44,427 nucleotides of DNA from Haliea sp. GTDB taxonomy: Bacteria; Pseudomonadota; Gammaproteobacteria; Pseudomonadales; Halieaceae. Of the stretch, positions 1-44,427 are shown one piece after another. Both the position numbers and the translations under genes were made by a program. The stretch is from NCBI GenBank assembly GCA_002862985.1, contig PKCY01000142.1, forward strand, positions 1 to 44,427, written 5' to 3'. Numbering within the stretch: position 1 is the stretch's first letter; each line of letters opens with the position of its first letter. The notes under the pieces are model-generated. The model was not told the DNA's origin. It ran no database searches and worked only from the letters and a program-made list of their open reading frames with translations.

Positions 1-1
1 A

Positions 2-1150
2 AAGTTGCTCGATGGTCCACAGGCAGAAGGGAGTCACTGGAGTGATCATAGTGTACGGGGAGGTTGCTTAAAGAGTACCGAAATTCCTAGCGGTGAGACG
101 CTTATGCACAGACCCGACGCAAGTGCATTTGCAGCTGACTACACCTTTTTCGCAATGCCTCCCGAGTCAGAATTTTCAGGTGGCGTGTTGGTGTTTCAGG
201 ACATTACCGAGCACAAGAAAACAGCACGCCCGCTGCGTAACGGCAAACATAAAATCGTAGACGGGTCGCAAGATTTATCGGACGGTGCTCTTACCGAGAG
301 TGGCAGTGTTGAGCGACCTCCAGTGAATAACAAGCTGCCGACAAAAACTGACTACACTCACAACGAGTCCCGCTCCACCGCAGCGGTTGCCACTAGTGAT
401 AATCATAATGCGTCTAGCGATGTGGTGTGTGTTTCCGAACATATGGACGGTATCGCGCGGTTCTCTGCAGCAGTAGCCCACGACTTCAACAATATATTGG
501 CCATCATCCTAGGCAACCTTGAGCTGCTGAATTATGAAGACATAGATAATTCAAAGGTCCAGACTCGGCTCGTATCAATCCGCAAAGCCACCGATCGCGC
601 CTGTACGTTAACAAATCAACTGCTCGGAATCTCCAGGCGGCAAGCAAAAGAACTAGTCGTTCGCAATGCTAACGAGGAGCTAGGAGCGATGCATCAGCTC
701 ATCCTTGCTGAGCTTCCCTCGAATGTGACGCTTACCATAAATCTTGAAGAATCGCTGTGGGCCACCAGTATTGATCCTGACAGTTTCCAAGAGGCCATGC
801 TCAATCTGATTGTTAATGCTCGCGAAGCAATGCCTGATGGTGGCCAACTCAGACTGAACACGGCTAACGTAATCCTTGATAGAGCCTATTGCAATCAAAA
901 CACGGATGTAGATTCGGGCGACTATGTAGAAGTATCGGTGACCGACACTGGTCGCGGTATTGGAACCGACACCATTCCGTTTGTATTTGAGCCTTTTTTC
1001 TCTACCAAAGATGAAAGCAGGCGCACCGGACTGGGTTTGGCTCTGGTGTATGGATTCTGCCAGCGGTCAAACGGTCATGTTCGACTGCAATCCAGTCCTG
1101 ATATTGGCACAACCGTGCGCCTCTACTTGCCAAGGATTTTAGAAATCTAA
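2..1150 (+). CDS. Sensor histidine kinase, 5'-truncated by window edge
   Basis: This is a two-component sensor kinase, expected to autophosphorylate a histidine and pass the phosphate to a response regulator. Numbering from a TTG at position 5, residues about 45-72 look like the end of a PAS sensor domain (VLVFQDITEHK), followed by a low-complexity linker of about 70 residues. The H-box AVAHDFNNIL puts the phospho-acceptor at H159. The HATPase domain has an N-box (NLIVNAREAMP, N271), a G1 box (DTGRGIG, D314) and a G2 box (TGLGLALVYG, 341-350). The protein ends at LYLPRILEI with no receiver domain. The frame is open to base 2, so the TTG is probably not the true start and more PAS sequence is expected upstream. 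No response regulator is visible beside it; a fossil of a similar kinase follows. Confidence 0.85.
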   Translation, partial: KLLDGPQAEGSHWSDHSVRGGCLKSTEIPSGETLMHRPDASAFAADYTFFAMPPESEFSGGVLVFQDITEHKKTARPLRNGKHKIVDGSQDLSDGALTESGSVERPPVNNKLPTKTDYTHNESRSTAAVATSDNHNASSDVVCVSEHMDGIARFSAAVAHDFNNILAIILGNLELLNYEDIDNSKVQTRLVSIRKATDRACTLTNQLLGISRRQAKELVVRNANEELGAMHQLILAELPSNVTLTINLEESLWATSIDPDSFQEAMLNLIVNAREAMPDGGQLRLNTANVILDRAYCNQNTDVDSGDYVEVSVTDTGRGIGTDTIPFVFEPFFSTKDESRRTGLGLALVYGFCQRSNGHVRLQSSPDIGTTVRLYLPRILEI

Positions 1151-1299
1151 CCGGCAGCGAATAATTTAGAGAATCGCGATTCTGATCTGGAAATGACGCC
1201 CACCGAACATTAGACAACGATGGTAGCTGACAGGGCGGGTGGTAACGTCGCAAAGACATCGACGACCGAAAGGTACCAGGCCAATATGGTAGGAAAAAC

Positions 1300-1730
1300 A
1301 CCTAAAAGATGCATTGATTAGCTTGAGCCTCAATGCTCGCGACGCTATGCCAGCCTGATTATGAAAATACAGAACAGAATCATGGATGATATTACAATAA
1401 ATTCCGAGGTAGAGATTGAGTCAGGGGAATATCGGGAGATATCGATTAGTGATACCGGCGTGGGCATGAGCGAAGAGATTTGTAAACGGGTTTTTGATCC
1501 GTTCCTCACGACCAAGGGGAAGCGGAGGGCACCGGCCAAGGCTTGGCGATGGTCTATGGCTTTGTTAAGCGAGTTAGCGAGTATATCTTCGTTTTTTCAG
1601 AAAGAGGGCAGGGAGCGAAATTCACCATACACCTTCCTCGTTCCACGATTGCAGTCAAGAAACTGGAATTCCCTGCTCGCGTCGCTTTGATAAAACCTGC
1701 GGATATCGAGACTATTATGCTTAGACGGTA
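1300..1730 (+). pseudogene. Fossil of a second (hybrid) histidine kinase, frameshifted
   Basis: The pieces of an HATPase domain lie here in different frames. An N-box (SLNARDAMP) is read near 1322-1352 and then hits a TGA. A second frame gives ISISDTGVGM and VFDPFLTTKG (about 1440-1518). At the GGGG run near 1516-1519 one base appears to be missing, and the third frame continues EGTGQGLAMVYGFVKR and then GAKFTIHLPRS. The last readable residues, DIETIMLRR, look like the first strand of a receiver domain (usually ETILVVDDE), after which the reading stops. At least two frameshifts and a 3' truncation make this a decayed hybrid kinase, related to the intact kinase just upstream. A sequencing error could explain one shift but not both plus the truncation. 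Confidence 0.7.
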
Positions 1731-1751
1731 ATGCTGCTTCTGCAGCATTAC
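1728..1751. repeat. Perfect 10-bp inverted repeat (hairpin)
   Basis: The arms GTAATGCTGC (1728-1737) and GCAGCATTAC (1742-1751) are perfect reverse complements with a TTCT loop. The hairpin falls exactly where the kinase fossil stops being readable. No T-run follows, so it is not a canonical rho-independent terminator. It could be a weak terminator, a protein-binding palindrome or a scar of the rearrangement that cut the kinase gene. Confidence 0.6.
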
Positions 1752-2080
1752 GTTGTTGCGCTTAACTTTGGCGACTGGGTATGTTTACCGCTGAACCTCA
1801 TGAAAAATTGAAGACAGATTGTTCCAGATTGGAACCCGGGACGATACGCAGAAGATTCCAGCGCGCTTTTCCCTTCAGAAATCTGGTATACAACATGCGT
1901 AGTGACCTTATCGTGCACCTGCAGATCGGCGCGAGTATTATTGGGAAATAAATTAGCGGAATTCTGCGCTGCCTGGTGCGCTCCGCACTCTGTAAAACCT
2001 TATGCGCATTATGACGCGATTAAAAACTCGATAAATCGTAGTTGCACCAAAAGACCGGCAACAACTGCAGTCAAGATTAA
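1752..2080. other. Non-coding stretch, nothing recognised
   Basis: This stretch lies between the kinase fossil and the convergent sulfotransferase gene. The only open frame (1902-2105, plus) has no recognisable motif and runs into the sulfotransferase gene. I see no tRNA, repeat array or clear promoter. Confidence 0.5.
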
Positions 2081-3322
2081 TCAGCTCAAGTATTTCTCAT
2101 ATTGACGACGATAGTCGCTAAATAGGTCGTGGCAACTCTCACTGGAAAAGCCAAAATCTCTCTTATCATATTTGTGTTCCCCAAATAAGTGTCTAGGGCG
2201 AACCTCGAGATAACGGCACATACGATGCTCTGCCTCAGGACTAAGAACAAAACCAAAAAAGTCGTAGATACTCTTCACCACGACCATCGGATCTCTGCAT
2301 ATTTCTTCGAATCCGACGTCGAAAAACTGCCCGGTATCCAATCGCTCACGTTGCGTCATTCCCCGTTTCAACATTTTTGAAAAGTGGCGCGCTTCATACT
2401 GACCTATAATCGTAGGATTAACCTCATCGCTGTAGCCTCCATGCAATGTCGATGTCAGACTTGCAAAAGAAGTAACCGCCGTTAGCGGCTCGCGGTGCGT
2501 CCACACCAGCGACGCATCGGGGTACTGTGCGAGAAGATACTGTAGATAGGCCATGTGCGGCGGGGTCTTCAACACCCAGCGCTCACGTTTAAAATCTATT
2601 TGCATATGCTGCAGAACACTCGCATGCCAGCGGTAGGCCGCGGTCATATCCTGTTCCAGGGCCCAGTCTCGATAGGCTGGCAAATGATACATAAACCCAA
2701 ACTGTTCGCTGACAAAATTTGACGCCAGTATATAGACACACTCCTGCGGCAGTTGGGCGCCTAACGCGTGCACGGACTTTAAGCCCGGGGATAACTTTTC
2801 GGCCAGCGATAACAAAAATTCAACTGGTTTTATTCTTTTATCGGAATGATAGGTTGCCTCGAGGGCTGGAGGTATCGGCTTCATAACCTCCCAGCTAGCC
2901 GGTGATCTATGTGCTGGATCTTGAGCCAACAATTCAAAGAGTATGGTCGTACCGGTTCGAGGAAGCCCGAGAATGATCACCGGCGGCTTCACTGTTTCTC
3001 GCGCAATTTCAGGCCTGGCTTTTCTATAGTCGACGATCCGCAGTCGCAGGCAAAGTGAATCCACAACATTGTAGTACGCCGCAAGCCTTCCGATCTGCGA
3101 GAGTGACGCCTCCTCATTCAAACTTTGACACAACCGTTCAAGCCCCACTCGAAACGACTCATCGCCAAAATCAGTCATGCCGGTCTGCTTGCGTGCACGA
3201 TGTATGCAAAGTTCAGGAGATATCCGTGGGATTGAGTAGCCGCACCGCTGCAACCCGCGGCCCATTCGATTGACTGCTTTGATATAGAAAGGTTGGAGCT
3301 CAGAGGGATACGCTGAGTGCAT
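2081..3322 (-). CDS. Sulfotransferase family protein
   Basis: This is a predicted cytosolic sulfotransferase that would move a sulfuryl group from PAPS to a hydroxyl acceptor. The 413-residue protein carries the 5'-phosphosulfate-binding loop at residues 118-127 (GLPRTGTT, the usual PRSGTT/PRTGTT form). A 3'-phosphate-binding candidate lies at about 275-290 (HREPLTAVTSFASL, R277 and the following serines). An ATG at 3322 is the start used. The N-terminal region of about 110 residues before the loop is helical, as in the Sulfotransfer_3-type bacterial family. It is divergent from the PqqD-like gene with about 220 bases between them. The acceptor could be the locus polysaccharide, a lipid or a peptide; the sequence does not decide. 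Confidence 0.85.
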   Translation of the reverse strand: MHSAYPSELQPFYIKAVNRMGRGLQRCGYSIPRISPELCIHRARKQTGMTDFGDESFRVGLERLCQSLNEEASLSQIGRLAAYYNVVDSLCLRLRIVDYRKARPEIARETVKPPVIILGLPRTGTTILFELLAQDPAHRSPASWEVMKPIPPALEATYHSDKRIKPVEFLLSLAEKLSPGLKSVHALGAQLPQECVYILASNFVSEQFGFMYHLPAYRDWALEQDMTAAYRWHASVLQHMQIDFKRERWVLKTPPHMAYLQYLLAQYPDASLVWTHREPLTAVTSFASLTSTLHGGYSDEVNPTIIGQYEARHFSKMLKRGMTQRERLDTGQFFDVGFEEICRDPMVVVKSIYDFFGFVLSPEAEHRMCRYLEVRPRHLFGEHKYDKRDFGFSSESCHDLFSDYRRQYEKYLS

Positions 3323-3541
3323 GTTATTGATGGCGCATAGTCCTGCCTGATCTCTTAATGTCTGAGCGGAGTTTGAATTACCACGTACTGCCGAAGCACA
3401 TTATCTCAAGCGGGCGTCTCAGCTCCATCAGGATGTCAAACACAGTGGGTGCCGTCAACAATCCGCGCCTGGGACTTTAGTGTTGCTCACAACCTCCGCT
3501 GCGGTACACTGCGACATGATAGAGAAAAACCGGATCGCTCT

Positions 3542-3823
3542 ATGAATCTCAATCAGATCGTTAAGCCCTCGCCCCAAGTGATCTCCCAGGAGATCTCGGG
3601 CGAGACTGTTTTGCTCGATCTGGAGAGTGAGTGCTACTTCGGTCTGGACACGGTGGGCACACGTATCTGGCAGCTAATCGAGACTGGAAGCGACCTACTC
3701 TCCATTTTCAACACTTTACTTGAGGAATACGAGGTCGAAGAGTCGCGCCTGCGCGCTGACCTCGAAACGCTTATCAATGACGTCCGCGATCGCGGCCTGA
3801 TTTCACTGGAGGATGTCTTGTGA
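3542..3823 (+). CDS. PqqD-family peptide chaperone-like protein
   Basis: This 93-residue protein has the PqqD fold signature VLLDLESECYFGLD followed by GTRIWQLIE (about residues 22-45), then a helical C-terminal half. PqqD-like domains are known as RiPP recognition elements that bind leader peptides and present them to a modifying enzyme. The ATG at 3542 begins where the homology begins; an upstream in-frame start at 3449 would add 31 unrelated residues. The stop overlaps the GTG start of the molybdoenzyme gene by four bases (GTGA), so the two are translationally coupled. PqqD proteins of this size also occur as partners of HPr-kinase-like and nucleotidyltransferase proteins, and both of those are found 20-27 kb away in this window. 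Confidence 0.85.
   Translation: MNLNQIVKPSPQVISQEISGETVLLDLESECYFGLDTVGTRIWQLIETGSDLLSIFNTLLEEYEVEESRLRADLETLINDVRDRGLISLEDVL
3808..3813 (+). promoter_or_regulatory. Ribosome binding site for the molybdoenzyme GTG start
   Basis: GGAGGA lies six bases ahead of the GTG at 3820, inside the end of the PqqD-like gene. It supports the GTG start and coupled translation of the two genes. Confidence 0.7.
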
Positions 3824-5967
3824 ACGCACCGGCTAGAGAGAGAAAGAAGCATTATCGTGCCTGCCATCTTTGCGAGGCCATTTGCGGTGTCGTGATAGAG
3901 ACTCACGGCACAGAAATTCTCTCTATCAAGGGGGACAAAGACGACCCTTTGAGTCGTGGCCACCTCTGCCCAAAGGCCATCGCCTTGAAGGACCTCCACA
4001 AGGACCCTGACCGACTGCGACAACCGCTAAAGCGAGTTACCAACTCCACTGGTGAGAATAGCTGGGAGACCATTGGCTGGGAAGAAGCGCTCACTAGCGC
4101 CGCACAGGGATTGGTGGAGGTGCACGAGCGGCACGGCGTACATGCTATCGGTGTCTATATGGGCAATCCCACTGTCCACAATTACGGCATGTTGACCCAC
4201 CAAGGCAATTTGTTCAGGCATTTCCGCACAAACAATCGATTCTCTGCCACCTCGGTCGATCAGCTGCCCCACCACCTGGCATCGCTATGGTTGTTCGGCC
4301 ACAAGTCGCTGTTCCCCATACCAGACATCGACCACAGCGATTACATGCTAATGCTGGGCGCAAACCCCATCGCTTCCAATGGCAGCATCTGGACAGTACC
4401 CGATGTAAAAAAAAGGTTAAAGGCGGTGCGGGCACGTGGCGGAAAAATCGTCGTGCTAGACCCGCGCTATACCGAAACGGCAAAAGTGGCGAGCGAACAC
4501 CATTTTATTAAGCCTGGCACGGACGCCCTGTTTCTGCTGGCGATACTGAACACTATTTTTAGTGAGGGCTTGGATGACACCGCCCACCTAAGGCCTTTTA
4601 CCGACGGCCTTGATGTCGTGCGCGCGGCCATCGCGAACTTCACAGCAGAGTTCGCTGCGCAACACACATCCATTGAAGCTGGCACAATCCGGCGTATTGC
4701 TCGCGAATTTGCCACCGCCGGGGCTGCGATCTGTTATGGCCGTATGGGGGTCTCTACTCAGGCCTATGGCGCACTCAACCAGTGGCTGATTCAGCTAATT
4801 AATATCGCCACAGGTAATTTAGATCTACCCGGCGGCTCTCTATTTACCCTCCCAGCACTGGACCAGGTGAGTACCATTGGGCCGGGTGGCTTTGCCCGCC
4901 ACCATAGTCGCGTGCGCAATCTGCCAGAGTTTGATCGCGAGCTGCCCGCCGCAGTAATGGCGGAAGAGATTACGACTCCGGGAGAGAACCAGATTCGAGC
5001 ACTGTTTACCGGTGCGGGGAATCCCGTAATCTCCACACCCAACGGCCGGCAGCTGGACGACGCTCTTTCACAACTGGATTTTATGGTGTCCCTCGACCCG
5101 TATCTCAATGAAACCACCCGCCACGCGGACATCATCCTACCGCCCACCTCGGCACTAGAGCACGACCACTACGACTTGGCCTTTCACACCAACGCCGTGC
5201 GCAATACCGCCAGATTCAATGAACCGGTATTCGACAAGCCGGAAGGTGCATTGCACGACTGGGAGATATTTACCGAATTAGGTAACCGGGTGGCTCAACG
5301 GCTGGGCAGGGAAGCGAAGCCCAGCATTGCTCCGGCCGACATCATCGACCTGGGCCTACAATCCGGTCCCTATGCGGATCAGGGCATATCTGTACAAATG
5401 CTGAAGGATCATCCTTCGGGCATAGACTTTGGCCCCTTGCAGCCACAGTTGCCGGCACGACTACGCACCAAAGACAAGTGGATTCACTGTGACACGCCTG
5501 AGCCCCTGGCAGACCTGGCACGTCTGAACGAAGAGTTTTGCGCCGAGAAAGCCTCATCACCCGATCCTGCGCAAGCGGGGCCGCTGCAGTTGATCGGCAG
5601 ACGTCATGTGCGCTCCAATAATTCCTGGATGCACAACTACCACCGCTTGGTGAAAGGCCCAAACCGCTGCACGCTATTGATGAATCCCCAAGACATTCAA
5701 CAACGAAATATTTTGGAAGGCAGCGAAGTTGAGGTGCGCTCCCGTGTGGGTGCGCTTCAGGTTGTGGTGGAAGCCTCCGCAGAAATAATGCCTGGCGTGG
5801 TCAGTCTGCCCCACGGCTTCGGGCATCACCGCGAGGGGATCCGCATGGATATCGCGCAGCGTCACGCGGGCGTCAGTTGCAACGACATTACAGACGAGTA
5901 TGCCCTGGATGAACTGTCCGGAAATGCAGCAGTGAATGGTATTTCGGTCGAGGTAGTACCAGCCTGA
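3820..5967 (+). CDS. Molybdopterin-dependent oxidoreductase (formate dehydrogenase/BisC-like)
   Basis: This 715-residue enzyme belongs to the DMSO-reductase superfamily and should carry bis-MGD and one 4Fe-4S cluster. The cluster ligands are C15, C18, C22 and C50 (C-x2-C-x3-C-x27-C), and K52 follows the last cysteine as in formate dehydrogenase and NapA types. The cofactor-binding C-terminal domain spans about 593-715. No twin-arginine signal is visible, so a cytosolic location is likely. The region that usually supplies the metal ligand reads SATSVDQLPHH (143-152), with Ser or Asp available but no Cys or Sec. As I remember it, this segment is conserved in a family of uncharacterised oxidoreductases, so it is probably a family trait. 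No electron-transfer subunit is encoded nearby. The substrate is unknown. Confidence 0.9.
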   Translation: MNAPARERKKHYRACHLCEAICGVVIETHGTEILSIKGDKDDPLSRGHLCPKAIALKDLHKDPDRLRQPLKRVTNSTGENSWETIGWEEALTSAAQGLVEVHERHGVHAIGVYMGNPTVHNYGMLTHQGNLFRHFRTNNRFSATSVDQLPHHLASLWLFGHKSLFPIPDIDHSDYMLMLGANPIASNGSIWTVPDVKKRLKAVRARGGKIVVLDPRYTETAKVASEHHFIKPGTDALFLLAILNTIFSEGLDDTAHLRPFTDGLDVVRAAIANFTAEFAAQHTSIEAGTIRRIAREFATAGAAICYGRMGVSTQAYGALNQWLIQLINIATGNLDLPGGSLFTLPALDQVSTIGPGGFARHHSRVRNLPEFDRELPAAVMAEEITTPGENQIRALFTGAGNPVISTPNGRQLDDALSQLDFMVSLDPYLNETTRHADIILPPTSALEHDHYDLAFHTNAVRNTARFNEPVFDKPEGALHDWEIFTELGNRVAQRLGREAKPSIAPADIIDLGLQSGPYADQGISVQMLKDHPSGIDFGPLQPQLPARLRTKDKWIHCDTPEPLADLARLNEEFCAEKASSPDPAQAGPLQLIGRRHVRSNNSWMHNYHRLVKGPNRCTLLMNPQDIQQRNILEGSEVEVRSRVGALQVVVEASAEIMPGVVSLPHGFGHHREGIRMDIAQRHAGVSCNDITDEYALDELSGNAAVNGISVEVVPA

Positions 5968-6084
5968 TTTCTGTACACCCTCCAACCCACAAAATTATTA
6001 TTTGTAATTGCGATGTGCAATACTCACTATAAACGAGCATCTTAAAATGACAAATCACCTGTAAAAACTGCGAGGGAGCCTCCC

Positions 6085-6681
6085 ATGGACATATCGACTA
6101 TTGTGTTCTGGCTGATATTGCTGGGCCTTGTCATCTACGTCGTCACAATCTATAACACCCTGGTAACGCTTAAGAATCGCTATCTCAATTCCTTCGCACA
6201 AATTGAGGTGCAGCTCAAACGACGCTACGACCTGATTCCAAATTTAGTAGAGACCGCCAAGGCGTATATGGGGCATGAGCGCGAGACACTGGAGGCTGTC
6301 ATTAATGCACGCAATGACGCCGCTGCGATTCTGAAGGCCATGAGTGACGGTAATGTCGGTGGTGCCCAGCTAAGTCAATTAGCCAATGCCGAAGGCACAT
6401 TACAAGGAGCCTTGGGAAAATTGAATGTCACCATGGAAGCGTATCCTGACCTCAAAGCCAACGAGAACATGATGCAACTTTCTGAAGAGTTAACGACCAC
6501 GGAAAACCGTGTTGCCTTTGCCCGCCAAGGCTTTAATGACGCTGTTATGACGTACAACACCTACCGCCAGAGTTTTCCCCAGGTTTTCTTCGCCACCAAA
6601 TTCGGCCACCCCGAAGATGCTTCACTCCTTCAGTTTGAGGACTCGGCAGAAATTCAGCGTGCGCCCGAGGTGTCTTTCTAG
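6085..6681 (+). CDS. lemA: LemA family membrane protein
   Basis: This 198-residue protein has one N-terminal membrane helix (about 5-26) and a long helical region typical of LemA. The conserved family segment is easy to see: RYDLIPNLVETAKAY, then ERETLEAVINARN. The family has no firmly established biochemical role. It often sits beside membrane-bound M48 proteases, as here, where an M48 gene follows after about 20 bases. AGGGAG precedes the ATG. A TATAAA at 6028-6033 could be a -10 element, but I see no convincing -35. Confidence 0.9.
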   Translation: MDISTIVFWLILLGLVIYVVTIYNTLVTLKNRYLNSFAQIEVQLKRRYDLIPNLVETAKAYMGHERETLEAVINARNDAAAILKAMSDGNVGGAQLSQLANAEGTLQGALGKLNVTMEAYPDLKANENMMQLSEELTTTENRVAFARQGFNDAVMTYNTYRQSFPQVFFATKFGHPEDASLLQFEDSAEIQRAPEVSF

Positions 6682-6701
6682 CGCACTGAGCTAAAGCCAC
6701 C

Positions 6702-8642
6702 ATGGATTTTTTTGCGCAACAGGATGCAGCTCGGCGCAATACGCGCGTGCTGGTTCTATTGTTTCTGGCGGCAGTGTTGCTGTTGATTGTGTTGGCCAAC
6801 GCCGCTGTCGCTGCGTTTCTGTTCTTTAGTGGGGACTACAACATCTACAGCGGCAGCCGCGAGGGGATGGACGGCTTTCTGTCTTACTTCAGCTGGTCGC
6901 GATGCGGGACCGTGAGCTTGGCCATAAGCGCGACCGTGGCCTTGGTGGTTCTGGCAAAATGGGTACAACTTTCAACTGGCGGCAAGGCGGTTGCTGAAAG
7001 CCTGGGTGGCACCCGCATCCTGCCACAATCCAGGGATGCGACGGAGCGGCGCTGCCTGAATGTCGTCGAAGAAATGGCACTGGCTGCAAATATGCCGGTG
7101 CCGCCCGTCTACGTACTGAACGGCGAACGGGGCATCAATGCGTTCGCCGCTGGCATCACTCCCGCCGACGCCATTGTGGCAGTCACCCGAGGCACCATCG
7201 AACACCTCAAACGACATGAACTGCAGGGCGTCATTGCCCATGAGTTCAGTCATATTCTCAACGGCGATATGCGTCTGAATATACGCCTGGTGGCAATGCT
7301 CAAAGGAATCACATTTATTGGAGACGTGGGACACATACTACTGCGCAGCAGCAACCGCGTTCGATCCGGGGCCAGTGCGCGCAGCAAGGTCGGCCCCACC
7401 ATATCCCTGCTGGGGTTTGCCCTGTGGCTTTTGGGATGGCTGGGCGGTTTGGCGGCAGGGTTCATCAAGGCAGCCATTTCTCGGCAAAAAGAATTCCTGG
7501 CAGATGCCAGTGCAGTGCAATATACGCGCAGTCCAGACGGCATTGGCGACGCTCTAAAAGTCATTGGCGGCTATATTCCAGGCACACTGGTGCACGCCGC
7601 TCGGGCAAACGAAATGTCCCATATATTTTTCGGGCAAATTGAACACCGCTTATGGCAGGTTTTCGCCACTCACCCCCCGCTGCGCGATCGCATCGGGCGT
7701 GTGGACCCGCAATGGAATGGCGAATTTATCGAACGCAAACCGATGCACTATCCCGAACAGCCAAGCCGTCCGGGCGCAGGGGACGTGGGCGTCGGACGCG
7801 CGGCTCTGGTGGCAGCTGCCCTGGCCGGCGCGCTCGCGGAAGACGTTGGGGCTGAAGATGCACATTTTGAATCCGACCCCGATCAACTGGAGCAGGCGAC
7901 CGCCACGCGTGAGGATATTCCGCTGGTCTTTGTCCAGCAAAGTCACGAGCCGTTGGGTGCACATGCGCTAATCTATTGCCTGCTAATTAGTAATGATGAG
8001 ACGCTACGGCAACAACAACTGCAGATCATCTCCACAACAGACATTATTGGCCTGCAGGAGCTCGTCCACACTTTTAGCCCAGGCGTACAGGCACTGGGAG
8101 CACCGCGCCGCCTTCCACTGCTCGAGATGTGCCTGCCTGCTCTAAAGTCCATGTCGTTACCCCAGTATCGATTATTCAAGAACACGCTATTGAAGCTGAT
8201 TCAAGCAGATCAACGGACTGAACTCTACGAATGGTGTCTATTTCAGCTTGTGCGCCACTATTTGGACCCGGAATTCATTACGGTTAAACCCAGCCGAGCA
8301 CGGTATCGCAAGTTACAAACGGTGGCTGCGCACATCCGCATGGTATTTTCAGTGCTGGCCTGGGAAAGCAGCGGCGAATCACACGCCGTATTTCGCCTAG
8401 GTGCAGACAGTCTGGGTTTCACAGACATGGAAATTCTGCGAGCAGAACAATGTGAGGTCGCTAGTTTCAGCAATGCGGTACACGAATTGGCGGACTGCTA
8501 CCCCCTCCTGAAGCCACGCTTGCTCAAGGCTATGACCTTGGCTGCCGGACACGATGGACAGCTCACTCCATTGGAGCGAGAGATAATCGGCAGCATGGCC
8601 GCCGTCATGGATTGTCCCATTCCCTCGGGCCCCGATCTTTAG
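6702..8642 (+). CDS. M48 family membrane metalloprotease with C-terminal extension
   Basis: This is an HtpX-like zinc protease of the inner membrane. Of its 646 residues, the first 90 hold two membrane helices (about 14-40 and 68-88). The zinc motif HEFSH is at 180-184, and the downstream glutamate is probably E264 in KEFLADASA. A third hydrophobic stretch lies at about 231-255. M48 proteases such as HtpX are usually near 290 residues. Here about 300 further residues follow the protease domain. The last part (about 600-640: LAAGHDGQLTPLEREII) resembles a TerB-like helical domain. The gene follows lemA closely, which suggests a functional pair in membrane protein quality control. The role of the extension is unknown. 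Confidence 0.88.
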   Translation: MDFFAQQDAARRNTRVLVLLFLAAVLLLIVLANAAVAAFLFFSGDYNIYSGSREGMDGFLSYFSWSRCGTVSLAISATVALVVLAKWVQLSTGGKAVAESLGGTRILPQSRDATERRCLNVVEEMALAANMPVPPVYVLNGERGINAFAAGITPADAIVAVTRGTIEHLKRHELQGVIAHEFSHILNGDMRLNIRLVAMLKGITFIGDVGHILLRSSNRVRSGASARSKVGPTISLLGFALWLLGWLGGLAAGFIKAAISRQKEFLADASAVQYTRSPDGIGDALKVIGGYIPGTLVHAARANEMSHIFFGQIEHRLWQVFATHPPLRDRIGRVDPQWNGEFIERKPMHYPEQPSRPGAGDVGVGRAALVAAALAGALAEDVGAEDAHFESDPDQLEQATATREDIPLVFVQQSHEPLGAHALIYCLLISNDETLRQQQLQIISTTDIIGLQELVHTFSPGVQALGAPRRLPLLEMCLPALKSMSLPQYRLFKNTLLKLIQADQRTELYEWCLFQLVRHYLDPEFITVKPSRARYRKLQTVAAHIRMVFSVLAWESSGESHAVFRLGADSLGFTDMEILRAEQCEVASFSNAVHELADCYPLLKPRLLKAMTLAAGHDGQLTPLEREIIGSMAAVMDCPIPSGPDL

Positions 8643-8864
8643 TAACGGAGATATAGGAGCGCGGTATCCAATATCGATCTCAGTAATCGGATGTGTCCCA
8701 ATACTCACCAAATTCGCCCGCTTCAACCAAGTCACTTTCACTTCTGCAGGTTTGTGCTAGTTTTAGTGATGTCGACCGCCAAGAGCAGGGATTAGCTCAA
8801 ATAAATGGCGACCGATTGACCGCGCACATAGATTATCAATTCTAGTAACCACAACAAGGATGTT

Positions 8865-9266
8865 ATGGCTATGGAACAACCACCTGTCTCAAACCCTGAA
8901 TGGGATGACCTCATCCCTCCGCCAGAAAAGCCCGGCTATCTCGCCCTATCCCGCACTACCGACAAAGTACTGCAGATTCTACTCGGCGGCGACCTGGCGC
9001 GCCTGCGAGCTGACTCAGTGGCGGAATCACTGGGCATGAGCAGTACGACTTTGCGGCGGCGCCTGCGCGCCGATCATACCTGCTACCAGTTCCTGTTGGA
9101 TCGGGCCCGACAGTATCGCTGCGAGCAGGTCTTGCGCGAAATGTGGAGGCCGGGAAAGTGCCTGGCAGATGAACTTGGATATCTGGAGGTGAACAGCTTT
9201 TATCGCGCTTTCCGTCGCTGGACGGGGCTAAGTTACAGCGAATACAAGCTGCGTCAGTGTCTTTGA
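8865..9266 (+). CDS. AraC-type helix-turn-helix protein without sensor domain
   Basis: This 133-residue protein is little more than a two-HTH AraC DNA-binding domain. The first helix-turn-helix lies at about 49-69 (SVAESLGMSSTTLRRRL) and the second at about 97-118, ending in the family segment NSFYRAFRRWTGLSYSEY. Typical AraC regulators are about 280-300 residues with an N-terminal effector domain, which is replaced here by about 45 residues. AAGGA lies before the ATG. It may be a small regulator with an unknown partner. The 222-base gap upstream should contain its promoter, but I cannot pick clear -35/-10 boxes. Confidence 0.82.
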   Translation: MAMEQPPVSNPEWDDLIPPPEKPGYLALSRTTDKVLQILLGGDLARLRADSVAESLGMSSTTLRRRLRADHTCYQFLLDRARQYRCEQVLREMWRPGKCLADELGYLEVNSFYRAFRRWTGLSYSEYKLRQCL

Positions 9267-9379
9267 GTTTGGCCGGACAGCGTAGCCTGGGAAATTCCTG
9301 CCTCCCACTGACATCCTGTCCGTCGGTCACATTGTGCTCTTAGGAATTGAGGTAACGCAGTTTTTTGCTGCCTATGTGG

Positions 9380-10147
9380 TTACAGCCACCCGCGCAGTCG
9401 GTATACCCAGTAGCCAACTATTTCGTGCAGCGCGTATGTCGACCGGGACAGGCTAGCCACGTCGGGCACCCACCTGGATAAGAGTTGTGGCGCAACGGTC
9501 CGTTGAAAGTCTGTCGGCGCCGGCACAACCTCCAACCCCTGCGCCGAAAATAATGCCTCTGCCCGGAGCATATGATAACCCGAGCTTACCAGCAGAATCC
9601 GACGCAGCCCTTTGTCCTTGAGCATCTGCGCAGAAAAGACAGCGTTGTCGTGCGTGGTGCGACTCTTGTCTTCCAGCAACATGCTGCGCGCCGGAATCCC
9701 CATGACCATAAGGATTTCTCTCATTTGCTCAGCTTCCGAACGAACGTCTTCTCCCCCGCCACCGGTTAACAAAATAATCGGTGCCTTCCCAGCTTTATAG
9801 AGTGCCGCAGCATGAACCAGCCGGTCGGCGTGTTGATTGAGGTCCGCTAGAGTACCCATATGCGTATCACCGCGCATCGCGCCGCCCAGAAGTACGATTG
9901 CATCAGCTTCGGCAATAACAGACATGGCCCGCGGCACATAACTGCGTTCCAATGAACCCATCAGAAAGTTTGCAAACAACGCCGTAGAGCAGAGATACAG
10001 CCAGGTGACCGCAATTACCGTTGTATAAAAGCTGATCCGCCTCCATCTCAAGAGCGAGCAGGCAAAGGCCAAAACCAGTAGCAACAAGCTCAGGCTCACC
10101 GGATACACCAGCAGCGACAGTAATTTTGCGGTATAAAACGAAATCAT
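9380..10147 (-). CDS. ElyC/YdcF-like DUF218 membrane protein
   Basis: This 255-residue protein has two N-terminal membrane helices (about 11-33 and 39-61) followed by a DUF218 domain. The domain begins at DAIVLLGGA (82-90) and continues through LTGGGGEDVRSEAEQM and LLVSSGYHMLRAEALF. ElyC of E. coli has this architecture and acts in cell-envelope integrity and undecaprenyl-phosphate metabolism. A link to lipid-carrier use would fit the polysaccharide locus next door, but that is inference. The ATG at 10147 is supported by the helix that starts immediately after it. Confidence 0.85.
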   Translation of the reverse strand: MISFYTAKLLSLLVYPVSLSLLLLVLAFACSLLRWRRISFYTTVIAVTWLYLCSTALFANFLMGSLERSYVPRAMSVIAEADAIVLLGGAMRGDTHMGTLADLNQHADRLVHAAALYKAGKAPIILLTGGGGEDVRSEAEQMREILMVMGIPARSMLLEDKSRTTHDNAVFSAQMLKDKGLRRILLVSSGYHMLRAEALFSAQGLEVVPAPTDFQRTVAPQLLSRWVPDVASLSRSTYALHEIVGYWVYRLRGWL

Positions 10148-10201
10148 CCGGTAATCGCAGGGTATTCACATGCGGTATTGCCGATAAAAAGCCGCGGTGA
10201 C

Positions 10202-11218
10202 TCAGGCATATCCTCTAGGATTCCCCTGCTGCCAACGCCAGGCGTCTTCACACATCTCGGCCAAACTTCTCGAAGCCGTCCATTGCAATAATGTCTCGGC
10301 CAACCGCGGGTCGGCCCAACAGGCGGCAATATCTCCGGGGCGGCGTTTGACAATTTCATAGGGCACGGACTGCCCGCTGGCGTGCTCAAAGGCTTTCACC
10401 ATATCCAGCACTGAGACGCCATTGCCAGTACCCAAATTGATGGTATGCAGACCAGGCTGGCGGCAGATATATTCCAGTGCTACAACATGCCCCTCCACCA
10501 GATCCATTACGTGAATATAATCTCGCACGCCGGTGCCGTCTGCCGTGGCATAGTCATCACCAAATACAAACAGCTTCTCACGCTCCCCTACTGCTACTTG
10601 CGCCACGAATGGCATCAGGTTATTGGGGAAGCCCTGGGGATCCTCACCTATGAGACCACTGGGGTGCGCGCCCACAGGGTTGAAATATCGCAGCCGACAC
10701 ACGCTCCAATTGGGATTCGCAACGTGCCAATCAGCCAGAATGTCCTCTACCATGAGTTTAGAGCGACCGTAGGGACTGGTTGGGCAAAGCCCAAAATCCT
10801 CCCGGATGGGAACAGAGGGCGGATCCCCGTACACCGTTGCCGAGGAAGAAAACACTATGTTAGTAACGCCCGCCTGCTGCATGGCTGCCAAAAGAACGAG
10901 CGAGCTAACGACGTTGTTATCGTAATACTCAAGCGGAAAATCAACAGACTCCCCCACCGCTTTAAGGCCTGCAAAATGCAGTACGGCCGTAATGGTGTGG
11001 GCATGAAAAATCTTGTCGAGGCAATCGCGATCTCGCACGTCACCCTGCACAAATATAGGCGACGTAGCGCAAATTTCACCTACGCGCTCCAGGGAGACCA
11101 GGCTGCTATTGCACAAATTGTCCAGTACAACCACCTGATAACCCGCCTCCATCAGCGCAGCGCAGGCGTGACTGCCAATGTAACCCGCTCCGCCCGTCAC
11201 CAAAACCGTTCCAATCAT
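10202..11218 (-). CDS. galE: UDP-glucose 4-epimerase
   Basis: This enzyme interconverts UDP-glucose and UDP-galactose in the cytosol, supplying precursors for the neighbouring polysaccharide genes. The 338-residue length equals that of E. coli GalE. The NAD-binding motif GGAGYIGSH is at 9-17. The SDR catalytic residues are S124-S126 (FSSSATVYGDP), Y150 and K154 (YGRSK). Further GalE features are RYFNPVGAHPSG and the C-terminal RRPGDIAACWADP. It is transcribed away from the sugar operon that begins at 11388, with 170 bases between them. Confidence 0.95.
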   Translation of the reverse strand: MIGTVLVTGGAGYIGSHACAALMEAGYQVVVLDNLCNSSLVSLERVGEICATSPIFVQGDVRDRDCLDKIFHAHTITAVLHFAGLKAVGESVDFPLEYYDNNVVSSLVLLAAMQQAGVTNIVFSSSATVYGDPPSVPIREDFGLCPTSPYGRSKLMVEDILADWHVANPNWSVCRLRYFNPVGAHPSGLIGEDPQGFPNNLMPFVAQVAVGEREKLFVFGDDYATADGTGVRDYIHVMDLVEGHVVALEYICRQPGLHTINLGTGNGVSVLDMVKAFEHASGQSVPYEIVKRRPGDIAACWADPRLAETLLQWTASRSLAEMCEDAWRWQQGNPRGYA

Positions 11219-11387
11219 GGGCTATGTCCCGTGGAGTGTTATCAAATAGAGCCCAGAAGTATAACCGATTAGAATCGTGTTCAAAGCCAACTGCTTCACA
11301 CTTCCCGCCCTCTGCTATTGATTACATGAAATCGCGCACAAAAACCTTTATCATAACCTCTCAGAGTTCACCCTTAGAATCAGTTCA

Positions 11388-12404
11388 ATGCATATACTCG
11401 TTACCGGAGCTGCAGGCTTCATCGGCTACCACCTCAGTGAAAAGCTGCTGGCGCGCGGTGATACTGTTACAGGACTGGACAACCTCAACAATTATTACGA
11501 CGTAAGTTTAAAGGAAGCCCGGCTAGATCGGCTTAAGGCCCAACCAGCTTTCAGATTTATCAAGGCGGACCTCAAGGATCGCTCAGATATTGAAGCTCTG
11601 TTTGCAGGCACCGAGTTTGACGCCGTCATCAATCTGGCTGCGCAAGCGGGCGTACGTTATTCATTGGAAAACCCACACGCCTACATCGAGAGCAATATTG
11701 TCGGGTTCACCAATCTTCTGGAATGCTGCCGTCACCATAAAATCAAGCACCTCGTATACGCCAGTAGTAGTTCAGTGTACGGGATGAATGGCTCAATGCC
11801 CTTCTCGGTACACGACAACGTCGACCACCCGATGTCGCTTTACGCTGCCAGCAAAAAAGCCAACGAACTAATGGCACACACGTACTCCCACCTGTACAAC
11901 ATTCCCACCACGGGCCTGCGTTTTTTTACCGTGTATGGGCCATGGGGACGCCCGGATATGGCACTGTTTCTGTTTACCAAGGCGATCCTGGCCGGCGAAC
12001 CCATCAAGGTCTTCAACAATGGCAACATGAAGCGAGATTTTACCTATATTGACGATATCGTAGAGGGCATTATTCGCGTTACCGACAGACCTGCGGCGCC
12101 GAATTCTACATGGGATGCGCTCTCTCCGGACCCAGGCACGAGTACTGCTCCGTATCGGCTCTACAATATTGGCAACAACAACCCGGTGCAATTGACCGAC
12201 TTTATCAGCGCTATTGAGAAGGCCCTGGGGAAGACTGCACAAAGAGATTTACTGCCTATGCAGCCCGGCGATGTGGCAGCCACTTGCGCGAATATCGATG
12301 ATCTGATTGCAGCTGTTGATTACAGACCACAGACACCAGTGCAGGAGGGTATCAATCACTTTATTGACTGGTATTTGGAGCATGTGCACAAGGAAAAGTC
12401 ATGA
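11388..12404 (+). CDS. NAD-dependent epimerase, probable UDP-glucuronate 4-epimerase
   Basis: This 338-residue SDR enzyme has the NAD motif [10 protein letters not shown] (6-15) and the catalytic YxxxK at Y152-K156 (YAASKKANE). The segments [13 protein letters not shown] and [16 protein letters not shown] are typical of the CapI/WbnF group that converts UDP-glucuronate to UDP-galacturonate. The next gene makes UDP-glucuronate and overlaps this one by four bases (ATGA), which supports the assignment. It is the first gene of the long plus-strand operon. Other 4-epimerases of the same subgroup cannot be excluded from sequence alone. Confidence 0.88.
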
Positions 12405-13705
12405 ACGTTGTAATGATCGGCGCGGGCTACGTGGGGCTGGTATCAGGCGCCTGCTTTGCGGAATTTGGTGCAAACGTCACCTGCGTCGACGTTGACGAGG
12501 GGAAAGTACAAGCGCTACAAAATGGAAAAATCCCCATATATGAACCGGGTCTCGAAGATCTCGTACAACGCAATACAGAAGCGGGACGATTGCATTTCAG
12601 TACGCACTTCAAGGAGTGGGTCGGCGATGCCGACCTCGTATTCATTGCTGTAGGAACTCCGACACGGCGTGGTGACGGGCACGCCGATCTGAAATACGTT
12701 TACGCCGCCGCCACTGAGATAGCGCGCCACCTCCAGGGGTATACCGTCATCGTGGACAAATCTACCGTTCCGGTAGGCACAGCGCGGGAAGTGTCTCGTA
12801 TCATAAAAGCTACCAACCCGAACGCGAACTTTGACGTGGCCTCCAATCCCGAATTTCTGCGTGAGGGATCCGCGATAAATGATTTTATGCGGCCGGACAG
12901 GGTTATATTGGGCGTTGAGAGTGTCAGGGCCGAGGCCCGGTTACGTGAACTTTACCGCCCGCTTAATCTGATCGAAGCGCCCATACTCATAACTAACCTC
13001 GAAAGTGCCGAAGTCACGAAGTATGCAGCCAATGCTTTTCTCGCCACTAAAATTAGTTTTATCAACGAAGTAGCAGAATTGTGTGAAAAAACTGGCGCAG
13101 ATGTGCACGCCGTTGCAAAAGGTATGGGACTGGACGGGCGCATAGGCAAAAAATTCTTACATCCCGGACCTGGTTATGGTGGATCGTGTTTTCCCAAGGA
13201 CACTCAAGCAATGATTCGCATGGCCCGTGACGCAGGCGCTTCCGCCCGTATCGTTGAAACTGTCGTTGAAGTCAATGCCACTCAAAAACTGCGGATGGTG
13301 TCGAAGATCGAACAGGCACTTGGCGGCAACGTGGCGGAAAAAACAATTGCCGTGTTGGGCCTGACATTCAAACCCGAAACTGACGATATGCGAGATGCTC
13401 CCGCCCTGACAATCCTTCCCGCGCTTATTGACCGAAATGCTGTTCTCAGAGCGCATGATCCGGCTGGGATGGATGAAGCCAAAAAAGAACTGCCGGCCGG
13501 TATCCACTACGCGGACAAAATCGAAGACACCGTAAAAGGTGCCGATGCAGTGGTCTTGCTAACGGAATGGAATGAGTATCGCGGACTGGATTTAGCCAGA
13601 CTGAAATCGCTGATGAAAGGCGATGTCTTTGTGGATCTTAGAAATGTTTACGAACAGAGCCTGATGGAGGCACACGGCTTTAGCTACTGCTGTGTGGGGC
13701 GATAG
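12401..13705 (+). CDS. ugd: UDP-glucose 6-dehydrogenase
   Basis: This enzyme oxidises UDP-glucose to UDP-glucuronate with two NAD+. The 434-residue protein has the N-terminal Rossmann motif [10 protein letters not shown] (7-16) and the glutamate-containing [11 protein letters not shown]. The catalytic cysteine is C263 in [10 protein letters not shown]. The C-terminal UDP-binding domain includes [17 protein letters not shown]. The start overlaps the previous stop by four bases. Its product feeds the 4-epimerase just upstream and the decarboxylase at 38.2-39.1 kb. It is full length with no anomalies. Confidence 0.95.
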
Positions 13706-13785
13706 ACTTGGGTTTATTTCCATTCAGCTATTGCGCATACCGTACGCTACCGAAGGATTACCACCAACGCGGCTAAGGTAATTTC

Positions 13786-13917
13786 ATGGGGACTACTCAA
13801 GCGCAAAACTTTGCCAACGTAATTGCTGCAGGTATTCCTGCCAGGGTAATTAGAGAAATTGGATCGGGCGAACGACTGCATGAAACAAGAAATATCTTTG
13901 ACGCCGCACACGTCTAA
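13786..13917 (+). pseudogene. 3' remnant of a hexapeptide-repeat acetyltransferase
   Basis: A 43-codon frame reads through NVIAAGIPARVIREIG, the characteristic C-terminal tail of left-handed beta-helix (hexapeptide) acyltransferases, normally preceded by several hexapeptide turns. Here an in-frame stop lies 12 bases before the ATG, and no hexapeptide turns can be read upstream in any frame back to ugd. The remnant's TAA overlaps the ATG of the FkbM gene (TAATG). The missing gene therefore probably stood in this operon position and was removed by deletion, leaving its coupled stop/start intact. A translated short peptide is possible, but no function is implied. Confidence 0.65.
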
Positions 13918-14807
13918 TGGCTAACACTACAGGGAGCTCAATACTTTCCGTCCTATTCAAACGCGTCGTGAGATTCGCATTAAGGGCGATTTTTTTGCAA
14001 GTTCGTCGTTTTGGAATTATTCCGCCCGAACAAATCTTTCGCCACTTGTACAAAGCCGGTCCGTTTGTCATTGTGCTGCCTGATGGTTTTCACTTGCGCC
14101 TAATGGCATGGGGCGACCGCGTAGAAAACGAATTCTTCTGGCGAGGCTGGCGCGGACACGAACCAAAGGTGATGCGCTGGTGGGTGAAGTTCGCCGGCGA
14201 TGGTGGTGACATTCTAGACATCGGAGCCAATACAGGTACATTTGCATTTATTGCCAAAGGGACGTCTCCCCATTCGAGTGTTCATGCATTTGAACCACTT
14301 CTTCGGATAGCCAATCGGATCGAAGAAAACCGGATTGTTTCGGGCGTGGATGTTGTTGTCGTAAATACCGCTGTCGCTGATACCGAGGGCGAATGCGAAA
14401 TTTTCGATCCAGGCGGTGATAACGCCTATAGCGCCTCATTAGATTCTGAATTTCTTCAGGGTAAAAAGAATTCGTACCCAGTTTCTGTGACAACGATCGA
14501 CGAATATTGCGCTCAACAACAGCTTAGTCCGACGCTCATAAAAATTGATGTCGAAGGGGCTGAAGGGCGAGTAATAGTAGGCGCGAGAAGGACTCTTGAG
14601 AAAGGCCGTTGCCGCATCATATGCGAATGGTCCGGGCGACCGCAGCAAAACGAAGAAGCGTGCGCCATTCTCACCCAGTATGGCTACGTCGCCCTAGACC
14701 CGACTAATTTGCAGCCGGTAGATTTGAATAAATTGCGAGCATTCGAAGACCGAAATGTCCTGCTATTACATGCCAGTGAGATACCTCTTCTATGTTCTGC
14801 ACAGTAA
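13917..14807 (+). CDS. FkbM family methyltransferase
   Basis: This 296-residue SAM-dependent methyltransferase has motif I at about 98-108 (DILDIGANTGTF), the acidic SVHAFEPL at 121-128, and the FkbM hallmark LIKIDVEGAEG (207-217). In polysaccharide loci such proteins usually O-methylate a sugar of the repeat unit, which is the likely role here; this is inference from context. The N-terminal 90 residues are basic and partly hydrophobic and might contact the membrane. The ATG overlaps the stop of the acetyltransferase remnant by one base. A 142-base gap follows before the next gene. Confidence 0.9.
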   Translation: MANTTGSSILSVLFKRVVRFALRAIFLQVRRFGIIPPEQIFRHLYKAGPFVIVLPDGFHLRLMAWGDRVENEFFWRGWRGHEPKVMRWWVKFAGDGGDILDIGANTGTFAFIAKGTSPHSSVHAFEPLLRIANRIEENRIVSGVDVVVVNTAVADTEGECEIFDPGGDNAYSASLDSEFLQGKKNSYPVSVTTIDEYCAQQQLSPTLIKIDVEGAEGRVIVGARRTLEKGRCRIICEWSGRPQQNEEACAILTQYGYVALDPTNLQPVDLNKLRAFEDRNVLLLHASEIPLLCSAQ

Positions 14808-14949
14808 GTATAAAAATTGCTATGCTGTCAGGCCGAAATTGGCCCTGCTCTGCCGTCACACAAATCGCTGTTAAAAGCGGTATACCCAAAAATTTGGATC
14901 ACAGAGTACGAGTGGCGACAGCCGTCAAAATACCGCGTGACTTATCTAT

Positions 14950-16095
14950 ATGAGGGTAATGCATGTAATTGAATCACTGGGAAGGGGCGGCGCAGAACAA
15001 CTCTTGGTAACGTTATTGCCGGCATTGAAGCAACGAGGTATCTGTGTCTCTGTTGCGGTGTTGAAAAGCCCTCTGGACCTCAAGGAATCATTCGAGTCAG
15101 CAGGGATACATGTACATCTCCTACCGGCCCGTCACAAGTGGAATCTCTTGGGGAGTTCGCTAGACCTGGCAAGGCTCACACGTCTGGAAGAAATAGACAT
15201 TATGCATGCGCATTTATATTTTCCCGCCATCTGCACTTCAATCGTTAAGCTGTTACGCCTGAGTAGGGTCATTACGGTTTTGACATTTCATAATCTGGCA
15301 TACGCCAAAGGCGTGAACAAGGACGGATTGGGCCTTCGCGCCAAGAGATTACTTGCTTCTTTACTCTACCCTGCTGGAATTGATTGCAAAATTGCAGTTA
15401 GTAACGCGGTTGCCTCACACTACCGCTCCGCTCTTAGCCTGGGTGCAATAGAAGTTGTAAACAACCCTGTCGACATAGTTGAGATAGATAGCGTGTCTTT
15501 GACATTGGAGAGCCCACCAAACTCCAGTCTACATTTGGTTTTACCTGGTCGGCTCGTTGAAGAAAAGGGGCACACTGATCTCCTGACGGCTTTAAAAATG
15601 CTGCGTGAAAGAAGCGCTAATTTTCAGGTAACACTCGCTGGAGGTGGTCCACTGGCTGATGCTTTGGCTGCTAAAATTACAGAGCTTGAACTTGGTAATA
15701 TCGTATCAATTACTGGAGTTCTTGAGCACAAACGCATGTTGGAAATCATCGCCTCAGCGGACATCGTCGTCGTCCCCTCCCGGTTTGAGGGGTTTGGATT
15801 GACGGCGACTGAAGCCATGGCACTATCAAAACCGGTTATAGTCACCGCGGTAGGCGGCCTTCTGGAGATAGTCGAAGACGGTGTAAGCGGACTCGTTGTG
15901 CCGCAGCAAGACCCCCGAAATCTCGCTCTGGCCATAGAGTCTCTCATTGCATCGGAAGTACTGCGCGAGGACTTAGGGCTTGCAGGGCGAAAGCGCGTGG
16001 AAAGCGCGTTTGCCCTGCCACTTATTGCGCAAGAAATGCACGCACTCTATGCATGCATTCTTAACGCCGGACCATTGGGTATTCAATCGCGCTAA
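14950..16095 (+). CDS. Glycosyltransferase family 4
   Basis: This is a GT-B, retaining glycosyltransferase of 381 residues. The N-terminal acceptor domain begins with VIESLGRGGAEQLLVTL, a common GT4 glycine-rich start. The donor domain has VLPGRLVEEKGHTDLL and the E-x7-E motif in RFEGFGLTATEAMA. It would add one sugar to the lipid-linked repeat unit at the cytosolic face. The sugar cannot be assigned. It is first of three successive glycosyltransferases in the operon. Confidence 0.9.
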   Translation: MRVMHVIESLGRGGAEQLLVTLLPALKQRGICVSVAVLKSPLDLKESFESAGIHVHLLPARHKWNLLGSSLDLARLTRLEEIDIMHAHLYFPAICTSIVKLLRLSRVITVLTFHNLAYAKGVNKDGLGLRAKRLLASLLYPAGIDCKIAVSNAVASHYRSALSLGAIEVVNNPVDIVEIDSVSLTLESPPNSSLHLVLPGRLVEEKGHTDLLTALKMLRERSANFQVTLAGGGPLADALAAKITELELGNIVSITGVLEHKRMLEIIASADIVVVPSRFEGFGLTATEAMALSKPVIVTAVGGLLEIVEDGVSGLVVPQQDPRNLALAIESLIASEVLREDLGLAGRKRVESAFALPLIAQEMHALYACILNAGPLGIQSR

Positions 16096-16117
16096 AGGCG
16101 GAATAGCAGAGACTTGA

Positions 16118-17335
16118 ATGAAAACTAGTGTTCTCTATATCTCTTATACGGGGCTTTTGGATCCCCTGGGCCAGTCACAGGTATTACAGTATGTTGCCGG
16201 GCTAGCAAGCAGCCACCAGATGACACTTCTCACCTTCGAGAAACGAGAAGCGCTACGAGAAACGGTACTCGTGACGGATCTCAAGGTACAGTGCCGAAAA
16301 GCAGGGGTGGATTGGCACCATTTGAATTACCACAATAGCCCCAATATGCCCGCCACGCTTTACGACGTAATGATGGGGGTGAGAATCGGTGTTCGACTAG
16401 CAAGGGAAGCGAACGCAAGTGTTGTGCACTGCAGAAGCTACCTTGCGAGCCTGATGGGACTGTTGATTAAACGAGCAACAGGCGCAAGGCACATTTTCGA
16501 CATGCGCGGTTTTTGGCCTGACGAGCGGGTCGACGGCGGTATTTGGCAAAAAGACTCCTTCAAGTACAGGATATTCAAGCGGCTGGAGCGCGCTCTTTTT
16601 CAATACACAGATCATGTGGTATCTCTCACCCATTCAGGCGAGGCCGAAATCCGACAATTTGATTATCTCCTGGAATGCCCCCCTCCCATATCGGTCATTC
16701 CGACGTGTACGAATCTGAATATTTTTAAACCCAGTGACCTAGCCCGCCAGAGAGTCGAAGAATTTACCTTAGGCTATGTTGGCTCGGCTGGAAGCTGGTA
16801 TATGTTTGACCAGGTGGCGCTTGTGGTGAAAAGACTCTTCAGTACTAGTCCTGGCTCCCGGTTTCTCGTGATCAACAAGGGAGGGCATGAATTCATCCGA
16901 CGAAAACTTCTGTTAGCTGATGTGGATCTAAACCGTGTTGAAATTCGAGCCGTGCCATTTCATGACGTGGCCGAAGAGATATCCAGAATGGATGCCGGCA
17001 TTTTCTTTTATCAGTCCGACTGGTCAAGGTGTGCGACCTGCCCCACCCGACTGGGCGAAGTTTTGGCTATGGGCAAACCCTGTCTGGCCAATGGAGGCGT
17101 TGGTGATGTGGAAAGAGTTCTGGGCGAAACCAGGACAGGTATTGTCATCAACGATATGCAGCCTGAGACACTGAATCAGGCCCTCGATCAGCTAATAGCC
17201 ATCTGTGGCGAACCGGGAGTATCTGGTCGATGTCGTGCCGCGGCTGCGGATCAGTTCTCTTTGCGGGAAGGAATTGAGAGTTACACCGCCATTTATGCTT
17301 CACTGGCAAGCGAAACGCAGCAGAAACCCCGTTGA
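16118..17335 (+). CDS. Glycosyltransferase (GT4-like)
   Basis: This 405-residue GT-B protein starts with SVLYISYTGLLDPLGQSQVL, a recognisable N-terminus of a GT4-like group in exopolysaccharide loci. The middle reads HIFDMRGFWPDERVDGGIW, typical of that group. The donor-binding half is weaker, with TCPTRLGEVLAMGKP in place of the classic E-x7-E. The next gene starts with a TTG that overlaps this stop codon. Acceptor and donor are unknown. Confidence 0.85.
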   Translation: MKTSVLYISYTGLLDPLGQSQVLQYVAGLASSHQMTLLTFEKREALRETVLVTDLKVQCRKAGVDWHHLNYHNSPNMPATLYDVMMGVRIGVRLAREANASVVHCRSYLASLMGLLIKRATGARHIFDMRGFWPDERVDGGIWQKDSFKYRIFKRLERALFQYTDHVVSLTHSGEAEIRQFDYLLECPPPISVIPTCTNLNIFKPSDLARQRVEEFTLGYVGSAGSWYMFDQVALVVKRLFSTSPGSRFLVINKGGHEFIRRKLLLADVDLNRVEIRAVPFHDVAEEISRMDAGIFFYQSDWSRCATCPTRLGEVLAMGKPCLANGGVGDVERVLGETRTGIVINDMQPETLNQALDQLIAICGEPGVSGRCRAAAADQFSLREGIESYTAIYASLASETQQKPR

Positions 17336-18456
17336 ACCGAGCGCACCTAAAAGTTCTCTTCCTGACCCGATATCCGGTTGAGGGGGCCAGCAGCCGCTAT
17401 CGCGTGTATCAGTATATCCCGTTTCTCGAAAGTCTCGGGGTCACCTGCGTAACGCAAAGTTTCATGAACGCCAAAATGTACAAAACCTTTTTTTCCCGCG
17501 GCAAGACTGTCCAGAAATTCTGGTTGATGCTGAAGGCAGTCTTCGCACGTATGGTAGCTCTAAAGCAGTATCCCGATTTTGACATAATTTACATGCAAAG
17601 AGAGTTGCTCCCTCTCGCCCCCCCGCTATTTGAGAGATTTTTGAAGCGCAGGGGCGCCATATTGATTTTTGACTACGACGACGCACTGTTTATCAGCAAG
17701 CCTAGTAGATACAATCCCATCTCAGCGTACTTGCGCTTTCCAGATAAAATACTGCAACTGTTCACCATTGTTGACTGCGTTGTAGCGGGTAACAACTGGC
17801 TACGCGATCGCGCACGCATGTCAGGCGCACAAGCGATGACCATCGAGGTCGCTGAAGACACAATCAGAATTCCGATGCACGCCCCACACAGTAACGATGG
17901 TCCGGTTACAATTGGGTGGCTGGGGTCGACCTCAACCGTTAAATATCTCCATCTCATCACCCCGGCTCTTCAGAAAATTGCCAGGGAATACGCAGGGGTC
18001 GTGCGATTTGAGGTTATGGGAGGCGGCGATTTCACCATGGAAGGAGTTCCATGGAACCGTTCAGATTGGTCGCTCGAGGAGGAACTGAATGCTCTCGCCC
18101 GCTTCGACATTGGCCTGATGCCATTGCCTGTGGAAGACTGGGCGAAAGGAAAATCTGGCGGCAAAGCACGTACCTATATGGCAGCAGGTGTTGTCCCGGT
18201 ATGTACCGCAATCGGTTACAACCTCAGTCTTATCGATCACCAAAAATCTGGCTGCCTTTGCAACACAGAGAATGAATGGTACCTGTCACTCAAGTATTTG
18301 ATAGATAATCCGGCCCAGAGGCAAAGATTGGCATTAAACGCCAGAGAACATGTGGTGAAAAATTTTTCTGGTCTTGAACAGGCCCGAAAAATGCGTCAGC
18401 TGTTTGATGATGTAATGGCCAGCAGCACGTCTACAGCCTCACGGCAAAGCAACTAA
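17332..18456 (+). CDS. Glycosyltransferase
   Basis: This 374-residue protein begins LKVLFLTRYPVEGASSRYRV, as in a group of GT-B enzymes of bacterial polysaccharide loci. It also contains IYMQRELLPLAPP and LIFDYDDALF. The donor half has IGWLGSTSTVKYL and KSGGKARTYMAAG. The start is a TTG at 17332 overlapping the preceding TGA (TTGA), so translation is probably coupled; no ATG lies before the homology. The sugar specificity is unknown. Confidence 0.82.
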   Translation: MNRAHLKVLFLTRYPVEGASSRYRVYQYIPFLESLGVTCVTQSFMNAKMYKTFFSRGKTVQKFWLMLKAVFARMVALKQYPDFDIIYMQRELLPLAPPLFERFLKRRGAILIFDYDDALFISKPSRYNPISAYLRFPDKILQLFTIVDCVVAGNNWLRDRARMSGAQAMTIEVAEDTIRIPMHAPHSNDGPVTIGWLGSTSTVKYLHLITPALQKIAREYAGVVRFEVMGGGDFTMEGVPWNRSDWSLEEELNALARFDIGLMPLPVEDWAKGKSGGKARTYMAAGVVPVCTAIGYNLSLIDHQKSGCLCNTENEWYLSLKYLIDNPAQRQRLALNAREHVVKNFSGLEQARKMRQLFDDVMASSTSTASRQSN

Positions 18457-18475
18457 ACAAGAATCAGGGCTATTT

Positions 18476-19522
18476 TTGTCAATTTACCTTTCTATCTATC
18501 TCTTTCTGGCAATACTGGCGTATGTCAATTTCCCGCGTAAGCAGGAATCCATAGTTCTTGTACTGTTGTACTTCTTTTTTGTATTGTTTGTCGGCACCCG
18601 CCTGGATACGGGATGCGATTTTGAAACCTACTTTCACCGGTTTAGGCAACTGACGCCAGAGTACGCCAGTTTATCGAGCATAACGGAACCTGGCTACTAT
18701 CTGCTCACCTTTGCCATAAAGAAACTGGGTATGGACTTTGTTTGGGTGAATGTCATTGGCGCTTCGATATTCTTCTATTTCCTGTTCAAGCTCTCCAGAA
18801 ATCATCCACGGCCACTGCTACTGATCACCCTGACATTTTCAATGCTGATTGTTCAACTGTCTATGTCCGGCCTTAGACAGGCACTAGCTGTAGCGTTTTT
18901 GATGGGCGCGCTGGATGCATTTATGAAGGGGCGGCGGATACACGTGGCGATCTATATCTTGATCGGATCAACTTTTCACCAGTCAGTGATCATACTATTG
19001 CCGCTGGCCTTTATGGTGGGGCGATCTTTTTCAATGGCGCGGGTACTAGCGGCCATGGTCGTGCTGATGCCAATCGCGGTGTACCTGCTTTCGGATCGAA
19101 TGAGTGTGTACCAGGACAGATACCTAGAGCAGATCTACGGCGAGATGAATTCCGGGGGGGCCATATTCAGATTGGGAATCCTCGTTCTCACTGCCCTATT
19201 ATTCGAAATTTACAGTAAAAAAATGGCCCGGCTACACCCCAATGCTTACTCCCTGATGCGCCTGTTTTCCCTGGTATCTTTTGCTCTAATACCCGTACTG
19301 CTCATCAATTCTGTCGCTGCCCATCGACTAATTTACTACGTCGTTCCAATGCAGGCTTTTACTCTCGCAGCACTGCCAGCTGCAATTTTTGTTCGTACGA
19401 AGTGGATTAAATTGGCTACGATGTTTCCAATCGGATTGTATATCGCTTACATTTTGGTGTGGTTTTCGATATCTCGGCATGCGCACATCTGCTACATTCC
19501 ATATAACAGCTATCTTCTTTAG
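18476..19522 (+). CDS. EpsG-like polytopic membrane protein (polysaccharide polymerase)
   Basis: This 348-residue protein is almost entirely membrane helices (roughly nine to eleven), with a periplasmic-type loop containing GTRLDTGCDFETYFHRF near the N-terminus. That layout matches the EpsG family of repeat-unit polymerases, which link lipid-borne repeat units outside the inner membrane. The start is a TTG at 18476 with AGGG six bases before it; no ATG is available before the first helix. A second polymerase/ligase-like gene lies at 34.1 kb. Confidence 0.8.
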   Translation: MSIYLSIYLFLAILAYVNFPRKQESIVLVLLYFFFVLFVGTRLDTGCDFETYFHRFRQLTPEYASLSSITEPGYYLLTFAIKKLGMDFVWVNVIGASIFFYFLFKLSRNHPRPLLLITLTFSMLIVQLSMSGLRQALAVAFLMGALDAFMKGRRIHVAIYILIGSTFHQSVIILLPLAFMVGRSFSMARVLAAMVVLMPIAVYLLSDRMSVYQDRYLEQIYGEMNSGGAIFRLGILVLTALLFEIYSKKMARLHPNAYSLMRLFSLVSFALIPVLLINSVAAHRLIYYVVPMQAFTLAALPAAIFVRTKWIKLATMFPIGLYIAYILVWFSISRHAHICYIPYNSYLL

Positions 19523-19542
19523 ATTGACGCCAACAACGCAAT

Positions 19543-20739
19543 ATGCCGGATATCGACAACTCCCTTCCGCATGCCATCATTCTGGGGCTGTCGCCCACTG
19601 GTCTCTATGCTGCTCGTGAACTGAGCCACCTGGGCGTACCTCTGCTGGGTGTTGACAGGGAGTTTAGCTGCGGCTCGCTGTCACGCCATTTTCGATACGG
19701 GAACACGGTTTGGCACGAACCCAGCCTAGACGATCTGATGTTCCGGCTCACACAGATTTTTTCACATAGCTCTCACAAGCCAGTCCTGATCCCTACCAGC
19801 GATTACTACATCAAATTCGTCACTACGAACTACCAACAACTTGCGACGCTGTTTTCTATCGCCGACTGTTACAAGGCGTCGGCTGCAACGCTTCTGAATA
19901 AATTTACATTCCATGAGCTGTGCGCAACGCATGGAATTCCAACTCCTGGCGTATGGAAATTATCTAATGTCTCAGATATTGGTAGCCTGATTAGTGAAAT
20001 TTCATTCCCATGCATACTCAAACCAACACTGGTTCATCTTGCCAGGGCTTTCATGCGCGGCAGGAAAGTGTTGATTATGCGCAACCAGGAGGAATTGATT
20101 TCCGCGGTGAAAGAACTACCTCCCGAGACGGGTATCTGGATGATTCAGGAAATTATCCCCGGCGCAGAATCTCAGATAACGCTAGCTGCTGGATACGCCG
20201 GGGGTTCTTTCGAAAAATGCGATATGTTCACCGCGAGAAAACTTCGACAATATCCTTCGGGGTTCGGATCCGCATCAATGGTCATTAGTGAACACTGCAG
20301 TGAAACTAGAGATTTGACATCACAACTTATGCAGTCGATCGGCTTTCAGGGAGTTTATGGTTCCGAATTCAAACGAGACCCGCGAGATGGTCAACTGAAG
20401 ATTATTGAAATTAATCCAAGGCCAAGTCTCTGGTTTCATCTCAGCCATGTTGCGGGCAAACGACTGGTTGAAAGAGCTTACTGTGACTTGGCCGGACTGA
20501 CTCCACCCATCAAAGTTCAGCAACGCGATGGTGTTGTCTGGCAATACCTGATCAAGGATATGGCCTCACTTTTATTTTACAAATTCCGAGGAGGCAATTT
20601 TGTGTTTCCAGCGCCCGACCTGTCCGCAGGCGGGAAAAAAGCACAACACTGCTGGCCAGTTTTCAGTATCTCAGACCCACTACCCGCTCTGGCAGAGATT
20701 TATATTTATGTGACCAAATTTGTGCGGAGAGCTTTTTGA
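19543..20739 (+). CDS. ATP-grasp ligase-like protein
   Basis: This 398-residue protein has an ATP-grasp layout. An N-terminal Rossmann-like part begins AIILGLSPTGLYAARELSHL. A central ATP-binding part contains FPCILKPTLVHLA and the metal-binding IIEINPRPS. ATP-grasp enzymes join a carboxylate to an amine or similar group through an acyl phosphate. In this locus uronic acids are the obvious carboxylates, so amidation of a sugar acid is a reasonable guess; nothing in the sequence names the substrate. Its stop overlaps the TTG of the deacetylase gene, suggesting the two act together. Confidence 0.8.
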   Translation: MPDIDNSLPHAIILGLSPTGLYAARELSHLGVPLLGVDREFSCGSLSRHFRYGNTVWHEPSLDDLMFRLTQIFSHSSHKPVLIPTSDYYIKFVTTNYQQLATLFSIADCYKASAATLLNKFTFHELCATHGIPTPGVWKLSNVSDIGSLISEISFPCILKPTLVHLARAFMRGRKVLIMRNQEELISAVKELPPETGIWMIQEIIPGAESQITLAAGYAGGSFEKCDMFTARKLRQYPSGFGSASMVISEHCSETRDLTSQLMQSIGFQGVYGSEFKRDPRDGQLKIIEINPRPSLWFHLSHVAGKRLVERAYCDLAGLTPPIKVQQRDGVVWQYLIKDMASLLFYKFRGGNFVFPAPDLSAGGKKAQHCWPVFSISDPLPALAEIYIYVTKFVRRAF

Positions 20740-21578
20740 AGATGCTTATAGTTAATGCTGATGATTTTGGTCTAACGCATAGCGTGAATGAAGCAATCGT
20801 TGAAACATTCGAAAAGGGGAGTGTCAGCAGTACCACTCTGATGGTTAACACCGGCGCAACCGATGATGCAGTGAACAAAGCAAAGCGCCATCCGAACCTG
20901 GGAGTTGGACTGCATTTCAACTTAACCCTGGGACAACCTGTATCAGATATCAACAGTGTTCGAACTCTGGTCGACGCTTCGGGGGACTTTTACTCAAGGG
21001 GTGAAATTGCACGACGAATTCTCCTCCGGCGGATAAACCGGATGGAAATTGAGCGGGAGCTACTAGCGCAATTCGAGCGTATCAAAGGTTTGGGGTTACG
21101 CCCCACCCATATCGACAGCCACCAACATGTACACGCCTTTCCCTGGTGTTTTGATGCCATTGCTAGTCTTTGTAACCGGGAGCAGCTGCCGATGAGAATG
21201 CCCTGGGTCCTGAAATTTGGTTCGAATACAGCGCCAATTGCACGAAAGGTTCGTCAACAGTTTCTGCGGAGGATGCTATCCCGGAATCAGCGGGTCTGGG
21301 ATGGGCTCGTGCGGTGGAATGACGGTTTCGGTAGCGTATTTGATCTGGGTACAATACCGGAATATCTAGCCACTGATCACTACCGAGCAATTCTGGAATC
21401 ATCGCCAGCGGGTATCTTCGAGCTGATGGTGCACCCCGCCCGGGAGGCCGGCGAACTGGAAGGTCTAACGCAAATAGGCCGTGTGAGCGAAAATGAATGG
21501 CGCTTTTTATGTTCAGATTGCCTACCTGCTTTGATTTCAGAGCTAGGATTTACTCTCGGCAGTTACAGAAGTCTCTAA
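20736..21578 (+). CDS. ChbG/YdjC-type carbohydrate deacetylase
   Basis: This 280-residue protein has the family start LIVNADDFGLTHSVN, where the aspartates and a histidine bind metal. It also has GVGLHFNLTLGQPV and the paired histidines of THIDSHQHVHAFP. Known members remove N-acetyl groups from amino sugars such as diacetylchitobiose; here the target is probably an amino sugar of the repeat unit. The TTG at 20736 gives MKMLIVNADDFG, which matches the usual family start, and overlaps the preceding TGA. An ATG two codons later (20742) is the alternative; GGAGAG at 20726-20731 could serve either. Confidence 0.88.
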   Translation: MKMLIVNADDFGLTHSVNEAIVETFEKGSVSSTTLMVNTGATDDAVNKAKRHPNLGVGLHFNLTLGQPVSDINSVRTLVDASGDFYSRGEIARRILLRRINRMEIERELLAQFERIKGLGLRPTHIDSHQHVHAFPWCFDAIASLCNREQLPMRMPWVLKFGSNTAPIARKVRQQFLRRMLSRNQRVWDGLVRWNDGFGSVFDLGTIPEYLATDHYRAILESSPAGIFELMVHPAREAGELEGLTQIGRVSENEWRFLCSDCLPALISELGFTLGSYRSL

Positions 21579-21585
21579 AGTGCCT

Positions 21586-21600
21586 GACAATTCGCAAGCT
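21586..21600 (+). repeat. 15-bp direct repeat, copy 1 (intergenic)
   Basis: GACAATTCGCAAGCT lies in the gap before the glycosyltransferase gene. It is repeated perfectly at 21687-21701, inside that gene. Confidence 0.7.
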
Positions 21601-21627
21601 AGTTGATATTAGTATGACGAGTCGCTC

Positions 21628-22758
21628 ATGAAGATCATCACAATATCTGCAAATACTTCATGGTACCTGTTCAATTTCCGTGCTTCGACAATTCGCAAGC
21701 TCCGGGATGAGGGCTTCCGGGTAGTCTGCCTGACACCGGATGACGAATATCGCCACAAGCTTGTCAGCGAAGTGGGCTGCGAATGGTTGCCCCTGACCAT
21801 GAATAACAAGGGTAGCAACCCCTTTCAGGACGCAGGACTGGTGTGGCAGTTTTTTCGCCACTACAAAAAACTGAAGCCAGCCGCAGCCTTGCACTTTACC
21901 ATCAAAAATAATGTCTACGGCACCTGGGCAGCCAGAAGTCTGGGTATACCAGTCATCAACAATATCTCAGGGCTGGGTACAGCCTTTATCCACCGTGGAT
22001 TTGTGTCCTTTGTGGTGCGGTTCCTTTACAGAACCAGCCAGCCCTTTGCGTATTGCATTTTCTGCCAAAATGAAGATGATTTAGCGCAACTGGTAACCGC
22101 CAAACTAGTCCCACCGAGGCTGTTGAAACTACTGCCGGGCTCCGGCGTTGACCTGAACCGCTTTCAGCCAGAGCTGAATAAAGATCACGGCGGCCCTTTT
22201 CGCTTTCTCTATGCAGGGCGAATGTTGGCCGACAAAGGTCTTGGTGAACTGATTTCTGCGGTAAGTTTGCTTAACCGCACAGAACCTCGGTGCGTACTGT
22301 GGTTAAGTGGGTTTTCCGATGCGGGCAATTCATCTGCTGTCTCAAATGATCAACTCAATGAATGGGCTGCACAGTCCTGGATCGAATGGCTGGGACCCAC
22401 AGATCACATCGAAACAATATATGCCAACGTAGATTGCGTCGTACTACCCTCTTATCGCGAAGGGATGCCCCGCAGCTTGCTAGAGGCAGGTGCTATGGGT
22501 CGGCCAGTTGTGGCAACAAATGTTCCCGGTTGCAGGCATATAATTGAGGATGGCTTTAACGGCTTACTTTGCGAGCCAAGAAGCAGCGACTCGCTACACC
22601 AGGCAATGCGACGAATGATGAATATGAGTACTGAGGATAGGCGGGAAATGGGTCAAAATGGCCGGACGCGGGTTGCCGAACGATTTGGCGAGCAGCTGGT
22701 AGTAGAAACGACCACAGAGGCGGTGAACTCTGCGATTAATTTTTCGGAGTCCCATTAA
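21628..22758 (+). CDS. Glycosyltransferase family 4 (PglA-like)
   Basis: This 376-residue GT-B enzyme starts ISANTSWYLFNFRASTIRKL and continues with LHFTIKNNVYGTWAARSLG and NNISGLGTAFI. These segments are typical of the PglA/AmsK-like GT4 group that acts on undecaprenyl-diphosphate-linked sugars. The donor half has FLYAGRMLADKGLGEL and YREGMPRSLLEAGAMGRP, the E-x7-E region. It probably adds an early sugar to the primer made by the WecA-type enzyme. It is the last gene of the plus-strand operon and converges on the nucleotidyltransferase gene, 55 bases away. I see no clear terminator between them. Confidence 0.9.
   Translation: MKIITISANTSWYLFNFRASTIRKLRDEGFRVVCLTPDDEYRHKLVSEVGCEWLPLTMNNKGSNPFQDAGLVWQFFRHYKKLKPAAALHFTIKNNVYGTWAARSLGIPVINNISGLGTAFIHRGFVSFVVRFLYRTSQPFAYCIFCQNEDDLAQLVTAKLVPPRLLKLLPGSGVDLNRFQPELNKDHGGPFRFLYAGRMLADKGLGELISAVSLLNRTEPRCVLWLSGFSDAGNSSAVSNDQLNEWAAQSWIEWLGPTDHIETIYANVDCVVLPSYREGMPRSLLEAGAMGRPVVATNVPGCRHIIEDGFNGLLCEPRSSDSLHQAMRRMMNMSTEDRREMGQNGRTRVAERFGEQLVVETTTEAVNSAINFSESH
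21687..21701 (+). repeat. 15-bp direct repeat, copy 2 (coding)
   Basis: This is a perfect copy of 21586-21600, 101 bases downstream. It encodes residues about 20-25 of the glycosyltransferase (within STIRKL). The intergenic copy may be left over from a local duplication or recombination. Confidence 0.7.
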
Positions 22759-22813
22759 CGCGATTCCGGAAACTACCCGAGCGTCAAAGAATTTAGTGAA
22801 AAGCCCCGGAACT

Positions 22814-23914
22814 TCAGATTATGTCCAACCGTGCCAAATAGCCGCGTAGTTTCATCGGACTATGCATCAGTGAGTGGGTGAGGTGTTGGATCCGGGCATA
22901 AATATCGAGGGTATTGCTCACCGCAACTGAATTCATACGCATTTCCATAAGTCGCATGCGCTGCGCTACCGACAAGCCACCCCTGGCGGAGAGCGCCTCT
23001 GACGAATATTGCCCCATTAATTCTGTCACTAACTGTGCGAAAAGCGCTTCGGCATTGCCACAATACTGCGTAATCAGGCCAAAATCCAGGCGCCGGTCCG
23101 CCGCTTCCTGTATGTGCAAGTAATCGCAAGCCTCGCGTACGGGAAAACTCTGCCGCGCCATATACCCATCGTGAACAAACTTCCCTAGGACTAAATGAAT
23201 GATCTGAAACTCAGGAGATGGAATACGAAAACGCGCCCCATTTATCTCATGTGTCAATGCGCTGGCCAGGAAGGGCTCCAGCAATTTTTTTTGCTGCCAA
23301 CACGCAGGGAGAAAATAACGATGCAACTCAACGATCGCGGGGCAGCCGTCTTTCATCAGTTCGGGCAGATGATGATGACTCCGGCTTTTTTCCACTGCCG
23401 TCTGAACGTCCCGAAGCTGAACTGGCACTTTTTCATTGCCAGTAAAATCATAGAAGCTATAGCCGTCGTCAATAAGTCGCTCAGCGGCCAGTTCCAGTTG
23501 TCCGGGGGCTACCAGAAAATCGATATCCACCTGCTTTCGAAAGCCAAGATTGTTGCGGTTCGTGACCAGGAGCTGGGCAGTCCCCTTCAGAAAAACGGGA
23601 TCAATCCCAGCTTTATTCAGAACTTTGGCGAGTTTTAGAGCCTGCGCGCTGATTTTCATGTTGCGCATTGTGTTTTGGCGCAAAGCCCGTGTCATTTCTT
23701 CTTCGACTGAATTCTCAAGCGATAGATCGTCTCCGATTAGCTCCGCAACGCGCAACGCAAGCGCCGGCAATACATCGTGGTAACTGGCGGTCTCCACCAA
23801 ATGCCGTAAACCACTAGTAGTCAACTCTTGCAGGAGCACTGCATCGCCAACAGGGCCTAACGCCCTGCAAAGCAATCGAAACTGTGACCAATTTGTTGAC
23901 GGTCTGCTATTCAC
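22814..23914 (-). CDS. Family-5-type nucleotidyltransferase of unknown substrate
   Basis: This is an uncharacterised nucleotidyltransferase (NTP_transf_5-like) of about 366 residues. The fold signature is VFLKGTA followed by QVDIDFLV, whose spaced aspartates are the likely metal ligands. Further family segments are AIVELHRYFLP and FQIIHLVLGKFVHDGY. Such proteins recur beside HPr-kinase-like and PqqD-like proteins, and in some kinase-containing lasso peptide clusters; their reaction is not established. The GTG at 23914 has GGGA six bases before it. A TTG at 23935 would add seven residues but has no visible ribosome site. It is the last gene of the minus-strand operon that begins with the HPr-kinase-like gene. 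Confidence 0.82.
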   Translation of the reverse strand: MNSRPSTNWSQFRLLCRALGPVGDAVLLQELTTSGLRHLVETASYHDVLPALALRVAELIGDDLSLENSVEEEMTRALRQNTMRNMKISAQALKLAKVLNKAGIDPVFLKGTAQLLVTNRNNLGFRKQVDIDFLVAPGQLELAAERLIDDGYSFYDFTGNEKVPVQLRDVQTAVEKSRSHHHLPELMKDGCPAIVELHRYFLPACWQQKKLLEPFLASALTHEINGARFRIPSPEFQIIHLVLGKFVHDGYMARQSFPVREACDYLHIQEAADRRLDFGLITQYCGNAEALFAQLVTELMGQYSSEALSARGGLSVAQRMRLMEMRMNSVAVSNTLDIYARIQHLTHSLMHSPMKLRGYLARLDII

Positions 23915-24055
23915 ACATATCCCGCTACGCAGCAATGTCGGGGATTGATGATACCTTCATCCCAGCAGAAAGATCATTTGATTTGATGCCGACATTGCGC
24001 AGAGTGAAACAGACGGGCAATCCAAGGCTTAAGTCCGCCTGTCGTTACCGAATGC

Positions 24056-24985
24056 TTAACCCGGCTTCCGGGCGTCGCCCTTTCTTGCCAACAACACTAT
24101 CGTACTCCCCAGCCCGGTTTTTCCCACTACCGCATTGGCGACGTCGAGCATAAAGCTTGCCGAAGAACTGCCACGCAGTCTATGGCGCAGACGCTGATCA
24201 GACTTGCGTGAGCTGTCCACTTTCACTGCATGTGATCTCCCACGCGACTTCGGTCCAAGTCGTTCTCGCAGGGCGCGTTTCAGCAGAGAGGGTGATAGAT
24301 TCCGGGTCGTGACCTGCTCAATCTCAAAACCACAACTCTCAACCACACGGGCCAACTGCTCAGGAGAAAATAGCACCAGGTGCTCGGGATCAAAGGCTCG
24401 CCAGCTACTTTGTGCAATCTTCGCGTCAAGGCTCTGCACATTAGGTGTCGTTATATAAAGTAAGCCACCGGGCTGCAAAAGCGTTGCGGCTTTAGAGATA
24501 TACGACACCGGATCGACTAGATGTTCAACCAGCTCAAACATGCTAATGACGTCAAATACTCGATTTCCGATATTGTGAAAGTCCTGATTTGAGACCGGAG
24601 CTCCCAAACGCTGTGCCGTCTGCACGGCAGATGGCGTTATTTCTATCCCCCAAGCGTCCCATCCGGCTTCCTGCGCCCGATAGACGAAGTGACCCTTTCC
24701 ACATCCAACATCTAGCAAACACCTGCCATTCGCTTGTGCATCCAGACGCTTTAACAATAAACGGTATCGCTGCGCATTGACCTCAGGATAAGCTTCATCT
24801 TTTGTAAGCTGCGACCAGCCGGCTTGGTAACCGTACAAAAGTTTTTCGTCCTCGAGGCCGAAGTCTTTGCGAAATACACTCTTACAATGTGCGCACTTTT
24901 GATAACGAAGGAGCACACCGCGCTTTTCAGTGCTATGCAGTTCCCCAGACTTCTCACCTCCGCATGCGGGACAAACGAGTAGCAT
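24056..24985 (-). CDS. Class I SAM-dependent methyltransferase with zinc ribbon
   Basis: From the ATG at 24985 the protein has 309 residues. Four cysteines, C5, C8, C31 and C34 (CPAC and CAHC), form an N-terminal zinc ribbon. A Rossmann methyltransferase follows with LLDVGCGKGHFV (motif I), FDVISMFELVEHLVDP and LLYITTPNVQSL. The ATG is preferred to the upstream TTG at 25105 because the homology starts here and GGAG lies before it; the TTG would run into the flippase gene. Such methyltransferases in polysaccharide loci modify sugars or the lipid-linked chain end, which is inference here. The C-terminal part (about 240-280) is Arg/Ser-rich. Confidence 0.85.
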   Translation of the reverse strand: MLLVCPACGGEKSGELHSTEKRGVLLRYQKCAHCKSVFRKDFGLEDEKLLYGYQAGWSQLTKDEAYPEVNAQRYRLLLKRLDAQANGRCLLDVGCGKGHFVYRAQEAGWDAWGIEITPSAVQTAQRLGAPVSNQDFHNIGNRVFDVISMFELVEHLVDPVSYISKAATLLQPGGLLYITTPNVQSLDAKIAQSSWRAFDPEHLVLFSPEQLARVVESCGFEIEQVTTRNLSPSLLKRALRERLGPKSRGRSHAVKVDSSRKSDQRLRHRLRGSSSASFMLDVANAVVGKTGLGSTIVLLARKGDARKPG

Positions 24986-25088
24986 CAGGGCGTCTCCAGT
25001 CCTGATCGCAAAGTTGTCATAGTGGAGGCCGTCTCGTCTGAGTACAGGTATTGAACCGAAGTACCACCAATAAATACATTCGATCTTT

Positions 25089-26420
25089 TCATTTTCCACC
25101 ACCAATGATCAGACCCAGAGGCGTGCAAGCTACTCCTAAGAGACGCCGTACGGATCGCCCTAAAAGTACATTCCACACCAGAGTGGAAACCAGCGTCGCA
25201 ATGGCAGCCCCCGACACACCATAGGACGGTATAAGGACGGCATTCAACCCCACATTGATCACCGTCGCAATTGTCAAACCACGCAATGTGGTGCGCTCAT
25301 GCCCGGACATATTGAGCAGACTGACACAGGAACCATAGAAGGCGTTAACGACTTGTCCGACGATGAGAATAACCATAGGCTCATACGCTAAACGAAAGGG
25401 CTCTCCGTACAGCAGGCTTAGAATTAAAGGGCCCGCGAGCACCAGCAATGCTGCCACTGGTAACGCAGTCCCCAGAGCCCAGGCTGCACCGGTTGCGGCC
25501 ATCCGCCCAAGGCTGGCGATGTCTCCGCGGGAATGCAGTCGCGCGAAGCTAGGTACGATCACCAAATTGACAACGGTAAGGCCGACCAACGTAAGACTGG
25601 CGGCCGATGCTGCAATTTTGTAGAGGCCCACCTCCTCGGCAGTACGCCAGATACCCAACATCAGAATATCGAGATTTTGAAGTACGATTTGCATACCCGC
25701 TATCATCGCCAGTGGCCAGACCGCCCGATTCCACTCATGCTTGCAGCTAGCATCTTCAGGTGCATTTTTAATTTCAGCAGGTACTGCACGCAACAGAATG
25801 GTAGCTCCAAAAGCAAAAGCCAGCGCTGTTGCTGCAACTTGCAGGCCCATGGCCCACGCTGCCGAAAGCGGTGTACCCACAATCGCAGCCACCGCCAATA
25901 CAAAAACAAAACAGCCGGGACGAACCAGACTCTCAGGCAGCTGTCCGAGAACTGGGCGGTGTAGCCCTCCTAACGCGGCCCCCCTCACCAGTGCAAGCGC
26001 GATGAGTGGGATCAATGCCAGACTAACGAAGACCGATGGTAATCCGCCGGGTGGCAGAGCTTCTTCCTGCACCCATGCACACAAACCGATTACCGGAATC
26101 ACAACTGCGGAGGCGAAGATTATGCGGCGGCTAGCCCAGGTCCAGACCCCGCGCACCCGCGCCCAGCTGCGGCTCGATTCGAACCGCGCCGTTTCGCGCA
26201 ACACCAGAGTAGGAATTCCCATCTGCACCGGGAGTCCAGCGATCGCCACTAGGGCAAGTGCGAAAGAATAAAGACCCAACTGAGCGGGGCCCAGGACTCG
26301 AGCCAGTAATATCGAGCCCAGTATCATCAGGCCAAGAGAAGCACCGCGCAAAAAAAAGCCCCCCACACCGGCGCGAAAATATTTTAATTCGCGCAGTTGC
26401 GTCAACTTCTTCGGTTTCAC
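25089..26420 (-). CDS. Oligosaccharide flippase (Wzx/MATE-like)
   Basis: This 443-residue protein has about twelve to fourteen membrane helices. Its N-terminus reads LRGASLGLMILGSILLARVLGPAQLGLYSFALAL in pattern, the classic start of the polysaccharide-transport/MVF flippase group. It should flip undecaprenyl-diphosphate-linked repeat units across the inner membrane. It stands between the Wzc-like kinase and a methyltransferase in the export operon. The ATG at 26420 fits the usual short cytosolic N-terminus. It is complete with no anomalies. Confidence 0.9.
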   Translation of the reverse strand: MKPKKLTQLRELKYFRAGVGGFFLRGASLGLMILGSILLARVLGPAQLGLYSFALALVAIAGLPVQMGIPTLVLRETARFESSRSWARVRGVWTWASRRIIFASAVVIPVIGLCAWVQEEALPPGGLPSVFVSLALIPLIALALVRGAALGGLHRPVLGQLPESLVRPGCFVFVLAVAAIVGTPLSAAWAMGLQVAATALAFAFGATILLRAVPAEIKNAPEDASCKHEWNRAVWPLAMIAGMQIVLQNLDILMLGIWRTAEEVGLYKIAASAASLTLVGLTVVNLVIVPSFARLHSRGDIASLGRMAATGAAWALGTALPVAALLVLAGPLILSLLYGEPFRLAYEPMVILIVGQVVNAFYGSCVSLLNMSGHERTTLRGLTIATVINVGLNAVLIPSYGVSGAAIATLVSTLVWNVLLGRSVRRLLGVACTPLGLIIGGGK

Positions 26421-26518
26421 TTTAACGCCTGAGATTGCAGAAATGTCACTTGGAAAAACCGTGCTTAAAATCCAATAACCTGTCCCGACAAGCCGGTTGA
26501 GGCATCACCCCAGTACAG

Positions 26519-28741
26519 TCAACTCTGCCCATAACCATAGTCGTTACCGTAATAGCCGGGCTTGCCATAAGCGTCCTGCTTTCTACTATCCATTCTATTC
26601 AACACCACGCCCGTGAATGGAAGATTACTGTGTTTAATCAGATTGATACTTTTCTGAACCAGCTTTCGAGGCGTGACATCAGCTAATACGACATAAACCA
26701 GTGAGTCTGCCAGTGTTGCCAGTATGAGCGAATCGCTAACGGCGTTTACGGGGGCCGAGTCGATGATTACTCGATCGTACTTCTCTCCCAGTAATTTCAA
26801 CAATTTCCTAAACTGCAGAGTTGAGAGCATTTCCTGCGGGTTTGGCGGCAGCAAACCCGCAGGCAACACATCAAAACCCACCTCCACATTTTGCACGCAG
26901 TCTTCAATCTTATGGGTTTCTGCAAGCAAATTACTCAAACCCGGCGTGCCACTTTGTAGAGAAAATGCCGTCGCCACCGAAGGCCGTCTTAAATCGGCGT
27001 CAATCAGCAGTACGGTCTCCATTTTCGCCAAGGCCGCGGCCAGGTTGATCGCCACGGAGCTTTTACCCTCGCTCGGATTGGTGGAGGTAACCACAGTAAT
27101 CTTGTGTGGTTTTTCCAAACCTGACAGCACCAGGCCTGTGCGTATATTGCGTATTGCCTCTGCAAAGCCGGATTTATTGTCCTCGATATAACCAAGGCAA
27201 GGACCGGTCCAGTCTTTTCTTAGTCCAATATTGGGCAGCACACCCAGCATGGGTGCGTCGAGGTACTCCATCACATCATCAGGTGATTTCAAGGTACTGT
27301 CCAAAAGATCTTTTAAAATGGCCAGCCCCATACCCAACAGAGCGCTGAGCAGGAAAGCAATCATCACTATGCGCTTTTTATCTGGTTTAATCGGCGCGAT
27401 GGGTGGCGAAGCCCTTTCGACCACCCTGGCATGGGCTGACTGAAACCCAATCGTTTCGGATGTCTCCCTGGCCCGGTTAAAGAACATTTCATATAAACGA
27501 CGATCAGTGTCAACCTGCTGCTCCAGCTCTCGCAGCCGAAATTCCTTGCGATTCAGACTGGCGACATCCTGCTTTACGACCGCCAGTTGTTGCGCCAGAT
27601 TCTGTTCATTGAGAAGCGCCACCCGGTACTCCTTCTCAATACCAGACGCCACCTGCAGCACCTGTTGTTTTAACTCAGCTTGCACGCTTTCCTGACGCGA
27701 TTTGGCAGCAATCATCTTGGGGTGTTCCGGCCCGTAGCGCCCGGCTAGGTTTGTAACCTCCTGTTGCGCATCAGTATGAGCTTGCGCCAGATTTTGCACC
27801 AGGGGGTGTTGCAATACCGCTGGCATACTCATCATCTGTGATATTGAGTAATTGGCCGAGCCACCCAGTTCCCGGTAAATGCTTTCTGCTCCCACCCGTG
27901 TCCGACGCGTCTCGCCTAATCTAGTCGTGAGCTCATTCAACTCCTGTGCACCCAGTGTCTGCACGCCAGCGACATCGAGTATTTCTTCCTTGTCCCGAAA
28001 ATTCTGCAGCGCCTGTTGTGATTGTTCCAGGTTGGTCTTCAGGTCCACCAGCCGACTGGTCAACCAGTCGCCGGCCTCGCGAGTGGATTGCAGTTTAGCG
28101 TCCAACTGACTTTGAATGTAAACCCGGGCGAGCGTATTCACTACCTGAGCAGCCAACTTACGGTCTGTGGACTCAAAACTCACTACAACCAGCTGCGTAA
28201 ACTCCACCGGCTCGACCGAAAGTCGGCTCATAAACTTGTTTATTATCGCCGCTTTCTCTTCTTCTTCGATATTGACGGGAGGCATCAACTTGCCGGATGT
28301 CGTAGTGAAAAGTTCAGCCAACGAACCGTTAATAGTCGAGCGCATTCCATCGTCATCTGCATCAGGTTTTCGAGAAGAAAACTGGGGGTGGTTCCACAAG
28401 TCGAGCTCGTCGGCAACCAGTTCAGCTATATCGCGATTGCGGATAATTTGAAACTGCGTGAGAAAATATTCCCTGATTCTCGAAGGCAAGCCATACACCT
28501 CTTCAATGGAAACAGTTTTCGCCTCCTGAGATTCAATCATAATCGTGGTGCTGGCACGATAAACAGGATCGATCCTCATTACCCACAAGACCGTGAGCAT
28601 GCTCACCACAGCACACAGACCCAGGATGCCCCGCCAGCTTTGCCGAATAACACGCCACAGATGTCCAAGGTCTATCACCGTGTCGTCGGGCGGATAAAGT
28701 CCGGGGAGAGGGCTTTGTGCTTGCATGTTATGGCCTGACAT
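26519..28741 (-). CDS. Wzc-like polysaccharide co-polymerase / tyrosine autokinase
   Basis: This is an inner-membrane chain-length regulator fused to a BY-kinase. Numbering from 28756, a Wzz domain with its first helix lies at about 42-60. A long coiled periplasmic region spans about 70-455 and the second helix about 463-481. The kinase has Walker A at 559-568 (NPSEGKSSVA), Walker A' at 583-592 (LLIDADLRRP) and Walker B (VIIDSAPV) at 664-671. The C-terminal tail has five tyrosines in about 13 residues (730-742), the usual autophosphorylation cluster. The ATG at 28741 is the preferred start; a TTG at 28756 is possible, and neither has a strong ribosome site. The opposing phosphatase candidate is at 39.2-40.0 kb. 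Confidence 0.93.
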   Translation of the reverse strand: MSGHNMQAQSPLPGLYPPDDTVIDLGHLWRVIRQSWRGILGLCAVVSMLTVLWVMRIDPVYRASTTIMIESQEAKTVSIEEVYGLPSRIREYFLTQFQIIRNRDIAELVADELDLWNHPQFSSRKPDADDDGMRSTINGSLAELFTTTSGKLMPPVNIEEEEKAAIINKFMSRLSVEPVEFTQLVVVSFESTDRKLAAQVVNTLARVYIQSQLDAKLQSTREAGDWLTSRLVDLKTNLEQSQQALQNFRDKEEILDVAGVQTLGAQELNELTTRLGETRRTRVGAESIYRELGGSANYSISQMMSMPAVLQHPLVQNLAQAHTDAQQEVTNLAGRYGPEHPKMIAAKSRQESVQAELKQQVLQVASGIEKEYRVALLNEQNLAQQLAVVKQDVASLNRKEFRLRELEQQVDTDRRLYEMFFNRARETSETIGFQSAHARVVERASPPIAPIKPDKKRIVMIAFLLSALLGMGLAILKDLLDSTLKSPDDVMEYLDAPMLGVLPNIGLRKDWTGPCLGYIEDNKSGFAEAIRNIRTGLVLSGLEKPHKITVVTSTNPSEGKSSVAINLAAALAKMETVLLIDADLRRPSVATAFSLQSGTPGLSNLLAETHKIEDCVQNVEVGFDVLPAGLLPPNPQEMLSTLQFRKLLKLLGEKYDRVIIDSAPVNAVSDSLILATLADSLVYVVLADVTPRKLVQKSINLIKHSNLPFTGVVLNRMDSRKQDAYGKPGYYGNDYGYGQS

Positions 28742-28759
28742 CTCTTGTGGCACCAAGAT

Positions 28760-29320
28760 CTAGAAGAAACTCTGCTCTATCTGAATGACATCACCAGGGC
28801 GAACGCGTGAACTCAGTGTTGCGCTTTTTCGATCCTCTTCACTACTGCGGGCATCGTCATCAGACATAATGTAAAACTTGCTCTTGGATGCCCTGGAAGT
28901 AAAACCCCCAGCCATGGACACCGCTTTTTCCACGGTCAGCCCCGGTTTGAAGGGGAACCCTCCCGGATTTGATACCTCGCCTCGGACAAAAAAGGGTCGA
29001 TATTCCATAATCGCGACATTCACGCGAGGATTGATGAGGAAACGACCACGCAGCTTGTCTGTAATTCTGGCTTCCAATTGCCGCGGCGTCAGGCCCCGTA
29101 CTTTCAGCTCTCCCAGTAACGGATATGAGATTGCACCGGTATCATCCAGCCACGCACTAAGGCTCAGGTCCGGCTCTTCAAACACCGTTACCTGCACGCG
29201 GTCACCTGTATTGAGAGTATAGGAGGCAATATCTGCAGGTTCACTAGCGAAGGCAGGCAAGGCTAACACTAAGAGAAATATTAACTGCAGCAGCTGGCGA
29301 GAGCGGTCTATGAAAATCAA
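28760..29320 (-). CDS. Wza-like polysaccharide export protein, short form
   Basis: This 186-residue protein has a signal peptide (residues about 1-25, ending PAFA) followed by a Poly_export domain (TLNTGDRVQVTVFEEPDL) and one SLBB-like domain (FFVRGEVSNPGGFPFKPG). E. coli Wza is about twice as long, with extra domains and an outer-membrane helix. This short form cannot span the outer membrane alone, so a partner such as the barrel at 32.5 kb may complete the channel. No lipobox cysteine is visible. The start is a TTG at 29320; no ATG precedes the signal peptide. It lies 18 bases before the Wzc-like gene. Confidence 0.88.
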   Translation of the reverse strand: MIFIDRSRQLLQLIFLLVLALPAFASEPADIASYTLNTGDRVQVTVFEEPDLSLSAWLDDTGAISYPLLGELKVRGLTPRQLEARITDKLRGRFLINPRVNVAIMEYRPFFVRGEVSNPGGFPFKPGLTVEKAVSMAGGFTSRASKSKFYIMSDDDARSSEEDRKSATLSSRVRPGDVIQIEQSFF

Positions 29321-29447
29321 GGAATTATCCGTTTGCGTCGCTTATCCATCGGAGATCTCTGTCGCGTAGAATAGCAGAAGTCACGCTCCACTGTTTACCT
29401 ACTCAAATTCATCCCGATCTGAATACCCAGCTATTGCCCTGAAGTAT

Positions 29448-30470
29448 TTAACCACCCGAATTATTCAGCAATGCTCGCAGTACGAAAGGGAGTTCGGCGT
29501 GGTCTCGCGGGTAGTAAAGATGATTCACTTTGAGCCCTTGCCCTTCGTTGAGTAGTTGCGCTGCCTGCGAGAAAATGCGCGCCATAGAGTCCGGGTCTGA
29601 AGGGTCCAGGCTGAATGCACTTCCCATAATCGACATCATAGCCGCTGTTCCAGAAGCGAGCTCGATGTGCACCGTCTCGCCCCGCGACGCCAGCTCCGAA
29701 GGCGATGCGAGCAGAAACACGCTATCGAGCACTCTGGGATCCGGTCCAGAGGTATCTCCCACCGGCAGACACATCTGCAGTTTCTCTGTTGAGTCCGCGT
29801 AGTGCGTGAAATCCTGGGGATTGTATCCAAGCGCATCCAGTGAATCAGAATATAAACGGATGGTGGGTACGCCCCCGGTAATTTTGAGCTGGCTGTTTTC
29901 AACGCGAAAAAGTATGCAATCATCGTCGATAATTTGCGCACCCTGTGAATAACAATAAGAAGCCAGGGTTGACTTACCCATGCCTGATTTCCCCACAAAA
30001 GCCACAGTACTGCCATTAGGGAAACTGACCGCGCTGGCATGCAGTAATAGCGACCCTGTATGTGCAAGGTAGCGAGGAATGACTTGATTGAGCAGTAAGT
30101 GACGTAACAACCCAGGATTCATTCCTCGCTCCGGGAAACAGCAAATCTCACCCCCAACGCTAATCAGGAACCTCGCCTGCCCAGGAAGCGATAGTAAGTA
30201 CTGGTCTCCCCGGCGTGCGCTCCTGCAGATAAGCCGACCATCGTCAGCGCACCAATCATGGCGACTTACAAATCCAGCAAGGTCAAACGACCTGGACGCT
30301 GCCTGCCGCACACGAATACTCGGATTACCATACGGCCAATACGGTACCTCTGGCAGCGGTATAGTGCTACTGAGGCAGGTATTGAATAAACGATAAGATA
30401 TAACCTGGCCCCCATTTATTGTGTCGCTTGTGCCTCCCGGGGTTATATCTTTCTGTTGGTCATCCTTCAT
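29448..30470 (-). CDS. HPr-kinase-like P-loop kinase
   Basis: This protein of about 340 residues resembles the C-terminal catalytic domain of HPr kinase/phosphorylase. The P-loop GKSGMGKST lies at about 160-168, preceded by LLLHASAV and followed by the acidic IIDDDC at about 180-185. The N-terminal 120 residues are not the HprK N-domain. No HPr or PTS gene is in the window, so HPr is an unlikely substrate. Related kinases phosphorylate the C-terminal serine of some lasso peptides, and others recur with PqqD-like and nucleotidyltransferase genes. It is the first gene of the minus-strand export operon and divergent from a gene for a small exported peptide. The ATG at 30470 is preferred to the TTG one codon earlier. 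Confidence 0.85.
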   Translation of the reverse strand: MKDDQQKDITPGGTSDTINGGQVISYRLFNTCLSSTIPLPEVPYWPYGNPSIRVRQAASRSFDLAGFVSRHDWCADDGRLICRSARRGDQYLLSLPGQARFLISVGGEICCFPERGMNPGLLRHLLLNQVIPRYLAHTGSLLLHASAVSFPNGSTVAFVGKSGMGKSTLASYCYSQGAQIIDDDCILFRVENSQLKITGGVPTIRLYSDSLDALGYNPQDFTHYADSTEKLQMCLPVGDTSGPDPRVLDSVFLLASPSELASRGETVHIELASGTAAMMSIMGSAFSLDPSDPDSMARIFSQAAQLLNEGQGLKVNHLYYPRDHAELPFVLRALLNNSGG

Positions 30471-30663
30471 CAATAAATTTCGTCACTTCTGGGTTATAAT
30501 GCCGAATTGGGACCGCCAGCAAACGGCTCCAATCGTTGCTTGACTGCTCGCCTATAGACCCTGCAGTTTCTAATAGTATGTCCGCTGTTGCCAGTGCTGT
30601 TACCCTATTTTACAGCCGCCACCGGCAAAGGCCCGGCAGCCACAGGACAGAAAAGGTATTACC
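30471..30663. promoter_or_regulatory. Divergent promoter region between kinase and peptide operons
   Basis: These 193 bases separate two divergent operons and must hold both promoters unless they lie in coding DNA. A perfect TATAAT is at 30495-30500 on the plus strand (GGGTTATAAT), with no good -35 at 17 bases. A TTGACT at 30540-30545 has no well-spaced -10. The ribosome site AAAAGG at 30651-30656 serves the peptide gene. Confidence 0.4.
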
Positions 30664-30873
30664 ATGGATGTTGAACGCGATTCGACAGAAGATAGGGCAA
30701 GATCCACTCTGAGCCGGCGCAACCTCGTAAAAAAATCGGGCAAAGCGCTTTACATCGCCCCCACGCTCATAATGCTGGGCTCCCTGCCGGCGTCAGCACA
30801 GTTTGGCAGCCCTCCCCCACCGCCAGGGTCGACCGGCTCATCAGCCCCGGCAGCCCCGGCCCCGACAGAATAG
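30664..30873 (+). CDS. Small exported peptide with twin-arginine-like signal
   Basis: This is a 69-residue protein of no family I can name. Residues 1-16 are charged; then comes SRRNLVK (17-23), a close match to the twin-arginine motif. A hydrophobic stretch YIAPTLIMLGSLP (30-42) and a cleavage site after A45 (ASA before Q46) follow. The predicted mature part, Q46-E69, is 24 residues: five prolines in a row, then Gly, Ser, Thr and Ala-Pro repeats. It has no cysteine, tyrosine or lysine. AAAAGG lies seven bases before the ATG. It is divergent from the HPr-kinase-like gene and eight bases ahead of a secreted-protein gene. It may be a kinase substrate, a structural peptide or a cofactor-less Tat passenger; the first is a guess from position. 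Confidence 0.75.
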   Translation: MDVERDSTEDRARSTLSRRNLVKKSGKALYIAPTLIMLGSLPASAQFGSPPPPPGSTGSSAPAAPAPTE

Positions 30874-30880
30874 TATATTG

Positions 30881-31645
30881 ATGCTGATCCCTGACCATAC
30901 ATTCAAACCCGCCCCATTCCTAGGCTCGCAGTTGGCAGTCCTCCTGACTTTGATTTTCAGTTTAGCCATAGCGCCGCAGGCTGTTGCTCAGTGCGGTCCG
31001 AACATCACGCTCACGGCAAACCAATGGAGTATGGTGGGAGTCCCCTGCCAACCCGGCCCCAGTAATACTATCGGAGACATTTTCGGCCCCAGTCTTAACG
31101 CACCTGATTATGCAGTCACCTGGATAGTGTGGAAGCGCATATATGACGCACCGGCGCAGTGCAGCGTGGCATCAGGGCCTGCTGATTGCTATATAAAGCT
31201 TACGCTGACGGATACGGTCAACACCGGCGACGCATTTTGGATCTTTACCACCGTGTCGGCGACCCTGAATTTGAGCGCGGTCGGGGCGAGTGACACACCC
31301 GGGCCCCAGTTCCAGTTTCCGGCGACTCTGTCGACTGACGGAAGCAGCCGGTATTACCTGTTCGCCAATCCCTATAAGGCTGCGGTTACCGGGCCAAATC
31401 TAGTGTTCCCGACCTCTATCTTCGGCTTTTTCCCTTTTGCAGCGAGCGCTCAACAGGCAGTTAATTTTTCGATCATTAGCCAGAATGTCCACTATTGGAA
31501 CGGCAATACCTACTTTACTCAGGACATCACCACCAACGCTGCAACATTCGTCCCCAAGCAGGCTGCCTGGCTTGAGATGCTGCGACCTAACCCTAACTTT
31601 ATACCGTTTTCGGATGTGCGGGTTCCAGACCCCGGGGCACCCTAA
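30881..31645 (+). CDS. Secreted protein of unknown function
   Basis: From the ATG at 30881 this protein has 254 residues. A signal peptide spans about 1-40 (hydrophobic LAVLLTLIFSLAIAPQ, cleavage after AVA). The mature protein starts QCGPNITLTANQWSMVGVPC, which resembles the domain with an LTxGWNMVSLP pattern found in varied secreted bacterial proteins. At least four cysteines occur in the mature N-terminal half, which could form disulfides. The protein ends DVRVPDPGAP. An upstream in-frame start at 30803 would overlap the peptide gene and lacks signal-peptide sense. It is the second gene of the peptide operon. No catalytic motif is seen. Confidence 0.75.
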   Translation: MLIPDHTFKPAPFLGSQLAVLLTLIFSLAIAPQAVAQCGPNITLTANQWSMVGVPCQPGPSNTIGDIFGPSLNAPDYAVTWIVWKRIYDAPAQCSVASGPADCYIKLTLTDTVNTGDAFWIFTTVSATLNLSAVGASDTPGPQFQFPATLSTDGSSRYYLFANPYKAAVTGPNLVFPTSIFGFFPFAASAQQAVNFSIISQNVHYWNGNTYFTQDITTNAATFVPKQAAWLEMLRPNPNFIPFSDVRVPDPGAP

Positions 31646-31675
31646 ATTGATCGCGAGAAACAGCGGAAAGTCGTC

Positions 31676-32464
31676 ATGAACTTGAATAGCGCACTTACAG
31701 TAATGGTTGCGATAGTGACGCTTGGCGTCAATCCATTGTCCGCCAGAGATCTGGAGAGAGGTGAATGGTCGGTGCGGCTGCTTCTCAGCTCCAGTGATGG
31801 CAAACTCGAAGATACCTACAACCGGCTCGGTCAGTTACACGATGCCTCAGACGGATTCGACCGCTACGATCTACCGGAACTGGATCAGAGCTGGGCCGGC
31901 ACTTATCTCAGCGTTATTTTTTACCGTCCGCAGTGGGAGACTGACAGGGAATCCTTTAACACAGATTTTCATCCCAAAGTCCGCAGAGCTAGGGACGAGT
32001 GGTACTTTGAAGTGCGCAGCGATGACCCGTACCGAGAGCTTAGTCTTACATGGGTTGGCAAGAGAACAAGGATGAAAAGGATGGTGCTGGTCGACCTGGA
32101 AGAAAGCGAAGTCTTGCCCGCAGTGATCGATGGTGTACCGCAGGTTTATAACTTCATCATGAATGGGCCGGTTAGAGAATTTGTTTGGCGAGTCCTGACC
32201 AGAAGAGAGTATGCCGAATTTTTAGCCTCCGGCGAGCTTGGCACACCTTCAGCTGTTTCCACCTCTGCGGCAAGCCCAGGGGTGACTGCTTCCACCCAAA
32301 AAACCCGCTTCAGATCAGTGGCAACCGATGACCGCACTACTGATGAGAAGGTCAAGCGAGCCAAAAGTGGATGGCTGCCTCGCGGCTGGGGCCGGGGAGA
32401 AGGCAAGGGGTACCGTCATTCTGCTATCCCCAACGGACTCCCCGACGACCCCTTCGCCGACTAA
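31676..32464 (+). CDS. Secreted protein of unknown function
   Basis: This 262-residue protein has a signal peptide (about 1-23, ending LSA) and a mature region beginning RDLERGEWSVRLLLSSSDG. The segment NRLGQLHDASDGFDRYDLPE then WAGTYLSVIFYRPQW resembles a beta-rich module (D..N.LG..ASDG.D.YD.PE) seen in large secreted proteins, often together with the LTxGWN-type module encoded by the previous gene. The last 70 residues are Ser/Thr then Arg/Gly rich and probably disordered. It follows the 254-residue gene by 30 bases. The function is unknown; a surface or matrix-associated role is inferred only from the signal and locus. Confidence 0.72.
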   Translation: MNLNSALTVMVAIVTLGVNPLSARDLERGEWSVRLLLSSSDGKLEDTYNRLGQLHDASDGFDRYDLPELDQSWAGTYLSVIFYRPQWETDRESFNTDFHPKVRRARDEWYFEVRSDDPYRELSLTWVGKRTRMKRMVLVDLEESEVLPAVIDGVPQVYNFIMNGPVREFVWRVLTRREYAEFLASGELGTPSAVSTSAASPGVTASTQKTRFRSVATDDRTTDEKVKRAKSGWLPRGWGRGEGKGYRHSAIPNGLPDDPFAD

Positions 32465-32543
32465 CCCAAGACCGCCGATCAGCCAGCCCAATAAGATGCT
32501 AGTGGTCGGCAACAATAATGTTCCTGACGCCCTTGAGCTTGCT

Positions 32544-33800
32544 TTACAGACTCAAATCAACGCCAATAACAAACACGTTATCGGTATAACTAAGATCTTC
32601 AATATTTGAATTCTTGTCATCGTAACTATAGCTTGCGTAGAAATTAGCCCAGCGTCGAAACTCGTAACCCGCCCGGACCGTTGCGCTGTAAATATCATCT
32701 TTCCTATCATTGATGGCCTGCTCGTAGGTATCGTGACCATAAAGACCCGCTAGCTCGGTATAGATGCGATCAGTCCAGTCATGCGTCCAGGTTGCTGCGA
32801 ATACTTCTCGCTTGACGAAGTTCCCATCCAGCGTGGTTTCCTCGGGCTTACGACTGCTTTGCACCAATATGGTGTCATGTTCCCGAGGTTGCATCCATAG
32901 CTCCAGACTCCATCCGAGGCCATCCCAATCTTTGCGTTGGGAATTTTTGAACTCCTTATCCATGTACCCGGCCTTGGCCGTGCTGGATAGGCTCGGCGTG
33001 ACCTCCCAGGTAGCTCCTGCCAGTAGAAAATTTTCAACGCTGTCCAGCGACGGAGCGTCTTCGAAGGCATTAGGGTAGTGAATATCCTTGTAGGTATACT
33101 CAATCAAAAAGTCTGTCTTGGGTGCGACCGGATAGAAAAAAGTGCCGCCGACTGAGGTTTCATCGCGGTCACGAGTGCGGGTGAGGTCCCTGAAGTTACG
33201 GTACTCCAAATCCATATAGCCGGCGCTGAGGAGCAGTTGCCCCACTCCATCTATTGAGCCAAACTGCAGGGAACCTCCTATATCGGCCTGATCGTACCTC
33301 ACTGGTTTAGGAATGGCTTGGCCCAAAAGCCCTTCCGATAGACCGGTACCGCGCTCTTCGTGGAGAGACGCCCAACTCAAATAACCCTCTGCGATCCACC
33401 GGTCTGTTATTTCCAGATGGGCATCGCCGGAAAAGGTCTGGTCAAAGTAATCGTTTTTGTCATCGTTACTGTTGACTTGATACCAACCGGCTTCGGCCTG
33501 GTAGTCCAGTTGATAAATGTTTTCACGGTCCTGAAGCAGCGCATTGACCGCTGGACGCACGATGTACATCCAACTGTCAGTCGCGTCACGCTCCTGAAGA
33601 TAGATATTGTCGCGATGCTCAATCTTCACACCAACGGTGGGCGTAATCGCTACCGGCCCTAACTCTGCCGCCGCGGGGCCCAGTGGATTGGTCGCCGCCA
33701 CCACTTGAGTGGGGTGACAAAGTAAACACAGAAGCGCTGAACTTACGGAGAGTGCCCTAGCCAAGCCCGGGACACTCCGGTCGCGCTTGAATCTTATCAT
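32544..33800 (-). CDS. Outer-membrane beta-barrel protein (BBP2-like)
   Basis: From the ATG at 33800 the protein has 418 residues, with a signal peptide (about 1-33) ending in VVAA. The rest alternates short amphipathic strands rich in aromatic residues and ends in VIGVDLSL, an aromatic/hydrophobic C-terminal strand. The start ITPTVGVKIEHRDNIYLQE is typical of the beta-barrel porin-2-like proteins found in exopolysaccharide export loci. It could be the outer-membrane pore that the short Wza-like protein lacks. The longer frame to 33989 has a cysteine-rich non-signal N-terminus and is not favoured. It converges on the 262-residue protein gene. Confidence 0.8.
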   Translation of the reverse strand: MIRFKRDRSVPGLARALSVSSALLCLLCHPTQVVAATNPLGPAAAELGPVAITPTVGVKIEHRDNIYLQERDATDSWMYIVRPAVNALLQDRENIYQLDYQAEAGWYQVNSNDDKNDYFDQTFSGDAHLEITDRWIAEGYLSWASLHEERGTGLSEGLLGQAIPKPVRYDQADIGGSLQFGSIDGVGQLLLSAGYMDLEYRNFRDLTRTRDRDETSVGGTFFYPVAPKTDFLIEYTYKDIHYPNAFEDAPSLDSVENFLLAGATWEVTPSLSSTAKAGYMDKEFKNSQRKDWDGLGWSLELWMQPREHDTILVQSSRKPEETTLDGNFVKREVFAATWTHDWTDRIYTELAGLYGHDTYEQAINDRKDDIYSATVRAGYEFRRWANFYASYSYDDKNSNIEDLSYTDNVFVIGVDLSL

Positions 33801-34104
33801 TGTCACTTCATGTTTCTCTATGGCCACTCTGCAGGCGCATTTAGCACAGGTATCCGACATCCCTAGACAGCCATAGCCGCCGAGCGGCAATGGCACCAAG
33901 CCCCAGTAGCGGCCTAGCAGTTCTGGCTTCCCTAGCCCTGACGCGGGATATTCTAGCCTAATCTCGCAAAGATGATAGATTAGAGTCAACGGGATATAAT
34001 TCGAGACAGTGACTGGCCCCTGGGAATATCTCTGTCCACGAGTGATGAGCGCGTCGTCACGGCTTGTGTCATGATTGTTGTCAATGTGAGGTCACCGACG
34101 GGCG
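33801..34104. other. Divergent intergenic region
   Basis: About 304 bases lie between the outer-membrane barrel gene and the O-antigen ligase-like gene. A plus-strand TATAAT at 33995-34000 (GGGATATAAT) could be the -10 of the ligase/FecR operon, but no good -35 is visible. I see no other structure. Confidence 0.4.
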
Positions 34105-35442
34105 ATGCCCCAGTCTACTGTTAAGCCGTATCACTGGGCAAATTCCGCCTTATTTTACTATTTCCTCGTTGTACTCATCTGGGCGCCACTGCCGCTGGGC
34201 AGCAATCGCGACTGGTCTACGGCCCTCTTGGCGGCGCTGTTGTTGGCGGGCCTGGTCTGGGGTGGCGCTTTGTTAGCGCTGCACCATCTGCGCGTTACCC
34301 CGGCACTGCGCAAGGCATGGCCAGCGCTGGCATCACTGGTCGCAGTGCAAATCTGGGTAGGACTGCAACTGGTTTTTGATCTCAGTGCTGCGCCGGCATC
34401 TACCCGCCTTGCTTTGCTGTTGGGCATGGCGCTAGTAGCGGCGTTCATTTTGGTGCTTCTATTAGTCGACTCGCGTAAACGAATACTGGCAATCTGCGGC
34501 GTTATGATTGCCTGCGGAGTGTTCCAGGCATTCTTTGCCAGCGCCATGGTGATGGGAGATGTCGAAGAGATTGCGTTCCTGGACAAAAACTTTGGTCGAT
34601 CCTCCGCCAGCGGAACGTTTGTCAATCGCAATCACCTTGCCGGTTTTCTGGAAATGAATCTCGCTATCGGCATCGGGATGTTGGTGGCGCAGTTGTATCG
34701 ACATCCCGCCAGCAGTTGGCGCGAATTCATACGCAGAAGTGTCAAGACCGTCCTAAGCCCCAAATTCAGACTTCGTCTGTACCTCGTAATTATGGTGATC
34801 GCCCTGGTACTCACTCGATCCCGGATGGGCAATACTGCATTTTTCTCGAGTCTGCTCCTGTGCGGGGTGGCTTCCATGCTGCTGCAACAACGGGTAACCC
34901 GCAGCGCGGTGATATTCTTTATCAGCCTGTTGCTGATTGACATCGCGATTGTAGGCAACTGGTTTGGGGTGGATGAGGTCGTCCAGCGTCTGCAAAATAC
35001 CTCTCTCTCGATAGAAAAGCGCGATGAGGTGGCGATTGACAGTATCGTTATGTGGCGGGACCACTTTTGGTTTGGCACCGGGGCCGACTCCTTTTTTCAG
35101 TCTTATGTTTACGGTGGCTATATGAGCCCGGACTCTCTCTATTACCGGCATGCTCACAATGATTACCTAGAAATTGGTAGCGGATTCGGCTTCATCGGTT
35201 TTTCGCTACTCGCAACCGCGGTTCTGACCAGCCTGTGGCAGGCTTTAATAGCCCAGCGTCGGCGACGGTCCCACCTGCATCAGGGTCTCGGTTTTGCCAG
35301 TGCCATGGGCATCATCAGCCTCCTGATTCACAGTTTCTCTGATTTCAATTTGCACGTTCCCGTCAACAGCCTATGGTTTGTAGTTCTGCTCGCGTTTGCG
35401 TGGGTTGCCAGATCAGAAAATCGGGCACAGAAAGCGGACTGA
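34105..35442 (+). CDS. O-antigen ligase / polymerase family membrane protein
   Basis: This 445-residue membrane protein has about ten to twelve helices and a large periplasmic loop. The family signature is in the loop and following helix: TFVNRNHLAGFLEM (about 172-185) and HAHNDYLEIGSGFGFIG (about 350-366). This is the Wzy_C/WaaL superfamily, whose members either polymerise repeat units or transfer glycans to an acceptor, and some glycosylate proteins. With an EpsG-like protein also present, one may polymerise and the other ligate. It is followed after 81 bases by two FecR-domain genes. Confidence 0.88.
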   Translation: MPQSTVKPYHWANSALFYYFLVVLIWAPLPLGSNRDWSTALLAALLLAGLVWGGALLALHHLRVTPALRKAWPALASLVAVQIWVGLQLVFDLSAAPASTRLALLLGMALVAAFILVLLLVDSRKRILAICGVMIACGVFQAFFASAMVMGDVEEIAFLDKNFGRSSASGTFVNRNHLAGFLEMNLAIGIGMLVAQLYRHPASSWREFIRRSVKTVLSPKFRLRLYLVIMVIALVLTRSRMGNTAFFSSLLLCGVASMLLQQRVTRSAVIFFISLLLIDIAIVGNWFGVDEVVQRLQNTSLSIEKRDEVAIDSIVMWRDHFWFGTGADSFFQSYVYGGYMSPDSLYYRHAHNDYLEIGSGFGFIGFSLLATAVLTSLWQALIAQRRRRSHLHQGLGFASAMGIISLLIHSFSDFNLHVPVNSLWFVVLLAFAWVARSENRAQKAD

Positions 35443-35523
35443 CTAAGCAATTGCGTTGGCTGGGCAGTAAGTTTATATTGGTGTGCTGTCCGTAATCTGA
35501 CGTCTCAACCAAGAGTGTGAGTC

Positions 35524-35970
35524 ATGCAATCTGTCGTTTTTGCACGGTGTCTTCTGCCGTTGCTCATCATTATCAGCCTAGACGCCTGGTCAACAGCGGG
35601 CCGCATTCTTGGTTTTGAAGGCGACGCACGCGTGAATGGTGAGCCGGCGACAGCTGAGACACTATTGCATCGCGACGGTACCGTTTCCACCGCGTCCGGT
35701 GCGACAATCAAAATCATCCTATCTGACAACAGCGTGCTAGACCTCGACGAGGATTCGGAAATCCTGATCAGTGACTACATTTTTGACCCCTCAGATCCGC
35801 AGGCCAATACCAGTAAAGTCGACATCCTTGCGGGCACCCTCCGCTACGTCAGTGGGCGAATCGCAAAAGACGACCCGCAAAAAATCAGCTTTACCGCCGA
35901 TAGTTCCACTATCGACGCGCGCGGCCGTTTCATCAATATATCAGTCTGCACACCAGACGGGTGCGAATAG
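35524..35970 (+). CDS. Short FecR-domain exported protein (copy 1)
   Basis: This 148-residue protein has a signal peptide (about 1-26) and a FecR domain (FEGDARVNGEPATAETLL, IKIILSDNSVLDLDEDSE, LAGTLRYVSGRIAKDDPQK). It ends abruptly just after DARGRFINISVC, where the FecR domain normally continues through the IGVRGT strand. The following gene is a close paralogue that has that remainder, so this copy looks truncated or newly diverged. No sigma factor or TonB receptor is nearby, so this is not a classic Fec-type anti-sigma protein; stand-alone periplasmic FecR proteins exist. Confidence 0.8.
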   Translation: MQSVVFARCLLPLLIIISLDAWSTAGRILGFEGDARVNGEPATAETLLHRDGTVSTASGATIKIILSDNSVLDLDEDSEILISDYIFDPSDPQANTSKVDILAGTLRYVSGRIAKDDPQKISFTADSSTIDARGRFINISVCTPDGCE

Positions 35971-36992
35971 TGCATCGTCTCGCTAAATCTTACTGCCTGC
36001 TATACCTGCTGTTCGCTAGCGCATCAAACGCGTGGGCCGCAGAGGGCAGCATCCTCAGTTTTGAAGGGGATGTGCAGGTTAATGGGCAGCCTGCGACCGC
36101 CGATACCCCGGTAAATCGAGAAGATGCCATCGTCACTGCCGGGGGCGCGTCGGTTAAAATCGTGCTCTCGGACAACAGCGTGCTTGACCTCGACAGTGAT
36201 TCGGAAATTCAGCTCAGTGACTACAGCTACAGCCCATCCGAACCGCAGCAAAACAACAGTGAGATCAAAGTAGTACAAGGCACACTGCGCTATATCAGCG
36301 GCCTGATCGTTAAAGAAGACCCGAGTAAACTCAGCTTTAGCGCCGGTAACTCCGCCATTGGCGTGAGAGGCGGTTTCACCGAAATTAACGTTGACGGCGG
36401 CACTGTCAACGTCAAGGCAATGATCGGCGAAACCACCATGACCCATGATGTCGAGGGTGAAGAAGATACGGTTATCGTTCCCGCTGGGTACGCCACACAA
36501 AAAGACCCAACTACTGGAGAGATACTGCTGACAACGTCGGCCGCCGTTAATAAGGTCGATGCGGCTGTTCGCGCCATAGTCGCCTCGGCACCTGATCCTA
36601 GCACAGCAAAACCCACTGACGAGGGATGCAGCGAAAGTGGCCGCCCGCTGCGCACTGCCGCTCGCCCTGCATATGATGCCGAATCTGCCACTGCAATTGA
36701 GAACCAGCTGGCCGCCCTTAGCCAGGGCGAGCTAATGATGTTGACGGCGGTGTTAGTCAACAATGCGGGGCAACTGTGTATAGACAAATCAACCGTGGCT
36801 GCCGCCATAAGGATGATTGCGAGTGTCAATCCTGATGTAACGTCCGACGTGATTTTTGTGGCAATACTGCTGGACCCGGATAACGCCGGGACACTTGACG
36901 AAGAATTCGGCCCGCTGGGCGCGCCCCTGAGTGTCCCGCAACCTGAAACTGAAATTCCTACCGGTGGCGGTAATCCCGCCAGCCCTGAATAA
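35961..36992 (+). CDS. FecR-domain exported protein (copy 2)
   Basis: This protein has 343 residues from the GTG at 35961, or 340 from the GTG at 35970, which overlaps the upstream stop by one base and gives a normal signal peptide start. The FecR domain (about 28-175) is a paralogue of the preceding gene, with SDNSVLDLDSDSE and LVKEDPSK-type segments, plus the canonical IGVRGGF and a VPAGYATQKD segment that copy 1 lacks. The C-terminal 150 residues are a helical region without motif, ending in a Pro/Gly-rich tail. The nucleotide sequences of the two copies are visibly alike, so the duplication is fairly recent. A role in surface glycan or matrix sensing is a guess. Confidence 0.8.
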   Translation: MRIVHRLAKSYCLLYLLFASASNAWAAEGSILSFEGDVQVNGQPATADTPVNREDAIVTAGGASVKIVLSDNSVLDLDSDSEIQLSDYSYSPSEPQQNNSEIKVVQGTLRYISGLIVKEDPSKLSFSAGNSAIGVRGGFTEINVDGGTVNVKAMIGETTMTHDVEGEEDTVIVPAGYATQKDPTTGEILLTTSAAVNKVDAAVRAIVASAPDPSTAKPTDEGCSESGRPLRTAARPAYDAESATAIENQLAALSQGELMMLTAVLVNNAGQLCIDKSTVAAAIRMIASVNPDVTSDVIFVAILLDPDNAGTLDEEFGPLGAPLSVPQPETEIPTGGGNPASPE

Positions 36993-37049
36993 TAACTAAC
37001 GAAGAAACGCACTCCAGCAATCCTATTGCAGATTGCGCACCTGGGGGCA

Positions 37050-38060
37050 TCAATGCGATTTTGTCTGCGGAACGTTTGCCCGGATAGCGAACAGGCAGTG
37101 GCCACAGAACAGCAAGCAGTAGCACAATAAACTCAAATATTCTGGTATTCCCTCCAGCAACAATCCAGTGATAGCACACAGTGCTGCATAGCCCGTCAAA
37201 ATGATCAGTGTCTGCCTCCGACTCATGCCCAATTCCATAAGTGTATGGTGTAAATGAGACCGGTCTGCTGCCATCATCTTATGGCCCAGCCTGAGGCGAA
37301 GAAGCATTGTCGCAAGCATATCCATCAGCGGGACGGCAACTAGCCAAAGAGCGGTAACAGGAAGAATTAGCCCGTTGTCACCCTGAGAGAAATACACCAA
37401 CGACGCAGTCACCAAAAAACCCATGGTCACACTGCCGGCATCTCCGAGAAAAACCTTAGGCAACAGCCTGTTATTGGGACCAAGGTTAAATAGAAGAAAA
37501 ACGCCCAAAGGCACAAGCATCAGGAGAACACTGTTTGCCATGGCATGGTCAGCCTGCAAAGCTAACAGGTATAACACAAGCAGAGGCAGCGTGATGGTGC
37601 TAGCTGCCAGGCCATCGATTCCATCGACCATATTGTAGGCATTGCTCAGCCCCGCAGTCGCCAGTGCGCTAAGCGGCACGGTGAGCAACAACAGTGGAAT
37701 ATCGCCCATCGCCAAAAGATCGCCCACATTGGTGATCGCAATACCACCAACGGTTGCAAGCAAGGCACCGCTTCCAAATTGGAACATAAGGCGAACACTG
37801 GCACTGATGTGGCGAAAATCATCAAATACGCCGACTATAAAGACGCCGCATGCGATAACCAACATAGGATAGTTGTAGGGCTCTATACCCAGTACCAGTG
37901 TGCCAAAGAGCAAGGTGAGAAAAATGGCTATTCCCCCGGTTAGAGGAACATCTCCCTGATGCCGTTTGCGTGCATCAGGCCTATCCACGAGACCCATGCG
38001 TGCCCCGATGCTCGCGACTATACGGGCTATGAGTAGTGCAGCAATGAAAATTTGGGACAT
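37050..38060 (-). CDS. WecA/MraY-family undecaprenyl-phosphate sugar-1-phosphate transferase
   Basis: This 336-residue polytopic enzyme starts repeat-unit synthesis by moving a HexNAc-1-phosphate onto undecaprenyl phosphate. Diagnostic segments are GLVDRPDARKRHQGDVPLTGG near the N-terminus (pattern), DDFRH, YNMVDGIDGLAA, VFLGDAGSVTMGF and the HLHHTLMELGMSRRQ loop. All are typical of the WecA branch of the family. The first helix from the ATG at 38060 is short, but no better start lies upstream. It is the last of three minus-strand genes (CpsB-like, decarboxylase, WecA-like). Confidence 0.9.
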   Translation of the reverse strand: MSQIFIAALLIARIVASIGARMGLVDRPDARKRHQGDVPLTGGIAIFLTLLFGTLVLGIEPYNYPMLVIACGVFIVGVFDDFRHISASVRLMFQFGSGALLATVGGIAITNVGDLLAMGDIPLLLLTVPLSALATAGLSNAYNMVDGIDGLAASTITLPLLVLYLLALQADHAMANSVLLMLVPLGVFLLFNLGPNNRLLPKVFLGDAGSVTMGFLVTASLVYFSQGDNGLILPVTALWLVAVPLMDMLATMLLRLRLGHKMMAADRSHLHHTLMELGMSRRQTLIILTGYAALCAITGLLLEGIPEYLSLLCYCLLFCGHCLFAIRANVPQTKSH

Positions 38061-38190
38061 GGGCGCGTCAGCTCGCGTTTCCGAGGCTACGACATGTAAG
38101 CGCTCTAGTATAGCGTTTCAAATCGAGGGCGGTACTGCTTTCCTAGCCCCTTTATGGCCGCGCAGGCACACATCTTCCCTCACCACTGCC

Positions 38191-39132
38191 TTACAGCAAG
38201 CTCTCGAAATACTGAATTGTTTTGCGCAATCCTTCCTCTAACTGAATCACAGGCTCCCAACCCAGCCTGGCCTTTGCCTGCTCAATATTGGGCTGGCGCT
38301 GCAGAGGGTCATCGCTTGGTAACGGCGCACTCACCAACTCAGACTTCGAGTTTGTCAGTTCAATAACCTTTTCGGCCAGTTCCTTGATGGTAAATTCGTT
38401 GGGATTACCCAGATTGATAGGCCCGGTCAGATCATCACCGGTCTCCATCAATGCTTTAAATCCGTTGATGAGGTCATCCACGTAGCAAAATGAACGCGTC
38501 TGGGAGCCATCACCAAAGAGCGTGATCGGATGACCTTGCAAAGCCTGCATGATGAAGTTTGACACTACCCTACCATCGTTAGGGTGCATATTCGGGCCGT
38601 ACGTGTTGAAAATTCTAGCCACTTTGATCTGCAAAGCATGTTGTCTGTGGTAATCAAAAAAAAGTGTTTCAGCGCAACGTTTCCCCTCGTCATAGCAGGA
38701 ACGCTCGCCAATGGGATTCACATGCCCCCAATAACCCTCAACCTGCGGATGGACTTGCGGGTCACCATAAACCTCGCTGGTGGATGCCTGAAAGATTTTC
38801 GCACCGGTCCGCTTAGCCAGTCCCAACATATTGATCGCCCCGTGCACGCTTGTTTTAGTCGTTTGAACAGGGTCGTGTTGGTAGTGTATCGGCGAAGCAG
38901 GACAGGCAAGGTTGTAGATTTCGTCCACCTCAACGTAGAGTGGAAAGGTGACATCATGGCGCATCAATTCAAAGTGGGATTCCTCTAACAACTCGATGAT
39001 ATTGTCTTTGGTGCCAGTAAAAAAGTTATCCACGCAAACAACATCGTGTCCCTCTCCCACCAATCGCTTACAAAGATGGGAGCCCAAAAAGCCAGCACCA
39101 CCTGTTACCAGAATCCGCTTTCTTAAATGCAT
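38191..39132 (-). CDS. UDP-glucuronate decarboxylase (UDP-xylose synthase)
   Basis: This SDR enzyme decarboxylates UDP-glucuronate to UDP-xylose. The 313-residue protein has [16 protein letters not shown] near the N-terminus, [12 protein letters not shown], the group-specific [13 protein letters not shown], and the catalytic YDEGKRCAE with [11 protein letters not shown]. These match the UXS group closely. Its substrate comes from the ugd gene at 12.4 kb, so xylose is a likely component of the polymer. An ATG at 39132 is the start, and the gene lies between the CpsB-like and WecA-like genes. Confidence 0.92.
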
Positions 39133-39235
39133 TTTATTTTATTATCCTTGCGCCTCGCCAGACAACTGGTTGCCCACTCTCTCGATAGTAGTAAATTACA
39201 CTCTCGCGGGGAAGTACTGTTGATTCAATTGGCCA

Positions 39236-39970
39236 CTATATTTGCGCAGCCGCAATCATCGCGGGAGCATCCAACATCAATTGTCGAGCCCGCTCTTCAC
39301 CATACGACTGTGCAATATATTCGTAAGCCTCACCGAGGACAGGTGGCCTGGCAGCAGCATTATGACCATCGCTGGCCAACACCTTCACCCGACCCTCCTG
39401 TAGCAGTTGATGGGCGATGGCCATAGGTTTCTCACCAAAAAGGCCTGTGACGGAACCCGCCGTCACTTGCAGCCAACATCCAGCATCAATAAACGGCTGC
39501 AACTGTGATGCATTCTTCATTACCTGTCTATTGCGTTCCGGATGAGCGACCAGCGGCCGAATCCCTCTATGTAACAGCCATTCGAACAGTTTCTCACTAC
39601 CCGGGACAAGGTGGCTGTGAGGAAATTCAAGCAGTAGAACCTTATAACCTTCCACCTCGCCATAATAAGGAAGGTCGCTGTCGGCGACCTGTTGCATCAA
39701 CTGGTCAGTCACCCTAACTTCTGCGGCAAAGCCCAACTGGAGTGGAATATTATTTTGATCCAGTTTTCGCCGCAGGTTGTCGTACCCTAGCTCGATAGAT
39801 TTGCGGGTATTGTCCCAACGCCCCGGATGAATATGCGGCGTCACAATGGCATGTGTGATTCCATCCGCCGCCGCGATGCGGCACAACTGTAACGACTCTT
39901 CCAAAGAATCCGGACCATCATCCAAACCGTGCAGTAAGTGGCAGTGCAGGTCGATCACCGAAAAATCCAT
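39236..39970 (-). CDS. CpsB/YwqE-type tyrosine-protein phosphatase
   Basis: This 244-residue PHP-family metal-dependent phosphatase has the conserved DLHCHLLHGLDDGP (7-20) and AIVTPHIHPGRWDN (about 41-54), plus VAHPERNR further on, all supplying metal ligands. CpsB and YwqE dephosphorylate the tyrosine cluster of BY-kinases; the Wzc-like kinase at 26.5 kb is the obvious partner. The two genes are in different operons about 10 kb apart. It leads the minus-strand trio with UXS and the WecA-like gene. Confidence 0.9.
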   Translation of the reverse strand: MDFSVIDLHCHLLHGLDDGPDSLEESLQLCRIAAADGITHAIVTPHIHPGRWDNTRKSIELGYDNLRRKLDQNNIPLQLGFAAEVRVTDQLMQQVADSDLPYYGEVEGYKVLLLEFPHSHLVPGSEKLFEWLLHRGIRPLVAHPERNRQVMKNASQLQPFIDAGCWLQVTAGSVTGLFGEKPMAIAHQLLQEGRVKVLASDGHNAAARPPVLGEAYEYIAQSYGEERARQLMLDAPAMIAAAQI

Positions 39971-40105
39971 CGCCTGGAGGCTTGGGTACGAAAATTACGC
40001 TTGGCGAAGATCCGCAGATAGCAGGGCACCCTAGTGGGCATTGCTCTCGTTGATACAATCTCTAGATATTTTAGGATCGTCAATTTACACCAATATTGCG
40101 GCCAA

Positions 40106-41404
<1,299 letters not shown>

Positions 41405-41454
41405 TTAGGCTCTTGTATTTAATCCGGTATGAATTGGTACGCGCAGGCAACCCT

Positions 41455-42636
41455 TCACGCAATATCATTTGTGTTGAGTATCTGTACCTGCCATTGGCCG
41501 TCCACTTCTATCAAATGGCGATCGCAACGTGGATCCCAGGCACCTGACAAGCAGTTGATGACGATCTCTCCGGCTGCTCGCAACTCACGCACTTGCGCCT
41601 CCAGTGCCGGATCATCGTCGTCTGGCATACTGATGGCTCTAGACGTAACCCTGGCTTCGGGTAACAGTGCAATTAAGGCCTTTAGGTCAGTAACAAAGCC
41701 TGTCGCCGGCCGGGCCCTGCCGAAGATGGCGCCCACATCGTTGTAGCGACCACCATTGGCCAGTGCCTGACCACAACCGGGAACATAGGCGGCAAATACC
41801 AGCCCTGTGTGATAGTGATAGCCACGCAACTCCGCAAGATCGAAATAAATATCAAGATTCGGAAGCTGACGACGAATATCAGTGGCCACTTCCTGTAGCG
41901 CGTCCAACGCCGCCAGTGCGGTCGGCAAGGTCTGTGCAAATAGCTTTCGGGCATCGTCCAGCACTGTCTCACCACCGTGTAAATCGACCAACGTGATTAC
42001 CAAAGAGGCGATATCTGGGGCCACTCCCACCAATGCCAACTCTAGATCCGGCACAGACTTGCGTTGTAGGGCGTCAAAGACAGTTTTTTCCTGTTCGCCG
42101 CTGAGGTTGGCGCTGGCCAGTACGGCCTCGTAGATTCCCACATGACCGAGATCTAACGTCACCTGAGATAAGCCAGCAGTCTCTAGAGTCGCGAGCATCA
42201 AGCGCACAATCTCAACATCGGCTCCAAGACTGTCGTCGCCGTAGAGTTCTGCACCCAACTGTATTGGCGAGCGCGATGCGAGCAACGATTTAGGACGGGT
42301 ATGCAGAGTCGAGCCGGCATAGCAAAGGCGTGTTACCCCCTCCTCAGCCAAGCTATGCGCATCTATGCGAGCTACTTGAGGCGTGATATCGGCGCGTATC
42401 CCAAGTGTTCGCCCGCTAATTTGGTCGGTTAGCTTAAAGGTCAAAAGATCCAGGTCCTCGCCCAAGCCCACCAGCAGGGATTCTGTGAATTCCATCAACG
42501 GTGGTATGACGAGGCGATAGCCCCAGCCGCGATACAAGTCCAGCAACGCGCGACGAAAGTATTCGACAGACTCTGCCTGCGCGGGGAGAACCTCCTCCAC
42601 CCCATCAGGCAACTGCCAGTGATCCAGCGTGATCAT
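41455..42636 (-). CDS. hisZ: ATP phosphoribosyltransferase regulatory subunit
   Basis: HisZ is a histidyl-tRNA-synthetase-like protein that regulates short-form HisG in histidine synthesis. The protein starts MITLDHWQLPDGVEEVLPAQA, the usual family N-terminus in pattern. It contains FKLTDQISGRTLGIRADITPQ (class II synthetase motif 2 region) and a degenerate ARPATGFVTDLKAL end. The ATG at 42636 has GGGGTGA before it and matches family starts. A GTG at 42645 would add three residues. No hisG is in the window. It lies seven to sixteen bases after the DUF2065 gene. Confidence 0.93.
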   Translation of the reverse strand: MITLDHWQLPDGVEEVLPAQAESVEYFRRALLDLYRGWGYRLVIPPLMEFTESLLVGLGEDLDLLTFKLTDQISGRTLGIRADITPQVARIDAHSLAEEGVTRLCYAGSTLHTRPKSLLASRSPIQLGAELYGDDSLGADVEIVRLMLATLETAGLSQVTLDLGHVGIYEAVLASANLSGEQEKTVFDALQRKSVPDLELALVGVAPDIASLVITLVDLHGGETVLDDARKLFAQTLPTALAALDALQEVATDIRRQLPNLDIYFDLAELRGYHYHTGLVFAAYVPGCGQALANGGRYNDVGAIFGRARPATGFVTDLKALIALLPEARVTSRAISMPDDDDPALEAQVRELRAAGEIVINCLSGAWDPRCDRHLIEVDGQWQVQILNTNDIA

Positions 42637-42651
42637 GTCATTCACCCCAAC

Positions 42652-42843
42652 CTAGTGCACCCAATACAGAAGGACAACACCGAACAACATACTGCCAAGC
42701 CCGATGTTACGAATCATCCGATCATCCATCTGTTCTGTCACAGCCAGCATTGCACGCCAGCGGTTCGGACTGATAAATGGCATAAAGCCTTCAACAATAA
42801 ATACCAGAGCGATAGCGGCCGGTAACACCTGCCAAAAATCCAC
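42652..42843 (-). CDS. DUF2065 small membrane protein
   Basis: This 63-residue protein has two helices (about 3-20 and 43-62) and the family segment VFIVEGFMPFISPNRWR. DUF2065 proteins of about 60 residues sit between hflC and hisZ in many gammaproteobacteria; the function is unknown. The GTG at 42843 is chosen because AGGAGA lies four bases before it and the homology starts at DFWQVLPA. The longer open frame to 42921 adds 26 unrelated residues. Confidence 0.88.
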   Translation of the reverse strand: MDFWQVLPAAIALVFIVEGFMPFISPNRWRAMLAVTEQMDDRMIRNIGLGSMLFGVVLLYWVH

Positions 42844-42995
42844 AGACTCTCCTGCATTATTGTATCGTTGCGCAGATGTGAGGCCACCTACACTCGACCG
42901 AAATGTGATGGTCCCTGACAACGGCGGATCACCAGAGGGAAAGCCTCAATAGACCCTGAGGCTTCAGCAGAGCGATCGTTACCTCCCAGAGACAC

Positions 42996-43044
42996 AAAAA
43001 ACCGCGGGACCGACGTTTGTCTACAAGCGCCGGAACCCACGGTT
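42996..43044 (-). terminator. Rho-independent terminator of the hflKC operon
   Basis: Read on the minus strand, AACCGTGGG (43044-43036) pairs with CCCGCGGTT (43008-43000), with one G-U wobble, and a T-tract follows immediately (43001-42996). An inner TTGT/ACAA pairing is also possible. It lies about 110 bases after the hflC stop and separates hflKC from DUF2065-hisZ-purA, which therefore needs its own promoter between 42844 and 42995. Confidence 0.75.
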
Positions 43045-43153
43045 GATAAATTCTATCACAGGTATAAGCGATAACACCTATGATTATTGCGGCTTGATCC
43101 TACCCCTGCCTCAGCAAAATCCGCTACGTGAACAGCTGAATCCTGATAAAGCT

Positions 43154-44029
43154 CTACTTCCCGCCACTGGAATCCTTCAGATACCGGAAAAACTCACTGT
43201 CGGGCTGCAGCAACATCATATCGCCATTGCCCCGAAAGGCATCTTGATAGGCTCTGAGACTGCGCGTGAATGAGTAGAACTCCGAATCCTGGTTAAAGGC
43301 ATCGGCGTAAATGGCCGTTGCTGACGCATCCCCTTCACCTCGAATTAGTTCCGAATCCCTGTAGGCATTCGCTTTCAACACCGTAACCTCACGATCGGCC
43401 GCAGCGCGGATACCTTCCGCCAGTTCCTGTCCCTGAGAGCGGTGCTCGCGGGCCTCTTTCTCACGCTCGGCATTCATGCGCCGATAGACCGACTCAGAAA
43501 CATCCGGTGGCAGGTCAATCTGCTTGACCCGCACATCCACCACTTCGACCCCAAGCTGCTCCTGTGCGACGACGCTCAGGTCTTCAATAATGGCCGCCAT
43601 TAACTCGTCTCTTTCGCCAGACACAACTTCCTGAATAGTCCGAACTGCAACTTCGTTACGCAAGCTGTTGTTAATGCGTTGGGCCAGAAGTGTCGTAGCT
43701 CGTGATACTTCACCGTTGGTCGCAGTGTAGAATTTAGCAGTTTCTGCTACGCGAAACTTAGCGTAGGAATCTACGATAAGAGCCTTCTGCTCCTGTGTGA
43801 AAAAACGTTCAGGGGTGGAATCCACCGTAAGCAATCGACCGTCGAATTTTCGCACCTCATTCACAATGGGTATCTTAAATTGCAGGCCAGGTTGAAGATC
43901 AGCTTTGACTACTTCGCCAAAGCGCAGCAGCACACCCCGCTCGGTTTCCTTGATAACAAACAGTGAGTTGCTGGCTACAAACACGAGCGCCAGGGCAATA
44001 AATATAAAGAATATATTACGTCCGGACAT
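43154..44029 (-). CDS. hflC: HflC, FtsH protease modulator
   Basis: HflC is an inner-membrane band-7/SPFH protein that forms a large periplasmic complex with HflK around FtsH and limits its access to membrane substrates. The 291-residue protein has an N-terminal helix (about 5-25), then VIKETERGVLLRFGEVV, the SPFH domain, and RMNAEREKEAREHRSQG in the coiled region. Its ATG lies two bases after the hflK stop. It is complete. Confidence 0.96.
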   Translation of the reverse strand: MSGRNIFFIFIALALVFVASNSLFVIKETERGVLLRFGEVVKADLQPGLQFKIPIVNEVRKFDGRLLTVDSTPERFFTQEQKALIVDSYAKFRVAETAKFYTATNGEVSRATTLLAQRINNSLRNEVAVRTIQEVVSGERDELMAAIIEDLSVVAQEQLGVEVVDVRVKQIDLPPDVSESVYRRMNAEREKEAREHRSQGQELAEGIRAAADREVTVLKANAYRDSELIRGEGDASATAIYADAFNQDSEFYSFTRSLRAYQDAFRGNGDMMLLQPDSEFFRYLKDSSGGK

Positions 44030-44031
44030 GT

Positions 44032-44427
44032 TTAGCGCCCTCCCCTGCGAGTACCAGTAGCCGCTGCATCGCGGCGTAATTGTTCAGTGACAGCATTGGT
44101 TAGTTCACGAATATTCGAACTATCAACCTTGAGCTCGCCGCCGCTATTTGTGCGGATCCCTGGCTGTGTCAATTTATCCAGTGGCAGGTACATCATATTG
44201 CTGCCACCCTCTACATCGATCATCACCTTGCTGGTCTGGGTATACACTGCTTGAACGGCATCCAGATACAAACGCTCGCGGGTGACCTTTGGAGCACTGC
44301 GATAAGCGGTCAGCAGCAAGCTGAATCGCTCTGCCTCACCTTCCGCGTTCGCGATTACCTCCTCCTTGTAAGCGCTTGCTTCCTCGATTTGTCGCTGAGC
44401 TCCACCACGAGCTTCGGGAACAATACC
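44032..44427 (-). CDS. hflK: HflK, 3' part only (truncated by window edge)
   Basis: The last 131 codons of hflK are present and the frame is open to the window edge. The visible part includes ARGGAQRQIEEASAYKEEVI and AEGEAERFSLLLTAYRSAP, the coiled C-terminal SPFH region of HflK, then YLDAVQAVYTQTSKVMIDVEGG and MMYLPLDKL. A TTG at 44319 is inside the gene and is not a start. The C-terminus ends with an Arg/Gly tail. Upstream coding sequence lies outside the window. Confidence 0.95.
   Translation of the reverse strand, partial: GIVPEARGGAQRQIEEASAYKEEVIANAEGEAERFSLLLTAYRSAPKVTRERLYLDAVQAVYTQTSKVMIDVEGGSNMMYLPLDKLTQPGIRTNSGGELKVDSSNIRELTNAVTEQLRRDAAATGTRRGGR

Follow-up and report, generated by a model that had tools for sequence, protein, structure and literature searches.

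The 44,427-nucleotide stretch of DNA analysed here (the window) comes from an uncultured gammaproteobacterium and holds an exopolysaccharide (EPS) locus, inside which the open reading frames (ORFs) place a P-loop kinase gene on the minus strand and the gene of a 69-residue peptide on the plus strand, divergent and 193 bases apart. The kinase ORF covers positions 29448-30473 (minus strand), or 29448-30470 from its first ATG, and the 193-base gap (30471-30663) is counted from this first ATG up to the peptide ATG at 30664. No sigma-70-like promoter was listed by the promoter scan within 30471-30663, and the promoter and terminator scans gave results at chance level. Downstream of the peptide gene (30664-30873, plus strand), and on its strand, lie the genes of two secreted proteins, sec1 (30881-31645), which starts 7 bases past the peptide stop, and sec2 (31676-32464), 30 bases past sec1. 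By eye, the N-terminus of each reads as a Sec-like signal sequence; no family was found for either, a search of plasmids gave no match to sec1 and a sequence search of the PDB gave none to sec2. This arrangement of kinase, twin-arginine peptide and two secreted proteins is as described in the first-pass annotation. On the kinase strand, wza (28760-29320, minus strand) comes after the kinase and wzc (26519-28756, minus strand) further downstream, an EPS export context. A conserved neighbour encoding an outer-membrane beta-barrel protein (BBP2_2; 32544-33812, minus strand) lies past sec2, and a Wzy-like protein (34105-35442, plus strand) was used as marker of the EPS locus. Wzy was named by eye, without a family call, as were the LemA, M48, AsnB-like, ABC exporter, radical SAM and molybdopterin oxidoreductase genes.

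The kinase had been likened in the first-pass annotation to the catalytic domain of HPr kinase. A likeness does exist but is weak, with matches to Pfam Hpr_kinase_C (E 0.0021) and NCBIfam HprK_rel_B (E 4.6e-9) that are both under the curated cut-offs, and a score of 22.1 bits against TIGR04352 (HprK_rel_A), which does not reach the cut-off of 200 bits. HPr kinase/phosphorylase (HprK) and the window kinase have in common the P-loop and the Asp pair of the catalytic domain; in contrast to HprK, the window kinase scores under every cut-off, and HPr or PTS genes were seen nowhere among the window ORFs, in agreement with the earlier annotation. An identity as HPr kinase was rejected on these scores. 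In a PDB search with the kinase profile, the best 60 of 132 matches were ABC transporters, matched at the P-loop, and the kinase scan of genome contigs also returned two 36-residue matches in Bacteriovorax-type MAGs. Structure predictions from two-row alignments had a mean pLDDT of 35 for the kinase and 30 for sec1 and were set aside.

Eight residues, H-G-G-G-K-S-D-D, are listed for lasso kinases (BsfK and its kin) in PMC10368454. The window kinase has all eight (H145, G161, G164, G166, K167, S168, D184 and D185), they are invariant across seven aligned kinases, and their spacing from the P-loop onward is the same as in the lasso-kinase list. A midpoint-rooted tree of 27 kinases puts the six EPS kinases into a single clade and joins this to five lasso-cluster kinases (98/98); the kinases from other RR-peptide cassettes are separate from both (100/99). 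The five nearest kinase relatives outside the genus all lie in lasso clusters making small peptides, with a Y-x-x-P precursor peptide near the kinase in 5/5.

The peptide is made of an N-region, the twin arginines R18 and R19 in the motif SRRNLVKK, the segment Y30-I-A-P33-T-L35-I-M-L-G39, an A-S-A cut site after residue 45 (Ala45) and a tail of 24 residues. This tail starts with QFGSPPPPP (positions 1-9 after Ala45), ends in Thr-Glu and, as previously stated and now confirmed from the translation, is free of Tyr, Cys and Lys. The predicted phosphorylation site is Ser49 (codon 30808-30810, plus strand), 19 residues past Tyr30, and a Ser at Tyr+19 is present in all six genus peptides. The peptide is a real gene, since the kinase is accompanied by it in five relatives from the same genus. 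Identity to these relatives is 59-83% over the aligned 32-46 residues around the signal, a local-alignment figure that is biased toward the best-kept part; in the same five comparisons the kinase is 47-54%, sec1 41-57% and sec2 41-55% identical, the peptide being highest in all five. Up to E 10, the window peptide matches neither a Pfam nor an NCBIfam model, those of Tat-signal families included; four other RR peptides match TIGR01409, under its cut-off.

Two further genes of the window, those of a PqqD protein and a nucleotidyltransferase, are missing from the first-pass annotation. The gene of the stand-alone PqqD-family protein (3545-3823, plus strand; PqqD family E 6.9e-17) and that of the kinase are separated by 26 kb; together with its LemA-like and M48-like neighbours, both named by eye, the PqqD gene makes up a block that recurs. 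The protein is nearest to lasso B1, its closest NCBIfam model being lasso_PqqD_Bac (NF033536; E 5.6e-15, under cut-off), and is a candidate precursor-recognition protein for the kinase. PQQ biosynthesis was rejected for this gene, the PQQ model giving E 0.0012 against 5.6e-15 for the lasso model. The nucleotidyltransferase (22814-23935, minus strand; PF14907, E 1.7e-28) is of the NTP_transf_5 family, the same Pfam family to which the nucleotidyltransferases of phospholasso clusters presumably belong. The full set of four genes (PqqD, nucleotidyltransferase, kinase and peptide) occurs in 6/6 genomes with the locus. In phospholasso clusters, nucleotidyltransferases accompany the kinases according to PMC8498205. 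At least six genus genomes have other HprK-like kinases with PqqD genes, two of them also carrying the EPS locus, and G291 has a 60%-identical PqqD with no RR peptide found there. The Wzy marker, at 72% identity or more, is shared by 6 of 18 genus genomes, and these are precisely the six that have the kinase/peptide pair; inside the genus, the entire EPS locus is inherited as a unit that includes the pair. Weak matches of the genus-level peptide search in G013, G030 and G032 (E 0.001-0.008) were left out.

The window peptide fits a wider family, named RR-YxAP-GS here, that is defined by RR, Y-x-[AT]-P, A-x-A and a Ser 19-20 residues past the Tyr. Relatives of the peptide are found again in further taxonomic families of the class, where they adjoin HprK-like kinases and keep a Ser shortly behind the cut site; this bears out the recurrence of the pair beyond the genus that had been named as support in the first-pass annotation. 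The Ser is at +19/+20 from the Tyr (Phe in one peptide) in 26 of 28 peptides; the two misses, L107 and L165, are counted among the 28 and, having no GS motif, stand outside the 16 stretches considered below, and both have a kinase and a nucleotidyltransferase. The L161 peptide duplicates one of L160 and was kept as a stretch, not in the peptide count. HprK-like kinases were found in 7/16 peptide stretches outside the genus versus 0/18 control stretches of the same genomes (three of the controls are shorter than 14 kb), with a kinase profile built partly from L095, L096, L098 and L106; the PqqD and nucleotidyltransferase profiles were built partly from L095, L096, L098 and L107. The stretches fetched later (L158-L164) gave a kinase in 3/7 versus 0/18 controls (one-sided p about 0.015, by hand arithmetic). 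The four kinases used for the kinase profile, which belong to other RR-peptide cassettes, match TIGR04352 independently (E 3.5e-13 to 4.3e-24), all under cut-off. The peptide family adjoins a second, separate kinase clade too. It had been proposed that finding the peptide mostly without the kinase would speak against a pairing, and here the answer is divided: seven of the 16 stretches have a kinase, but none was seen in the other nine, some of which are very short contigs. In particular, absence in L100, L160, L161 and L163 says little because these contigs are 6-11 kb. The peptide stretch of G190, a sister genus member, has no kinase, and the nearest HprK-like kinase found there is about 45 kb off, in a lasso cluster. 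Examined and excluded as non-members were L097, L101, L103, L104 and L105 (kinase in 0/5), and matches in G375, G476, G573, G598 and G669 (E 0.004-0.01) are not in the counts. A phylum-wide peptide search gave weak matches in 6/397 other genomes (E 9e-5 to 9e-4), a search in the order of G725 returned none but G725 itself among 23 genomes, and in plasmids a single match, at E 1, came out of the searches made with sec1 and two RR peptides. No published description of an RR peptide/kinase system was found in the literature searched, most subscription journals lying outside it.

The phospholasso clusters (paeninodin PadeK, ThcoK, SyanK and BsfK-BsfB1-BsfN) have in common with the window the kinase clade, the catalytic residues, a PqqD/B1-type protein, a nucleotidyltransferase, a precursor with Y-x-x-P-x-L-x-x-x-G and, as in BsfA, a Ser at Tyr+19. 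A Gly at Tyr+9 is a feature of lasso leaders; it is found in 6/6 genus peptides, in 0/22 other RR peptides and in 7/7 lasso precursors, the last count being partly by choice because these precursors were picked by eye from Y-x-x-P matches. Unlike these clusters, the window has a twin-arginine signal and an EPS setting. Lasso rings are closed through an Asp/Glu at core positions 7-9, and no such acid is present at tail positions 7-9 of the window peptide. Neither an asparagine-synthetase-like cyclase C (by eye) nor a lasso D-type ABC exporter was recognised among the window ORFs. The lasso leader peptidase B2 (PF13471) was found in 0/18 same-genus genomes, including that of the window (about 90% complete), and in 3/3 sister genomes with lasso clusters. 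A lasso peptide proper was rejected on two grounds, the failure to find this peptidase and the lack of an acid for ring closure in the tail. In PMC10368454, the phosphorylated Ser3 of BsfA also lies 19 residues past the leader Tyr, and phosphorylation persists after a triple Ala change in the BsfA YxxPxL, so that the kinase may act independently of this motif. A C-terminal Ser is the target of other lasso kinases according to PMC8498205 and PMC9266682, whereas the window peptide, which ends in Thr-Glu, is without one.

Two other known systems are similar in part. The HPr-rel-A system (NCBIfam HprK_rel_A, TIGR04352, and PqqD_rel_X, TIGR04353) also combines an HprK-like kinase with a PqqD protein, but the window kinase is in the lasso clade, and the HPr-rel-A family titles seen name no peptide substrate. 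Small Tat substrates such as the 'formate dehydrogenase region TAT target' (TIGR02811) likewise have a short RR signal and a tiny mature part; this model gave weak matches for 3/10 RR peptides, the window peptide not among them, and we know of no serine rule for substrates of this type.

Taken as sequence evidence, these data favour, rather than prove, phosphorylation of the peptide before it leaves the cell, given a lasso-type kinase whose neighbour is an exported peptide from a family that recurs and keeps its serine in place. The suggestion of the first-pass annotation that the kinase may phosphorylate the peptide is thus strengthened by the lasso-cluster kin of the kinase and by the recurring peptide, and weakened by the nine of 16 stretches without a kinase and by the inheritance of the pair with the whole locus. 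As also put forward there, sec1 and sec2 might bind or anchor the peptide. It appears somewhat probable that an orphaned lasso kinase, having outlived its lasso system, is guided by PqqD and phosphorylates Ser49 before Tat export. This reading draws on the kinase tree, the eight catalytic residues, the leader peptidase not found in the genus, the four-gene set of 6/6 genomes, the kinase counts in peptide versus control stretches and the positions of Ser and Gly relative to the Tyr. Against it stand also the 26 kb between PqqD and kinase, the PqqD of G291, the other HprK-like kinases with PqqD genes in the genus, the triple Ala result in BsfA, the absence of a C-terminal Ser and the lack of a match to Tat-signal models. 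In the order of steps that we infer, the PqqD protein (3545-3823) would bind the Y-x-A-P-x-L-x-x-x-G part of the peptide and the kinase would phosphorylate Ser49 in the cytoplasm. The Tat system would then export the peptide, and a cut after Ala45 would leave a short peptide, rich in Pro and phosphorylated at residue four. A sugar or a nucleotide may be put onto this phosphate by the nucleotidyltransferase (22814-23935), as in pseudomycoidin, where such an enzyme reportedly adds hexoses.

It is unlikely, though worth weighing, that the true target of the kinase within the EPS locus is a sugar, a lipid carrier or Wzc, and that the peptide is a separate exported component which merely shares the locus. 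The divergent orientation, with wza and wzc following on the kinase strand, the inheritance of the pair with the whole locus and a weak match to the small-molecule kinase FomB (E 0.0046) would agree with such a target, in contrast to the Y-x-x-P precursors near all five nearest relatives outside the genus and to the presence of the peptide family beside the second kinase clade. We consider it distinctly improbable that the peptide is a true RiPP precursor, in which RR-Y-x-A-P would be a recognition leader instead of a Tat signal, to be removed by a protease (e.g. the M48-like one of the PqqD-LemA-M48 block) with the tail as small secreted product. The complete YxxPxLxxxG leader pattern, a cut site near the lasso position and the presence of PqqD in that block point in this direction, but the twin arginines and the cut-site Ala, which a RiPP leader does not need, are invariant in 17/17 rows of alignment A3, and no lasso-type exporter was seen in the window. 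Least probable is that the kinase is a relic left with PqqD and without a substrate after loss of the lasso system from the locus: no genus genome out of 18 gave a match to the lasso peptidase and lasso genes of sister genera lie near a related Wzy gene, but kinase, PqqD and nucleotidyltransferase are all retained in six species, with kinases 48-54% identical to that of the window and invariant active-site residues.

Beyond the proposed phosphorylation of Ser49 in this locus, a more general proposal is quite speculative and we regard it as doubtful: RR-YxAP-GS peptides might be modified by one system, widespread in bacteria, whose PqqD-type protein, HprK-like kinase and NTP_transf_5 enzyme would together attach first a phosphate and next a sugar to the constant Ser that closely follows the signal cut in these Tat-exported peptides. 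The system would have taken in lasso-type kinases on at least one occasion, and in EPS loci the phosphoglycosylated peptide might be a carrier, primer or anchor of the polysaccharide.

To conclude, HprK-like kinases encoded with PqqD outside lasso clusters now have a definite candidate for both substrate and site, and phosphopeptide chemistry is linked to polysaccharide export. If true, peptides would quite generally be phosphorylated ahead of Tat export at sites that obey a sequence rule, and the loss of a lasso peptide would have been followed by a new use of its tailoring kinase.

As the first-pass annotation had proposed, ORF reading of the window places the gene of the HprK-like P-loop kinase (29448-30470, minus strand) back to back, across 193 bases, with that of a 69-residue twin-arginine (RR) peptide (30664-30873, plus strand), and the genes of two secreted proteins, sec1 (30881-31645, plus) and sec2 (31676-32464, plus), stand close behind the peptide. 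The pair lies within an EPS locus that, from its gene content, spans roughly 9-40 kb and encodes glycosyltransferases, Wzx/Wzy-like proteins, Wzc, Wza, a beta-barrel protein and FecR proteins (several named by eye), in a genome of 329 contigs that is about 90% complete. The FecR-like genes form a tandem pair with a ten-base overlap (35524-36992), with one or two copies in relatives, and in genome G001 a second sec1-like gene follows sec2 (L021:10614-12831).

The five nearest relatives of the kinase outside the genus (G022, G190, G291, G251, G271) are all found in lasso peptide clusters, beside asparagine-synthetase-like proteins (5/5, by eye), ABC exporters (4/5, by eye) and a precursor with Y-x-x-P-x-[LF]-x-x-x-G-x5-T (5/5). 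In a midpoint-rooted tree of 27 kinases, for which the program warned of long branches, the EPS kinases of all six genomes cluster together (100/99) and join these five lasso-cluster kinases (98/98), separate from those of the other RR-peptide cassettes (100/99). The residues named for BsfK, the kinase of the phospholasso cluster bsf (H148, G163, G166, G168, K169, S170, D186, D187; PMC10368454) correspond to H145, G161, G164, G166, K167, S168, D184 and D185 of the window kinase, and all eight are invariant in seven aligned kinases.

Among 57 genomes searched, 18 of them of the genus including the window's own, the full-length kinase and the peptide (E 1e-9 or better) were both found in one set of six genus genomes, in each of which they are divergent neighbours, with kinases 48-54% identical; genus genome G013 gave only a weak peptide match with an internal stop. 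A full-length relative, L027, comes from a Gammaproteobacteria MAG. The Wzy marker (34105-35442, plus), at 72% identity or above, was present in exactly these six genomes; the pair is therefore a fixed part of the EPS locus, and finding kinase and peptide together cannot count as independent evidence for their function. In 5/5 comparisons the aligned part of the peptide exceeded kinase, sec1 and sec2 in identity and stood at about the level of the glycosyltransferases, a high value for a signal peptide that may reflect a specific binder.

RR, Y-x-[AT]-P or a similar motif, and A-x-A followed by G-S are common to the members of the peptide family, whose tails are unrelated. One peptide profile matched 16 of 369 genomes of the class (E 0.01) and a second 11 of 316 (E 1e-4), both including the window's; beyond the carriers, G190 was the sole match at E 1e-4 among 341 genomes of the order. 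A serine stands 19 or 20 residues past the tyrosine (phenylalanine in one) in 26/28 peptides (6/6 genus, 20/22 others), and phosphorylated Ser3 of the bsf precursor BsfA, by hand count, lies 19 residues after Tyr(-17) (PMC10368454). Glycine at +9, one element of the lasso leader pattern, occurs in 6/6 genus peptides and 7/7 lasso precursors (picked by eye), and in 0/22 other RR peptides. Thus, the genus peptide living with a lasso-type kinase looks lasso-like; the other RR peptides do not. In a further peptide of the genus, from G004 (L190:6945-7235), tryptophan replaces the tyrosine, with serine at +19 (hand count); an HprK-like kinase begins 22 bases past it, in a cassette including PqqD and NTP_transf_5. 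This second cassette type of the genus (L190:2997-9709) holds NTP_transf_5, an HprK_rel_A-like kinase, PqqD and the RR peptide, whose Pro-rich tail contains SPTPTP. Peptide tails in L095, L100, L159, L160 and L163, from unrelated genomes, share a motif near N-N-G-x-G-N-G-x-D-x-x-P-P-G.

Outside the genus, profiles of kinase, PqqD and NTP_transf_5 were searched against 16 peptide stretches and 18 control stretches taken from those genomes. The kinase was found in 7/16 (L095, L096, L098, L106, L158, L162, L164), PqqD in 6/16 and NTP_transf_5 in 4/16, versus any of the three in 0/18 controls (Fisher one-sided 0.002 for the kinase); three of the seven stretches outside profile building had the kinase, and 9/16 showed none. 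Across 11 followed genomes with GS peptides (G-S past A-x-A), a kinase adjoined at least one such peptide in seven (G389, G403, G468, G533, G550, G650, G725) and not in G415, G651, G683 or G190. Further peptides lie away from the cassette in G725, G550, G403 and G468, consistent with a single enzyme set that serves several peptides or with peptides needing no kinase. In an EPS locus of G190, an RR peptide ending GSPPPTPG shares a gene row (L056:8384-12075) with a Sel1-SPOR protein and an M10-like metalloprotease, and no kinase is nearby. A row of HprK-like, PqqD and radical SAM-like proteins (L184:16975-19238, L186:8949-11413, L057:768-3047), in L057 downstream of a small YTAPRM peptide, is a different RiPP-like cassette.

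The locus is accompanied in 6/6 genomes by an NTP_transf_5 protein (22814-23935 in the window) and a stand-alone PqqD protein (3545-3823 in the window), the relatives' PqqD being 61-67% identical to that of the window. The window PqqD is closest to models of lasso B1, the recognition protein. The PqqD gene lies 22-26 kb from the kinase in 4/4 genomes whose contigs permit measurement (on another contig in G002 and G008). PqqD also occurs in 4/12 other genus genomes, each near another HprK-like kinase, so that the presence of PqqD does not in itself mark this EPS locus; a profile search placed other HprK-like proteins beside PqqD genes in G002, G004, G006, G007, G009 and G013. In the window (3545-8642), PqqD, LemA-like and M48-like peptidase genes (the latter two by eye) stand in a row that recurs in genus relatives and, close to PqqD, in G190 and G291, and the M48-like peptidase could be a processing enzyme. 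A molybdopterin oxidoreductase-like gene (3820-5967, 715 aa, by eye) lies between PqqD and the other two genes, its start overlapping the PqqD stop codon; in L114, L115, L116 and L118 the LemA-like gene follows PqqD directly.

On balance, we lean slightly towards kinase-dependent phosphorylation of the window peptide: PqqD would guide the kinase to the peptide, which would be phosphorylated, most likely at Ser49, ahead of Tat export. BsfK performs far better with its B1 protein, BsfB1 (PMC10368454). Against phosphorylation stand the nine kinase-free stretches, G291, where a near PqqD relative was present and no RR peptide was found, and BsfA leader mutants that are still phosphorylated (PMC10368454) and the C-terminal serine targeted by other lasso kinases (PMC8498205, PMC9266682). 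The parts of the system are already known; neither the pairing of a Tat-type peptide with a lasso-clade kinase within an EPS locus nor the serine rule was found in the literature searched, which excluded most subscription journals.

The bsf cluster also holds a nucleotidyltransferase (PMC10368454), and in pseudomycoidin such an enzyme is described as decorating the phosphorylated peptide with one or two hexoses (PMC8498205). Sugar addition by the window's nucleotidyltransferase, and a role of the product in the polysaccharide, are speculation from family and place. The lasso leader peptidase (B2) was found in 0/18 genus genomes and in 3/3 sister genomes. A related Wzy gene, 33-44% identical, occurs in sister genera (G190, G291, G271, G022), 5-10 kb from the lasso-cluster kinase in the first three; in G022 it is lasso B1 and B2 genes that lie 1-2 kb away from it. 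The simplest history would be that the EPS locus formerly contained a lasso system, of which the kinase, PqqD and nucleotidyltransferase would be the remainder.
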